This document shows positions 1 through 64,000 of a DNA stretch of 64,000 nt, one piece after another. The notes beneath the pieces were generated by a model. It had not been told where the DNA came from. It saw only the letters and a program-made list of their open reading frames with translations, and did not search any database. Made by a program: the position numbers and the translations under genes. This stretch comes from Notolepis coatsorum (taxonomy: Eukaryota; Chordata; Actinopteri; Aulopiformes; Paralepididae), in NCBI GenBank assembly GCA_963971535.1, contig OZ020598.1:98701674-98765673 (forward strand). Direction: 5' to 3'. The stretch's first letter is position 1, and every line of letters begins with the position of its first letter.

Positions 1-414
1 CTTGTTAGATCAACATACAGGCTGAGCCAGAGAGAATCCAAGGATGTGCAATAGCGGCCACAAGGCGGTAGGCGGCGGTATGGGACGTCTGCGATCTCAG
101 ACCCATTCAGGACAGCCTTCACAGGCTGCCCGATGGATTATCAATGGAAATAGCGAATAAAAGAAATAACGATCCAGAAATGTGTTAACACGTGAATGGC
201 ACTGAAAGTGTTAATGGCTCTATGTCCATATAGCTATGGAACTACCATAAACCAATGGATAGAGCAGGTATTCCCACCCGAATAAACATTTTTGAATGGT
301 CATTTGACTGGGATACCTGAGCTGGCTGCCATACATGTTTGCCATACATGTTGTCCTGGTATTAGTTTTATTTATAACCTTGATTCAAGACTGACAGCTA
401 AACTTGTTACCCCT
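1..414. other. Unassigned flank
   Basis: I see no reading frame with family resemblance, no terminal repeats and no RNA gene in this stretch. It contains short TTAA-rich and TGTTAACACGTG-type motifs resembling the ends of the MITEs found later, so part of it may be decayed transposon, but I cannot set borders. Confidence 0.3.
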
Positions 415-1385
415 TTAACCCTTTCTCCGCCAATGATGTGTTAACACGTCATTCTCCGCCATGCGTTGTCTGCCGATGACGTTTTACAACGTCTTTGAAA
501 TCAATATTTCAAAAATCTGTCATGGTATTCATATTTCACCGACGGATCATTGACGGGTGCTGCAGAGCTCCACTCAACTCTCCAACGGTTCAATATCGCC
601 ACCTGGTGGCCGATCGTCAAACCGGACGTGTGGATCGTCAAACCGGAAGTGCTTGGTGTCCCCCCTATTCCGTCCGGCGATCGCTGCCGGGACTCCATCT
701 TGACACACTGGATAATCGATCGGTTGCCATAACTCACTAAACAACATTATTTGGACGTATATATTATTATACAACCCGGAAATGGTTAATCTAGATCAAC
801 ATCCCATAATAGCGAACTTTTTGCTCCTGCATCATCCCCCATCGCTACGAGGAAGCTGTGGTGAGTTTCAGTGTTTTGGATTATTATTATCCATACAAAC
901 TGCTATGATCAATATATCACCCATACTACATGATTAATTTAACGTCGGTCATTGCATTATAAACGACCCCCCCCCCCCCCCCCCCCCCCCTCCGGTCACC
1001 AGCAGATGAGTAGCAGATGAGTCATGACGTTTAGGACCTTGTACAATTTAAATTTTGTATCTGACGTCAATCGCTAGCAAACTGCATTTGATGATGTAAT
1101 ATGCATAAATGGCTATATCTCACGTTCTAGGAATTACTGCAGAAAACGATAAAAACATATTTATACTCTAGATAGTATTTTTATATGAATGTGCGAATGA
1201 AAAAGTAAAACGTTCCTACACCCTGAACAATAGCCAATCGATGTTGAATGGGCCATAGTAATGTCAATTTAGCAATACAATTTAAAAAGTTATAGCCCTG
1301 GAAAGTAGGTGAACATCTCCATAGACGAATAGAGCTGGCAGTGATCAAACATTGATGGATATAAGCATGGCAGAGAAAGGGTTAA
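415..1385 (+). mobile_element. TTAA-ended MITE, family A, divergent copy
   Basis: Both ends are TTAA followed by matching inverted ends, TTAACCCTTTCTCCGCC on the left and the complement of TTAACCCTTTCTCTGCC on the right. A TTAA target is the hallmark of piggyBac-type insertion. The interior shares blocks with the other family A copies: the CAATATTTCAAAAATCTG block near the left end, the GGACGTATATAnnATTATACAAC block at about 750-775 and the GGGCCATAGTAATG block near the right end. No transposase is encoded, so it is non-autonomous. A pure C run of about 25 bases (966-990) interrupts the middle. The ends differ from the TTAACACTTT ends of other copies, so this is an older or distinct subfamily. 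Confidence 0.7.
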
Positions 1386-1889
1386 ATGGGACATATTATT
1401 GAACATGGTTTTGCCTAATCTTATAGTCAAGTGTTATTTAAACGCTGGAGAAAGTTGCATATGTACTCCTTGACGTTTGGCCAGGGTTTGGATTCTTTAA
1501 CGAGCCTAAACTATCTGTTTCAGAAGTATTTCCCTTGATGACATCACAAGCAATGAATTAGCTTTGACTGATCAATGATCTGTGCTTTTTGGAGCCAGGA
1601 ACACTGCTTACCTGATGTACTGCCCAGTTTGTAAAAAGGTTTTTACTCTTGGGTGTAGGGTAGCTAGGCAGGGATGGAAATAATTAATAAAAAATGTGGT
1701 GTGTTGCTACAACCACCAAAAACGGTATGTTAAATACAATGGAAGAGCGAGGTACTGGAAAATACATTAAAAAAAGGAACAAACATGTTCCACAGATTCA
1801 AGAAAGTTGTTAAAGTGTTGAAAATAGACATAAAATATCCCCTTTTATAAACGCATACTAGTACTCTTGTTAGCCAATACTGAAAGCTG
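1386..1889. other. Unassigned AT-rich spacer
   Basis: No reading frame, terminal repeat or RNA gene is recognised. The stretch may include 5' sequence of the LINE fragment that follows, but nothing in it can be assigned. Confidence 0.3.
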
Positions 1890-1935
1890 ATGTGTCACCA
1901 TATTAAAAGTATAATATTTCACAGAACATTCCAGT

Positions 1936-2335
1936 GGATTCCAGTCATTGTGAACATTCCGTCCTTGGATGGGTGCTACACCAGAATGATGCGTGTGGTG
2001 CTCAACATCAACAGGGATGATGAGCATGTCACTAATGCAAACTTGTATGGGGGGGTGCTAAGGGTGAGCGAGAAAGTGGCAGTCAGGAGAATGAGGCTGT
2101 CAGGTCACTGCCAGAGACATCATGAGATGCCAACCAGGGAACCAACACACAGGCATCGATCACGAGGACGTCCCACATTAACCTACGTGGATGTACTCAG
2201 GAGAGATGCGGGAACAGAATGCACCAGCGAGCTAGCCAGATGCATGGAGGATCGGGATGACTGGAAGCACCGATGGAGGGCCCGTCCGAGGACGACCTAG
2301 ATAGATATGTTACCATTATTCAATAAAGAGTGAGG
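1936..2335 (+). pseudogene. Non-LTR retrotransposon 3' end (C-terminal ORF2 fragment)
   Basis: The reading frame ending at 2300 contains LYGGVLRVSEKVAVRRMRLS, then GHCQRHHEMP, EPTHRHRSRGRPTLTYVDVL and a run ending in MEDRDDWKHR. This order (LYG..P+VS++IA.RRM.L.GHC, then G+P..T.+D.L++D, then M.DR..W+) is familiar from the extreme C-terminus of a group of animal non-LTR retrotransposon polyproteins. Only about the last 100 residues remain, and an AATAAAG sequence follows the stop. It is a 5'-truncated insertion, as LINEs commonly leave. I cannot name the clade with confidence. Confidence 0.6.
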
Positions 2336-2731
2336 CCAGAGCTACGCCTGTATGTCATGCAGCCTGTGAACCGGCTCTGTACCAAGTTCCTTATTACTGT
2401 AAAAAAATAAAAATAAAATCCGTAACCAAAAACGTTAAAAAAGAGAGAAATAACATTTAAAGCCCAACATCCAGGTTAAACCCTACTGATCAATTATGGG
2501 TAGTTTACATCATTGGTATATAATTTCATTATTTATTTTTTTCCATTTGACACCGGAAATGCCACTCCGAAAGAGTTAAAAAGGTCCATGCACGAATAAC
2601 ATGCACGCGCGAATCAAAAAAGCTTATCAAACGCCGACGTCACTACAGGTGCATATTAATGAGCCGAATCTAAAAGCTTATCAGACGCTAGCACGGCCGT
2701 GACGTCACTTCAGGAAACGTATGCCTTGGCC
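2336..2731. other. Unassigned; target region of the 9-bp-TSD element
   Basis: Contains two similar segments around AAAAGCTTATCAnACGC (near 2620 and 2672) and TGACGTCAC motifs, but no coding signal that I recognise. The right edge is the insertion site of the inverted-repeat element at 2741. Confidence 0.35.
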
Positions 2732-2869
2732 GTCCGGGTCGCGTGTACCTGTTCCGCAACAGTAAGTGACTTCCGGGGTAGGCCTGATTGGCCCCGACAG
2801 GCACGTGACGCGGCAAACTCAGGACGCGCAACGAGGCTGCTGAGAGCTGTCGCGCGGAAATAGGCTGTC

Positions 2870-3154
2870 TATTGCCATTCTCTAACACAAACTCTAACCT
2901 TAACCAGCTCCTTAACAGCGCCTAAACTTAACCGTTCTAACCTTAACCAACTCCGAAACAATGCCTAACCTTAACCTTAACCTTAACCATTCCTAACCTT
3001 AACCATAGAAAGAATATTGCCATTCTCTAAGACAAACTCTAACCTTAACCAGCTCCTTAACAGCGCCTAAACTTAACCGTTCTAACCTTAACCAACTCCG
3101 AAACAATGCCTAACCTTAACCTTAACCATGCCTAACCTTAACCGGCGAAAGAAT
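2870..3154. repeat. Telomere-like CTAACCTTAACC tandem units
   Basis: Two tandem units of roughly 125-145 bp each begin with ATTGCCATTCTCTAA and contain many CTAACCTTAACC hexamer-like runs. The strand shown resembles degenerate vertebrate telomere sequence (CCCTAA) with one C missing. The same two-unit block is inside the second element copy (10198-10460), so it belongs to the element rather than to this site. Confidence 0.75.
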
Positions 3155-3188
3155 ACACGTTAAAAAAAAAATCACGTTAAAAAAAAAA

Positions 3189-3268
3189 GATTTGATGGGA
3201 TTCGAACTCACCAACAACGGACCGCAGGATCGCAGGACCGCTTCTGTGCCAGGTGAGCTATAGCGCCG
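3189..3268 (-). other. tRNA-like sequence with A and B boxes inside the MULE-like element
   Basis: On the minus strand a near-consensus A box (TAGCTCACCTGG) is followed about 40 bases later by a B box (AGTTCGAATCC), the arrangement of a tRNA gene. The total of about 80 bases fits a tRNA with a variable arm. The acceptor arms do not pair convincingly, so I do not call a functional tRNA. The second element copy keeps both boxes. It may be a captured tRNA or tRNA-derived SINE head. Confidence 0.55.
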
Positions 3269-3654
3269 AATGAGAGTCATGGCGTATTTGGACGGTTACG
3301 TAATTCCGTAAGCTCTGCCACTCGGCTCCGCGGAGCGTGCCGCGCGGCAGAGAAAGTTGCGCGTCACGTGCCTGTCGGGGCCAATCAGGCCTACCCCGGA
3401 AGTCACTTACTGTTGCGGAACAGTTACACGCGTCCGGGTCATAGTACTACTCGATATATGGCGCTGGCTAACGTTAGCATTATGTCTACTGTCGTGAACC
3501 ATTTGAGATCGGGGCATGTAGAGGAGTTTGGGGAACGAGTAAAATCATGTGCAGGTCCTCTTCTCAGACCTGTGTGGCAAAGCACTGCACACGCATCATG
3601 CAAGCTACACGTCGCTGCATGTTGATCAATGGTGGCCCACTCGGTGCATCACAG

Positions 3655-3890
3655 TTAGCCTATAGCTCCGCCGTCCCTTCTACAGTCGGGACCAGTACAC
3701 TAATGTTAGCCTATTAGCTCCGCAGTCCTCCCGGCTACAGTCGGGACCAGTACACTAATGTTAGCCTATTAGCTATGCCGTCCTCCCGGCTACAGTCGGG
3801 ACCAGTACACTAATGTTAGCCTATTAGCTACGCCGTCCTCCCGGCTACAGTCGGGACCACTACACTGACGTTAGCCTATAGCTCCGCAGG
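3655..3890. repeat. 55-bp minisatellite, about 4.3 units
   Basis: Units begin TTAGCCTATTAGCT and contain CTACAGTCGGGACCAGTACA. Three units are 55 bp, the first is slightly shorter and the last is partial. Differences between units are single bases. No coding function is implied. Confidence 0.85.
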
Positions 3891-3978
3891 TTCTCATGGA
3901 CCGCGGAACGCATTTGGAATAGGTATGGCCAATTAATTCATTCATTCATTCATTAATTAATTTAAAATAAAATGTAAT

Positions 3979-4400
3979 TCTTTTTTTTTTTACACTCCAA
4001 AAGTTGGTAGGGCGTTGGTAGGAAACGTGTACCTGGTGGTAGTCCATGGCCTCTCTGTGGTATTTGCTACTCTCGTGTTTTTTAAAGGCATGTACAGCGT
4101 TTTTCCAATTTTGAAATCCAAGCACTGAAAATGCATTCTCGTTGGTTTTGCTTAAACCAGAACCGAGTCCTTTCATTGTCCAAAAGATGACATTGTGTAC
4201 AGAACAGTTTCGCTCTTGTTTGGCAAAACGTTAGCCATCTGTGGTCATTGAACCACTTGGAATGAACAGACCGATTTCTCTGAGATGTACCTTCTCCCTG
4301 TATCCGTTTTGTACCTGCAAGAACAGTGGGGTCATCTGGTTGATTGGACTTTGATAGATCCCTGCAGCACTCACACTGCACACTGCGCGGACGTAAATGT
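3979..4400 (-). pseudogene. hAT-type transposase N-terminal fragment (TTF/ZMYM1-like zinc-finger region), frameshifted
   Basis: On the minus strand one frame reads WFNDHRWLTFCQTRAKLFC, and after a frameshift near 4180 it continues CxxC-like and then KGLGSGLSKTNENAFSVLGF, WKNAV and HESSKYHREAM. That order (W.+ ..WL.+C......FC..C, then G...W+.A...F..HE.S..H) is the TTF-type zinc-finger domain at the start of hAT transposases and of domesticated ZMYM1-like proteins. Only about 130 residues are present in two frames, so it is dead. A family A MITE is inserted just beyond the 5' side (4434). Confidence 0.65.
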
Positions 4401-4433
4401 ATTTGCTGATATACATTTGACTGTTAACACTTT

Positions 4434-5363
4434 GAGTGCCGGGACACGTCTTTTCACATCTTTGCTGGCCATGCTAAAGTTGCCGGGGGACGCTGTACAG
4501 CGTCCTTATATCAATATTTCAAAAATCTGCGATCGGATTCATAATGTCCCTCCGCTGGCCTGAGATCCACCAGCAGGACCCACTGAGCTCTCTGGCGGTT
4601 CAGGAGCGCCATCTGGTGGCCGATCGGCGCAATCGCCAAAACAGGATGTTGAATAGAGGTTGTCATGACGACTGTAGTACTTCCGGGCGCTCGCTATGGT
4701 TCATGTGACTCTGGCTCGTCACGCTACACGGTGATCGATTGCCAATAACTCGATAAACAACATGATTTGGACGTATATACCATTATACAAGCTGGAGATG
4801 GACCGGGTAAAAATATATCCCATAATGATAAGATTTCTACTCGACGATGATCGCCCAACGGCGCGCGGAGACTGGGGTGAGTTTCAGCGTGTAACGTTAC
4901 CTTCTTCGATAATAACTGATATTATCAACATTTGACCCACATTAGATGATTGGTATAACGCTGCCCACGGAATTATAAACGCCCCCTCGCCCATCCGGTC
5001 AACATCAGATGACGTGTAGTAACTTCTAGAAGTACGTCGCGCTGATTGCCATCAAACTGTATTTCATCATCAATATAATGCATTTGGGGCTATATATCAC
5101 GTTCTGGAGAAAGCTGCAGAAAGAGATGAAAACATACTTATACATTAGGCCATACTTTACTATGAATATGTGAATGAAAAAGTTTAACGTTGCTACACAA
5201 TGAACAATACATATAGGACTTTGAATGGGCCCTAATAATGGCAATGTAGCAATAGAATTTAAAAAGTTATAGCCCTGCAAAGAAGGGGACTTTCTCCATA
5301 GACAAATAGCGCTGGCAATCTATGGTATATCATTAATTTAACCTTAGGCAACCAAAGTGTTAA
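4434..5363 (+). mobile_element. TTAA-ended MITE, family A
   Basis: 930 bp from TTAA to TTAA, beginning TTAACACTTTGAGTGCC and ending in the complement (...CAACCAAAGTGTTAA). There is no transposase. The segment at 5026-5280 is the most conserved block of the family and gives a long minus-strand frame that recurs in three other copies. The ends and TTAA target indicate piggyBac-type mobilisation in trans. Confidence 0.85.
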
Positions 5364-5448
5364 TGTTAATTAATGTTATTATTTTATTATTATTATTAAA
5401 GTTATTAATGTTTACATAATGTTTGAGTTTGATACACCCAGGGGCGGA

Positions 5449-6011
5449 CCTAGCACATTTGGCGCTCTAGGCGAGGTTCACCACTGCGCCCCCCCCCCCC
5501 AAAATCAAATCATCGCCGCGCTACCAACCGGTTAACTCTTTTCACTGCGACAATACACAGAAGGTTAACCCTTTCACGACCGTCGGTTGTGTGATAATAA
5601 AGGGTTAACCCTCCGTCGTGTGGCAGTGAAAGGGTTAACACACCTTTATTTTTTACAAGCAAGAACAAGAGCTAAGAATAAATGTAAAGTGCACACTAAA
5701 GAATTAAAACAAATAAACAACTTAGCTAACACACAATAATAATAATAACAATAACAAACAATAAAAGAATGTGCAAATTTGCTTTCCAAGAAAATTAAGA
5801 AGAAAGAAAGACTGAACACCTAAAGCTGAGGCTCAGATCGACCGACCGTTTTAGATTTTTGGCTCATTTTCCCTCATGTTAGAATATTTTTTATGTAAAA
5901 ATAATGGTTGCAGATATAGAGGGCGCCAAAACTGCGCAGAGCAAAACAAATAAAAATATAAAAATAAAAAAGCTTTTTTTTTTTTACATCCCAAAAGTTG
6001 GTAGGGCCACG
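5449..6011. mobile_element. hAT-like element, left end only
   Basis: Begins CAGGGGCGGACCTAGCAC followed by GGCGCTCTAGGCGAGG and a C run, a terminal sequence type common in vertebrate hAT elements. The right part (from about 5975) shares TACATCCCAAAAGTTGGTAG with 3990-4010, which is where the frameshifted hAT transposase fragment ends. The two places are therefore probably pieces of related hAT elements. A matching right terminus was not found. Confidence 0.5.
5532..5638. mobile_element. 107-bp micro-MITE with TTAA ends
   Basis: Runs from TTAACTCTTTTCACTGC to GCAGTGAAAGGGTTAA, with inverted ends differing by about two positions and TTAA at both borders. It is nested inside the hAT-like sequence and is too short to code. 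The interior has a second CGACCGTCGG/CCTCCGTCGTG pair, suggesting internal duplication. Confidence 0.6.
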
Positions 6012-6236
6012 GCGGTTCTCTCCTCTTTGTGTGCCCCCGTTCTCGCGTGTGTCCTGCCGGGGAGCTTGTGGACGCGACAACAGCGGCGGCCGTAGCGTTA
6101 GTTAGCTCATAGCTATCGTGTACCACTAGCGTTACGGCAGGCTCGAGCACCCTACGGCTGCCGCCGTTGTCGCGTCCATGGGCTCCCCAGCAGGGTACCC
6201 GTGGGGACGGGGGTGTACAGAGAGGAGAGAACCATT
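6012..6236. repeat. Imperfect inverted repeat (about 84-bp arms)
   Basis: The arm at 6012-6095 (CGGTTCTCTCCTCTTTGTG through CGGCGGCCGTAG) returns inverted at 6152-6236 with scattered mismatches, around a 56-bp spacer. This would form a stem in single-stranded form. No TSD or coding content was found. Confidence 0.7.
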
Positions 6237-7044
6237 TTGTGTCGGGCGTTCATGCCGGCCAGCGAGCCGGACATCGGGATATGTTGTTAGCACAATAGCT
6301 ACCAAGCTAAGCTATGTTAGCTTATAACGGTGTACACAATATGTACAACGACACAATGATTTACATTATTACAAATATGGTAACGTGGTTGTGGCTTTTA
6401 CAAATAGTGGTTAGCTTTAGAGATGGATGGCTATGATCACGGAGCAATAGTGTTGTTAGGTGAAACAGATACATTTTCATTCGGCTAGTAGTAGCAAGGC
6501 TCTCAGTGCCTGCCACTAGCTGTGTGTGACTCTCAGCGCCCCCTGGTGAGCCCCCTGGTGCCCTGCACCTGTTGTGACGACATCATTTCGATTACACACA
6601 CACGCACGTTATGAACCATTGATTAAAATATCCACGTGCGTGGTGATTGTGTTGGGCAGACAAAATGTTTGATAAAAACGCTAAAACTGGGTCAATTTCA
6701 ATACTTTTTTTTCCTTCTTCATGAAAGTCACCGTTGGCCTAGTCCACATTGTTTATTGAACAAAAATACAACATGAAGGTTGGCCTTTAATTGCATGTAT
6801 ACATAGTATCACAAATAACCAAATATTAAGCGTGTTGGAACATTTAGTAGTTATGCAGTGGTGTAGTCATAACCATACCATTATGGCTGTGTTCATCAAT
6901 AGACCACTGCACAGGCGCCGTGAAGTGAAATAATTTAACTTTTTTCAACAAATGTTCTGTTCTTATTTGTAAGGTAGATAGGGGGAAGAATTAATATAAT
7001 ATTATTTATTCAATGTTAACTCATTCACTGCCAGCTATTCAAGT
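6237..7044. other. Unassigned AT-rich spacer
   Basis: TA-rich sequence with TTAGC-type short motifs and a CACACACGCACG stretch, but no reading frame or terminal repeat that I can assign. Confidence 0.3.
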
Positions 7045-7745
7045 TTCAAGTTTCTTTAATAGTTGTCATACAGAAGTACAGAATACTTTTGTACAAAATG
7101 CTTCTTACTGTTACGCTCCAGAGACTGTGCTAGACAAGATAAGTATCAAATAACATAGTATAGCATGTAAATTAGAAGTAGAAAATGAGGTCACAATGTT
7201 CAGTATAGACATATGTACAATGTTCGATGCGGAATAGACGTAACTGAGTTACCATATAATATACAATATACTATGCAGTGTACTAATATACAATACTATA
7301 TAGTGCAAAGCAGAAATGGGATGAGGTACAATTTAGGTACAATTTACAGTAAGGTGTACGAGTTGTAGTGCAAATCCTTTATCAATAAATATAAAGTGTG
7401 GGGAGTGGGTGCTACAGTGTGTTTGTTTAAAGTGAGTGTGTGCGTGTGATGGTTGTTATGTAGTGTTCATTGTTCGTTGAGCAGCCTGATGGCCTGGGGA
7501 AGCTTCTTCTGAGTCTTTCTGTGCTCGCCTTGAGACTCCGGTATCGCTTGCCTGACCGCAGCAGTTCAAAGAGGCAGTTGTTCGGGTGGCTGGAGTCCTT
7601 AATGATTCTCTTAGCCTTGCCCCTGCACCGCTTGTTGTAAATGTTCTGGAGGGTGGGGAGACCCCTCCAATTGTGCGTTCGGCTGAACGTGTCACTCTTT
7701 GTAGTCTGCTTCGGTCTTGTGCAGTGCTATTCCCAAACCAGGAGG
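7045..7745 (-). pseudogene. LINE (L2/CR1-type) 3' fragment
   Basis: The plus strand begins TTCAAGTTTCAAGTTTCTTT, the complement of the AAAGAAACTTGAAACTTGAA tail seen at LINE 3' ends. About 400 bases further in, the minus strand encodes pieces of the region that ends many such ORFs, visible in alternating frames (RLQRV..AER, then ELLRSGKRYRS, then TERLRRSF). Several frameshifts break it. The order tail, 3' UTR, ORF end shows a 5'-truncated copy on the minus strand. Confidence 0.6.
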
Positions 7746-8097
7746 TGATGTTGCCAGTATTGCTATTATCCTTATCCCGTTCTCACTGGGCCACGCTAAA
7801 AGATAGGCATTTTCACTGTGCATCGTGGTTTTTGCAGGGCTATATCCAGGCCCGGACTGGCCATCTGGACGTTCTGGACGAATCCCGATGGGCCGGAAGT
7901 AAAGTGGGCTGGTCCAAAAAAATATTTAATTAAAATTTAAAAAAAAAATTGATGGGGGGGGGGGGGGGGTTCGACTGGCCCATTTAGTCCACTCCGATCG
8001 GCCCACTTTGGTAGGGTAGGGCTGAAAGATGCTTAAAAATAGCCTACTAGCTCTTGCAGTGATTTCAGTCATCTCCCAGGCTACATGGTCTGTACGG
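7746..8097. mobile_element. hAT-like terminal fragment
   Basis: CAGGCCCGGACTGGCCATCT starts at 7847 and is followed by GATGGGCCGGAAGTAAAGTG. This is a typical opening of a fish hAT family. A G run at about 7957-7969 and a CGACTGGCCCATTTAGTCC segment follow, then the sequence passes into the GTGTGGGCC minisatellite. No matching far end was found, so only one side is supported. Confidence 0.45.
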
Positions 8098-8285
8098 CGG
8101 GCCGGTGTGGGCCAGTGTGAGTCGGTGTGTGGGCCACTAATGTGGGCCAGTGTGTGGGCCACTAATGTGGGGCGGTATGTGGGCCGGTGTGTGTGGGCCA
8201 GTGTGTGAGTCGGTGTGTGGGCCGGTGTGTGGGCCAGTGTGTGAGTCGGTGTGTGGGCCACTAATGTGGGCCGGTGTGTGGGCCG
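8098..8285. repeat. GTGTGGGCC minisatellite
   Basis: A variable tandem repeat of roughly 12-14 bp (forms such as GTGTGTGGGCCAGT, GTGTGAGTCG and GGGCCACTAATGT). It opens several frames with His-Thr-Pro/Ala patterns, which are artefacts of the repeat. Confidence 0.85.
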
Positions 8286-8801
8286 CCAGGCAGGAACGAG
8301 AGAAATTCAATGCCATTTGGAGCATATCGTAGCGTAGCCTAATTCTCCGACACCGTAGCCTATTCTCTGACAATATAAGCCTTCAGAAACGTTTTTTGTT
8401 GTCCTTTTAATGAAGGAATACTCACCAAATCAGATAACATGGACGATTGCTTCTACTGTGCGAGCTGCCTGCCATTGCTGTTTGAATGAAGATTTGCTTC
8501 TGTGTCGTCTAAGGCTGACCCCTATTAGTCGAATAGTCGACTAATCGATCGAAAGGAGCCGTAGTCGACTGCCAACCTCTTAGTCCAGGGGTCCCCAAAC
8601 TTTTTCCTGTGAGGGCCACATAACTTTTCCTTCTCTGGTGGGGGCCGGGGTCAGTTTGTAACAGAAAAAGTGTGACGATCGCAGGGGTGCCTAAACGTAA
8701 ACATTTATTGTTTTCCAGAAAGCCACACATAACCAAATGTTAATAACCCTTTCCGGGATATTCACAGGAAAAAAAATTCAGGAAATAAATAATAACTATA
8801 T

Positions 8802-9275
8802 ATTTTTTTTGATCTACTTTTTCTCCCCATTTTCAATTTTTCTCCCATCCCAATTTCGTATTGTCCAATTCTACCCTCCCCTGTCTCGAACGTTGCTAGA
8901 CCATGCCGCCCACTGGTCGGCTGCAATGTGGACGAAGCCTTGCATCACGTGTCCCCTCCGGTACACGAGGAGGCAGCCGTCGCATCTTTTCACCTGCACA
9001 GCGCGATCTCTCAGCGGCGAGGAGTAACGCGTGGGAGGCTCACGCTGCCCCCGTTGCTTCCTGATTCTGCTGTACAGGCGCACAAACCGACCTGTAGGAG
9101 TCGCTGTCCACAACGTCCGATCCCCACCCACCGGCTTTCCCACCCCCTAATACTGCCAATTGTATTAGTATGAACGACCAGCCAAGTCGGAAGCAACGCC
9201 GAGAGCTGGGCTCAAACCCAGCATCTCCTGCGTTAGTGGCGAGCGCCTTGCCCACTGCGCCACTTAGCCGCCGCC
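8802..9275 (-). mobile_element. tRNA-derived SINE, about 475 bp
   Basis: In minus orientation it starts GGCGGCTAAGTGGCGCAGTG (A-box region), has a TTCGAnnCC-type B box about 55 bases on, a body containing GTAGGAGTCGCTGTCC on the plus strand here, and a 3' end read on plus as AAATnTTTCTCCCAT with a T run. The TSD AAATAATAACTATAT/AAATAATAACAATAT lies at 8787-8801 and 9276-9290. Same family as 20004, 20614, 42741 and 46452. Confidence 0.85.
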
Positions 9276-9392
9276 AAATAATAACAATATTTATGAAATA
9301 AATATACAGTACCTACAGACCACCTAGCTCTAGCTCTGTACTATTTAAAAGCACAGTGCAGGACACACTCAAAAGGTTATCGCACCTCAGAG

Positions 9393-9812
9393 ATGGCATT
9401 GGACATGTATGACAGGACAAAGGCCCTATGTAAAGGCCTTGGGATTGAGGAACATACTACCAGCCAAAGGAGGACGCAGAAAAGGATGGTTGAGTATGTA
9501 GTTGAGTCATCTTGTGGCACAAGCTCAGACCTCAGCTCAGGAGATCAGCTGAGACAGAGACTGTTCTATCCAGTCCTCGACAGAATGCTGCAAGAGCTTG
9601 AGAGCAGGTTCTCATGAGTTGGAGACATACAGGCATGTTATTCAGCCTCAGACCAGTTTCTCTCAGTGGAATTGCTGCAACCCCTCGCCACACATTACAA
9701 TATCCAACTACTGCCAGAGGAGATCACAGTTGCAAAGTGTTTCCTGGCCAGAACAGGCAGAGATGTAGTCCCTACTATCCAAAGTGTCTTTCCCTCCTGG
9801 ATGATAATAATA
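9393..9812 (+). pseudogene. hAT transposase central fragment
   Basis: The plus strand encodes, across one stop/frameshift near 9617, RQRLFYPVLDRMLQELESRF, then FLSVELLQPLATHYNI and EITVAKCFLARTG. This pattern (.R...+..LD....L..RF, then LL.PL..H+NI, then E...A+..L) is seen in hAT transposases of the ZMYM1/THAP12-like type, near the middle of the catalytic region insert. No DDE residues are in the remnant. It presumably belongs to the enclosing hAT. A TAA-rich LINE-type tail interrupts it at about 9800. Confidence 0.6.
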
Positions 9813-10067
9813 ATAATGCATTTTATTTATAAGGCGCATTTCACACAAAAACACAAAAAAAGGCCACAAATCGGTGAATGAAAAAATTATAGGATCAAAT
9901 GAAAACTACTACTTACTAAACATGGATGTTTAAAAGTACTAAAAACCAAGAAAAAATATCAAACACTAACAAACATTCAGCACAGGCAATTGGGATGCTG
10001 CCATCTTTAAAAAAAGAAATATATATATATATTTTTTTAAAGCTCTGGGGCACTAGGTGGCCGGGCC

Positions 10068-10735
10068 GCGTGTACCTGTTCCGCAACAGTAAGTGACTTC
10101 CGGGGTAGGCCTGATTGGCCCCGACAGGCACGTGACGCGGCAAACTCAGGACGCGCAACGAGGCTGCTGAGAGCTGTCGCGCGGAAATAGGCTGTCTATT
10201 GCCATTCTCTAACACAAACTCTAACCTTAACCAGCTCCTTAACAGCGCCTAAACTTAACCGTTCTAACCTTAACCAACTCCGAAACAATGCCTAACCTTA
10301 ACCTTAACCATGCCTAACCTTAACCATAGAAAGAATATTGCCATTCTCTAAGACAAACTCTAACCTTAACCAGCTCCTTAACAGCGCCTAAACTTAACCG
10401 TTCTAACCTTAACCAACTCCGAAACAATGCCTAACCTTAACCTTAACCGGCGAAAGAATACACGTTAAAAAAAAAATCACGTTAAAAAAAAAGATTTGAT
10501 GGGATTCGAACTCACCAACAACGGACCGCAGGATCGCAGGACCGCTGCTCTGCCAGGTGAGCTATAGCGCCGAATGAGAGTCATGGCGTATTTGGACGGT
10601 TACGTAATTCCGTAAGCTCTGCCGCTCGGCTCCGCGGAGCGTGCCGCGCGGCAGAGAAAGTTGCGCGTCACGTGCCTGTCGGGGCCAATCAGGCCTACCC
10701 CGGAAGTCACTTACTGTTGCGGAACAGTTACACGC
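10068..10735. mobile_element. Long-TIR non-autonomous element with 9-bp TSD (MULE-like), copy 2
   Basis: 668 bp with TIRs at 10068-10139 and 10664-10735 that match copy 1 almost base for base. The flanking duplication is GGCCGGGCC (10059-10067 and 10736-10744). It contains the same two telomere-like units and the same tRNA-like block. It is inserted in the right end of a hAT, so it moved after that hAT. Compared with copy 1 it has small deletions in the CCTTAACC runs. Confidence 0.87.
10493..10572 (-). other. tRNA-like sequence in MULE-like copy 2
   Basis: Keeps the A box TAGCTCACCTGG and B box AGTTCGAATCC seen in copy 1, with AGAGCAGCGG in place of ACAGAAGCGG in the D-arm region. This is slightly more tRNA-like than copy 1. 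A T-run equivalent (A run on plus) lies just downstream and could terminate Pol III. Function is not shown. Confidence 0.5.
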
Positions 10736-10772
10736 GGCCGGGCCAAATAGTTTGGGGACCACTGTCTTAGTC

Positions 10773-11045
10773 GAATGCAAAAAAAATATATATATATTGA
10801 ATTTATTTATTTATTTAAAAAAAAATTATCATTCTTTCCAAAAGAAAAGAGGCCTAGAAGCGTGGCTAACACTAATGGCACGCATACCAGAGGCTAACTG
10901 CCTAAGAAAACTGGCACAGAGGCACTGAAAGAGGATTTCACCCATCTAATGAACACACTAGACAAATATCAAGATGTATCCATCAGTGGACCAATTGCAT
11001 GCTTTTGCAGAGGACAAGAAGCCTTTTGTCGAACTCCTTCAGACA
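10773..11045. other. Unassigned spacer, possible old hAT-like repeat
   Basis: An AT-rich start is followed by a non-repetitive stretch with a weak plus-strand frame that I do not recognise (contains LMNTLDKYQDVSISGP). It lies between TAGTCGACTAAT-type motifs at both outer sides and may be the interior of an older element into which the others inserted. Confidence 0.3.
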
Positions 11046-11958
11046 TTAACACTTTGGATGCCACGGACGACTTAACGTGTTATCAGCCCGCCCCCTGAAT
11101 GCCCACGACGACAAATATCGTTTTATTTTTTTATTAACGATCTGAATTCATATTTCATCAACCAAGTCTACCGTTGGGAAACCAGCCCCATCAGGAGCTC
11201 AGATGTGAAAAAAGCGCCCCCTATCGTCTCCCAGATGGTAATGCACCCTTTTGGAATGGACTCAATGAAAATGGATGAGAGAGAAAAAAATCCGGAATCC
11301 ACATTTGACTTCTCACGCATGTAACCGGAGATTATCCCAGTCATTGTGGACCATCAGAACAGCGTGTAACATGTGTTTACAGTATGTAGCATTGGATCAA
11401 TAAAAGGATTGATTTTTGGAATGGCGATCAGGAATTGGAATAATCTTTTTGGATACCATCTGATCTCAGGTAAGGAATCTATTTTACCAGTCTTAGGATA
11501 ATCAGACCTGTTTTCACGGAGATATAAGCTTTCCCCCTATGTGTGATTTGGCTGTGCGAGCGATCAGGAAATATATCAGATCAGATATCAGATCGCCTAT
11601 ATAGCGTGCATACGTACACATATACTATCGATAATCTAGCGTTTATTTGAAAACTATTCATAAATAGGCCGAAAAATTTGAAAATGTTTGTGTATTCTAG
11701 AATATCCTGTTTATTATGGAATATTTTTATTTTCCTTGAAAACGAGGGCTTTTCGAGATGCTATAAAACGGAAATGAACCGATAAAAAAACAATCCGTTT
11801 CGACAATGTTGACTGGAAAATGAGTCATTGATAAGCGACCTGCCGATTAGACACATAATTTAAAACATAGATTAGGCGATATTAACGCTAACATTGAAGT
11901 GGATGATGGGCATTCAAGGGGGTAAAAAGGAAAACACGGCCGGCTCTGAAAGTGTTAA
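11046..11958 (+). mobile_element. TTAA-ended MITE, family B
   Basis: TTAA to TTAA, 913 bp, starting TTAACACTTTGGATGCC and ending CGGCTCTGAAAGTGTTAA. Shared family B blocks are GATCTGAATTCATATTTCAT, TCGTCTCCCAGATG, GCGTTTATTTGAAAAC and TTAGACACATA. No transposase is encoded. A fuller copy with insertions is at 19145-20577 and a partial inverted copy at 48174-48494. Confidence 0.82.
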
Positions 11959-12354
11959 GCACCCCCACAGCCCAAATGGAATGATACAAAATATATATAT
12001 TATACTTTTTTTTCCTACTTTTTTTTTCATAGTCGACTAATAGTCGACAGTCAGGGATATGGAAGCAAATGACAGTCGGGGATATGGAAGCAAATGAGTG
12101 CCAGAAGTATTTTAATTTGATCAGACACCGAATTTATAGCATTGAAAATAAATACTTTGAAAACATGGTATCTGAATTTTTTCCGACACCGAATTTATAC
12201 AGTAGCATTGCAAATAATTACTTTGAAAATCATGTATCTGAATTTTTTTGCTTTGAATTTACCTATGCGAAATAAAAATGCAGTGTTAATTAAAAAATTC
12301 GAATGCATAATAAAATTCAATGTAAAAAAATTCGATGCATAATTGCGAAGACGG
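11959..12354. repeat. AT-rich tandem duplications next to the Gypsy element
   Basis: Contains a 24-bp duplication (GACAGTCGGGGATATGGAAG type, 12050-12097) and a roughly 65-bp duplication around TCTGAATTTTTTCCGACACC (12115-12250). It then has ATTCGATGCATAATTGCG-type words immediately beside the truncated end of the Gypsy element. The same words occur beyond the element's LTR at 16120-16185. Confidence 0.6.
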
Positions 12355-13101
12355 TGTAGGCACCGTCGTCTTGATCTGGCGGCCCATCATCAGTTGTGCA
12401 GGACTGGCACCCGTGGCTTGTATTGGTGTAGCTCTGTAACTCATGAGAGCCAGAAACGGGTCATCCTGCCGTAGGATCCTCTTCGCAGTCTGCACTGCTC
12501 TCTCAGCCCCACCGTTGGCCTGAGGATAGTGAGGACTAGAGGTGATGAGTTTAAAGTCATATGTCACCGTGAAACTCTCAAACATCTTGCTCGTGAACTG
12601 TTTAGCATTATCAGTGTGAAGCTCATCTGGACAACCCCACCTGGCGAAGATATTTTTCAGACGAGCAATTGTGGTCTCACTCTTCATGTTTGGTAGATGA
12701 GCTATTTCTATGTAGCGAGAATAATAGTCAACAACTACCAAGTAGTTTTCTTTCTCGTACTCACAGATGTCCGCCCCGATCGCCTGCCAGGGCCTCTGTG
12801 GTAGTGGCGTTGTAATCAGAGGCTCCTTCCTCTGTGTAGGTCTGACCTGCATGCACTCGGGACATTTTGTCACCAGTTCCTGGACCTCTCTCTCCAGCCC
12901 GGGCCACCACACACTCATGCATGCCCGTTCCCTGCACTTGGTGATGCCCTGGTGCCCGTCATGCAACCGGTTGAGTATATCTTTCCTCATACTGTGAGGA
13001 ATAACGATGCGGTCTCCGTACAGCACAAGACCCTTTGATAATGACAGGCTGTTACAGCAGTGGTGATATGCTTTGCCTTGTGCTGGTACACTGCCATCCA
13101 T
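12355..13101 (-). pseudogene. Gypsy integrase
   Basis: The zinc-binding HHCC region is visible (H in RLHDGHQG, then CPEC), followed by the DDE core: D in [10 protein letters not shown] in LHTDNAKQF and E in NGGAERAVQ. These act in 3' processing and strand transfer of the cDNA. The frame is open from the zinc finger through the core but runs into foreign AT-rich sequence after [15 protein letters not shown], so the C-terminal domain is missing. It is a truncated pseudogene. Confidence 0.85.
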
Positions 13102-13137
13102 CTGTGATCAGTCTGCTCACCACCAGAAGGTCGTAGT

Positions 13138-14126
13138 CTACGCTCGTCTCCTGCTTGACTCCTGCTTGATCCGGTCCAGTTTGGATGGCGACACTGGCCA
13201 CGCTGCATGAGCTGCGTCCTCGAACGCTGAAACATCAGAGGTTAGTTCTGACACTTCACTCAGAATTACAGACAATGGCTGCCTGGAAAGTGTGTCAGCT
13301 ACTGTCAGTGTTTTCCCAGGCACGTACTCTGCAATGGGGTTGTACTTCATCAGACGCATCAGCAATCGTTGGCACCGCAGGGGAACTCTATCGAGGTCCT
13401 TGTTGTTGATCAAAGGGACCAGCGGTTTATGGTCTGTATGGACTATGAAGCTGTCTAGGCCATAGAGGTAAGTGGAAAATCGTTCACAGGCCCAAACAGC
13501 AGCTAGACACTCCTAGACACATCTATTTGCGCGTAGCGCTTCTCAGCATCAGTTAGTGTCCTTGAACAGAATGCAATGGGTTTCAGTCCATCTGAGTGTC
13601 TCTGTAGCAGTACACTGCCCAGCCCGTAGCTGCTTGCATCTGAACTCACTATGGTAGGTTTGTTTACATCATAGAATGCCAGTGTAGGTGCGGTGGAGAG
13701 GAGTTGCTTTACATTGTGGAATGCGTTGTCTTGTGCTGCGTCCCACATCCACACAGCCTCGCACTTCAGCAGGTCGTTGAGTGGCTTTATCACTTCCGAT
13801 AAGTTAGGCAAGAAGCGCCCGAGATAATGGACCATGCCTAGGAACCTTCTTAAGCCTGGCACGTCACTTGGTGGCTGTAGCTCTGTGATGGCGCTTACTT
13901 TTGAGGGGTCAGGCTGGATGCCCTCACTGTCAATTCGATGCCCCAAGTAGCTCAGCTGCCTTTGGCGCAGAACGCACTTCTTGTCGTTGAGCTTTAGACC
14001 TGCACTCTCCAGGATACGCAGAACATTCTGGAGTCTCCCCTCGTGCTCCTTATCATCTGTACCATGGACAAGGATGTCGTCCATGTACACCTCCACCCCC
14101 TCTTGGCCTCTGAACAGCCGAGACAT
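13138..14126 (-). pseudogene. Gypsy reverse transcriptase (3' half) and RNase H
   Basis: YMDDILVHG is the RT catalytic box. [20 protein letters not shown] and [19 protein letters not shown] follow, typical of the RT connection, then the RNase H start [15 protein letters not shown]. After a frame break near 13503 (a short duplicated GACACTCCTAGACACA-like stretch), RNase H resumes near 13413 (NNKDLDRVPLRCQRLLMRL, ADTLSR). ADTLSR is the usual end of Gypsy RNase H. The product cannot be made from one frame. Confidence 0.85.
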
Positions 14127-14218
14127 TTCTCTCTGAAAGATCTCCGGTGCACTGGAGATCCCGAAAGGAAGCTGCTTAAAAAAAAAATCTACCCACTGGG
14201 GTGATGAATGTGGTCAGT

Positions 14219-14890
14219 TTAGCTGTTTCTCTCTCTAGTGGAATTTGCCAGAAACCACTTCCCGCGTCGAGTAGGGAGAACACTCGAGACTCCGCCAGCT
14301 TTGGTGGGCAGAACATATCTCTCCCTCTTCACAGCCATGTTCAGTCGTTTTAGATCAACACAGATCCTCACATCATCAGTTTTCTTGGGGACTGGAACCA
14401 TGGGAGCACACCACTCTGTTGGCTCACTGATCTCCTCTATGACGCCGCACTTGAGCATCCTCTCCAGCTCCTTCTTGACTTTGGGAAGCAGAGGAGCAGA
14501 CACTCTCCTCGCTGTGTTAATGCTGTATGGGACAGCATCGTCCCGCAGGCATATTCTCACAGGTTTTATTTTCAAGAGGCCCAGATCCGCCCCGAATGTG
14601 CCCTGTACCTCCTCCACTCTCTTCACCAGTCCCATTGCCACCGCAACATCACGGCCTAACAGGTTGCTGCCATTTGCTGTCTTAATCACATGGATGTTGA
14701 ACTTATATTGCCGGCCCTTGTACTTAGATGTGGTAGTGAACAGTCCTAGACATTCAAGTCTACCTCCGGGGCTGTCGAAAGCTGTGAAGTCACTGGATAA
14801 CTGGTGCAGGTGTTTGAGCTGATGGTAGGTGTCATCTGAAATCACACTGGCGTCTGCACCAGTGTCAATTTTGAAAGTGAGGAGTGTCAC
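14219..14890 (-). pseudogene. Gypsy aspartic protease and reverse transcriptase (5' half)
   Basis: FKIDTGADASVIS is the protease active site, and NLLGRDVAVAMGL fits the protease C-terminal region. RT then starts with LERMLKCGVIEEISEPTEWC, MVPVPKKTDDVRICVDLKRL. A frameshift near 14280 breaks RT before the [14 protein letters not shown] region (visible near 14135-14165). It overlaps the end of the Gag frame by a few codons in another frame, as expected for frameshifted Gag-Pol. Confidence 0.85.
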
Positions 14891-15836
14891 AGACGTTCAG
14901 TTCAACAGTCCATGGCCTATTGGAATCTGTCACGTAGAGGTATTTTGGTTTTATCTCACCAAGGAAGTGTCCTTCACTGTAACTGTCATCCTGCTGCTCC
15001 ATTGTCGTCAGCTCATTCACTCTTGCAGAGCGGCACACGGCGGCAAAATGTCCAATCTTCTGGCAGTGTCTGCATTTTGCCTGCCTGGCTGGACACTGCA
15101 CGTTGTTCGGGTGGTCCCTTCCACACCTAAAACACTTCATTCCTGTAGCACCACCATCGCGATGCCCTGCTGCTTGGAAGCCGCCACTGCCCCGCGCTCT
15201 TCCCCGCCCTCTGATTTGTTGGAAAGGCGCAGTGCGCGCATTGTGTCTGACCTCACTCAGGAATGTAGCATCTCCGCAGTTACAACAGCTGTGTGTGACC
15301 TCACTGAGGAATGCTGCATCTGCCGAGCCCGCTCTAGACTGTTGGCTAATTTGCCCCTTTATCTGCTCAGACTGTCTCACCATCTCGATGGCTTTCTCCA
15401 GCGTCAGATCTGCCATTAATTGTAGCTTTTCTGACATCTCTTTATCCAGGATTCCTATCACCAGTTTATCCCGAATATTTTCTATCTTCACCGGACCAAA
15501 CTGACAGGTCTCGGCCAGCTCGTAGAGCGTCCAGATGTATTCCTCCGCAGACTCGCCCCTCTTTTGCGAGCGGAGGTAAAAACGAGCACGTTCCTGGATA
15601 ATGTTTACTTTCGGAGTGAAATAACGATTCAACTTGTCCAACACAATCACATAGTTGTCCTTGTCATCAAGGTCCTCCCGCACCTCGAAATGCAATGTGT
15701 TAAAAACTCGCTCAGCCTCCTTGCCGAGCGCATATAGCAACGTGCTAACCTGCACAGGTCCATCCTCCCTGTCTAGCTTTGTGGCTAGCCGGTAGCGCTG
15801 GAACCGTTGCCTCCACTCCGGCCTCAGTGAAATCAA
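14865..15836 (-). CDS. Gypsy Gag, about 323 codons, nearly intact
   Basis: An open frame with a retrotransposon Gag capsid-like region (TLLYALGKEAERVF, RYFTPKVNIIQERARFYLRS, ESAEEYIWTLYELAETCQFG) and two zinc knuckles, CFRCGRDHPNNVQC and CRHCQKIGHFAAVC. The true start is probably upstream (the ATG next to the primer-binding site near 15888, MVSEVNQ-like), with a small frame break before 15836. Gag would package element RNA. It contains a short internal duplication (AxFLSEV repeated), seen on plus as two ACCTCACTnAGGAATG copies. Confidence 0.75.
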   Translation of the reverse strand: MISLRPEWRQRFQRYRLATKLDREDGPVQVSTLLYALGKEAERVFNTLHFEVREDLDDKDNYVIVLDKLNRYFTPKVNIIQERARFYLRSQKRGESAEEYIWTLYELAETCQFGPVKIENIRDKLVIGILDKEMSEKLQLMADLTLEKAIEMVRQSEQIKGQISQQSRAGSADAAFLSEVTHSCCNCGDATFLSEVRHNARTAPFQQIRGRGRARGSGGFQAAGHRDGGATGMKCFRCGRDHPNNVQCPARQAKCRHCQKIGHFAAVCRSARVNELTTMEQQDDSYSEGHFLGEIKPKYLYVTDSNRPWTVELNVCDTPHFQN

Positions 15837-15892
15837 AGTTGTCGGGAGGGTTAAACTTGGCCATCTTCACTGGTTTACTTCTGACACCATGT

Positions 15893-16112
15893 TCAAGTTA
15901 TGACCGATATAATAAACACTCTTGACGACCTGCTTTAACTCCATAGGTTGTTGTGTTTATTATCCTTCTCGTAGACACCTCCACACAGCGTTGTTTCGGT
16001 AGCATACATGGAATTCCCTACTTCCGGCGCATGAGCGCCATATGCGCCTAATATGGTCTGGTGTTAGAGACACACACACAATTGTACTTCCAGTACATTC
16101 ATTCACATGACA
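15893..16112 (-). repeat. 5' LTR of the Gypsy element
   Basis: Minus-strand sequence from about TGTCATGTG to TTGAACA lies directly before the primer-binding site TGGTGTCAGAAGT. It contains AATAAACAC, a plausible polyadenylation signal. Because the 3' LTR is absent, the outer border is inferred from the TG start and the return to AT-rich flanking words, and may be off by some bases. Confidence 0.6.
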
Positions 16113-16282
16113 GCGGTGTATATAATTCGATGTAAAAAATTCAATGCATAATTGCGGTGTATGGAATTCGATGTAAAAAACCATCATCCGGGTTACCCAG
16201 ACAGGATAAGCAATCGAGCTGACTTCTGGCCTATCACTGCACGGCTTTGTCAGTCATGTGATCACACCATACCGGGAGAAAG

Positions 16283-16306
16283 ATGGCGGACGGAACAGGT
16301 GCTCCA
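16283..16306 (+). CDS. Candidate first exon of the integrase-like gene
   Basis: ATGGCGGACGGAACAGGTGC opens an 8-codon exon ending CCA before GTAGGT, a usable splice donor. Phase 0 joins directly to the exon at 16962 (after TCCTCTCACAG), giving MADGTGAP then ELLLDHILG. The upstream 80 bases look like a normal promoter-proximal region, with no TATA box evident. The call rests on splice phase, not homology of these 8 residues. Confidence 0.4.
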
Positions 16307-16452
16307 GTAGGTAATGAGAAGTGCTGTTTATTGTACAAGCAATGAGGGCTCGACAGCATTTGTATCTTACATTAGCTAGCTAAATGAGTGATGTAGCCTT
16401 GTGTGCCTTGTGTAAGCTCCGTAGTTATCATTAAATGTCTCAAAGTAAATGA

Positions 16453-16790
16453 TCTGAAATGACTTCTGAATAAATGAATGAATGATGAATGAATGAATGA
16501 ATGAAAACTTTATTTAACAGATTGCAGAATGGGTACAATACAGTACGGCTCAATACACAATTGTTAAGGGGATGCAGACCAGAGAAAGACTTTCGTCTTG
16601 TTTACATCAGGGTCCCCCATTTTCAATTCATCATAACATATATGACATACAGATAAGACAGTACTGCTACATCTATACATTTATGACATACCAGATTTAC
16701 AAATACAGTACTGTTTGTGATACAAAAAAGAGTCTAAAAAAGAGAGTATATACATTTGACGTAGAAACTGTACATTGGTGATTTAGTGAT
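16453..16790 (-). repeat. LINE-type 3' tail with (GAAT)n and dispersed repeat
   Basis: A GAATGAATGAATG run is followed by AAAACTTTATTTAACAG. Read on the minus strand this is an AATAAAG signal and an (ATTC)n tail. The following GGGTACAATACAGTACGGCT...GGTCCCCCATTTTCAATTC block recurs at 36349-36609 (both orientations) and 36890-37000. It lies in the intron between the first two integrase-like exons. Confidence 0.65.
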
Positions 16791-16961
16791 GTAAATGCAA
16801 GATATTGTAGTGGCAAGAAATTGGCATGAAATTGGCATGAAAAGACAAATGTAGAGTCCTGAAACTGCATTTAAAATCTTGGCAAAATTAAGCGTTTAAA
16901 TCTTCAATGATGTTCGACACTAATGCACCTGATTTCCTTCCTTCTAATTTTCCTCTCACAG

Positions 16962-17593
16962 GAACTACTACTTGATCATATTTTGGGATGTCTCTACTCT
17001 CGTTTAGAGCATATAGTTGGACAATTGCCTCTGGATTTGGACTACTTAGAATTTAAAGAATTGGTCTTCTTAAATGCTATGTCCAGTCAGGTAGCTGTTT
17101 CTCTGCCTGTGTTAGATGCCATGAGAGAGCTCCATAGACTTATAAATGTGGAAAAAGAAAAAAGTAAGCGATACATTAAAACTGTGCAATTTGAGCAAGG
17201 ACCAGTTGGACGACCGATAAGTCATTTCTCCGGAGTACATTCACAGCCTTTTGGAGCTCAATCTGTCCATCCCATGCATAGCTGCACTTTTGGGGGTTTC
17301 AAGACGCACATTGCACCGACGCATGGCTGAGTCTGATTTCTCAGTCAGGGAACTGTACAGCACCCTTACAGATGAGGAATTGGACCAGTGTGTTAGAGAC
17401 ATCCAGGCAGCCTCACTCTGGATATCGAATGATGAAAGCACTTCTCCAAGCTCAAGGACTGCGCCTTGCACCGTGTTGACACCATCGGAGTTATATCCCG
17501 TATGAACAATTTAGGATGCATTGTTCGAAGAACCTACTCAGTTCCATGCCCCCAGTCTTTGATGCACATTGACACAAATCATAAACTAATCCG
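16962..17593 (+). pseudogene. Integrase-like (rve) gene, large 5' exon, frameshifted
   Basis: The exon begins after a TCCTCTCACAG acceptor and ends at ATCCG before GTAAGTT. It reads ELLLDHILGCLYSRLEHIVG and RYIKTVQFEQGPVGRP, then in the next frame IPCIAALLGVSRRTLHRRM, ELYSTLTDEELDQCVRDI, and after a second break VISRMNNLGCIVRRTYSVPC and LMHIDTNHKLIR. LGVSRRTLxRRM is a helix-turn-helix-like segment and H.D.NHKLIR is the start of an integrase core, as in a family of uncharacterised fish and invertebrate integrase-domain proteins. Two frameshifts (near 17215 and 17460) show it is a pseudogene or has assembly errors. Confidence 0.7.
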
Positions 17594-17870
17594 GTAAGTT
17601 ATTTTACAGAGTCCGGACAGATTTATTCATAAAAGTATTATAATTTACTAATATAAATATATTTTACTATAGGCCTATTCATCATAAAAAATTTATTTAA
17701 TAGTGCTTCTTTCATGTTACTGCACATGTGAACACACATGTCCTCAATTGAAGATGATAGACGCTGTCGAAGTTTGGTTTCCCTCTTAGGTAAATATTTC
17801 CTGAGGCAGTGGGGGGCCGTTGAAACCAACACATAGTGTGGTCTTTGTTGTAATTGTTGGTATATTTTAG

Positions 17871-17981
17871 GGTACGAGCTGATCAGGGGGTGGAAAATGT
17901 GGACGTTGCACGTCTCATGTTTACAGTCCGTGGCACTGGAAGCGGCAGCTTTATATCTGGCAAGAGTGTTCACAACCAACG
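17871..17981 (+). pseudogene. Integrase-like gene, catalytic-core exon
   Basis: Between a TATATTTTAG acceptor and a GTAAGCCC donor the exon encodes [37 protein letters not shown]. The Asp in ADQG matches the second catalytic Asp of rve integrase cores, and SVHNQR precedes the E-containing segment in relatives. The exon that should come before it (first core Asp and following strands) is not found between 17594 and 17870. The E-containing exon expected after it is also missing; its 3' half reappears only at 24768. Confidence 0.65.
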
Positions 17982-18598
17982 GTAAGCCCAAAAGATCAGA
18001 GATTGCTAGTTGAAAAACACCATCTCACTGCTGCCATGCCAGAACTGTACTGTTTGCTACACATACCTACTAGAAGCAGTACTGTTATTTGCAATAGTGT
18101 GAGGTAAAATTCCTCTCTACGGTGGGAGTTGATGTCAGTCAAAGGGTACTTAACTGTGACCTATTCATCATGCAAATTAAACAATCTCTTCCTTGCTGCA
18201 AAAATAAAAATGTACAGTTTTTGCTGGTCAGTGTGTGTCGAATTACATTTGTATGTCACACCTATTGTCTTAGTATGTAAATAACACGAGATAATGTTTT
18301 AGAAACATGTTACAAAAACATACTCTCTTGTTTTGGACTGACAATAATGACTCATGAAAGGGTAGATAAAGAAATACACACATTGAACATCAGATCATTG
18401 GATTGCATTAAAAGAAAATCCATCTGTGCATTTGTTGTTGATGGAAACCTTTTCTCAACAAAAGAAACTGCTGAGATTTTACATACATAATAATTCCATG
18501 TCAAATCTGCCACAAATGCAAATATTGCCATTCCCTGTCCTTTAACTTTAAAATGTTCTGGTAAACTCGCAATTTTCCAGGATAGAGAGGCTATGGAG
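17982..18598. other. Unassigned intron-like spacer
   Basis: AT-rich, with no reading frame or repeat border that I can support. It runs from the integrase-like core exon to the left terminus of the 4.2 kb hAT. Confidence 0.3.
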
Positions 18599-18982
18599 CA
18601 GTGTTAATTTTGTTGACTAAATTGATGACGAAAGATGTTCGTCAACGAAGGTTTTTTTCATGACGACAACGAGACGTGACGTCACGTTATTGAATACCAT
18701 GTGACGCTAACGAGACTAAATAGTTTATTAAATATCGTTGACCACAACTGAGCACACAAATGTTATTTACAAAAACCAGGACGAAATTTCTCTTCATGTA
18801 TGTTGATATTGTTGACTAAAACAAGACGAGACAAACTAATTATAACTTTTCTTAATGCCATCGTCCCGACAGAACAGTGTGACGGCTGACGGGAGCTCTG
18901 TGTTATTAGCATTAGCTGGAGCTATTTGAAAAGCTAGTTTTAGCTGAACGTTACCGTGGCTAAAGTTGGGACTATTCATAAT

Positions 18983-19036
18983 CCAGCTGCAGACCTGCAA
19001 GCAAAGTACAGCAAGTTGGCAAAGGAGTATTCCAAG
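18983..19036 (+). pseudogene. PPP1R21: PPP1R21-like first exon fragment
   Basis: The plus strand reads ADLQAKYSKLAKEYSK directly before GTAAATCAC. Vertebrate PPP1R21 (KLRAQ1) starts with a very similar short peptide (AELQ.KY.KLA.EYSK), and its first coding exon ends at about this residue. No ATG stands at the expected place (ATAATCC is seen instead), and no further exon of the gene is nearby. I read it as a captured or transposed exon 1 inside the hAT. The short length keeps confidence moderate. Confidence 0.45.
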
Positions 19037-19144
19037 GTAAATCACTTATTCACCACATTGTTTGTATTTCCATCTAGCTCGCGTTAGCTAGTGGCTAACC
19101 TAGCTCACGCTAACGTGGCTAACTGATCGAACTCTCGCACACAA

Positions 19145-20577
19145 TTAACTCTTTCCGTGCCACTCACGAGATCTCGTGTTTTTTTATAGGTGGTTGAAAG
19201 CCACTCACGAGATTTCTCGGATTTTATTTTTTTTAGCGATCTGAAATCATATTGCATCACCCGAGCCTACCCGAGTATAGCCGAGCGGCGCCGGCGATCA
19301 TTGTGGAAAAAAGCGCCCCCTGTCGTCTCCCAGATGACATAAGTGATTTTGGAATGGACTCAATGAAAATGAATGGGGGAAAAAATCCGGTACTCCACAT
19401 TTTCCAGTCCACTGATCCAGCCGGGGTTACCACAGTTCATTCTGGAACCTCAGATCCCCGCTGATCATGGAGTTCTACTGTATTGCGTTGGATCCATACA
19501 CGTATCGATTTTTTCGAATGGTGATCAGGAATTGGAATATACCAGTTGGATACCATCTGATGTCAGGTAATGACTCTATGTTATCAGTGTTAGGATAATC
19601 AGAGTAAGTTTGATGAAGTTATAAGCTGTTTTGTGAAATGTCTTCTTTCGGTTTCACTGTAAAAGTCCATGAGGAAATCAACGGGGCGATTATCCGTGCG
19701 CGGCTCGAATGTGCTTGCGTGCACGTATAATATTGATCTAGCGTTTATTTGAAAACGATTCATAAAAAGGCAGACGAATATCAACGTTGTGGAATATTCC
19801 AGTAAAAGGCGATTTTCATAGAATGCTCCAGAATGGGCTGTTTTTTATCTGAAAACGGGTGCTTTTCTAAATGCTCTGAAACGGAAATGCCGCGATAAAA
19901 AAACAATCTGCCTTGACAGCACTGACTGGAAAATAGTCTTTGATAATGCGATGGGCAGATTAGACACATAGCCATAATTTAAAACATAGATTAGGCGATA
20001 TTAGGGCGGCTAGGTGGTGTAGTGGTCAAAGACACTCGCCACCAGTGTGGAGACGCTAGGATTCGCGTGTTCGAATCCAGCTCTCCACATTGTTTTTCAG
20101 TTTGGCTGGTCGTCCGCAGTAATACACATTGGCCGTATTACGGGGAGGGAAAACTGAAGGGTGGGGATCGAACGTTGTGAACAAGCGACTCCTACAAGTC
20201 GGTTGGTGCGCCTGCGCAGTAGAATCAGGAAGTGTCGGGGGCAGCGTGAGCCTCCCACGCGTTACTCCTCGACACTGAGAGGTCGAGCTGCGCAGGTGAA
20301 AAGATGCGACTGCTGTTACCTCAAGTACCGGAGGGGACTTGTGCTATGTATGACTTAGTCCACATTGCAGCCGGCTTGTGGGAGGCAAGAAACAGCGTTC
20401 GTGACAGGGGAGGGTTGAATTGGATGATACGAAATTGGGATGGGAGAAAATATAGAAAAATGGGAGAAAAAGTGGATCAAAAAAAAAAAGATTAGGCGAT
20501 ATTAAAGTTAACATTGGTGCCGATGGTGGCATTCAGCCGGTAAAAAGGAAAACCCGGCGTGGCGCTCAAAGTGTTAA
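19145..20577 (+). mobile_element. TTAA-ended MITE, family B, split by a SINE
   Basis: Starts TTAACTCTTTCCGTGCCAC and ends GGCGCTCAAAGTGTTAA, with TTAA at both borders. Without the 485-bp SINE (20004-20488) and its duplicated target the element is about 930 bp and aligns along its length with 11046-11958. Short frames in it are not conserved. Confidence 0.8.
20004..20488 (+). mobile_element. tRNA-derived SINE with perfect 16-bp TSD
   Basis: AGATTAGGCGATATTA stands on both sides (19988-20003 and 20489-20504). The head GGGCGGCTAGGTGGTGTAGT has the A box, and GTTCGAATCC is the B box about 55 bases on. The body contains CTCCTACAAGTCGGTTGGTG and CAGGTGAAAAGATGCG. The 3' end repeats ATGGGAGAAAA and closes with an A run, as for LINE-mobilised SINEs. 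Confidence 0.92.
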
Positions 20578-20613
20578 TGACATAATGCGACAGCCATACC
20601 GGTGACAATGTTT

Positions 20614-21090
20614 TTTTTTTTTATCCACTTTTTCTCTTATTTTCTATATTTTCTCCCATCCCAATTTCGTATCATCCAATTCAACCCTCCCCTGTCACGA
20701 ACGCTGTTTCTTGCCTCCCACAAGCCGGCTGCAATGTGGACTAAGTCATACATAGCACAAGTCCCCTACAGTACTTGAGGTAACAGCAGTCGCATCTTTT
20801 CACCTTTGCAGCTCGATCTCTCAGTGGCGAGGAGTAACGCGTGGGAGGCTCACGCTGCCCCCGACACTTCCTGATTCTACTGCGCAGGCGCACCAACCGA
20901 CCTGTAGGAGTCGCTGTCCACAACGCCCGATCCCCACCCATCAGTTTCCCACCCTCTAATACGGCCAATGTGTATTAGTATGAACGACCAGCTAAACTGA
21001 AAGCAATGTGGAGCGCTGGGCTCGAACAGGCGAGCCCAGCGTCTCCGCATTTGTGGCGAGCGCCTTGCCCACTACGCCACGTAGCCGCCC
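20614..21090 (-). mobile_element. tRNA-derived SINE with perfect 16-bp TSD
   Basis: Minus orientation of the same family, beginning on plus with a T run and ATTTTCTCCCATCCCAATTT and ending with GCCACGTAGCCGCC (complement of the tRNA-like head). ACCGGTGACAATGTTT flanks it (20598-20613 and 21091-21106). Confidence 0.92.
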
Positions 21091-21106
21091 ACCGGTGACA
21101 ATGTTT

Positions 21107-21854
21107 AGCTTTTAGTGCCAAATGATAAGAGTCTGAGGCGGAGTCTCAAAAGAGAATGTTGAATATTTATTTTGCATTAAAAATCACAACAGATCCTCTG
21201 CTAGGAGCTAACTGAACCAGAGCCCTCTGGATAGGAAGTGCGCAACAACGTTTAACGTCCGTGTGGAACCAATGTACCAACAACCATTCCGTGGGTGAAC
21301 TCATTGAGCTTAGTTGTCAATTAATGATACTAATACTAATCTATACAATCACCTGTTGTTGAATAAATACCATTACTTTCTAGTTATTACTAAAAAACAG
21401 TATATATAAAACGGTAGCTGTAAAAATGAAAAGAAAATAGGTTTTATAATTTATATAATATAATTTCCTTTATTTGTTTATGTATGCACTGGTATCGGAT
21501 CAGTATAACCAGACCTAGATCACCCCTAACCAGACCTAGACCACCTCTAACTCTAACCCCTAAGTTAGGGTTGTGACTTAGAGGTGGTCTAGGTCCGGAT
21601 AGGGGTTAAGAGTTGGTCTAGCCCTTTACATCCATCTAAATAATAATAATAAATTATAATTAATGCTTAACTACCCCTAAGTTACCCTAACCAGACCTAG
21701 ACCACCTCTAACCACTAACCAGACCTCTTCCATGTGGCACTTTAACACTGACCTCAGAATGTGATTTTATATAATGTTTTTATGAAAAAAGTAGTAGAAC
21801 GCGCTCACCTCACTAGACTTGACACTGGGTGCTGTAACCTCTGATATCATACAT
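21107..21854. repeat. Spacer with short inverted AACCAGACCTAGACCACC repeats
   Basis: AACCAGACCTAGACCACCTC occurs near 21530 and 21690, and its complement GAGGTGGTCTAGGTCCGG occurs near 21580, making a local hairpin around CTAACCCCTAAGTTAGGG. No coding signal. Confidence 0.5.
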
Positions 21855-22080
21855 AAAAATAGGGAAACAATGTCCAGGCACGCACTCCAGGTTTTTCCAA
21901 ATGTATTGGCAGCCTGTAATCATGACGTTTCGGTGTGAACACACCTTCTTCAGAATGGCTTGCATGAAAGCATTGCAAGCCATTGCAAGCCATTCTGAAG
22001 AAGGTGTGTTCACACCGAAACGTCATGATTACAGGCTGCCAATAAATTAAATAAATAAGGGACATTGTTTCCCTATTTTT
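21855..22080. repeat. Long palindrome with perfect 60-bp arms
   Basis: The 60 bases at 21905-21964 are the exact complement of 21984-22043, around a 19-base loop. Farther out, AAAAATAGGGAAACAATGTC (21855 on) pairs with 22060-22080. The arms contain GAAGAAGGTGTGTTCACACC. Perfect arms imply recent formation or gene conversion. Confidence 0.9.
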
Positions 22081-22321
22081 ATATAATGTTTTTATGCGAG
22101 CAGATTGCAATCAGTGTGTACTACTACTAGTACTACTGTGTGTTCTGTTTACTTAGTTTACAGTATCCCGTTATAGAATAAACCGCTGCCAGACACAGCA
22201 GAGAGAGGACAGACATGGCAGAGAGAAAGGAAAGACACAGCAAACAGAAGACAGACAGAGTTCAGCGTCGTCTCTCTGGTCAGAAACAACGTCACCACAT
22301 CCGTAATGCTCTCTTTGATGC

Positions 22322-22494
22322 ATACATTGGACCATGTCTACACCAACATATACTGTAGGAGCAACAATACATTGGACCATGTCTACACTCTACACCAACA
22401 TATACTGTAGGAGCAACAATACATTGGACCATGTCTACACCAACATATACTGTAGGAGCAACAATACATTGGACCATGTCTACACCAACATATA
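22322..22494. repeat. 45-bp minisatellite, about 3.7 units
   Basis: Unit TACATTGGACCATGTCTACA-CCAACATATACTGTAGGAGC-AACAA. One unit has an inserted CTCTACA. Frames opened in it are artefacts. Confidence 0.85.
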
Positions 22495-22827
22495 CTTCCT
22501 GTGTATCACTTGTGCCGCCGACTCAGATTCCCCTAGGTTAAAAAATAAATACGCAATTGAAATAAAAAAACTTTCCATGTTGACTATTTCTGACTTCCTG
22601 AAGTTTTTTTCCATTAACTAAAAATAGACAAAAATGTCATCCGTTTTCGTCAACTAAATCTAGACTAAAACAAAAAATACAAAATTGAGACAAAAACTGA
22701 CTAAGACTAAAATGCTCAGACATTTAGTTGACTAAAAATTACTAAATATGATGAAAACGAAAAAGGAGCACTTGACACATGACTAAGACTAAAACTAAAA
22801 TGAAAATAGCTGCCAAAATTAACACTG

Positions 22828-22966
22828 GTGACAGAGCTGGAGCTCGACCGAGTGACGAGGATACATTTATTGAAAATGCCTAGGGGTCATTTGACCCCTT
22901 GTCGGCTGTGCTAGTGTTAAAAGACAGTTGAATTGGTGGTTGCCCCTGTTCACACAGATTATTCAG
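22828..22966. other. Spacer right of the hAT
   Basis: Contains CCTAGGGGTCATTTGACCCC and GCTAGTGTTAA, resembling one end of the TTAACCCTCATG-type MITE (family C, 45261), probably a solo end. Confidence 0.35.
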
Positions 22967-23176
22967 ATAGCCATTTTGGACAACTATGTACATTTCATTG
23001 TGAAGTTACTCGCTGCATGGTATGAAGAGCATCTGAGATCTTTTCAACTGGTGGACACGGGAAAAATGACACTCTTGGAGCAGCAGAAACTCTGTGATGT
23101 GTACCCCTTGGCTGCGTACAGTGTTGGAGGAAAACGCTTTGTTACACTGAAACGTCACATTTGCTGTGCATTTTAG
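22967..23176 (+). CDS. Unrecognised exon-like frame
   Basis: After an ATTATTCAG acceptor the frame reads DNYVHFIVKLLAAWYEEHLR, SFQLVDTGKMTLLEQQKLCD, VYPLAAYSVGGKRFVTLKRH and ends at a stop at 23176. The composition is protein-like (regular hydrophobic spacing, no repeats), and a reasonable acceptor precedes it. I do not recognise the family. The next plus-strand segment is the SAMD3-like piece, so it could belong to the same mobile or host gene. Confidence 0.4.
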   Translation: MAILDNYVHFIVKLLAAWYEEHLRSFQLVDTGKMTLLEQQKLCDVYPLAAYSVGGKRFVTLKRHICCAF

Positions 23177-23296
23177 GTAATTGGAATACATTATGTTAAC
23201 ACTTTTTTTTTGTGCAATTTCATGACTATCATAATGATAACATCTATAAAATACTTATGATGCTATTGTACTTTTGTCTATTTACATTCTTAACAG

Positions 23297-23372
23297 GCTG
23301 GGAAAGATGGAGGCGAAGCTCCGAGTAGTGATGGATGATCGGATCGAGAAGTTGGTCCTTCCATTGGGAATC
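23297..23372 (+). pseudogene. SAMD3-like N-terminal exon fragment
   Basis: After TTCTTAACAG the plus strand reads MEAKLRVVMDDRIEKLVLP, similar to the first residues of SAMD3-like fish proteins. The similarity ends at GGGAATCAG, where the sequence turns into the minus-strand fragment that follows. Only about 25 codons remain. Confidence 0.4.
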
Positions 23373-23577
23373 AGTGCATTGCACATCACCTCAGGTGCAT
23401 TGCACATCACCTCAGGAACACCAAATCCTCTGAGCTTGGTGCGATAATTTGCCATCTTGTATTCGATGCTTCGTTGCCAGCCATAGTAACCCGAGAAGGG
23501 GTTCTCCTTGAGACAAGGATATTTCGTGACAAGCGCTTCAGTAACATCACTTATCTGTGCACTTGATGGATAGGCTG
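23373..23577 (-). pseudogene. SAMD3-like internal exon fragment, inverted
   Basis: The minus strand encodes SDVTEALVTKYPCLKE, then FSGYYGWQRSIEYKMANYRT and KLRGFGVPEVMCNA. This [VT]EAL[VI].K[YH]PCL+E...GYGWK..L+.KM.NYR..LR..G.PEV pattern is typical of SAMD3-like proteins expanded in fish. A 21-bp tandem duplication (ACCTCAGGTGCATTGCACATC type) repeats PEVMCNA. It is oriented opposite to the N-terminal piece at its left edge, so a rearrangement joined them head to head. Confidence 0.6.
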
Positions 23578-23590
23578 TATATGTATATAT

Positions 23591-24750
<1,160 letters not shown>

Positions 24751-24767
24751 TAGGACGGAGGGGGACG

Positions 24768-24893
24768 ATGACCTGGACACATTCCGCAGTGGCTGGACAA
24801 ATCATCCTATAAGAACAGAAGGCCATATGACCCCAAATCAGCTGTTGGAGCTGGGACGAATCCATCACCCAATTCCAGATTCTGATAACATGG
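24768..24893 (+). pseudogene. Integrase-like gene, 3' part of an exon
   Basis: DLDTFRSGWTNHPIRTEGHM then TPNQLLELGRIHHPIPDSDN matches the region after the catalytic Glu in the same integrase-like family (.W..HP+RTE...TP.QL). A GTAATTTT donor follows GGGAG. The 5' half of this exon is absent: immediately upstream is the end of the NSF retrocopy. The junction near 24730-24767 therefore looks like an insertion or deletion boundary. Confidence 0.6.
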
Positions 24894-25478
24894 GAGGTAA
24901 TTTTGTCCAATTTTTACAACTTCAATGCTTTCAATAGTATTGATCCCTCAGCCACTCAAAAAATGAAACCGCTATCCATGCTCTTGCAAACACCTACCAG
25001 ACTCCATTGAACTTCCCCTGTATTTTCATCCCAGAGCACCCTTTTAAGAGAGCATAGGTGGCTATAAAGCCTGTTCCCCACCAGAAAGGGCTATCTGACA
25101 GCAAGGTAAATTGGTGAAAATATTTTAACTATAGCATAGTTATACTGTATGGCACACGTTGGGATGTGTCAAATGCATAAGAAAGGTTTCCTGATGAGAA
25201 AATGTAATTTCTCTTACATGTGGGAACAATTCATATGCTGAGTGAATTACAAAAGTGTAGGTCAGAATAAGAGCCATGAACATTTATTTGCTAAACAACA
25301 TGGGCAGTGGTTTAGGGCTTATAGTCCTAGAAAATGAGTTACAGTATGTGAAAACAGAAAGATAAATGAGTAGGAGCATACAGATTTCAAAAGCCATAAG
25401 TGCCCACCTTACTGCTGCTGTCTATCAAGATAATTAATACTACAAATAAATAAGGCTTTCTATTTCTGTTGTTTTTAG
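24894..25478. other. Intron of the integrase-like gene
   Basis: AT-rich, no frames or repeats recognised, bounded by a GT donor on the left and a TTGTTTTTAG acceptor on the right. Confidence 0.45.
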
Positions 25479-25690
25479 GGTGTGGATATTCCTCAGATTG
25501 AGTGGGAGAACAGTGGATTTGCTCCTGATGGCCACTCTAGTATCATTGTCCCAAACACAGAGAGCCCACTGACTGATGGACAAATGGCTAAAGAGAAGCT
25601 GTTGACCCACGAGCTGCATCCCAGTCCTTTGGCTGTGATATCTACATTGCTGCTGTTCAATTTTGTGAGCATGTTCTATCTGATGACTGA
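25479..25690 (+). pseudogene. Integrase-like gene, C-terminal exon
   Basis: Reads VDIPQIEWENSGF, then VPNTESPLTDGQMAKEKL, matching the acidic, Pro-rich C-terminal tail of the family. The open frame continues without a stop into L2 LINE sequence, so the true gene end was replaced by, or fused to, the LINE. Confidence 0.5.
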
Positions 25691-25699
25691 GAAAGAGAG

Positions 25700-26309
25700 G
25701 TTAGGTCTTCATTTTAAGCAACTTTTAATTGATTTTAACAGTATGGTTAAGGATGCGAGAGCTGCCTATTTCACAAACTTAATCTCATCTAGCAAACTAA
25801 ACCCCAAAGTCCTATTCGACACCATTAATATCATTGTCAGTCCACAAACCCCTGTCACACCTGTTTTATCTGATAAGGACTGTCATGATTTTCTCCTATT
25901 TTTTGTAAATAAGGTTGCAAATGTCAGGGCAGGTATTACACCCTCCACCTCAATCCAACCGTTATCTCCCAACAGTCAGTCTACTCTGAATTCCTTCTCA
26001 CCCATTTCCCTCAACGACCTAACAGAGCTAGTGAGAAGCACAAAAACCTCCTCTAGCCCATTAGACACCATCCCAACCTCTCTACTAAAGGAAGTTTTCA
26101 GCACTATTGGTCCCAGTCTGCTTTCCATCATAAATCTCTCTTTGGTCTCTGGTCAGGTCCCCGCCTACTTCAAACAGGCAATCGTTCAGCCGCTTTTAAA
26201 AAAGCGAAGTCTGGACGCCTCGTTACCAAGTAACTATCGGCCCATCTCCAAATTATCATTTATGTCCAAGATTTTAGAAAAAATTGTTGCCAACCAGCTT
26301 ATATCCAGT
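25700..26309 (+). pseudogene. L2-type LINE, ORF2 N-terminal RT segment
   Basis: Encodes ISLNDLTELVRSTKTSSSPL, DTIPTSLLKEVFSTIGPSLL, VSGQVPAYFKQAIVQPLLKK and SNYRPISKLSFMSKILEKIV. The last block is the conserved RT start (NYRPIS.L....KI.E). The frame is open over about 200 codons. It is cut by a family A MITE exactly at a TTAA after QLISS, and nothing of the LINE is found on the other side. Confidence 0.85.
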
Positions 26310-27075
26310 TTAACACTTTGGCTGCCATGGGTTAAATTCATTATCAACCGTAGGTTGCCGGCTCTATTTGTCTATAGAGAAAGTCCCCTTCTTTGCAGGG
26401 CTATAACTTTTTAAATTCTATTGCTACATTGCCATTATTAGGGCCCATTCAAAGTCCTATATGTATTGTTCATTGTGTAGCAACGTTAAACTTTTTCATT
26501 CACATATTCATAGTGAAGTATGGTCTAATGTATAAGTATGTTTTCATCTCTTTCTGCAGCTTTCTCCAGAACGTGATCTATAGCCCCAAATACATTATAT
26601 TGATGATGCAATACAGTTTTATGGCAATCAGCGCGATATAAAAGGTACATAGAGGTTGTGCTGGACGGCCGTATTACTTCCGGGCACTCGCTATAGGTCC
26701 CGGCATTCTAGCTCGTCACGCTACACAGTGATCGATTGCCAATAACTCGATAAACAACATGATTTGGACGTATATACCATTATACAAGCTGGAGATGGAC
26801 CGGGTAAATTTACATCCCATAATGATAAGATTTCAACTCTACGATGATCGCCCAACGGCGCGCGGAGACTGGGGTGAGTTTCAGCCTGTAACGTTACCGT
26901 CTTCGATACTAACTGCTATTATCAACATTTGACCCACATTAGATGATTGGTATAACGCTGCCCACGGAATTATAAACGGCCCCTAGCCCATCCGGTCAAC
27001 ATCAGATGACGTGTAGTAACTTCTAGAAGTACGTCTAGTTGTAATTTTTTATATCGCGCTGATTGCCATAAAACT
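26310..27075. mobile_element. Family A MITE, rearranged snap-back copy
   Basis: The left end TTAACACTTTGGCTGCC and the following 330 bases are family A in reverse orientation. From about 26645 the middle of the element continues in forward orientation. GGCAATCAGCGCGATATAAA (26621 on) pairs with TTTATATCGCGCTGATTGCC (near 27050). The second TTAA end is missing. It is a half-inverted derivative, not a simple insertion. Confidence 0.75.
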
Positions 27076-28929
27076 GTGACCGTGCTGGAATATGACTGCC
27101 TTTTTCCGTTTTGTTTGATTAATACCCAGGGATTAAAGTTCTCCTCAATTTTATTCCAAATCGCGACGGATTTTCCGTCAATCTTCTACCTGCTGCATAT
27201 GATTTCTAGAGGCATACAATCTATTTTGATGTCAGTATTGGGTAGCCTATATAAACAATAATACGAGAGCATATACAAGAACAATGAATCTCACGCCATG
27301 TGTAGCCTGCCTATATGTGATCAATACAAACTTGAACTTGAATTCCATCATGTCTGTGTGCGGGTCACTGCGGGAACTCACAATGTAAATAAGAACGTGC
27401 ACTGAAAAGTTACAGTATATAGTTGGTTGATTATTTGTATGACAGTCAGTAAACCCTTGCAAAAAGTATCCGTTTTATTTAATGAATTGAAAACATGCAG
27501 CATGCCTTTCCTCCCGGCATGCAGCAACAACATGTATCAGGCAAATGCGCATCGCAACATTGACTGAGTGGAATCCCTTTCTATTCACATAACTGCATTT
27601 GTGATGGAGCTTTGACAGCTACAGTAACAGTCTATTGCTCGATCCATCTCCAATATCACGATGGACCGTGCCGGTGGCAAAGACCCGAGGGTGGAGAGGA
27701 CTTGAATGAATTCCATCATCATATTTATATGTTGTGTCTGTCCACTATGTTTGTTACTTTGTTATCCCCCCCCCCCCCTATCTATGTAAAGCGACCTTGG
27801 GTCTCTTGAAAGGCGCTATATAAAATGAAGCTATTATCATTATTATTATCACATCTGTGCGGGAGCTCACAAATAGACTGTTAGTCTCAGTGAAGTTTCA
27901 ACGGAGGTCATCTATTCTAACCAACAAATTGAAGTAGAAAGCATTTCGTGACCAATCTTATTTGGAAACATGACACAAAATAATTCACTTTTTATTTGAA
28001 ACAATATTTAATCGCGTTTGGAGGTTGGTGTTCTGCGTCTGCCCCCCCGTGCCAAACAAGCAGGCCAACCTCTTGTTCGCGTGTGAGCCCGTTATAATTA
28101 CACTACTGTCGCTATTTTACAATGAACTATAATGAATTACGGGGGTCATACAGAACACGCGCCAGTGTCTTTATTTCCGCGTTGAAACGAATGCATGTAT
28201 CACAGATGCTCTTTTTCAGGAACGCCCTGCTTCACATTCACACAGTTCCATTCACACCTGGGAGCTGCCCAGTACAACCACAGTTGACACCATTGGCCAC
28301 TGAGCAACTCCACTGGAGCAGTTGATTCAAGCCATGTCACATAGTTCAAGTTTGAAATGATTCTTTCTGTTTTGCTCCTGAGAGTGCTAGATACTGTACT
28401 GTACTGGTAATATTATTTATTTGTGTTAACTTCTGAATAAAACAACTTATTAAACACAAGTACATCTTATTGAACATTATTGTGATATTTCATTACCAAT
28501 TATCATAGAAAAACAGCTTTTTCAAACAGTCTGTAATGCATTTTGGAAACGGGAGATGGGCTCATGGTGTAATGGGCCACCTGGCCTGAGAAACATAAGG
28601 AGGAAAGAAAAAGTAAGGACTTACTTCTGGTCATTATTTGGGTAGAACACACATGTTTTGAATGCCTTCGGCAGGTTTTTTTTTCTTTTTTGGGCCATTT
28701 TAATCTAGATTAAATCCAGGATTGCAGATAGATTAATCTAGATTAAAAAAATTAATCTATGCCCACCTCTATATATATATACACTATAAGGTGAGACACC
28801 CATCATCCCCACATTGTAAAAAGAAATTATGTTTTTTCACGGGAAATTCACTATTTTACAGATTACTTTGGTTTTTCTACTTTAAGTATAAATGCCATAA
28901 AAATACAGTAAATTAACGATAAACATTTA
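27076..28929. other. Intergenic spacer with LINE-type tails
   Basis: No gene is supported. An AATACAAACTTGAACTTGAA segment near 27325 and a TGTAAAGCGACCTTGGGTCT...GGCGCTATATAAAATG segment near 27785-27830, followed by ATTATTATTATC, are typical 3' tails of fish retrotransposons, so small truncated copies lie here. TTAATCTAGATTAA repeats near 28705-28760 resemble ends of an old DNA element. Confidence 0.45.
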
Positions 28930-29887
28930 TTAACACTTTAAGTGCCGAAAACGTGTTTAGGCGTCTTTCCTAGCCATGCTAAAGTTGCCGCGGACGCCCT
29001 AACTCGTCTTTAATATCAATATTTCAAAATTCTGTGATCGAAATCATATTTTTCCTCCGCAGCCCTGAGACACAGTGCTGGCCTCCTCTCAAACCTCTAG
29101 CGGTTCAAGAGCGCCATCTGGTGGCCGATCGGCAGAAGCGCCAAACAGGAAGTCATGTGGATGAAGTGGTGATCGTCCATATTACTTCCGGGCACTCTCT
29201 ATAGGTCCCGGGACTCGATCTCGACACAATACATAGCGATCCGTTGCCAATAACTCGATAAACAACATGATTTGGACGTATATACTATTATACAACCTGG
29301 AAATAGATCCGGTATTTCGACATCCCATAATTGAAAACTGTCTTCTCCACGCTGATCGCCCAACGGCCCGCGGAGACTGGGGTGAGTTTTAGCATTTATT
29401 ATTACCGTGTTCGATACTAACTGCTATGATGAACATTTGACCCACATTAGATGAATGGTATAACGTTGCCCACGGAATTATAAACGATCCCCCGCCCATC
29501 CGGTCATCATCAGATGATACGTAGAAACTCCTAGAAGCACGTCCATTTGAAATTTTTCATCTGGCACCGATCGCTATCAAACTGTATTTCATCATCAATA
29601 TAATGCATTTGGGGCTATAAATCACGTTCTGGAGAAAGCTGCAGAAAGAGATGAAAACATACTTATACTTTAGACCATATTTTACTATGAATATGTGAAT
29701 GAAAAAGTTTAACGTTGCTACACAATGAACAATACATATAGGACCTTGAATGGGCCCTAATAATGGCAATCTAGCAATAGAATTTAAAATGTTATAGCCC
29801 TGCAAAGAAGGGGAACTTCTCCATGTTAAATAGAGCTGGCAACGGATGGTATATCATGAATTTAGCCTTAGGCAATCAAAGTGTTAA
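28930..29887 (+). mobile_element. TTAA-ended MITE, family A, full copy
   Basis: 958 bp from TTAACACTTTAAGTGCC to GCAATCAAAGTGTTAA, with TTAA borders. It is colinear with 4434-5363 over its length, including the CAATATTTCAAAATTCTG, TTTGGACGTATATA and TGGGCCCTAATAATGGCAAT blocks. No transposase. Confidence 0.88.
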
Positions 29888-30815
29888 ACGTCAACACTCT
29901 GTTACTTTCAAAGTAACAAACAATATGGTCGAAAGACAACGATAAACATCAAGGTCAACACTCTTTTTACTTTACCAACAGGTAAAAGAACTCGATTTTT
30001 AAGTCACGGTTCGGTACGGGTTTTCGATACAGTGGGGGAAAGTTTGGCTTTCCATGTTCCACTCAGGGGTGATGTAGTGTGCAGTAACTAATTGTACTTG
30101 TGTGTACACATTACACAAGACCAAATCCTGTTTGGCAAGTGCCAATACAAGCCAGCTGCCGTTGATTACCTCAATGGACAGCTTATTCTTTGGCAGAATC
30201 TCCCACCCGATCTTTCACCAGATTCGTCATTACATCAGGTGATGCTGTGGATTAGCCAAAAGTTGTTTAAATGAATGGGTGCTACAATTAAAAATAGTAA
30301 GTTAGGAAATTCAAATAATTTGTAGTAGTCAATTAAAGCAACACATGTTATCTGTAATGTAGAAATAGTTGTAAAGTAGCTTTTTTTGTTTTACTTTAGT
30401 GTCTTTGCACACCTGCATGTGTGGGACAGTTGTGTCGGAGTGTAGTAGAAAGCATATCCAAACGTGGAGCGCACACAGGTTTGTAAGTTCAGGAATGTAA
30501 CATATCAGGTCTTATACTTAATATCATTATAATTTACTTCAATAGCATGTTGGCATTATTTCCAACTGTAAACATACCATTTTCAATAAAGCGGCGAAGA
30601 TATCCTGATACGCGGCATTTTGTGTCAACTGAACAGTCAGTCGTCATCAAATGACCTACATTGACAGACATAAAATAACATGGTGGTTACTGATACTGGA
30701 TAAAGATATGAAACCTCTGCCATATAATAGCATTAAAGAAAGGCTTGGATAAAAAAATATTACATGACATGAATATATGTATATATATTGTATACAAAAA
30801 GATTAAATTGGAAAC
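29888..30815. other. Unassigned intron-like sequence
   Basis: Contains a possible exon-like frame (plus, 30092-30274, with KCQYKPAAVDYLNGQLILWQ) that I do not recognise, AT-rich runs, and an ATATATGTATATATATTG stretch at about 30772. If the G2E3-like gene continues on the minus strand, its remaining HECT exons should lie here or farther left, but I could not identify them. Confidence 0.3.
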
Positions 30816-30822
30816 ATGTATT

Positions 30823-30876
30823 GCAGGGCTATAATCAACTGCTCCCTCTTGTGGAAATAGCAGGGCCAGTGTCAGG
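30823..30876 (-). pseudogene. G2E3-like exon, distal half (left of the 7.6 kb insertion)
   Basis: The minus strand reads LLFPQEGAVDYSPA, which matches what follows the QLRRGLKET..W..L..RPD motif in G2E3-like HECT proteins (..PLLFPRE.E..Y.P). The proximal half of the same exon is at 38468-38551, on the other side of the inverted-repeat element. A frame offset exists at the junction. Confidence 0.5.
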
Positions 30877-31587
30877 AGGCCGGGAGCCAGGTCCACCCCT
30901 CAGGATGTTTTTTGCTACCTTTTTTTCATTATTATTTCCTGTTATCCCATACCTTGGGCCATCACAAGTTGATAATGACCACCCCCAAATCATCCCTGTT
31001 TGGCCTCAGGGGCCAAAAAACCCTCTTTTTGGGAAAAGCTTCTGGTGAAATTATGTAATTGCAAATATGAGGGTACTGCAACTGCATAAATGGTCAAATA
31101 AGTCTGAAACTTTGCAAGGTGTATCCTGACACATAGGGGGAAAGTATCAGAATAAGTATCAGAATAATACTCTGGGGCTTACTACCTTTCTATTGTCAAA
31201 TATCACTCTCAGAATACCCCAAAAGACAAAAAAATACGTCTGTCCGCCTGACAAATTGTCATCAAAAGTGATAATTTTCAAGTATTTTATTATACATGTT
31301 GCTGCTTCACATGGATATAAAAGCTTCCCACATTTATAAGCTTCAATTTAAGTCCAAGATGACCTTTATATCTAGAATATTACACCTGCTATGACCAAGG
31401 TTCTCCGTTGTACCTCAAATCGAGAAAATAGAACATATTTCTTCTTTTTTTTTTTTATATCTAAAAAATATATTAAACAAGAGTTGAGACTTAAGTAATG
31501 TAATGCTATACTATCTGGAGTTAATTACATGAAAAGTGAACAATGTTACACCCCCTGGTGGACCGGGGTATCACAGTGCAACATAAA
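30877..31587 (+). repeat. Left terminal inverted repeat of the 7.6 kb element
   Basis: Matches 37762-38463 in reverse over its length with scattered substitutions and small indels. It ends inside at ATCACAGTGCAACATAAA. It contains CCTATGTG/CACATAGGGG and long T runs. No strong internal tandem repeats. Divergence between the arms suggests the insertion is not recent. Confidence 0.9.
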
Positions 31588-31882
31588 ACAGATTGAGCAA
31601 AGGAGGGTTCAGTCACAGAAAACCCGGTAACCAAATATGAAATGTATTGAACAAAGTCCAGGCAACACAATGAACAAAATGACTAGTGTGCAGTCTGTTA
31701 TCAAGAAGTAAATGGAATCAACATGACAAAACTGTAGATAGATATTCTATACAGCCAAATGGAGAAAATAAAATACAGCTCAAACTAAAAATAGAATACA
31801 TTTCTTTGGTTCTTAGACCCCTTTTGCTGCTTACTCTATTTGCTGTGATCCATTCGCTGACTATAAAACTATGATGATAATT
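31588..31882. other. Inner spacer next to the left TIR
   Basis: AT-rich, no frames of note. Lies between the TIR and the 3' end of the XPG-like gene and may hold its 3' UTR. Confidence 0.35.
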
Positions 31883-34800
31883 TTAATCATCATTTTCCTC
31901 CTCCTCCTCCTCCTCCTCATCCTCCTCATCATCATCCATATTTGTATGGATTTCATCTGCTAAGTCATCTTCATCTGTTTCTTCTTCTGCCAAGACATCG
32001 ACGAGGGCTTTGGGGATGACGTCGTCACCCTCACACCACAGTGGTTCTAGCTTACCAGTCTCTGTGTTAATGTGAAATCCATGGTCGAGAGGGGATGGGA
32101 TCTCCGGGTAGTGCTCATGAGCCCTCTTCCAGACACATGCCTGGAAGTTGACTCTTCTCATGTACTGTAAGAGGACCCTCTTGCAAGGTGGGAAGGTGGA
32201 GAGGTCAACAGAAGCACAAGGCTTGAGCCACAGATCTTGACTTTAATCTCTCTTGCCTCATCAACCTTCTTGATTCGACGACTGAAACCATAGAGGCGAC
32301 AAGTGAACTCTTCAACATCACTGAGAATCCACTCATCAAGCTCCCAAGAGTTCCCCACTTCAGCAAAGATCTGGATAAACTTTTCTGATTCAGAATCTTC
32401 ATCGGTCGCACCTTCCCTTTGCCTTTGAATGCTGATGTGCAGTCAGCACCAATGAATGCATGCAATCAATCAAATTGATTTATATAGCACATTTAAACAT
32501 GACACTTGTCAACCAAAGTGCTTCACAAAGGATGCTTGGTTCATACACATACAGCTCATTATAGTAATATTCCACAATTATTACATTGATAGTAATAATG
32601 GCACACAGTCATAAATTCACCAACATGCGCATTTGTTATACATGCAGGACTCTTTGAGACAGACGTATGCGTATTACCGCTGCCATGTTTGGCGTGGAGC
32701 ACCCGGGGGGGGGGGGGGGGGCTGGTTGACGAGACAGCCTTGGCTCCCCCCTCCAGCACGCATACGAGTTAGCTGCCATCACCAACGTGAGGCGCTGGGC
32801 CATACACGTAGGTGGGGGGGAGGGGGCTGGGGGTGCCGCATGCCACTCTTATCTCCAAGAGGGCCTTCGACTCCAGCAGCTCTCAGTTCGACCTTGGAGT
32901 CGTCCAGGAATTTGTCGTCCAGGAATTTGTTTTGGCTGACTGACTGGCAACATTTCCCCAGTCACATCGATTTAAATTTGATTTTGAGTAGAGTGAATTA
33001 TAACTCTATTGGTTTGAGTGGAGTGAGTTTTAACAACTCCGTCCAAATGACTGAATGCATTAGTCCAAGTGTCCAAGTGTCTTAATCAGTTCATTTTGGT
33101 AGGTCCTGTGCGCGGTAAACAGATCCAAAATCTTCTTGTTGCAATCCCAAACGCTTCGATAATCCAAAAGTCCACGACTTCAAGTTGGTAGCCCGATTGA
33201 AGAGGATGTTGACAGTTGATGACTTGGCATAATACAGGAGGATAAAGAAAATGTCAGTATTTTGCTCTGACTGTTGTGATGTGAGGGCTTTTGGTTTGGA
33301 TATACTGCATGTAAATGATTACCCTCACATCCGTTTCTTCATGTTTTGAACAGATCTCAGGTAGAAGCTCTTTAGACATCACTCCAGCAGTGCATGCTTG
33401 ACCAGCCTCTACGAAAATAACAGGCCTTCAGAGGATGTCTTTCATCATATCTTCAGAGCTCCAGTGATCCAGAAGTAAATGAATGAGGGCCTTCTTGTTT
33501 CATCATTTGTGAGAAAACCATTCCAATCAGTGGGCCGATTAACATTTAGCCCCTTCACCATAAAACATTCACCACAACCTCTGTGATCCATCTCAGCTGA
33601 TTTGTGAATGAAGACGGTCAAGGTAAGTGTCTGTACTGAATACTGTTTCAGCTGCAGCCGGTAGACTTTTGAAGGTGGGCTCTGATATATTCTTCATTGT
33701 TCGTGGCACATCACGCATGTAGAATGAGGAGTTTCCATCTTGAATGAGAGCACATTGGCTTGGGCATTCTCAGCATATTTGATCATGTAGTTCATTCCGT
33801 TTGCTTTGTTGGTTTTTGCGGAAAAAAACAATCGATTGTTGAGATGGAGTATGGCATCAGAGTCAAGGGATAGGTCATTAGGTCAGAGATGCTTATTTGT
33901 GACAAGATCTGAAAGATGAACCCACTTGTGGCCTTGTACTGGATCACTTTCTGGTTTGATGCCACAAGCTTCCTTTTAGGTGTGGTAGATGACATTGTCT
34001 TGAATCTGTTCCTCTTGATAGGTTCAAAGAAAAGGACTTTTTTTTTGTCTGAAGTCGATCACAGATGAACTTCTCTTTTTGAGTTTTGCCATTTTTCAGG
34101 GCATTCACATCATTGCGCACCTCTTCTGGCATAGCTGCTCCTGAAGTCAAACTTGTCAAGGGCTGAGAAGTATCAAGCTGAAATGGGTTGATAAAACTCT
34201 GAAATGCTTCAACTGTTTGCTGGACTTGCTTCTCAGACAGAGTGATTTCACGTGGTTTTAGATCACGTTGCTGCTTCTCTGTATGTTCACCTCTGTCGCT
34301 TGTCATTTTCCACATCTCTTCTACATACTCTCCTTTGGCATGGGCAGTCAGGATATGACGTTGGCTGGCTTCATAGTTACTGGTGATTCCACAGATCCCT
34401 GCAGAATATGTTCCAGACCCTGAGTTTGACTTAAGCCATTTCATAGCAGTGTCTTCTATTGTTTTGTCAGTGTGGCAGCGGTTGGCTGGGATATGTGATC
34501 TGGATACACTGATTGCTCCAGCACGCAAACGTTTCTCAGATCCTGGATGTGTTTCCTCAATGTGTTCAAGATAGTATCCCATGTATGTGAGGAATCTAGC
34601 ATAGTTCTGCTGGTCTGAGCAGAAGAAAAGGTCTGGCATGTTGTTTAGGGTGGCTTTGTATCCTTCATAGTCATTGATTTTGATTGCCTTATTCATTGAC
34701 AGGACGAGCCAGGTGCAGTCCATGTATTCCATCCAAAACTATCCAGTTTCTCCCAGCTCCCCATTTCTCACGGCTTCTCTGAATGCATGATATTCTGCCA

Positions 34801-34975
34801 TGTGCTGAGATACATCTTCTGATGAGAGCACTTCAGCGAGTAGATTAATTAATTCAGAGTGAGATTTTCCAAAAATGCAGTCCATTCTGCAGAGAGTGGT
34901 TCATGAGTTTCCAGATACTTGTCATAGAGGAGTCTCTCTAGAGCTTCCAGCATGGATTTGTGTGTGTTCATCGCT
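31883..34975 (-). pseudogene. XPG/FEN-like nuclease family gene, broken (inside the 7.6 kb element)
   Basis: From 5' to 3' on the minus strand: SMLEALERLLYDKYLETHEP; then CTWLVLSMNKA, SDQQNYARFLTYMGYYLEHI, NYEASQRHILTAHAKGEYVE and AAMPEEVRNDVNALKNGKTQ (frame 33944-34732); short pieces near 33500-33995; then HAFIGADCTSAFKGKGKVRP; NSWELDEWILSDVEEFTCRL; and MRRVNFQACVWKRAHEHYPE with an acidic end. HA..G.D..SAF.GKGK is the XPG-type GCD/helix-hairpin block, with GAD in place of GCD. NYARF..Y, MPEEV and YQ..IW+R are features of a large family of uncharacterised animal proteins. Several frameshifts make it non-functional. The N-terminal part is missing and the tail is a Glu/Asp run encoded by a TCC microsatellite. 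Confidence 0.7.
32466..33500. other. Insertion within the XPG-like pseudogene
   Basis: Begins AATCAATCAAATTGATTTAT, a common fish retrotransposon tail, and includes a G run at 32705-32720. No matching far end found. It separates the GCD block from the upstream coding pieces, so it probably inserted into the gene. Confidence 0.4.
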
Positions 34976-35115
34976 CTGTGCTTGTGTGTGGAGAGATCAG
35001 TGTTCAGTGTTCTGATGGCCTGGGGGAAGAAGCTGACTCTAAGTCTCTCTGTTCTTGCTGTATGTATGCAGAGGTGCTTGCCTGACTGCAGCAGCTTGAA
35101 CAGGCTTATGTGCCA
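34976..35115 (-). pseudogene. LINE (L2/CR1-type) ORF end fragment
   Basis: The minus strand reads LFKLLQSGKHLCIHTARTER then RLRVSFFPQAIRTLN, the same ORF end type as at 7045-7745. It abuts the XPG-like gene (HKSMLEALERLL), so it marks the 5' break of that gene. Confidence 0.6.
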
Positions 35116-36239
35116 ATATACATTCATTTAGATCCAATGTTTCACATTTCATTGACATCTAACCTCAGACATGGACTAATATCCCAGACTGGGGGGGGTG
35201 GCTGATTCTTGGCAAGGTATCCAGGCATCTTGTCGTCTCTTTGACACCTTGACTATACCGTAGCATTGCAACCATCAGAAAGTCAGTATATTCATTACAA
35301 CAGCAAAATATTGTACACACACAGACACCATAATTTATATCCCACTTCTGCTCTCACTAGTCTCCCACTCCCGCTCTCACTAGCTAGCTACATTGGGCTG
35401 GCAGCTAACAATCTCATTGGGCTGGCAGCTAACAATCTACAAGCTAACTAGCTAATGTTATCACTCTAGAAGTAGAGTTGCTAATAATTATAATTTATTT
35501 TCTTAATAATTACAATTTCATAATTTCTCCCCCACTTCTACTCTCACTAGCTAGCTACATTGGGCTGGCTATATTAGCTAACAATCTAAAAGCAGGCATT
35601 AAAGCGTTCCGTCTTGGGACGGATATCCGTCCATTTGATTTGGAGATTCCGTCATTTGATTCGGAGTCGTGACGGATTTTAACCTGAGCCAATCAGAGGC
35701 GTCAAATATCATTTTTTCCCCTACCGCGGCCGCACCAAACAGTCATTTGGCTCTGCGGCTCTGCAGATACCCCCTACTCCTTTAACCCGCCTCTGCTGTG
35801 CTCAGCACCAATGGGAAGCGGCCATTTTTCGTTTTGAGTTTCTGAAACTCCGCAATTGCTCTCTAGCTCTACTCGAGAGTAAACTTGACTCATCAACATG
35901 CGCCAACTTTTCCGAGACAGTAAGTTCATTTGACTTATTCTAGTCTAAAGAAACATATATATTACTATTGCTATTGATAAATCTAGTTAACGTGAATGCC
36001 ACAAAACGAATGCCTTTTGTTAATCAGAACGTTATTTACGCGACAAGTTCAACCAGTGTGTTGTTGTTGGTGGTGGTGGTGGTGGTGGTGGTGTTGCGTG
36101 TGTGAGCTTGCGCCTCCGTGTATGATAAATGTGAATGTTGATAAATCTAGGTAACGTTAATGCCACAAAACGAATGCCTTTGTTAATCAGAACGTTATTT
36201 GCGTTATCAATTGTTTTTAAGCTCAATAAACGTCTTTCT
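35116..36239. other. Unassigned interior of the 7.6 kb element
   Basis: Contains CTCTCACTAGCTAGCTACAT duplications (about 35350-35590), two similar ATTGGGCTGGCAGCTAACAA copies, and a GC-rich stretch around 35650-35900 with GAGCCAATCAGAGGCG (CCAAT-like). This is followed by ATGCGCCAACTTTTCCGAGA and a GTAAGTTC donor near 35898. This could be a promoter plus very short first exon, but no downstream exon is recognised. A GTGGTGGTGGTGG run lies near 36070. Confidence 0.35.
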
Positions 36240-36348
36240 ACCATTTGTCCGGGAGATCTCTGGGTAACAGTACTGTATATTTGCATATCATATATGTCAC
36301 AAATGTAACATTACTATCTATATACCTGTAGTATGTCATGTATGTCAC

Positions 36349-36609
36349 TATGAATTGAAAATGGGGGACCCTGATGTAAACAAGACGAACGTCTTTCTCT
36401 GGTCTGCATCCCCTTAACAATTGTGTGTATTGAGCTGTACTGTATTGTACCCATTCTGCTATCTGTTAAATATTGATTGATTGTCATTAACAGATTGCAG
36501 AATGGGTACAATACAGTACAGCTCAATACACACAATTGTTAAGGGGATGCAGACCAGAGAGAGACTTTCGTCTTGTTTACATCAGGGTCCCCCATTTTCA
36601 ATTCATCAT
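36349..36609. repeat. Inverted pair of a dispersed repeat
   Basis: About 119 bases (36349-36467, with CAAGACGAACGTCTTTCTC) recur inverted at 36491-36609 around a 23-base TA-rich spacer. The same unit stands alone at 16510-16640 and again at 36890-37000. Likely two copies of one short retro-derived repeat in head-to-head orientation. Confidence 0.75.
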
Positions 36610-37761
36610 AACATATATGACACACATGACATACAGATAGACAATACTGCTACATCTATACATTTATGACATACCAGATTTACAAATACAGTAGCCTATT
36701 GTTTGTGATACAAAAATAGTCTAAAAAGAGTATATACATTTGACGAAGAAACTGTACATTGGAGGTGGGATGGGGGGGTTGTAACTGTACATTGGATTAT
36801 TGACAACCTTACTTGGTCCCAAGAAGAGGGTCTTGTGTATTAAATAAAGTTTTCATTCATTCATTCACTCTGGATCTTGTAAATCCAGTAGCAATACACA
36901 CAATTGTTAAGGGGATGCAGGCCAGAGAAAGGCGTTTGTCTTGTTTACATCATCAGGGTCCCCCATTTTCAATTCATAGTGACACTTATGACATACACAT
37001 CATACATAACATCATGACATTTATGACATTTATGACATGCATGCCTTACAGGTATATAGTAATAGTACTGTTACATTTGTCACATATACGATATGCAAAT
37101 ATACAGTACTGTTACCCAGAGATCCTAACAGTAAATATATACATATGATGAGGAGGAGACTGTACATTAGGAGGGGGTGGGTGGTAAAAAAGATATACAA
37201 ACGGTGGGGAGGAGACTGTCCATTGTTGTTGTACCATAATTGTGAAACATGTTTAGTCCCTTGTTTGTATGATAACAAGCCGTTTAGTTCATGGTTCAAA
37301 GTAATGGGAAAAGGGTGCTATCTCGCCATCAATCAGAAGCTAGCCACAAGACTTGCATTCACGCTCTCCAGCACACAGCCTCCCTGCCTGGCACAACAAC
37401 CACAACAGTAGGGTCTATAGTCACAGTCAGGACAGTAGGCTCTACAAGTAGGCTCCCTTAAAACGCTAACGCTATTAAAAAAAAAAAAAAAATACAGTGG
37501 AGGTTAAAATAAGAATATGACTTGGCCAGAAAAAAAGTTCAGTCAGGAGAATTTTTTTTGCTTTAATCCCTGTAAAAGCTAACGTTAATGTTATCACTCT
37601 AGAAGAAGAGTTGCCACCTTTCATGTAAAAATATATTGGACAGTCAATCTCTTCCCACAGCCAGAACAATAGATCAACTTACCCACAATTGTCTTTGCTG
37701 AATAACTGACATGAAACAGGGTAATGGTTTTGGTTGGTTGGTGTAACCCGGTCAGCACTGC
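36610..37761. other. Dispersed-repeat remnants and spacer
   Basis: Further partial copies of the GGTCCCCCATTTTCAATTC repeat (36890-37140) with ATTCATTCATTCACTC and AATAAAG nearby, then AT-rich spacer up to the right TIR. No gene. Confidence 0.5.
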
Positions 37762-38463
37762 TTTATGTTGCACTGTGATACCCCGGTCCAACAGGGGGTG
37801 TAACATTGTTCACTTTTCATATAATTAACTTCAGATAGTATAGCATTACATTACTTAAGTCTCAAATCTTGTTTAATATATTTTTTAGATATAAAAAAAG
37901 GGAGAAAAAAAAGAGAGAAGAAATATGTTCTATTTTCTCGATTTTAGGTACAATGGAGAACTTTGGTCATAGCAGGTGTACTATTCTAGATAGAAAGGTC
38001 ATCTTGGACTTAAATTGAAGCTTATAAATGTGGGCAGTTTTTATATCCATGTGAGGCAGCAACATGTATAATAAAATGATCACTTTTGATGACAATTTGT
38101 CAGGCGGACAGAATGTTTTTTGTCTTTTGGGGTATTCTGGGGGGGATATTTGACAATAGAAAGGTAGTAAGGCCCAGAGTATTATTCTGATACTTTTCCC
38201 CTATGTGTCAGGATACACCATGCAAGGTTTCAGACTTATTTGACCATTTATGCAGTTGCAGTACCCTCATATTTGCAATTACATAATTTCGCCAGAAGCT
38301 TTTCCCAAAAATAGTTTTTTTTTGCCCCTGAGGCCAAACACGGGGCTGATTTGGGGGTGGTCATTATCAACTCGTGATGGCCCAAGGTATGTGATAACTG
38401 GAAATAATAATGAAAAAAAGGTAGCAAAAAACATCCTGAGGGGTGGACCTGGCTCCCGGCCTA
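37762..38463 (-). repeat. Right terminal inverted repeat of the 7.6 kb element
   Basis: Reverse complement of 30877-31587. Ends GGCTCCCGGCCTA before CAGG. Frames that seem open here (GREPGPPLRMFFATFFSLLF type) are also open in the left TIR. Since the arms also share long non-coding stretches, this is probably coincidence of sequence identity. Confidence 0.9.
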
Positions 38464-38467
38464 CAGG

Positions 38468-38551
38468 GCGTTGACTCAGCATGGCCCACATTGGCGTCTC
38501 TTTAAGACCACGTCTGAGCTGCTTAATTTGTCTTAAGACACGTCCAATGAC
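38468..38551 (-). pseudogene. G2E3-like exon, proximal half (right of the insertion)
   Basis: After an acceptor (CAATACCAG on minus) the exon reads VIGRVLRQIKQLRRGLKETP then MWAMLSQRP and is cut at CCCTG by the 7.6 kb element. QLR+GLKET..W.LL..R is a signature of the HECT-like region in G2E3-type proteins of fish. Phase fits the exon at 38667. Confidence 0.6.
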
Positions 38552-38666
38552 CTGGTATTGACAATAACAGACAGAAGGTGGAACACATGACACTTTTTAT
38601 CTCATCCACAGAAATTGCTTTGGGATGAAGTTCTGCATTGTCAATATATCATAAAATTTCACGCAC

Positions 38667-38795
38667 AGCATGGATCAACATTTTCTCAAAAAGCCATCTG
38701 CGGTCATTTCCGGTAAGGCAAGGGAAGTCCCAGGCGAAGGCCAAGTCCCGGACACTTCTTTTAACCTCATCGGAGAGTTCGGATTCCCCCTCAAG
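38667..38795 (-). CDS. G2E3-like exon (before the HECT-like C-terminal lobe)
   Basis: 43 codons: EGESELSDEVKRSVRDLAFA, WDFPCLTGNDRRWLFEKMLI, HA, between a TTTAAG acceptor and a GTGCGT donor on the minus strand. Matches the ..E.EL..E....+..LA..WD+P.LT...RRWLFE..L.HA region of this fish gene family. Phase 0 on both sides. Confidence 0.65.
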
Positions 38796-38899
38796 CTTAA
38801 AGACACAGAGGGAAGTGAAAGAGGAAATACTGTTAATGCTTATGTCGATGCTGTTTTTGTTTTGTTCTTGATTTATTGTGATGTTTCTTCTTGACTTGT

Positions 38900-39855
38900 T
38901 TAACACTTTGATCGCCAGGCTTAAATTCATAATTTACCATCCTTCGCCAGCCCTATTTAATATGGAGAAGTTCCCCTTCTTTGCAGGGCTATAACTTTTT
39001 AAATTGTATTGCTAAATTGACATTACTATGGCCCATTCAACGTCCTATATCTATTGTTCAGGGTGTAGCAACGTTATACTTTTTCATTCACATATTCATA
39101 CTAAAATACGGTCTAAAGTATAAGTATGTTTTTATCGTTTTCTGCAGCTTTCTCCAGAACGTGATTTATAGCCCCAAATGCATTATATTGATAATGAAAT
39201 ACAGTTTGATAGGAATCTGCGCGAGATAAAAAATGTCAAATGGACGTGCTTCTAGAAGTTACTAAGTATGATCTGATGTTGACCGGGGGGGGGGGGGGGG
39301 GGGGTCGTTTATAATTCCGTGGCCAACGTTATATGATTCATCTAGTGTGGGTGATATGATCATTAGAGCAGTTAGTATCGAACACGTTGAAAAATAACGC
39401 TGAATCTTACCGTAGCTTCCTCGGGCCGTTGGGCGATGAGCGTGGAACAGAAATGTTCCTATTATGGGATGTAGAAATATGCGATCCATTTCCAGGTTGT
39501 ATAATAGTATATACGTCAAAATCATGTTGTTTATCGAGTTATTTGCAACCGATAGATGTCCAGTGTATCAAGATGGAGTCCCGCTAATGATAGCGAGTGC
39601 CCGGACGAAATATGGGCGAGCACCACTTCATCCGCATCACTTCCTGTTTGGGCGATCCGCCGATCTTGAACCGCTCTTGAACCGTTGGAGAGTTGAGAGG
39701 GGCTCAACAGTAGATCTCAGGTCTCCGGGGGAGAAATATGATTTCGATCACAGATTTTTGAAATATTGATATCAAAGACATGCTACAGCGTCTTTGGCAG
39801 AATGAGCATGGCGGGGAAAGACGTCCTACAGCGTTTTTGGCGATTAAAGTGTTAA
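38900..39855 (-). mobile_element. TTAA-ended MITE, family A, in a G2E3-like intron
   Basis: Reverse orientation, 956 bp, from TTAACACTTTGATCGCC to GGCGATTAAAGTGTTAA, with TTAA at both borders. A G run is at 39285-39303. The block with the recurrent long frame is at 38981-39229. Confidence 0.88.
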
Positions 39856-40023
39856 AGAAGACGTGTCCGGCCCATGGGGACATTAACGTGTGTTGTTGGG
39901 CCTTACAAATGAATTTGATTTAGCTTTTTTTCACAATATAATACAGCACACACAAGGGGGGGAAAAAGGGTGGAAACTTTCTTGCTTCAGTGTATAAATA
40001 ATGGGGTTAGATTGAAAACATAC

Positions 40024-40243
40024 AAGCCTGATTGTTGCCCGGATTTCTAGGTATGGACAGTCCTCTAGTGTGACAGTGGCAGTTTCAGGACTTCCTCCAA
40101 GCAGGACATGAACAAAAGCAGGGCTGAGCCCCGACAGGCATGGTCCTCCATGCACGAAGGAATGTCCCAGCATTCTCCCGGCCATGCTGAACATGTCACT
40201 TTCAACTAGAAAGTGAGAGGCTGAGGGCACTAAATGGCCTGGC
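40024..40243 (-). CDS. G2E3-like HECT-region exon
   Basis: Reads EPGHLVPSASHFLVESDMFS, MAGRMLGHSFVHGGPCLSGL, SPAFVHVLLGGSPETATVTL, EDCPYLEIRATIRL before a GTATGTTT donor. (M.G+M+GHS..HGGP...GLS.A...+L.G) is the conserved HECT-like core of fish G2E3-type proteins. Phase from the exon at 40526 is kept if the acceptor is GCAGAG/AGCC. No stop or frameshift. Confidence 0.75.
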
Positions 40244-40525
40244 TCTCTGCTGTATAAGAAATGTTACATTGAAACAAAGTTAAATTAAGTACTACATGCA
40301 ACACTACTATTGGGTAGTTGTATTTTTATTAAGATTACAATTGTTTTGCCGTTGTAGGCATAACATATTTATTATGACGTTTAGAGCTTTCAGGGTTAGG
40401 TGGGAAAAAAACTAATGTAGGTTATATTAAAGATAAATTAAAAAAAAATGTAAACACAAGACTTGCTCCTGCAATTGTAATTAGTTATTTACAATTCATC
40501 TTACACAAAGCTGTATTCTACATAC

Positions 40526-40612
40526 CAAAGTTGATGCACAACCCAGATTTCAGCTTGTCCATGCAAGTTGAAAAGAAAAAGCGACTAACACCCTCTCCAA
40601 TGGCTGCATCAC
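40526..40612 (-). CDS. G2E3-like exon
   Basis: 29 codons: GDAAIGEGVSRFFFSTCMDK, LKSGLCINFG, between TGTTACAG and GTATG on the minus strand. Matches (D.A.G.GV.R...S..M..L..G..++ G) at the start of the HECT-like domain. Phase 1 on both sides, consistent with its neighbours. Confidence 0.72.
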
Positions 40613-41379
40613 CTGTAACACAATTCAGTGTTTGATATAGACCATTTAAACGGAATTGCATTGCTTGACAACAGCTTATGTCGATGTTTACCTCCTGTCA
40701 ACTGATGACATTCACGGCAACCGAAAATAAAATGGGACACGTTTAGAGGGTTTACGTTTACAACTGAAATGGTCTATAGTAAAAGGCAAAAGCAATACCG
40801 GTATGTATGTGTTCTCCTAGACTACTATGACATGTAATTGAAGCTACCTTCAAGTCTGCATGTTAAGGGTCGTCCCCATTAAACGTTGGGCTTCTTATAG
40901 AAGCAGATTAGTGCAGCGTCCTGTTCCGCAGGGCTGCTTCTAAGATCCATGCCGAGACGTAAGGGATTCTCAGATTCGTGAATGCTTAGAATATCATCTC
41001 AAAACTTAGATATAGCCCTGGTAGGCTCCTGAACAGTGAGCCACTCTAGTAAGAGACAAAATAAAAAATGTTATCAGTTAAGCTTTCCCGTCAGACCTGC
41101 CTGTAAAGAAAGCCAGCTATAGTTCATCAGTTACAGCGCCCTATTTATCAGAATGTACCTTTTGATACAGGATACAATTTAAGCAAATGATTCAGTTTAC
41201 ATCAATAAGGTGTAGGCTATGCCATGTGGGATAATAATAATAATAATAATAATAATAATTCATTGTATTTGTAAAGCGCTTCTCAGGAACCCGAAGTCGC
41301 TGAAATATGCTACTGTATGCTACAATTTACCCTCCCTAACATTGTTGCCCCACAGCAGCTAACCCTGATTAGAACATAC
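40613..41379. other. Intron with (ATA)n microsatellite
   Basis: Holds an ATAATAATAATAATAATA run near 41231-41258 followed by TTTGTAAAGCGCTTCTC, a typical fish retrotransposon tail. No coding signal. Confidence 0.5.
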
Positions 41380-41473
41380 CTTCTGTAACTGCTGCAGCTG
41401 CACTACTTCCAGATGGTCCAGGCATTGCTGCTTGCTCTTCACTGAAGGTACTCATATCCAACATGTCATGTCC
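41380..41473 (-). CDS. G2E3-like linker exon
   Basis: Reads HDMLDMSTFSEEQAAMPGPS, GSSAAAVTE before a GTATGTTC donor, with acceptor GCAGTGCAG. Low-complexity acidic and Ser/Ala-rich linker, joined by phase rather than by homology. Confidence 0.55.
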
Positions 41474-41758
41474 TGCACTGCCAACATTCACAACATACTT
41501 TTTATACACTTATATTCTATTTGTTAGGCTGATTTAATGTTTTACATATGTTGGTTATTGAAAAAAGTATATACAATAAATACCTTTCCCCACATGAAGC
41601 AGCATCCATGCACATAGGACAGGGCTGCAGTACTGGTGCTGTGAAATGTAAGTTAGCAAAGACGAACACAAATCAGGGGTCCTTACCGTGAATTGTGATT
41701 TTAGGGCATCAGCGTGTAATGATAATGGAAAAGAATTCATTTGTACATGTTATCTTAC

Positions 41759-42073
41759 CCTGCTCACAACTATCCTCCACAACAGCCAGGTTTTCGTCAC
41801 TGTCAAGGTCAAGATCAATGATGTTGCAGCAGGACTTGATGTGGTCCGTCAGGAGCTGCAGTGGAACGGCTGCTCCACACTTCTGGCACGTCTCTTTATG
41901 CATGAAATCGAATGTTTCATCCGTTAGTAGCAGTGGAGTTGTGTCAAGTTCCTCCTGCACTAGGGCTATGAAAAATGTACACATATTCCCCCGGTTTGCA
42001 GCCTTTAACATCTTCCCCGTGTAGCCAGTATCATCCGGTTCCACAAGGGAGAGTTTGCGTGTACCCCATCCAC
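41759..42073 (-). CDS. G2E3-like exon with paired-Cys segment
   Basis: WGTRKLSLVEPDDTGYTGKM, LKAANRGNMCTFFIALVQEE, LDTTPLLL, then CQKCGAAVPLQLLTDHIKSC. LDT.PL and (C..C....PLQ.L..H+..C), a CCHC zinc-finger-like block, are typical of this fish family. Splice to the next exon keeps frame. On the 5' side the phase does not fit the exon at 45990, so a short exon between them was probably missed. Confidence 0.7.
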
Positions 42074-42740
42074 CTATAGAGAACATTTCAATGGAAAATA
42101 AATCCTTTAATGGCTTGATGGATAAATTAACTTGTTTATTACATTAATTCAGTTCATAACAGAGAATGGCATGCCACAATATATTAAACAAAAATGATGA
42201 GAGCAATTCACAGCTCTATTTGGGGAGCAACTAGTCAAAATAAAAGCTGACACTATTTAAAAGATTATCACAAAGTTATTGAGGTATCTTCTCAGTCTCA
42301 AACTGTTATGGGTTATGGAATATTGTTATGAGTCTTGATTTAAGGTACCCCAAGGTCGACCGCTACAGGGAGAATCTGATAAACTAAGATTTCAGTGCAC
42401 ACACTCTAGAAAGATTCACGCTGTTCTTAATATATATCTGCTCTGCTATTCCACCAAAGAGTATTTTAGACACATTTCTTATAGAAGTCACTTTGGAGGT
42501 TAAAATAGAGACTCTGGATTCAAGTGAGGCCTCACCTTTCCCTGGAGGGGGGAAGGTGGGGAATCACAAATGAAACCATCCTTAATTTACACAGGTCTGA
42601 GAAGAGTGATTTAATCACTCTCACGTCCTTTGCCCCTGCAATTGTAAATACTCTGGGAACAGATTTTAGGCCTTGGGACAAACTAATTTAGCATTTGAAT
42701 AGTTCCCAGACTCCTACTAAAAGCTAGAAATAGCCTCTAA
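42074..42740. other. Intron spacer
   Basis: No frames or terminal repeats recognised. Confidence 0.35.
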
Positions 42741-43234
42741 AGGCGGTTAGGTGGTCGAGCGGAGATTGCGTTCGTCACCAGCCCCGGAGCTGTGAGCTTG
42801 GTTCGCCTGTTCGAATCCAGCTCACAGCTCCGGGGTTGTCACCAGCTTGGCTGGCCGTCTGCACTGATACAATTGGCTGTATCAGAGGGTGGGAGAAGCT
42901 GGCGGGGTGGGTCCGGGTCGTTGTAAACAGCGACTCCTACAGTTCGGTCGGGGCGCCTGCTAAGCGCGGATTGGACGTGAGGGGGATAGTGTGGTCCTCC
43001 CACACGCTACGCCCTCTCAATGAGAATCCGCGCTGCCAGGTGAAAAGAAGCAGTGATTGGCTGGACGTGTGTCGGAGGAAGCACGTGGTAGCCTCCACTC
43101 TCCCAAAATGATCTGACTGTGGGGGGTAAAGCGCAGCGACCAGGAAGGGACTGGGAATTGGCATACGACTAACATTGGGATGGGAGAAAATCGGAGGAAA
43201 ATGGAGGGGGAAAAAGACCAATAAAAAAAAGAAA
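42741..43234 (+). mobile_element. tRNA-derived SINE, diverged subfamily, 15-16 bp TSD
   Basis: Head AGGCGGTTAGGTGGTCGAGC with B box GTTCGAATCC; body CGACTCCTACAGTTCGGTC; tail ATGGGAGAAAATCGGAGGAA, AAATGG and an A run. TSD AGAAATAGCCTCTAA/AGAAATAGCCTCTGAA. The middle contains GTCGGAGGAAGCACGTGGTA, absent from the other copies, so it is another subfamily. Confidence 0.87.
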
Positions 43235-43468
43235 AGAAATAGCCTCTGAATAGATAGGGTTGTTTACTAAAGCCAGACCCCCACAATAGGTTGTGAGTTG
43301 GGCTACTCAACTGCCGGCTGTAAAAGATAAGAACTGTTTGAGTAAGAGCCATTCAGGGGTTCTAGAACAAAGGAGCCACCTGGTCTCTTCATGGTGTGGG
43401 ACAGGAAGGTTTTTAAATAAGCCCTAGTTACATTTAAACACAGAGGAACACCATTTGGTTTATAAATG

Positions 43469-44942
43469 TGTAACCACCACCAAAACCCTTTATTAATCCC
43501 GGAGGAAAACTAGTCTCAATAGTTATAAAATAGTGTATTGATTAACACTTTGATCGCCATGGTTCAAATTCATAATTTACCATCCCTAGCCAGCTCTATT
43601 TGTCTATGGAGAAGTTCCCCTTCTTTGCAGGGCTATAACTTTTTTAGTTAGTATAGAATACGTTAGAAAATAACGCTGGATCTTAACATATCTTCCTCGC
43701 GCCGTTGGACGATCAGCGTGGAGTAGACAGTTTTCGATTATGGGATGTTGATCCTGATGAACCATTTTCAGGTTGTATAATACTATATACGTCCAAATAA
43801 TGTTGTTTATTGAGTTAGGGCGAGCGATTGATTATCCAGTGTGTTGAGATGGAGTCCGGCTACCGATCGCGAGTGCCCGGACGGATTATGGATGAGCACT
43901 TCCTGTTTGGCGCGCCCCTCCCCCCTGCCGATCGGCCACCAGATGGCGCTCTCGAACCGTTACAGTTGAGTGGAGCTCACCAGTACATCTCATGTCTCCG
44001 GAGGAGAAATATGATTCCGATCACAGATTTTTGAATTATTGATATCAAAGACGAGTTACGGCGTCTTCGGCAGAATGAGCATGGCGAGGAATGACGTCTA
44101 AACACGTCATCGGCGATTAAAGTGTTAAGATAAGACTAAACCAGACACTTATCTACCATTGCAAAGTCTAATTAAGCCAGTAATATAGGTAAAATAGAAG
44201 ATTAAGGTGACAATATGTGTAATTTACTTAGAAAACTAAGATAACTTCCAAAATAAGACTATAGACTATTTATAATACAACAGTTTGTTATAAAACCAAC
44301 AAATAGGTCTATTTGGTATCTGGAAAGCCATAGAATTCAGGAAAGGACTTGAATTAACTGTCTCAGTCAATTAATAACTAAACTCTAATTCTTCAGTTAG
44401 TAAAATCAAATATTGTACCTTTAAAACGTTAAACTTTAGAAATATAACTCTTTCCCTTAAAATAGACAGGACTGCCCCTTTAAGAATCAAGATGGCCGCC
44501 GACCCTAATTCAAAATGGCCGCTATGAGCTTTAGCCAATCAGGCCGCAGAGATCCGCCCCCTGACGAACTAGGTCGACGTTCTCTCAGGGGCGGGGTTTA
44601 GCCTTTAAGAGAGGCTGCACCGAAAGAGACGGAAGGAAGCTCTTGAATCTTTTTCATGCACAGCCAAACGGGAAGAGGACTGCCTGAGACGTTTTTGCCA
44701 CGAGAACAAAGGATCCGTTGTCGCCCTGACAACAAAGACTCCACAACCGACGCTCCATTGAAGATTGTTACTTTTTAACTACTTTTGATTAGTCTGATAT
44801 TAGTGACTGGCGGCATAGTGCTTTGTTACACTAATATCATTGCGTTTTTCATTGATTGAACCAGATCATTCTTGTACTTTGAATAAACCAGATCTGGGAA
44901 ATAACCAACCTCTCATTTGATTCTTTTCTCCGTCGTGCTACA
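43469..44942 (+). repeat. Candidate solo LTR, interrupted by a MITE
   Basis: Starts TGTAACCACC and ends GTCGTGCTACA (TGTA...TACA). Within it, CCAATCA (44534) and GGGGCGGGG (44590) look like promoter boxes, and TGAATAAACCAG (44879) looks like a poly(A) signal shortly before the end. That is the U3-R-U5 layout of a retroviral-type LTR. No matching TSD is seen, so an alternative is a CpG-rich promoter. Without the MITE it is about 890 bp. Confidence 0.4.
43542..44128 (-). mobile_element. TTAA-ended MITE, family A, internally deleted
   Basis: TTAACACTTTGATCGCC to GGCGATTAAAGTGTTAA, 587 bp. About 370 bases that include the recurrent-frame block are missing after GCAGGGCTATAACTTTTT. TTAA borders intact. 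Confidence 0.85.
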
Positions 44943-45260
44943 GAGTTTTGGTAACAGACTTAGAGCTATAGAAACACAACGCAGCAAAGTAGATTCTTAC
45001 GATCAGAAAGCTCTAGTCATATTACGATATTATGCAAACCTGCTGGTTTGTAAAGCAGCCAGCCACCAGTTACTTTCTCCAGTTTTGGGAATACACCGTT
45101 GAGTGTATGACATAACTGTAAGAAAAACAGTAACACAAAACAGTTTGTTAAAAAAGCCAACTGTTCACAATTAATAATTCCTTCTGAAAGCTGCTGAGAT
45201 GAAAGCTCATTGTACTAGCATGTCAGTCTTACTTTGATGCATTAAAGCTTAATGTTAATG
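44943..45260. other. Intron spacer
   Basis: No gene or border recognised. Confidence 0.3.
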
Positions 45261-45761
45261 TTAACCCTCATGTTGTGTTAGGAATTGGCACCACTGCCCG
45301 TTGTTAGCGGGTCAATGTTGACCCGGGGTCTAACTCAGTCCTGACCACTAAAAAGAAAGGAGTATCACTCGATATAGTTAATTATTATTAAGATGAAAAT
45401 TATTTATAATTATTTTTATTTTATAATTTTTCTTATTTTTAAGATGAAAATGAGGTTGTTCAATCATAATATACTAAATGTGAAACCCATAGATAATGTT
45501 TTCTGACTATAATAGAACAATATTAGGATATAACTACTGAATTTTTTTTTAGTATATTTATTATTATTTTATTTATTTATATTTTGTATTTTTATAGTAT
45601 AGTTTTACCTTGCCGGGTCAAGAATGACCCTAACACCACAGTCATACCTTTTTTTCTGCAGATACCTTCAGAATTTTCAAAATGGTGAAACTACATGGTA
45701 GTTATTACATATTATAACCTTGAAACAGGTCGCTGGAGACCCTAACACCACTTAAAGGGTT
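45261..45761 (+). mobile_element. TTAA MITE, family C (TTAACCCTCATGTTGTG type)
   Basis: Begins TTAACCCTCATGTTGTGTTA with a GGGTCAATGTTGACCC palindrome; near the far end are GGGTCAAGAATGACCC and CCTAACACCACTTAAAGGGT. This type is common in fish genomes. The right border is degraded, so the end is approximate. Middle is AT-rich. Confidence 0.6.
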
Positions 45762-45989
45762 GGGCATAGGTCACCCAATATTTAAGATTCACTCATTATA
45801 TTTTCATCGTCATGCCAGTTTAAACTCAGAGGAGATGGCTCACTGCCAGAGTAGGTTTTTTCCAGTCAATTGCACTAAATAGTTGTCAGTCTTAGTTGCC
45901 ACATCTCAAATAGGAGTGGTGTAGGACTAATTAACAGAATTATTCATATGTTACGTACAACTACCCTAACTCATCCATAGCATGCTTAC

Positions 45990-46189
45990 CTCATTGTGTG
46001 TTGTGCTCTCGTCTAAATTAGTAGTCCTGCGGCCTAGCCCCGCCTGCAAGTGAACTTGTTGCTCTGGCCCTGTTGGAGTTTTTTCATATGCCTTTGGCAA
46101 CAGGTAGAACGTGACTTCCAGGGGTCTCTTGGCCGGAACAAGAGTCGCTGCAGGAAAACGCCTCTTCCCTTTTGCCTTGGTGAACATAC
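45990..46189 (-). CDS. G2E3-like N-terminal exon
   Basis: KAKGKRRFPAATLVPAKRPL, EVTFYLLPKAYEKTPTGPEQ, HLQAGLGRRTTNLDESTTHN, from CTTTCCAG to GTAAGCAT. (EV.FYLLPK.....PTG.E...L.AGLGR.T......HNE) is characteristic of the fish G2E3-type family. Phase 1 start joins the exon at 47956. Confidence 0.72.
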
Positions 46190-46451
46190 CTGGAAAGGAT
46201 CTGTGGAAAATAATAAATAAATAAAGAAGTATGTGTAGAGAACATCAAATATCACAATATTTTGTACCTAATACCTTCATAAAGATATTACGACGAGATT
46301 GTAGTGTAGACTATTGGTGCTTTCACAAAATATTTACACAATGAGATGTTTGATGAAAAATCATCAGTAATGTGGATATAATGCCTATGAGGGTAAAGGA
46401 AAATAATAGAACAGCTAGAACAGTCTGATGAGTTCAGAAATTAGATAATTT

Positions 46452-46929
46452 GGGCGGCTACGTGGTGCAGTGGGCAAGGCGCTCACCACGAAGACTGGAG
46501 ACGCTGGGTTCGCCTGTTCGAGCCCAGCGCTCCACATTGCTTTCAGTTTAGCTGGTCGTCCGTACTAATACACATTGGCAGTATTAGGGGGTGGGAAACT
46601 GATGGGTGGGGATCGGGCATTGTGGACAGCGACTCCTACAGGTCGGTTGGTGCGCCTGCGCAGTAGAATCAGGAAGCGATGGGGGCGGCGCCCCTCCAAA
46701 GCGCAGACCCCTGACGCTGAAAGATTGCGCCGCGCAGGTGAAAAGATGCGACTGCTGTTACCTCGAGTATCGGAGGGGACTCGTGCTATGTATGACTTAG
46801 TCCACATTGCAGCCGGCTTGTGGGAGGCAAGAAACAGCGTTCGAGACAGGGGAGGGTTGAATTGGATGATATGAAATTGGGATGGGAGAAAAATAGAAAA
46901 TGGGAGAAAAAGTGGATACAAAAAAAAAA
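46452..46929 (+). mobile_element. tRNA-derived SINE with 11-bp TSD
   Basis: GGGCGGCTACGTGGTGCAGT head, TTCGAGCCC B box, full body and ATGGGAGAAAAATAGAAAAT tail with A run. TSD TTAGATAATTT/TTACATAATTT. Matches the copies at 8802, 20004 and 20614. Confidence 0.9.
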
Positions 46930-46940
46930 TTACATAATTT

Positions 46941-47955
46941 AACTGTAATGCAACCTTTAAAACTTGGAAAAGACACGTATTATTATTACTACAATATCTA
47001 GACTCAAATCAAGATGTCGATAAATAGATATATTGCCCAGCCTTAGATAAAATGTGATATACATAAATATATATAATTACTAATACTATATCAGTTTTTA
47101 TCTGATCTGTGAGGGCTGTGTGTGTGGGTCATGAGCAGATAACAGGGACTCTTAGTTATCCATGAAATGGACAACCACTAGACTGCTTACGCAGATATTT
47201 TAGGAGGGGAAAAATTAAACAACAGAAAACAACCTTTACAGGTGTAAATCTCAAAGTGAGTAATTAAGAAAATAAATCAAGTCCCAAAAAACAGGACTAC
47301 TCTCAATAAAGAGGTATAGCCACAAGGACACCTCCTAATAAAGGAGTTTATATTGGAAAAAGTAAAACAATAAACCTCCACTAAGGGAGTTTATGTGTAG
47401 AATCATGTGAGTAGCCTAAAATAAGAATGACTACCATAAAGCTCAATTCTGAATCAGAGATCAGACTACACTTCAATATAATGAGCGTGACCAAAAGGAC
47501 AGCCAACACTAGGAAAATGAAAAAGCAGTTGACACTGCAATCTCCAAACTTAAATAGACTCCACATGGCCATAGGCACAGCTGCACTGCATCAGGTGCAA
47601 TCAAGCCCACACACCTGCCGACCCATGAGGCAATTAACCACAGGGAACAGGAATTGACAGCTATCCCTCACAGAGGTGAAATAAAGCAAAAATAGACCGC
47701 TGTCCCTCACAGAAAGGTGAAATAAGGCAAAAACCATGACAGATCAAGTTACTGTACATAATCTAATTATGAAACTTGTCATTTCCATTGTTAGAGAACT
47801 TGAAGGTCTTGGTGGCTGATGGTCTGGCCTCTGTTCCCTGTAGGATTGTTTCCAAAAACAATCAGTAAACACAGCCTGTAATTGTTAAGTTAACAAAATA
47901 ATCTATGTGCACATAATTATAAGTGTAGTTTTAACACTTAACCTTATTTCCTGAC
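46941..47955. other. Intron with short duplications
   Basis: Includes two tandem copies of a 39-base TCCCTCACAGAnnGGTGAAA unit (47660-47740). Otherwise AT-rich, no gene. Confidence 0.4.
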
Positions 47956-48067
47956 CGGGGCAAGGGACACTGCCACTAGCAGCACTAGCTGCACCCCCTC
48001 CTCTTTCAGATGGGCTTATTAAGGACATCAAACGCCTTACTGAGCGCAGAATCTCAGCATTACTATC
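47956..48067 (-). CDS. G2E3-like 5'-most exon found
   Basis: DSNAEILRSVRRLMSLISPS, ERGGGAASAASGSVPCPG from GTTAACAG to a GTCAGG donor (a weak donor). Low complexity and assigned by phase and position. The start codon exon was not found upstream in this window. Confidence 0.5.
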
Positions 48068-48173
48068 CTGTTAACACAAATATGGCACAGAAAAACATCA
48101 CACGCTGAATTGAAATATTACTGAACTATTATGAATTAACTGAATTACTTTACTGAACTAACATTAACACTTT

Positions 48174-48494
48174 CAGTGCCACCAGGGGGTGCACGACTTA
48201 GTGCTTGAATGCCACCATCGGCGCCAATGTTAATGTTAATATCGCCTAATCTATGTTTTAAATTATGGCTATGTGTCTAATCTGCCCGTCGCTTATCAAA
48301 GAATAATTTTCCAGTCAGTGTTGTCAAGGCAGATTGGTTTTTTATCGCTTCATTTCCATTTGAGAGCATTTTGAAAAGCACCCGTTTTTAGGTGAAAAAC
48401 AGCCCATTCTGTGATAATCGCCTTTTACTGGAATATTCCAGAACGTTGATATTTGTCGGCCTATTTATGAATAGTTTTCAAATAAACGCTAGAC
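48174..48494 (-). mobile_element. Family B MITE fragment
   Basis: Starts TTAACACTTTCAGTGCC and matches the terminal 320 bases of the 19145-20577 copy inverted, ending inside AATAAACGCTAGA. The rest is missing. Confidence 0.75.
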
Positions 48495-48875
48495 TCCACT
48501 TGCACAACCTGAAAGTAGGCACTTCCGGCTGACTTCCGGTTGCGAATGGTACTTCCTGTCCCATCCAAATACATTGGTTTTAGCTACTTTTCTCCCGTTA
48601 TTTAAACAACTTTGTCGTCACAGAGAGGCAATGAAACGTTTGTATTATTATAGTATAGAATGTATTTAATAAGCAAATGTTTGTCAGCAGGGTTTTTGGG
48701 CTGCATTTCATGTAAAAACATTCACTGTTAGTTTACTTGCTCACGCTAATTAAGGCTAATGCTGGCTAACAGAAGCTAGCGCAAGAAACGACGCCGCAAA
48801 GTATTGTTTATAGTGCATTTCTTGCCACCTTATAGCATTTGGACATTTGTATGACAGTCTATAATGCTCCCGTGA
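48495..48875. other. Unassigned spacer
   Basis: No gene; includes TTAGGCTAATGCTGGCTAAC-type words shared with the palindrome to the right. Confidence 0.3.
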
Positions 48876-49370
48876 GGTTTTTCCGGACGTTTTGGTAATA
48901 ATTTTCACTATAAAATCATAGTTCTAAATGACAGGAAGTTGATGAAAACTGGCCGGTATAGCTTTGAGCTAACGATCTTTTCCATTCTAAACGTAACGTT
49001 AGTTGTTCAAAACATTACCTGTCTATATAATTTGTTCCTCAACGTTATATAGACAGGTAATGTTTTGTAAACTAATTGCAGCCTGCTACAGTTAGAAGCT
49101 AACGTTAGCCAGCAAGCTGCAGCCTGCTACAGTTAGAAGCTAACGTTAGCCAGCAAGCTGCAGCCTGCTACAGTTAGAAGCTAACGTTAGCCAGCAAGCT
49201 TCTAAACGTAATGTTAGTTGTTAAAAACATTACCCGTCTATATAATTTGTTCCTCAACATTAGCTCCTAACTGTATCAGGCTGCAGCTTGCTGGCTAACG
49301 TTAGCTTCTTCCTGTCATTTAGAAATATGATTTTATAGTGAAAATCATTACCAAAACGTCCGGAAAAACC
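48876..49370. repeat. Palindromic block with 41-bp triplication
   Basis: The 63 bases at 48876-48938 (GTTTTTCCGGACGTTTTGG on) return inverted at 49308-49370. Between them are three near-identical 41-bp units (GCAGCCTGCTACAGTTAGAA..., 49079-49201) and an inner inverted pair around TATATAGACAGGTAATGTTT. A foldback-type structure without coding content. Confidence 0.85.
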
Positions 49371-49464
49371 TTTACATTACATTAACATTTACACGGTCTT
49401 TGGCCCTTTGAGGGCAACCATAATGCTGATGTGGCCCTCTGTGAAAATGAGTTTGACACCCCTG
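49371..49464 (-). mobile_element. hAT terminal fragment
   Basis: Ends GAGTTTGACACCCCTG, the complement of CAGGGGTGTCAAACTC, with GGCCCTCTGTGAAAATGA just inside. This is a very common fish and mammal hAT end. Only this end is seen. Confidence 0.6.
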
Positions 49465-49465
49465 C

Positions 49466-50313
49466 TTTATAGTATTGCTATCTGTCCATTCTCATTGTCA
49501 ATTGAGTTCATAAACCGTCCCTTCAAAATGGCTTAAAGGGGAAAAAAATGCATCAATAGGTTCTCATTTTATAGCGCCGTGAATATAAGCTTTATAGCGG
49601 ATTTGGTCTCGTATATTTTCTGGACAGCTAAATAAATGGCTAATAGCTGCTAACGTTATATCCAATGGCATTTCCGTTTTACAGATGCTAAAGAAATAAC
49701 TCAAACTGCATATGATCGGGACTGTCCCAAAGTATGTATGCATGAAAGGGGGGGGACGGGGGACGTCGTTTATTATTATTGATTACCAATAACAGTGTTC
49801 GTCTAACTAGCCACATTCGCCTGGATGGCTATCAGAATGGTGTCCGATCGGGCTGTAATTTACGTGAAGGGGATCTTACCGTGGTCGGGGCTGACCCCCC
49901 GAGCATTTTCCCGTTATCGATCGCCATCTGGTAGATCGATATGTCCATTGGCTGATGATAAATCCCCTTATTGCATGGTGAAATCTGTGATCCGAAACGT
50001 ATCCCGTGCAACAGACAATAGCTATCGCTTCAGATGAGTAGAAAACTACATTAGAGATCCAAAAAAAAAAAGACAACTTCTGCCACAGGGAACACTCTAT
50101 TATCGCGATAGCGCCCCTAAGAGGATCTGGCCGGTATTGCACCTTCTCGAATTCACAGACTAGGGTAGATCTGCAGTGCCGGTCGGCGACCTTGAACAGG
50201 TTATTAAAATGGAATAAAAGCAATAACAACTTGCCACGTATTTATACGTGATTCTGTCCACAACGCATGGATTCGAAACACGTATAATTCGTGCTTCGTC
50301 CCCAATGTGTTAA
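49466..50313 (-). mobile_element. TTAA-ended repeat, family D, left copy
   Basis: The inner end reads, inverted, TTAACACATTGGGGACGAAG. The body includes TGCAATACCGGCCAGATC (complement) and the far end TTTATAGTATTGCTATCTGT. An inverted second copy lies at 51197-51907. Minor open frames in it differ between copies. Confidence 0.6.
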
Positions 50314-50806
50314 GGATTGTACTAGTTTTATCCATTCTGATTGACAAGCTAAAAGCAATTGGTTTTGATAGTTTATCAGTGAGCTGGATGCAATCCTATC
50401 TGGAGGGGAGAGAACAGATGGTGGAGGTAAACAGTACTCTACCCCCCCCCCCCCCCCTCACAGTGTGCTGTGGTGTTCCACAAGGAAGCATACTAGGACC
50501 GCTACTGTTCCTAATTTATGCAAATGACATGCCGTCAGCTTGTGACTGCAACTTGTTCTTGTTCGCGGACGACTCAGCCCTGCTGGTCTCTGACAAGAAC
50601 AAGTTTACAGGTTGAAAAAACCCTCAGCTCTGAACTCGGCAGAATCTGCACCTGGCTCGCTGATAACAAACTATCATTACACCTGGGTAAAACAGAGTCC
50701 ATTCTCTTCGGATCAAATAACAAACTCAGCAATTCCGACGGCTTCTCAGTTACAGTGGGTGACAATATTGTCACAAGGAAAGAAGAAATTACATACCTAG
50801 GTTCCA
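50314..50806 (+). pseudogene. LINE RT fragment (FADD-type)
   Basis: SVSWMQSYLEGREQMVEVNS, then GVPQGSILGPLLFLIYANDM and LFLFADDSALLVSDKN, then after a frameshift LSSELGRICTWLADNKLSLH and LGKTESILFGS. These are RT motifs 4-6 of a non-LTR element. FADD is the catalytic box. A C run at 50444-50457 disturbs the frame. Truncated at both ends. Confidence 0.85.
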
Positions 50807-51196
50807 TGTCGTATATTTGGGTTAGCACTCTGCTCTTCTCTCGCTACGTGTCTGGTTAGACCACCGGTCTGGTGCGTGTGTATTGTGCAGAAGAATCGGA
50901 GTCCACACACGAGCAAGTTGGAGTGGTATTCTATTGAGCTTTTAAGATTTCCTGATGGTGGTCGTCTTAACGCTCTCTGAAATATCATAATACACACTCT
51001 TTCTCTGGATGGTTTCCAGTGTTACAAAATCATTATTTCAGCTGGTTGGTCTTTGTTGGCATTAGCATAGCAGTAGTCATCTTGGCATGGAGGAGCGGAG
51101 GGCCTTCATCACCATTCAATTCTGGTTCTCGTCTTCCTCTCGTTTCGTCTGCATTGTGTGTGTCCTGTCTCCTCCTCTCCTCCCGGGAGCAGGCAT
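50807..51196. other. Unassigned block between inverted repeats
   Basis: Starts TGTCGTATATTTGGG, and TGTTACA occurs at about 51020, so an LTR is conceivable, but no TSD fits. No gene recognised. Confidence 0.25.
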
Positions 51197-51907
51197 TTAA
51201 CACTGTGGACCGTCCACGAGTTAACTTGTGATTCGATTCCACCCGTTGAGGACCGAGTTGTTATTGTTTTATTCCATATTTATAACGCTATTAACGTCCG
51301 CGATCGACATGCAGGACCTACCCACATATTTTATTTTCGAAACATGCAATACCGGCCAGATCCGCTTAGGGGCACCATCGCTCCACTGCAGTATCATTGA
51401 GGGCGATTGAAAAAAATATTCTTTTCACTGTCTGTGGGCGGATCATATGAGCCTCGGTTCCAACCGAACACCCACATGGCCTGACGGTAGGATACTATTC
51501 CCCCAAATTACAGCTGGATTGGACATTGTTTTAAAACCTAACGTGATCGATCACTGACATTGGCTACTTGAACGCACACTGTATTGCTAATCAATAATAC
51601 TAATCGGCGTTCCCCGCCGCCCCCATTTCATCCATAGATGCTCTGTAATAGTCCGGATGCTACGCAGTTTGTTTTATTTCATTCGTATATATACAGCAGA
51701 AATGGCGTTTGATATAACGGCGCCAACGTTTAGCCTATTATCTAGCTCCCGGGAAAAAAGACGAGACGAAAAGTGCGATAAACCTTATATTCACGACGCT
51801 ATAAAATGACAACCAACCGATGGATTTTTATTTTCTTTAAGCCATTATGAAGGCACGGTTTATGCACTCAAGTGACAATGAGAATGGACAGATAGCAATA
51901 CTATAAA
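51197..51907 (+). mobile_element. TTAA-ended repeat, family D, right copy
   Basis: Starts TTAACACTGTGGACC and includes GCAATACCGGCCAGATCC and, near its end, GAATGGACAGATAGCAATAC. Inverted relative to the left copy, about 75-80 percent similar by eye, with unmatched stretches in the middle. Confidence 0.6.
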
Positions 51908-51975
51908 TTATATATATAGCTGTTAGAAAGTACATCGGTTTGTAAACAAACCTGTCCTCTGGCCTATAAATCCTA

Positions 51976-52921
51976 TTGATCGCCATGGTTCAAATTCATA
52001 ATTTACCATCCCTAGCCAGCTCTATTTGTCTATGGAGAAGTTCCCCTTCTTTGCAGGGCTATAACTTTTAAAATTCTATTGCTAAATTGCCATTATTATG
52101 GCCCATTCAATGTCCTATATCCATTGTTCAGGGTGTAGCAACGATATACTTTTTCATTCACATATTCATACTAAAATATGGTCTAAAGTATAAGTATTAT
52201 CGTTTTCTGCAGCTTTCTTCAGAACGTGATTTATAGACCCAAATGCATTATATGCATGATGAAATACAGTTTGATAGCGATCTGTGCCAGATAATAAATT
52301 TCAACTGGAGGTACTTCTAGAAGTTACTACGTATCATCTGATGATGACCGGATGGGCGGGGGGTCGTTTATAATTCCGTGGGCAGCGTTAGATGATTCAT
52401 CCAGTTTGGGTCATATGATCATCATAGCAGTTTATATGGAACATGTTAGAATATAATGCTGCAACTCACCGTGGCTTCCTCGTGCCGCTGGCAGATGAGC
52501 GTGGAACAGAATTGTTTCTATTATGGGATGGAGAAATGCCCGATCCATTTCCAGGTTGTATAATAGTATATACGTCCAAATCATGTTGTTTTTTCGAGTT
52601 ATTTGCACCGATCGATGTTCACTGTGTCAAGACGGAGTCTCTCTAACGATAGCGAGTGCCCGGACGACATATGGATGAGCACGTCCGGTTCGACGAGTCA
52701 TTTCCTGTTGGCGATCTGCCGATCGGCCACCAGATGGCGCTCTTGAACCGCTAGAGAGTTGAGTGGAGCTTTGCAGTATATCTCAGGGCCCCGGAGGGGA
52801 AATATGATTTCGATCACAGATTTTTGAAATATTGATATCAAAGACGAGTTACGGTGTCTTCGGCAGAATGAGCATGGCTAGGAATGACGTCTAAACACGT
52901 CATCGGCGATTAAAGTGTTAA
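51976..52921 (-). mobile_element. TTAA-ended MITE, family A
   Basis: Right border GGCGATTAAAGTGTTAA is intact; the left lacks the TTAACACTT and begins TGATCGCCATGG. Otherwise colinear with 38900-39855. Inserted in a Gypsy RT gene at TTAA. Confidence 0.82.
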
Positions 52922-53193
52922 TATTCTCATTCAGATCTTTGGGATCAAGGCAGACTCGTAAGGCATTTGTGGGTTTTTTTCTTAACACGTGTTATGGAAT
53001 TCACCCAGTCTGTGGGCTCCTCCACTCGCTCAATCACACCCATTTGTGTCATTCTGTCCAGCTCTTTTTTCAAGCCAACTCTGAGAGGTGCTGGCACTCT
53101 TCGTGGGGCATGCACTACAGGCTTAGCATCATCTTTGAGCTTGATCTTGTAAGTGAAAGGTAATAGGCGAGTCAATATATGGTTTAACCCCAA
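52922..53193 (-). pseudogene. Gypsy reverse transcriptase N-terminal fragment
   Basis: The minus strand reads PFTYKIKLKDDAKPVVHAPR, RVPAPLRVGLKKELDRMTQM, GVIERVEEPTDWVNSI, then LDPKDLNEN, the conserved opening of Ty3/Gypsy RT. It runs into the family A MITE. It is a different lineage from the Gypsy at 12355-16112. Confidence 0.8.
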
Positions 53194-53860
53194 AAAAATT
53201 GATACAAAAGGTTTTTCAATGGATTCTGGTAGTATTGGGCGTGCTAAATAACATACTAAAAGTCGACCCCTCCGAAAGCCGTCATTTCCAAGATGGCGTC
53301 CCAGATGGCGCCGGGGCGATTAAAATGGCTATATCTCAAATTAAGAAAATGGTGCAAAGGATTTCTCAACTGATTCTGGTACCTCTGGGCATGCTCACTA
53401 ACATACTAAAGATCTAGGAAAATACACCTTCCAGAAAGGCTTCATTTTCAAGATGGAGTCCAAAATTGTGGCTGGCCAAGCTTAAAATGGCTATATATAT
53501 GTCAATATAAAAATTATATAAATGATTTTGTCATTTGATTCTGGTACCCCAAGTACCCCTAGACATACTTAGGAACATACTAAAGTTTTAGGGAAATACA
53601 CCTTCCGAAGAGGCTTAATTTTCAAAATGGTGTCCAAAATGACGACTGGGAGCTTAGAATGCCTGTATCTCAAATGGGAAAACATTTCTAAAGGATTTAT
53701 AAACTGATTCTGGCACCTCTATACATTAATAATGAGCAAAATATCTAGCTAAATATATCTGCTAGGAATGCATCATTTGCATCATCAAAATGGCTGCCTG
53801 TAGCTTATTTTGGCTAAAATTAAAATTGGTTATTATATTCAACCTAGAAAGCTGGCTTTG
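53194..53860. repeat. Degenerate tandem repeat of about 165-170 bp, four units
   Basis: Repeats share TGATTCTGGTACCTCTG, AACATACTAAAG, AATACACCTTCC, TTTCAAGATGG and AAAATGGCTATATCTCAAAT. Units diverge by 15-30 percent by eye. Adjacent to the 3' end of the XPG-like gene. Confidence 0.75.
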
Positions 53861-53905
53861 GTGTTGAACACAAAATAAATGACCCACTTATTGTGGTCTT
53901 TAGGC

Positions 53906-54162
53906 CTACTCATCATCATCTTCAGGATCCTCTGGGAGAAACTTGTTATGTGGATTGTCACATTCATGAAGTTGACATGGTCCACAGACAGTAGTACAAG
54001 GTAGTCCATATTTTCTGCATGAGCAGCGAAGTGTCTTGCAGGCAGTGGTACAGTTACAATGAATGACCTTCAAGAGACTGTCTGGAGCAGCATTCATTGT
54101 TGACATGAGTGGGACAAATCTATTGTCCTGCAGGTTCCAGCCCCAGTCTAGAGCATCTATAC
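53906..54162 (-). pseudogene. XPG-like gene, Cys-rich C-terminal part
   Basis: Continuing from the hAT insertion, it reads ALDWGWNLQDNRFVPLM, APDSLLKVIHCNCTTACKTL, RCSCRKYGLPCTTVCGPCQL, HECDNP, and ends in an acidic tail. C.C...C....C.C+..GL.C...C..C....C.N is the conserved cysteine-rich tail of the family and may bind zinc. The frame is open to a stop at 53906. Confidence 0.75.
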
Positions 54163-54389
54163 CAGGGGTAGGCAACCCTAGGCACGCGTGCCTGCATAGG
54201 CACGCAGGGGCATTTTCATAGGCACAGGGGGCAGCATAAAAAAAGATATTATTATTTTTTTGCTTTGAAATATTATAGTGAAATATTTTGCACTGTTGTC
54301 GCATTTATCTTGTTGAAATCCTCCCACGGGTTCTTTTTACTACCACATATTTAATTGAGACCCTTTATTTGTTTATTATTTCAATTTAG

Positions 54390-55830
54390 CTGGAAATACA
54401 TTGCTACATTTACATTTACATTTACATTTAGTCATTTAGCTGACGCTTTTATCCAAAGCGACTTACAAGTTCTGTACGACAAGCCATCAGGAAGAGCACA
54501 ACTCTATCAGCTGAGTAACAATGTTCATCAAAGTGTTGAGTGCTACAGTGTACGTTAGTTTATTAGGACAAGTGCATGACAGTATGGTTAGTTAGGGTTA
54601 GATTTTTATTTTTATTTTTTTTAATTCAGATAATGGTTGAAGAAGTGAGTCTTTAGTCGACGGCGAAAGATTGGACGTGTTTCGGCTGTCCTAACTGGGG
54701 TGGGTAGTTCATTCCACCATTGTGGGGCAAGGACTGAGAATAGGCGACTTCTCTTTGATGACCCTCCCGGAGCTTGGATAGGAGTAGGTCTGAGGCGGCC
54801 AGAAGATGCAGAGCGTAGGGGTCTTGAGGGTGTGTAGTTAGAGACCATTGACCGGAGGTAGGCGGGAGCAGTTCCCTTTGCCGCACGGTATGCTAGGTCA
54901 AGGGCCTTGAAGCGGATTCGTGCAGCAATGGGGAGCCAGTGCAGGTCCCTAAGAAGTGGGGTGACATGGGCCGACTTCGGTAGGTTTGAGATCAGGCGGG
55001 CCGCTGCGTTCTGAATGAGTTGAAGAGGCTTAGTGGCAGTGGCCGGGAGGCCAGCGAGCAGTGCGTTGCAGTAGTCGAGGCGGGAGATGACTGTTGATTG
55101 GACGAGGAGTTGGGTGGCTTCTTTTGTCAGGAAGGGGCGTATCCTTCTGACGTTGCTCAGGAGGAATCGGCAGGTTCTGGTTGTCGCTGCGATGTGAGCA
55201 GAGAAGTTCAACTGGTCGTCGAGGACAACACCAAGGTTCTTGGCGGTCGGGGACGCGGTCACAGCTGCATTCTCGACTGTGATGGAAAGGTCGGTCAGGG
55301 GGGAGGATTTGGCCGGCAGGTGGAGCAATTCTGTTTTGCTTAGGTTCAGTTTGAGGTGGTTGGTCGTCATCCAGGCGGAGATGTCGGACAGACAGGCCGA
55401 GATCCGCTCAGAGACGTGGATATCTGAGGGAAGGAAGGAGAGGAAGAGTTGAGTATCGTCGGCATAACAGTGGTAGGAGAAGCCATGAGACGTGATAATG
55501 TTACCCAGTGATTTAGTGTAGAGGGAGAAGAGAAGGGGTCCTAAAACCGAGCCCTGGGGGACACCCGTCCGCAGGGGGCGGGTGGCCGACAGGGTCCCTC
55601 TCCATGACACTTGGTAGGAGCGGTCATTGAGGTATGATGACAACCATGTCAGCGCAGAGCCAGCCACTCCCATTCCTGCGAGGGCCGCGAGGAGGATCTG
55701 GTGGTTGACTGTGTCGAAGGCTGCAGATAGATCTAGGAGAATCAGGACAGAGGAGAGGCCTTTCGCTTTTGCTAAGTGAAGTGCCTCTGTGACCGCAATG
55801 AGGGCTGTCTCTGTGGAGTGTTACTGTCAT
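54390..55830 (-). pseudogene. L2-clade LINE, RT to 3' end
   Basis: ILLDLSAAFDTVNHQILL, then GVPQGSVLGPLLFSLYTKSL and HCYADDTQLFLSFLPS (catalytic YADD), LGVVLDDQLNFSAHIAATTR, LDYCNALLAGLP, LHWLPIAARIRFKALDLAYR. The frame is open from 55830 to a stop at 54621, an unusually intact piece. The 3' UTR ends with ACTTTGGATAAAAGCGTCAG-type sequence and an (ATTTAC)n tail on plus. 5' truncated. Confidence 0.9.
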
Positions 55831-56162
55831 TCAGTAACATTTGCAGAGCCTTATAACAAAAACATTATTACGGTCACCATTGTGACCAGTGGGATTAATC
55901 AACACATTTTATTATTTATTTTTCTATTTCATTGAACATTGCACATGTTAAAAGCCATATTTTTACTCAAAATGTGAGTATTATCAAGTCAACTTGTGTT
56001 CTTAAAACAATGACAATAAACATAGTTTTATTAGGTTGAAATAATGTGGTTGTGTACTTATTTTTCTGTTAACTTATTATGGATTGAAAACTGAAAACCT
56101 TAATGCACAGTAACTGAACTCAATATTTGTAAGTTCTGGTAACTTATTATTATTTATTTTTT
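55831..56162. other. Interior of the hAT left of the LINE start
   Basis: AT-rich; starts TGTTACTGTCATTCAGTAAC and ends TTTTTTTACAGTGTAG, perhaps a small DNA-element remnant. No gene. Confidence 0.3.
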
Positions 56163-56603
56163 TACAGTGTAGTCTTGCGATCAATCAAAACTTATTTACA
56201 CGATATACCTCACATTCACCCTCCATTCACATCCTGGTGTTCTCCTGGTGTTCTCCATTAGGCCTGTAGGTGGAGCTATGACAGCACTCGTACAGTACAC
56301 ACACCGATGGTGTGTGATGTGTCCAAAAATGAATGGGCAAATGTGAGTGAAATGGTCGCACTGTATGCAGCTGTTTGTCTGCATTGCATCCCCCCCCCCA
56401 ACTCAGATTTAGGGTTGATACAACCATCATAATAATATTGTTAATAATAACAATAACAATAATGATGTAATAATGTAAAAATTATCATTAAAAATACCTG
56501 ATTATGAGAAAAAAAATTACGATGCATGGAATATTGTTGAGGCACACTAGTTACAACTATATTTCAAACAGGCACTCCATGTCAAAAAGGTTGCTGACCC
56601 CTG

Positions 56604-59250
56604 ATCTATACCATCATCTGTTCCCATCCAGACCATGACCTGGTAGTATGCTCTACGACAGTGGAATTTGGTAGCAGATTCAGTTGGTGGTAGACGTTCA
56701 GGCGTTACCGTTGATGAAGCTGAGACAACCTTCTTGCTGAAAATGTTATATCTCATTTTTGCAAGCGAATCTGTGCACTTTCCACCAAAAAAGACAGCCA
56801 TTGCTTGGCACCCAAGGTCATCGATCACATCTGTTGTCTGGTTTGGTACAGTGAATGCATTGGCACAAGCCTGAAGGACAGGATCCCCTTTTACAAGTTT
56901 TTGGAATGCTGTCTTTTTGCCAACTCCGAAGATCCGGGAAGTTGTGTCACAGCCAGTCACAGCATGGATGAACAGCAACTGAGAACACATATCCTGTCCG
57001 AGTACTTCTTTCAAATGGTTTATGGCGTACACTTTAAAACTGCCATCAGCTTTCGACTTGTCTGATCTGAAATAAAGGCCCTTGCTATCTCTCTGTGCAT
57101 AGTAAAGAAGTAAGACGAGGAGATCAGTATCTTCTCCAATCAGCGTCGTGGTGTGAAGAAGAGATGATCCCACTGCGGCCCTTACTATGTCTACATCAGC
57201 ATCTCCAAGTGAATTGACCACAGTGCAATCCCGTTCTTTCAGTTCATCACTTATCATGTGGATCAGTTTCTGTTTATTCAGATCTCTTGACAGGAACTCC
57301 TCCTTCTTACCTGAGAACACTGTCTCAGCAGTGAAGTTGACAATGGGATGAATATTGTTTCCTCTTCTTTGATGTGTGTTGTCTTTAATGGATGGCCCAT
57401 CCTCATAGCCATCAAACACAATGGTTGTAGCTGAGCCATAATGTTGGATGGTGAAGTCTGCATATGACTATGCAATTTTACCATAGCTTTGTCCGTGCTT
57501 CCATTGTATTCGGTGAAGGAGTGAACCACCATCAAGAACATAATGCTCCGTTTCTGGTACAGAATCTAGGATTGCATCACTTGCATTATCACAGATTGCG
57601 TGCGCTAGTTGTGGTTTATCAGCTTTGCGGAAGACGTTTCCTGCTTCAAAGAGGGCAGGAGGGAAAGGACTGAGTTCGTAACGCATAACCTCCTCCAATG
57701 ACAGCTCTCCAGTTTGGGAGACAATAAGGAAACGTTGAAAAAGAAGTGCAGAATCAATGATTCCATCAGGAGCAACCTTGATAGACGATTTTTGTCCAAG
57801 GGTTATGGCTTTATCCTTTCTACTAAATGAAAATGTGAATGCCGGCTGTCCGATCATTTTGTGCATGATGTTGCGTCCAACAGAGTCATAATCATGCACG
57901 TTCACTCCATCCTCAGCGACAACACCTGTAACAACATTCCTTAAAGAAGAGTCTGGAGAGAAAGGTGAACATATAGCAAGTTTTGAAGTGATCTTCTCCA
58001 GGTCAGCAGCATCCCTTTTCATCCTTGCCTCTGTTGAATCCTTGTGCTGTTCTGATGTTGTGTATGTCTGGTTTGAGAACTCCTGCATTGCGGTGTTATA
58101 CTCTGATGTTATGCCCTTTGACATTGTCCAAAGGGATCTCTGATTGTCGGTCATTCCACTTCCATGTGTCATCCCTCCTGTAGTCTTCAATGACCTCATC
58201 AATGTTGTTTCGATTACAAGATCTGAGCTGAGGCCTGCCCATGATTGGCTGCTGCGACGGATAACATGAAAACCCTTTTCAAATTGTCTGAAGACATCTG
58301 GGTGGTTGATGTGAAGCTGACTCATCTCTTGGACATAAAAGTGTGCCGATTTCAAGTAATTGTAATGCCCAGCCGCAGCGAATATCGGCATGCATTCAGA
58401 AACAGCGCGTATGTGCAAAAGCCAGGAACCTGTGCGATCTGCTGTTATCAGTGACCTAGCAACTTTTAACATGTGTTGGTAATTTAGCCACAACTGACTA
58501 GTTTTGGATCTAGCACACAGTTCCATCTTCCTTTTTCCCAGCTCTTCATTTATTGTAATGAGGGTCTCTGTCTGATGTGAACACTGTTTCCAATGGCATT
58601 TCACCCTTAACTATTGAGGTATACATTGCTTCAGACTGTTCAACCATTGCTGCAAATTCATGACTATCATCTACCATTTCTGATATTATCATGCGGTTAA
58701 GACATTTGTCAACCAGAAGATGGCCACGGAATGCTCTCTGAACTGATTTGCCTGTCATCATATGGGCTACTGAGTTCTCCCCATAGACTACCCCTAGAAT
58801 GTCCTTAAGTCCTGTACCGTCCATCAGTGTACCAATTGCTCCTAGCAAATTCATAAATGTGTGAAATCCTCCTAGGAGCAGGACAAAGGACTTGAGGTGA
58901 CTGCACTGTGGTGAATCTAGGATTATCTCTGCCGCTTTCCAATATAGGGGTTGGTCAAATGTAACTACTGGGGCAAGGTGGTGTTTGGATGCCAGACCAC
59001 AAATTAACTCCAGTGTTGACAGAATGCATGTTTTGTCTCCGGAGTACATGTCTATCATTGGTAAGTATCTCACTGAAGACTGCCCTGGATGTTCATCTCC
59101 CTTATGAATAATGTGCATCATCCCCTGCCAACCAGGTGCAGGCTGTTTGAAATTGAACGATAACTCCCAAAGCAGATCAACCATCTTGTTACATTCTGCG
59201 AGTCTTGGAAGTTCTTTAAATGTGGTGTCTCTGCAAAAGTGGGTTAGAGG
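56604..59250 (-). pseudogene. XPG/FEN-like nuclease family gene, nearly complete downstream of an intron
   Basis: The minus strand starts after a CACTTTTGCAG acceptor. It reads CDTTFKELPRLAE-like, VVTFDQPLYWKAAEIILDS, FVLLLGGFHTFMNLLGAIGT, LIVES-type VIETTLMRSLKTTGGMTHG, LFQRFLIVSQTGELSLEEVM, YVLDGGSLLHRIQW, VFDGYEDGPSIKDNTHQRR, DADVDIVRAAVGSS, GEDTDLLVLLLYYAQ, HAVTGCDTTSRIFGVGKKTA and FHCRRAYYQVMVWMG. The acidic residues in DADVD, GEDTD and GCD plus GVGKKTA correspond to the XPG/FEN-1 nuclease core and helix-hairpin-helix. One frameshift near 58565 and one in-frame TAG at 57468 break it, and a hAT splits the last part. About 880 codons remain. Confidence 0.75.
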
Positions 59251-60275
59251 TTTCCCGGGAGGGCGACGGACCCGACCGTGCGAAGAGGCACCCAAGCAAC
59301 TCAACGCACAGGGTGAGCAGACCGTGGCCTGACCCCACTACTACACACACGCACAACCCGCATGCCACCCGGGAACGAACGGAGGGAACAACCTCGTTAC
59401 TGCCCCCGAAACACGGGGTCAAGGGCAAACCCAACCCCGTGGCAAGGCCGTAGCAGCGGAGCGCGAAGGAAGGCCCAGACCCACCAAAGGGACTGGACCC
59501 CCTGGAACGGGGGCCCGGAGAAGTCCATGATGCCAGCATCAAGACCCCACCAGGTGGGCACTTAGTGGCCCCGCCCCCCACATCGCCAGCGTATTCGGAC
59601 AAAGGCCCCTCAGCCGAGCGGGCCCTGTCCCCCCAATAGTCCACCGCCTGGCACACTGACCCTGCAGAACAGGCAATCAGCATGGCCGTAAGCACACAAA
59701 AAAGGTTAACCAACGGAAGCAGGCAGCGCACCGGGGAAAAACCAGGCAACAGGCTGTTAACCCGAGCCTGGAGACTGCGGACGAGACAGGCGCCAGAGGG
59801 GACAGCTGAACACAGCCGCCCCGGCGGAAGGGGCGTATGCTGGCGTTGTTGCATGACCGAGCCTCCATTTAAAAAAAACCCACCCAGAGGGGTTGAGGCA
59901 GAGAAGGCTGACACGATTGGCAGACGTCATGAATGTGCAGGGGCACCCTCAACCGGGTAACCCGGGAGTTGACACTGCTCCAACACACCAGGGAATCAAC
60001 CACCTTGGTGTTACCCAATGCGGTGGTTGTTCCTATAACCCCTCAAGAAAAAACTCCAAAACACACCTGCGGGTATACACTGGCTATACCGCAGTACAAG
60101 TGTTTCAGTTTTCAAAAAAGGGTTATCCCAGGCCTACGGGTCGACGAAACATTACCTCGGACCGGGCCCGGCGATACGGGAAGCACAGGGTCACCAGAGG
60201 AGGTCAAAGACCACCCCAACAGGCCCCGCTTCGCCATGCGTGAGAGAGGAGCGAAAAGAATGGAGAACCAGCCCC
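59251..60275. other. C-rich region upstream of the XPG-like gene
   Basis: Base use changes: the plus strand is C/A-rich with many CCC runs. Open frames here are long in several phases but have no family resemblance. If the XPG-like gene has 5' exons they lie here or beyond. Nothing else supported. Confidence 0.35.
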
Positions 60276-60394
60276 AAGCACACCGTACTTGGTATTCCCA
60301 GGCGGTCTCCCAACCAAGTACTAACCAGGACCAACCTGCGTAGCGGCCGAGATCTGACGAGATCGAGCGTGTACAGGTTGGCAAGGCCGTAAGC
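60276..60394 (-). rRNA. 5S rRNA-like sequence (variant or pseudogene)
   Basis: The minus strand starts GCTTACGGCC and contains CGATCTCGTCAGATCTCGG, CCTGGTTAGTACTTGG and TTGGGAGACCGCCTGGGAAT, all signature 5S blocks, and is 119 bases long, the normal size. The C box is conserved, the A box altered (GCTACGCAGGTTGG). Differences in CCAACCTG and CAGGTTGG compensate each other, so helices can still pair. A TTTT lies about 20 bases downstream. It could be a variant gene, a pseudogene or the head of a 5S-derived SINE. Confidence 0.75.
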
Positions 60395-63300
60395 CATTAC
60401 GACAGTACTGAGTAAAAAATGTACCCAACCAGGGTCTCCATAGCGCTTAACCCTGTGACACCCGGACCGACCTGGCATTTTTCCCCTGAAAAAAGCCCAA
60501 GTCCCTCAGGGTACCAGAACAGCAGATCTGCATCCCCGGCGGACAACGGGTTCAACTGATCCGGACCAGCGTGACCAGAACCAGTCCCGTGCCCTAACCA
60601 CGCCGACATGCCTACTCCAGGAGAAGGGGCAGATATGCGTGTTGATCTTAAACATGAAAAGAAGGCGCCACCCAGACGTTCGGGGCGAACCGCGGCCCAC
60701 CCCCAGGGCGTGAGACCCCTCTACATATGTTCAGATCCATTCCGTCATCATCCCCCAGATATGAACGAGAATCCGTCGACAACCAAAACAGGTCGTCGGA
60801 AGAGGAAAAACCTCCATCCCAGTTGCTTTATAAAAACGCTGTTTTAACCCCAAGCAACCAAGGCGTGCCAGTCAGTCGCCTGATTACAGAACACCCCGAG
60901 CTAGCACTATGCGTGCGTCGGGACACAACCGCATCAATGAACAGGCTATTTAGACCTGTCATTGAATCCCCAAGGCGCCCAGGGGAACGACAAGAGGGGT
61001 GTGATACTTCCTAACTCCAACTCTTTTTAAAAGAAAAGAAGGAAGCACCAACAGTATGTATCCCAGTCTCCACAGCCGGGGGTAATTTTTTTTTACATTT
61101 TTACATCCCACCACCCTCCCATAGAGAGGAGACGGAAATCCCCAGAGAGACTTCCCACGCGAGCTGTACAGATTGAAAATAATATATTGCACCTTGAGCC
61201 ATGTAAAAGTTTGGTTTTAGGGCTCTCCGGGGAGGAGGCACTGAACCCATACACACTCAATAATCGAATTGAATCGAATACACACACAATAGAGTAGGAC
61301 TCCTTCTTGAGGTTCCACTCACCTTATCAATCTGAGGAGGAGGCTCTGTACTCTGAGGAGGCTCCCTCACATGGAAGGAGAGTCCCAACTCACAGAAGGC
61401 CCGAATAGGAGCTTCGTGAGGAGGAGCCCTGACCACCCCCCGAAACAGATCCACCATATGGACCTGAACAGCACATGGTGCACACGCCCAATATTCCAGG
61501 GCGTGGGACCAGGAAACTCCCCCCTCACCCTGTAACGTGCCGAACCGCAACGTGACAGGAACCTTGAAGGACAGGTGGGTTTACCCCTGACCAACAGAAA
61601 AAAGGGGGAGGAAAGGTTACCAGTTCACCCCTTTACGACCCCACACCCATGATACGATGTAATGACAAAAAGAGAGTATGACACAGTCATAGTCAGCTCC
61701 ATGAAGCGTCTAACAGCTTCACACAGCGCATGTGCTAACCTGCTATCTGATTATTACTAAGGAAAAAACACAGAATAGAGAGGGCTCTCCAAGAGCCCCG
61801 GTACCAAACTTACACATGTGCTTCTGTGGCCAGCCCAACCCAGTTGTAGGTCACATGACACACACAACCCATCATCACCTACAAAAAATGGCAAAAACAC
61901 TCTACAGCGGAACGCCGTTTTTCATAATGAGAGAATACATAATTCTCGATTAGTATCGGCCACAGGCCTTGCTAAGCACACACGAAAAGCGACCAAACAA
62001 TCTTTTCCTTTAGGAAAATAAAGTTCCTCAAGCAGGTTTAGCACAACCTCAGCAATCAAGCTAAGGGTTACATCATATCCCTACCACACAGTGACACAAT
62101 ATAGTGTAACAACATGTCTGAGAGGAGGATGAAGAAGTCCCCAGGGAACCGGGGGGAAACACAACCCTCCTACTTTACCCTTAATACGGCCAGTTGAACA
62201 GGTAAACCTGTTAATATGTGAACACACTGTTCATTGTCATTACAGGCTGAGAAAAGAATCATTCTTTACTCATATGTCACTAAGCATAGCTTTATAGGTT
62301 AGTTTAACCCCCTTAGTTGTGAGTACACAGTACATAAACACACATGATGTTTCTCAACACAACAAACCAGATCATTTTCACATCTGTAACAAACAACCCG
62401 ATTTGCATGGAGAAGCTAAATACCAGTGACAAAACAGTTCACACATAACTCGCGTCGTATCCTAAATGTAGTGCAGCAACACTCGTTTTGGAAAACATCG
62501 TTATTTACAAAACATTTAGAAGGGAAAGCAAAAAGAAGTGTTCAAGGCCTGGTCAGGACCTTGCCTACCTTGAGCGCAGATCAAGCGAAACTGCAGTCTC
62601 TAACATGGCACCGAAGTAAACACAGCCGTCCTGTGTTTGACGGCACGGGCAGCTCACTGCTCCAACCCGCCGCTACGGTGCTCCTTGTTGACGCAGCCCT
62701 CTCCGGCCTGGCTCAGGGCAGGTTCGACGAACATCCTCTGTCAAAGATGATGTCGTAGTCAAGAGTGTTAAAAACATGTTACCGTCACAGCAAGTTCAAC
62801 AGTGTAGCATTAAGCTAACGGCCGCTCTCGGCCGAAAGCAGCAAGCTAACGTTTACCTAGCCTAGTGACACAACAGGCCTGGTAAACACAGCGAGCTAGC
62901 GCCGCAGCTAACAGCTGACTGGCTAACACAGTAGGCCACAACTAGCACGCAAGCTAAGCAGCCACCACCTGAACTCGTACACAACGATACAACAAGTCAC
63001 ACTCCGACAGGCCGCCGTTCTGAAACCCTCCTCACTTTTTAAGAGAAAAGAGAAACAAGATGTTAACACAGTTTTACAACGGTGATTTTACCAACACCCG
63101 ACGGAGCCAGCACAATACCCAACTGGCCTGTAGCTGACTTGAACACAGATCTTCCGCTAACGAACATCCATGCCCATATTTCCTCATGAGGGAATACTCT
63201 CATTTGTATATGAAAGAAGGGGCCTCACGGTGACAGAGAACATCCACTCGTCCATAAAACACAGGGATCACCAGTGTTATTGGTCGTGGCCCACTAGTTA

Positions 63301-64000
63301 ACTATAATGGGCTTCAGACCAAGGTCTTCCGTCGCCTAAGAGGCTGAACAAAGGACCCTAGTCTGGGGCCGGTTTTCATAAACATTGTCAGCTAGCCCCC
63401 ATAGCACTAACAGACAAGTGGAGCTCGCCAGCAAAAACATTACTCACCAAACCTGGAACCCACCGCTTCTCACAACAGCGGCGCGTCCTACAGTCCAGCT
63501 GTGCCTTTACCGCAACCAGCACACAGCAAGGACTGCAGTTGGAAGGCATGTAGCGGCGCGAACTCTCAATACGAAAACCGGTGGAGGATTTTTAGAATGA
63601 TCATCTTCCAGACACTCCAGTACGAAGACAATATCGCCGTATTTTCTCGAATATAGTGAGAGAGAAAATAAAGATATGATGTCAACGTAACTCTTGTTTT
63701 CCAACTCTTCTCCTACTATCACATTCACGTCAAGTGGGGATCTACCGAGGCACTTCCTTGTGGTGAAAGCGAGAAAGGAGGAGAGCAGGTGACCACACAC
63801 CTGCTTATGTAGGTGAGCTGATAGGGGTGTGGTCAGACAAATATTGGGATATAAAGGTTCATTGTGGTCTTTATTCAGTGCGCGTGCACGTGTGCGAGGA
63901 CAGTGCTAGAGTGATGCCGAGCGGATCCACTATGAAACAGAACAGTGAGGAAAGGGAGGGGGCGGGGGAGCCTCAGCCTCTCTCTGTCCCTCTCTCTACG
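60395..64000. other. Unassigned region, no recognised gene
   Basis: C/A-rich plus strand to about 63 kb, with AGCTAACG-type words from 62800. Open frames are short and unrelated to known families as far as I can see. A minus-strand frame near 63507-63800 (VNVIVGEELENKSYVDIIS) is the most protein-like but is not recognised. The end of the window has GAGGGGGCGGGGGAGCC and CTCTCTCTGTCCCTCTCT, perhaps a CpG/promoter-type edge. I found no terminal repeats, tRNA genes or LINE pieces. Confidence 0.3.

Follow-up and report, generated by a model that had tools for sequence, protein, structure and literature searches.

The window, the whole stretch of 64,000 nucleotides of Notolepis coatsorum DNA analysed here, contains a broken nuclease-like gene between two long inverted repeats, and this unit lies within an exon-like sequence. 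A first-pass annotation, made from the sequence alone, had described it as an Academ-like or novel DNA transposon whose nuclease may be part of the mobility machinery. The locus raises the questions of whether the unit is a single insertion, to which kind of transposon it belongs, and whether the nuclease takes part in transposition.

Ends of the element and target-site duplication

The ends of the element, its terminal inverted repeats (TIRs) and the target-site duplication (TSD) were placed as follows.

30876..38463: full extent of the element (7588 bp), with an internal deletion and later interruptions (from the TIR alignment, the family ends and the empty sites)
30873..30875, plus strand: left TSD, CAG (a single CAG joins the flanks at 8/8 empty sites)
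38464..38466, plus strand: right TSD, CAG (the same single CAG at 8/8 empty sites)
30876..31591, plus strand: left TIR, first base G
37758..38463, minus strand: right TIR, terminus ...GGCTCCCGGCCTA

The arms of the window element (30877-31591 and 37758-38462) were 90.7% identical in an alignment of 730 columns, of which 662 were identical, 28 were substitutions and the remainder were gaps; inverted repeats of about 0.7 kb thus bound the unit, as the first-pass annotation had stated. That annotation had also given a 7587-bp unit flanked by CAGG and a possible 4-bp TSD. CAGG is indeed present on both sides (30873-30876 and 38464-38467), and the window copy taken alone fits a 3-bp or a 4-bp duplication equally; the value of 3 bp comes from the family. 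Among 15 arm pairs of the family, 13 had a 3-bp direct repeat directly outside the TAGG...CCTA ends, whereas none had a 4-bp repeat outside the T/A ends. When the pairing was permuted in 20,000 trials, 3-bp repeats were found in a mean of 1.5 pairs and at most in 7, versus 13 in the real pairing. The family termini read TAGGCCGGGAGCC, and the first base of the left end was T in 13 of the 15 family ends and G in the window copy and one other. The TSD of the window element is therefore most likely CAG, the last letter of CAGG being, from the comparison of ends, the mutated end base of the element itself. With a TSD of 3 bp, the element spans 30876-38463 and its length becomes 7588 bp; a 4-bp duplication is rejected as the rule of the family.

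The TSD count left out L013 (the duplicate of the window copy), L028 (the same right flank as L024), L045 (arms without end bases), L035 to L040 (arm absent or partial) and the loci at which a single terminal end was seen (L016, L019, L020, L021, L022, L025, L026, L041, L044, L046, L047 and L048). Two widely spaced arm pairs, C1:77921696/77936752 (15.7 kb apart) and C30:102526305/102555822 (29.5 kb apart), were rejected because their flanks did not have a 3-bp repeat.

Empty sites and duplication of the occupied site

The element separates two halves of an exon-like sequence of the host.

38465..38527, minus strand: upstream half (IKQLRRGLKETPMWAMLSQRP)
30825..30872, minus strand: downstream half (..LLFPQEGAVDYSP)

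When the window flanks were joined at one CAG, ...KETPMWAMLSQRPDTGP... was restored and the downstream LLFPQEGAVDYSP stayed in another frame, in agreement with the earlier observation that removal of the unit recreates the exon motif and leaves a small frame offset. We take the interrupted sequence to be G2E3-like; a neighbouring frame had a weak HECT match (15.7 bits, below the cut-off of 23.9; E 0.012).

We searched the genome with 297 bases from the right and 303 bases from the left of the element, CAG being included in each. These queries matched the window, one more occupied copy and eight other places, and at all eight (8/8) the two flank matches adjoined in one orientation with an overlap of exactly 3 bp. 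These empty sites show that the unit is a genuine insertion, and the description of a single long-TIR transposon within an exon-like sequence holds. The eight unoccupied copies of the insertion-site sequence are on contigs C3161, C878, C13 (two), C23 (two), C6 and C1626, with right sides 97-98% identical in seven and 90% identical in one. On sequence grounds, the sequence hosting the insertion belongs to a repeat or gene family that expanded recently and has at least eight further copies.

The second occupied copy, L013 (C43:98598760-98605942), is on the same contig as the window copy, about 127 kb away and in opposite orientation. Its flanks were identical to those of the window copy (299/299 and 303/303 positions); given this identity and the shared contig, the occupied site itself was duplicated. 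After the duplication, 1,979 bp (35594-37572) were inserted into the window copy and about 980 bp into L013 at another position. The insertion in L013 is at about 1367-2345 in element orientation, with an 8-bp flanking repeat, ATATTGGC, and the corresponding site in the window copy is empty.

Copies of the family in the genome

The arm query had at least 40 matches in the 3.42-Gb assembly, far more than chance would give (40 of 333 candidates were scored, and both arms of one copy are counted separately). Three copies, L009, L010 and L011, were 5.06 to 5.12 kb long with TSDs ATA, TTT and TTA, respectively; the pieces compared with L011 were 98.4-99.1% alike among the three, and the left and right arms of these 5-kb copies differed by about 4%. 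A full-length relative of 7,953 bp (C13:113453747-113461699; TSD CTA; arms 98.4-98.7% alike) contained two long frames, of 470 and 1273 aa, that overlap. A mutation or an intron particular to this copy probably accounts for the break between them, because 23 of 40 homologues in the protein collection were single chains of 1,501-1,629 aa. The first-pass annotation had counted arms occurring elsewhere without the reading frame against its own interpretation; short copies such as L015 (2955 bp, TSD TTA) do provide such arms, trivially, as is usual in families of DNA transposons.

Gene remnant, internal deletion and nested insertions

Comparison with the full-length relative resolved the interior of the window copy into the following parts.

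33260..34977, minus strand: frameshifted remnant of the transposase-nuclease gene (tblastn, residues 441-1028 of the 1273-aa frame), covering the end of the transposase part and the first part of the nuclease
31904..32465, minus strand: gene remnant with the helix-hairpin-helix motif LHAFIGADCTSAFKGKGKV (residues 1078-1270 of the 1273-aa frame)
34959..34979, minus strand: internal-deletion junction; the loss of about 3.05 kb took the N-terminal portion of the encoded protein
32466..33199: nested insertion A, 734 bp, replacing 75 bp of the gene; also present in L013
35594..37572: nested insertion B, 1979 bp, ends CAGGGATTAAAGC / reverse complement of AGGCATTAAAGC, flanking 7-bp repeat GCTTTTA; absent from L013

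The two remnants correspond to the broken XPG-like reading frame that had been noticed at first. At E 1e-3, tblastn found no match in the window copy to the first frame of the full-length relative; of the second frame, everything up to residue 440 was missing as well. The 5-kb copies carry a deletion of about 3.05 kb too; its junctions were identical among L009, L010 and L011, and that of the window copy was within about 15 bp of them. Asp 367 of the second frame, a conserved residue in the motif STFDLGV (from residue 364), belongs to the deleted part and is taken here as the putative first catalytic acid; with this part removed, the window copy would be unable to make an active transposase. 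Further, its gene is broken by frameshifts and by the insertions of 734 bp and 1,979 bp. We infer that a protein acting in trans must have mobilized the 5-kb copies, which are closely similar. The length of 7.6 kb is accidental, the window copy being a deletion derivative of about 5 kb with nested segments of 1979 bp and 734 bp. Insertion B, presumably a hAT-like element, contains a palindrome (36285-36672) with a partial match at 16511-16778.

The encoded protein

The closest named protein, from Coilia grayii, was 87% identical across 88% of the searched region. Structure models of relatives had a hAT/RAG1/Transib-like transposase fold followed by a FEN1/EXO1/XPG-type nuclease fold. Of the solved structures compared, hAT Hermes came closest to the model of the transposase half, the matches listed having a middling Z and identities of 6-9%, and the acidic (catalytic) residues of the nuclease were among the most conserved columns of the alignment. 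The similarity to the FEN1/EXO1/XPG family lies in the predicted fold and these acidic residues; it is below Pfam detection, and, unlike the members of that family, the nuclease of the element forms the C-terminal portion of a transposon-encoded protein. The proposal that the nuclease belongs to the mobility machinery is in line with these models and with the long single-chain homologues, in which the two predicted halves form one polypeptide.

No XPG model (XPG_I or XPG_N) was listed by Pfam at E up to 0.1, 1 and 10, and none for a helicase was listed for either the full-length relative or any of the 24 relatives aligned; PF20231 (DUF6589) was touched weakly by 6 of the 24 long relatives (best E 3.7e-5). 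In a profile-profile comparison with FEN1 made from a single sequence, the score lacked significance, as 23 of 200 shuffles did equally well, and hmmsearch with a FEN1 profile gave the element protein a raw score of at most 4 bits, reached by at least 7 of 2,000 shuffles (1,499 reported). Foldseek alone gave nothing at E ≤ 0.001. There was no informative match for the element protein in PDB sequence searches or NCBIfam, for its two parts in scans of viral contigs, in tblastn against phages, or for human FEN1 in a scan of the genome contigs. Circumsporozoite matches in PDB were dismissed because they were confined to a tandem-repeat stretch.

In an alignment of 55 sequences, G and H of a G-x-F-H motif (GTFH) were invariant; a distant relative at 58.5-59.3 kb of the window has GGFH as its counterpart. 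In the modelled fold, the invariant His is apparently just after a core strand, where DDE enzymes hold the second catalytic Asp. It is conceivable, and in our estimation rather doubtful, that this His stands in place of the Asp and that the fused nuclease could supply a strand cleavage beyond the reach of the transposase half alone, which would make a two-enzyme cut-and-paste system.

Probable assignment to AcademX and alternative explanations

The family resembles several known transposons in part. hAT (Hermes), RAG1 and Transib resemble its transposase half in predicted fold, but hAT elements duplicate 8 bp and Transib elements 5 bp, in contrast to 3 bp here. The nuclease of AcademX elements is of the XPG type. 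According to one study, TSDs are 3 or 4 bp in AcademX and 9 or 10 bp in AcademH, and this difference is tied to the nuclease of AcademX versus the helicase of AcademH (PMC10045372). AcademX elements, as described there, share with the window family the nuclease, here fused to a putatively DDE-like transposase, and the short TSD (3 bp here). Terminal inverted repeats, 0.7 kb long, are likewise present in the window family, whereas the window copy differs in being an internally deleted and interrupted derivative. AcademH elements are described there with a helicase and a TSD of 9 or 10 bp; the TSD of the window family was 3 bp in 13/15 pairs. With reservation, we assign the family to the AcademX type, by TSD length and domain layout rather than by alignment to Academ sequences. 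The original Academ-like label is thereby narrowed to AcademX-like, and the suggestion of a novel transposon type is not supported. Academ elements are reported from the teleosts zebrafish, medaka and stickleback (PMC4746887).

We are confident, short of certainty, that the unit belongs, as a dead and non-autonomous copy, to an AcademX-type cut-and-paste family in which a transposase is fused to an XPG/FEN1-type nuclease and which makes a 3-bp TSD. Another DNA transposon superfamily that acquired an XPG-like nuclease independently is an improbable alternative, to which the predicted closeness of the transposase to Hermes, the weak DUF6589 matches and the basis of the Academ membership in TSD length and layout would lend themselves; the 8-bp TSD of hAT elements disagrees with the 3 bp found here. 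Further, the TSD of 3 or 4 bp in AcademX has been related to its nuclease (PMC10045372). It is similarly unlikely that the element captured its XPG-like gene from the repair genes of a host and carries it as a passenger without a role in mobility. The broken state of the window copy would suit a passenger, but transposase and nuclease form one continuous protein in the 23 long single-chain homologues, and the acidic residues of the nuclease are strongly conserved. That two copies of an unrelated repeat inserted independently in inverted orientation around a host XPG-like gene might be suggested by arms that are merely 90.7% alike; two independent insertions would have refuted the reading of the first-pass annotation. 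This alternative is refuted by the empty sites, which are without the whole unit, and we give it next to no weight: the same arms surround the same gene elsewhere with 3-bp TSDs, and even the arms of individual 5-kb copies have diverged from each other.

For the AcademX-type family, the following course of events may be proposed. A complete relative would have supplied the protein in trans, and its putative DDE-type transposase half would have bound the 0.7-kb ends and excised the element. The element would then have been joined to target DNA cut at positions 3 bp apart on the two strands, of which the 3-bp duplication is the observed trace, and the nuclease half may have trimmed or cleaved branched DNA (flaps, ends) at excision or joining. 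After landing in the exon-like sequence of a repeated fish gene, the element would have been duplicated to another position on this contig and would have decayed. The window copy is thus an ordinary decayed, non-autonomous member of an already known kind of transposon, and for the genome of N. coatsorum the element is ordinary mobile DNA. To the nuclease-carrying Academ-like transposons it adds a well-delimited family from a fish. The ends of this family are placed exactly, and it includes one full-length copy, shortened derivatives and empty sites; these could serve for testing the role of an XPG/FEN1-type nuclease in transposition.

A second relative and other repeats in the window

The window contains a distant relative of the transposase-nuclease gene and a dispersed repeat.

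58546-59337, 57468-58610 and 56547-57467, minus strand: distant transposase-nuclease relative, in several frames
413-1386, 4408-5363, 26308-27077, 28918-29894, 38891-39862, 43541-44136 and 51976-52924: copies of a repeat of about 950 bp

Residues 801-1458 of P0039 matched 58499-56628 with 25% identity (E 5e-45). This relative perhaps spans 53906-59337 (minus strand), with a presumed cysteine-rich end at 53906-54304 and an interruption at 54621-55820 by what we take to be a LINE-like reverse-transcriptase frame. Pfam gave no informative match for it, and blastn found no inverted-repeat pair within 52-64 kb. The FEN1 profile aligned to VFDG and then to the hairpin motif in the right order with a low score (hmmsearch, raw score at most 4 bits, with at least 1 of 2,000 shuffles as high; 1,027 reported).

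The repeat of about 950 bp is dispersed in both orientations, with seven whole or partial copies in the window. The inverted repeats at 28930-29894 and 38891-39855, outside the element, belong to this separate family and were rejected as parts of the element. A 5S rRNA match of full model length was found at 60277-60394 on the minus strand (66.8 bits). Further, a direct repeat of about 0.7 kb (2734-3441 and 10061-10745) was 96% identical between its copies; the repeat has inverted ends of about 80 bp (2734-2812 versus 3360-3438) and an internal tandem unit of 139-145 bp.
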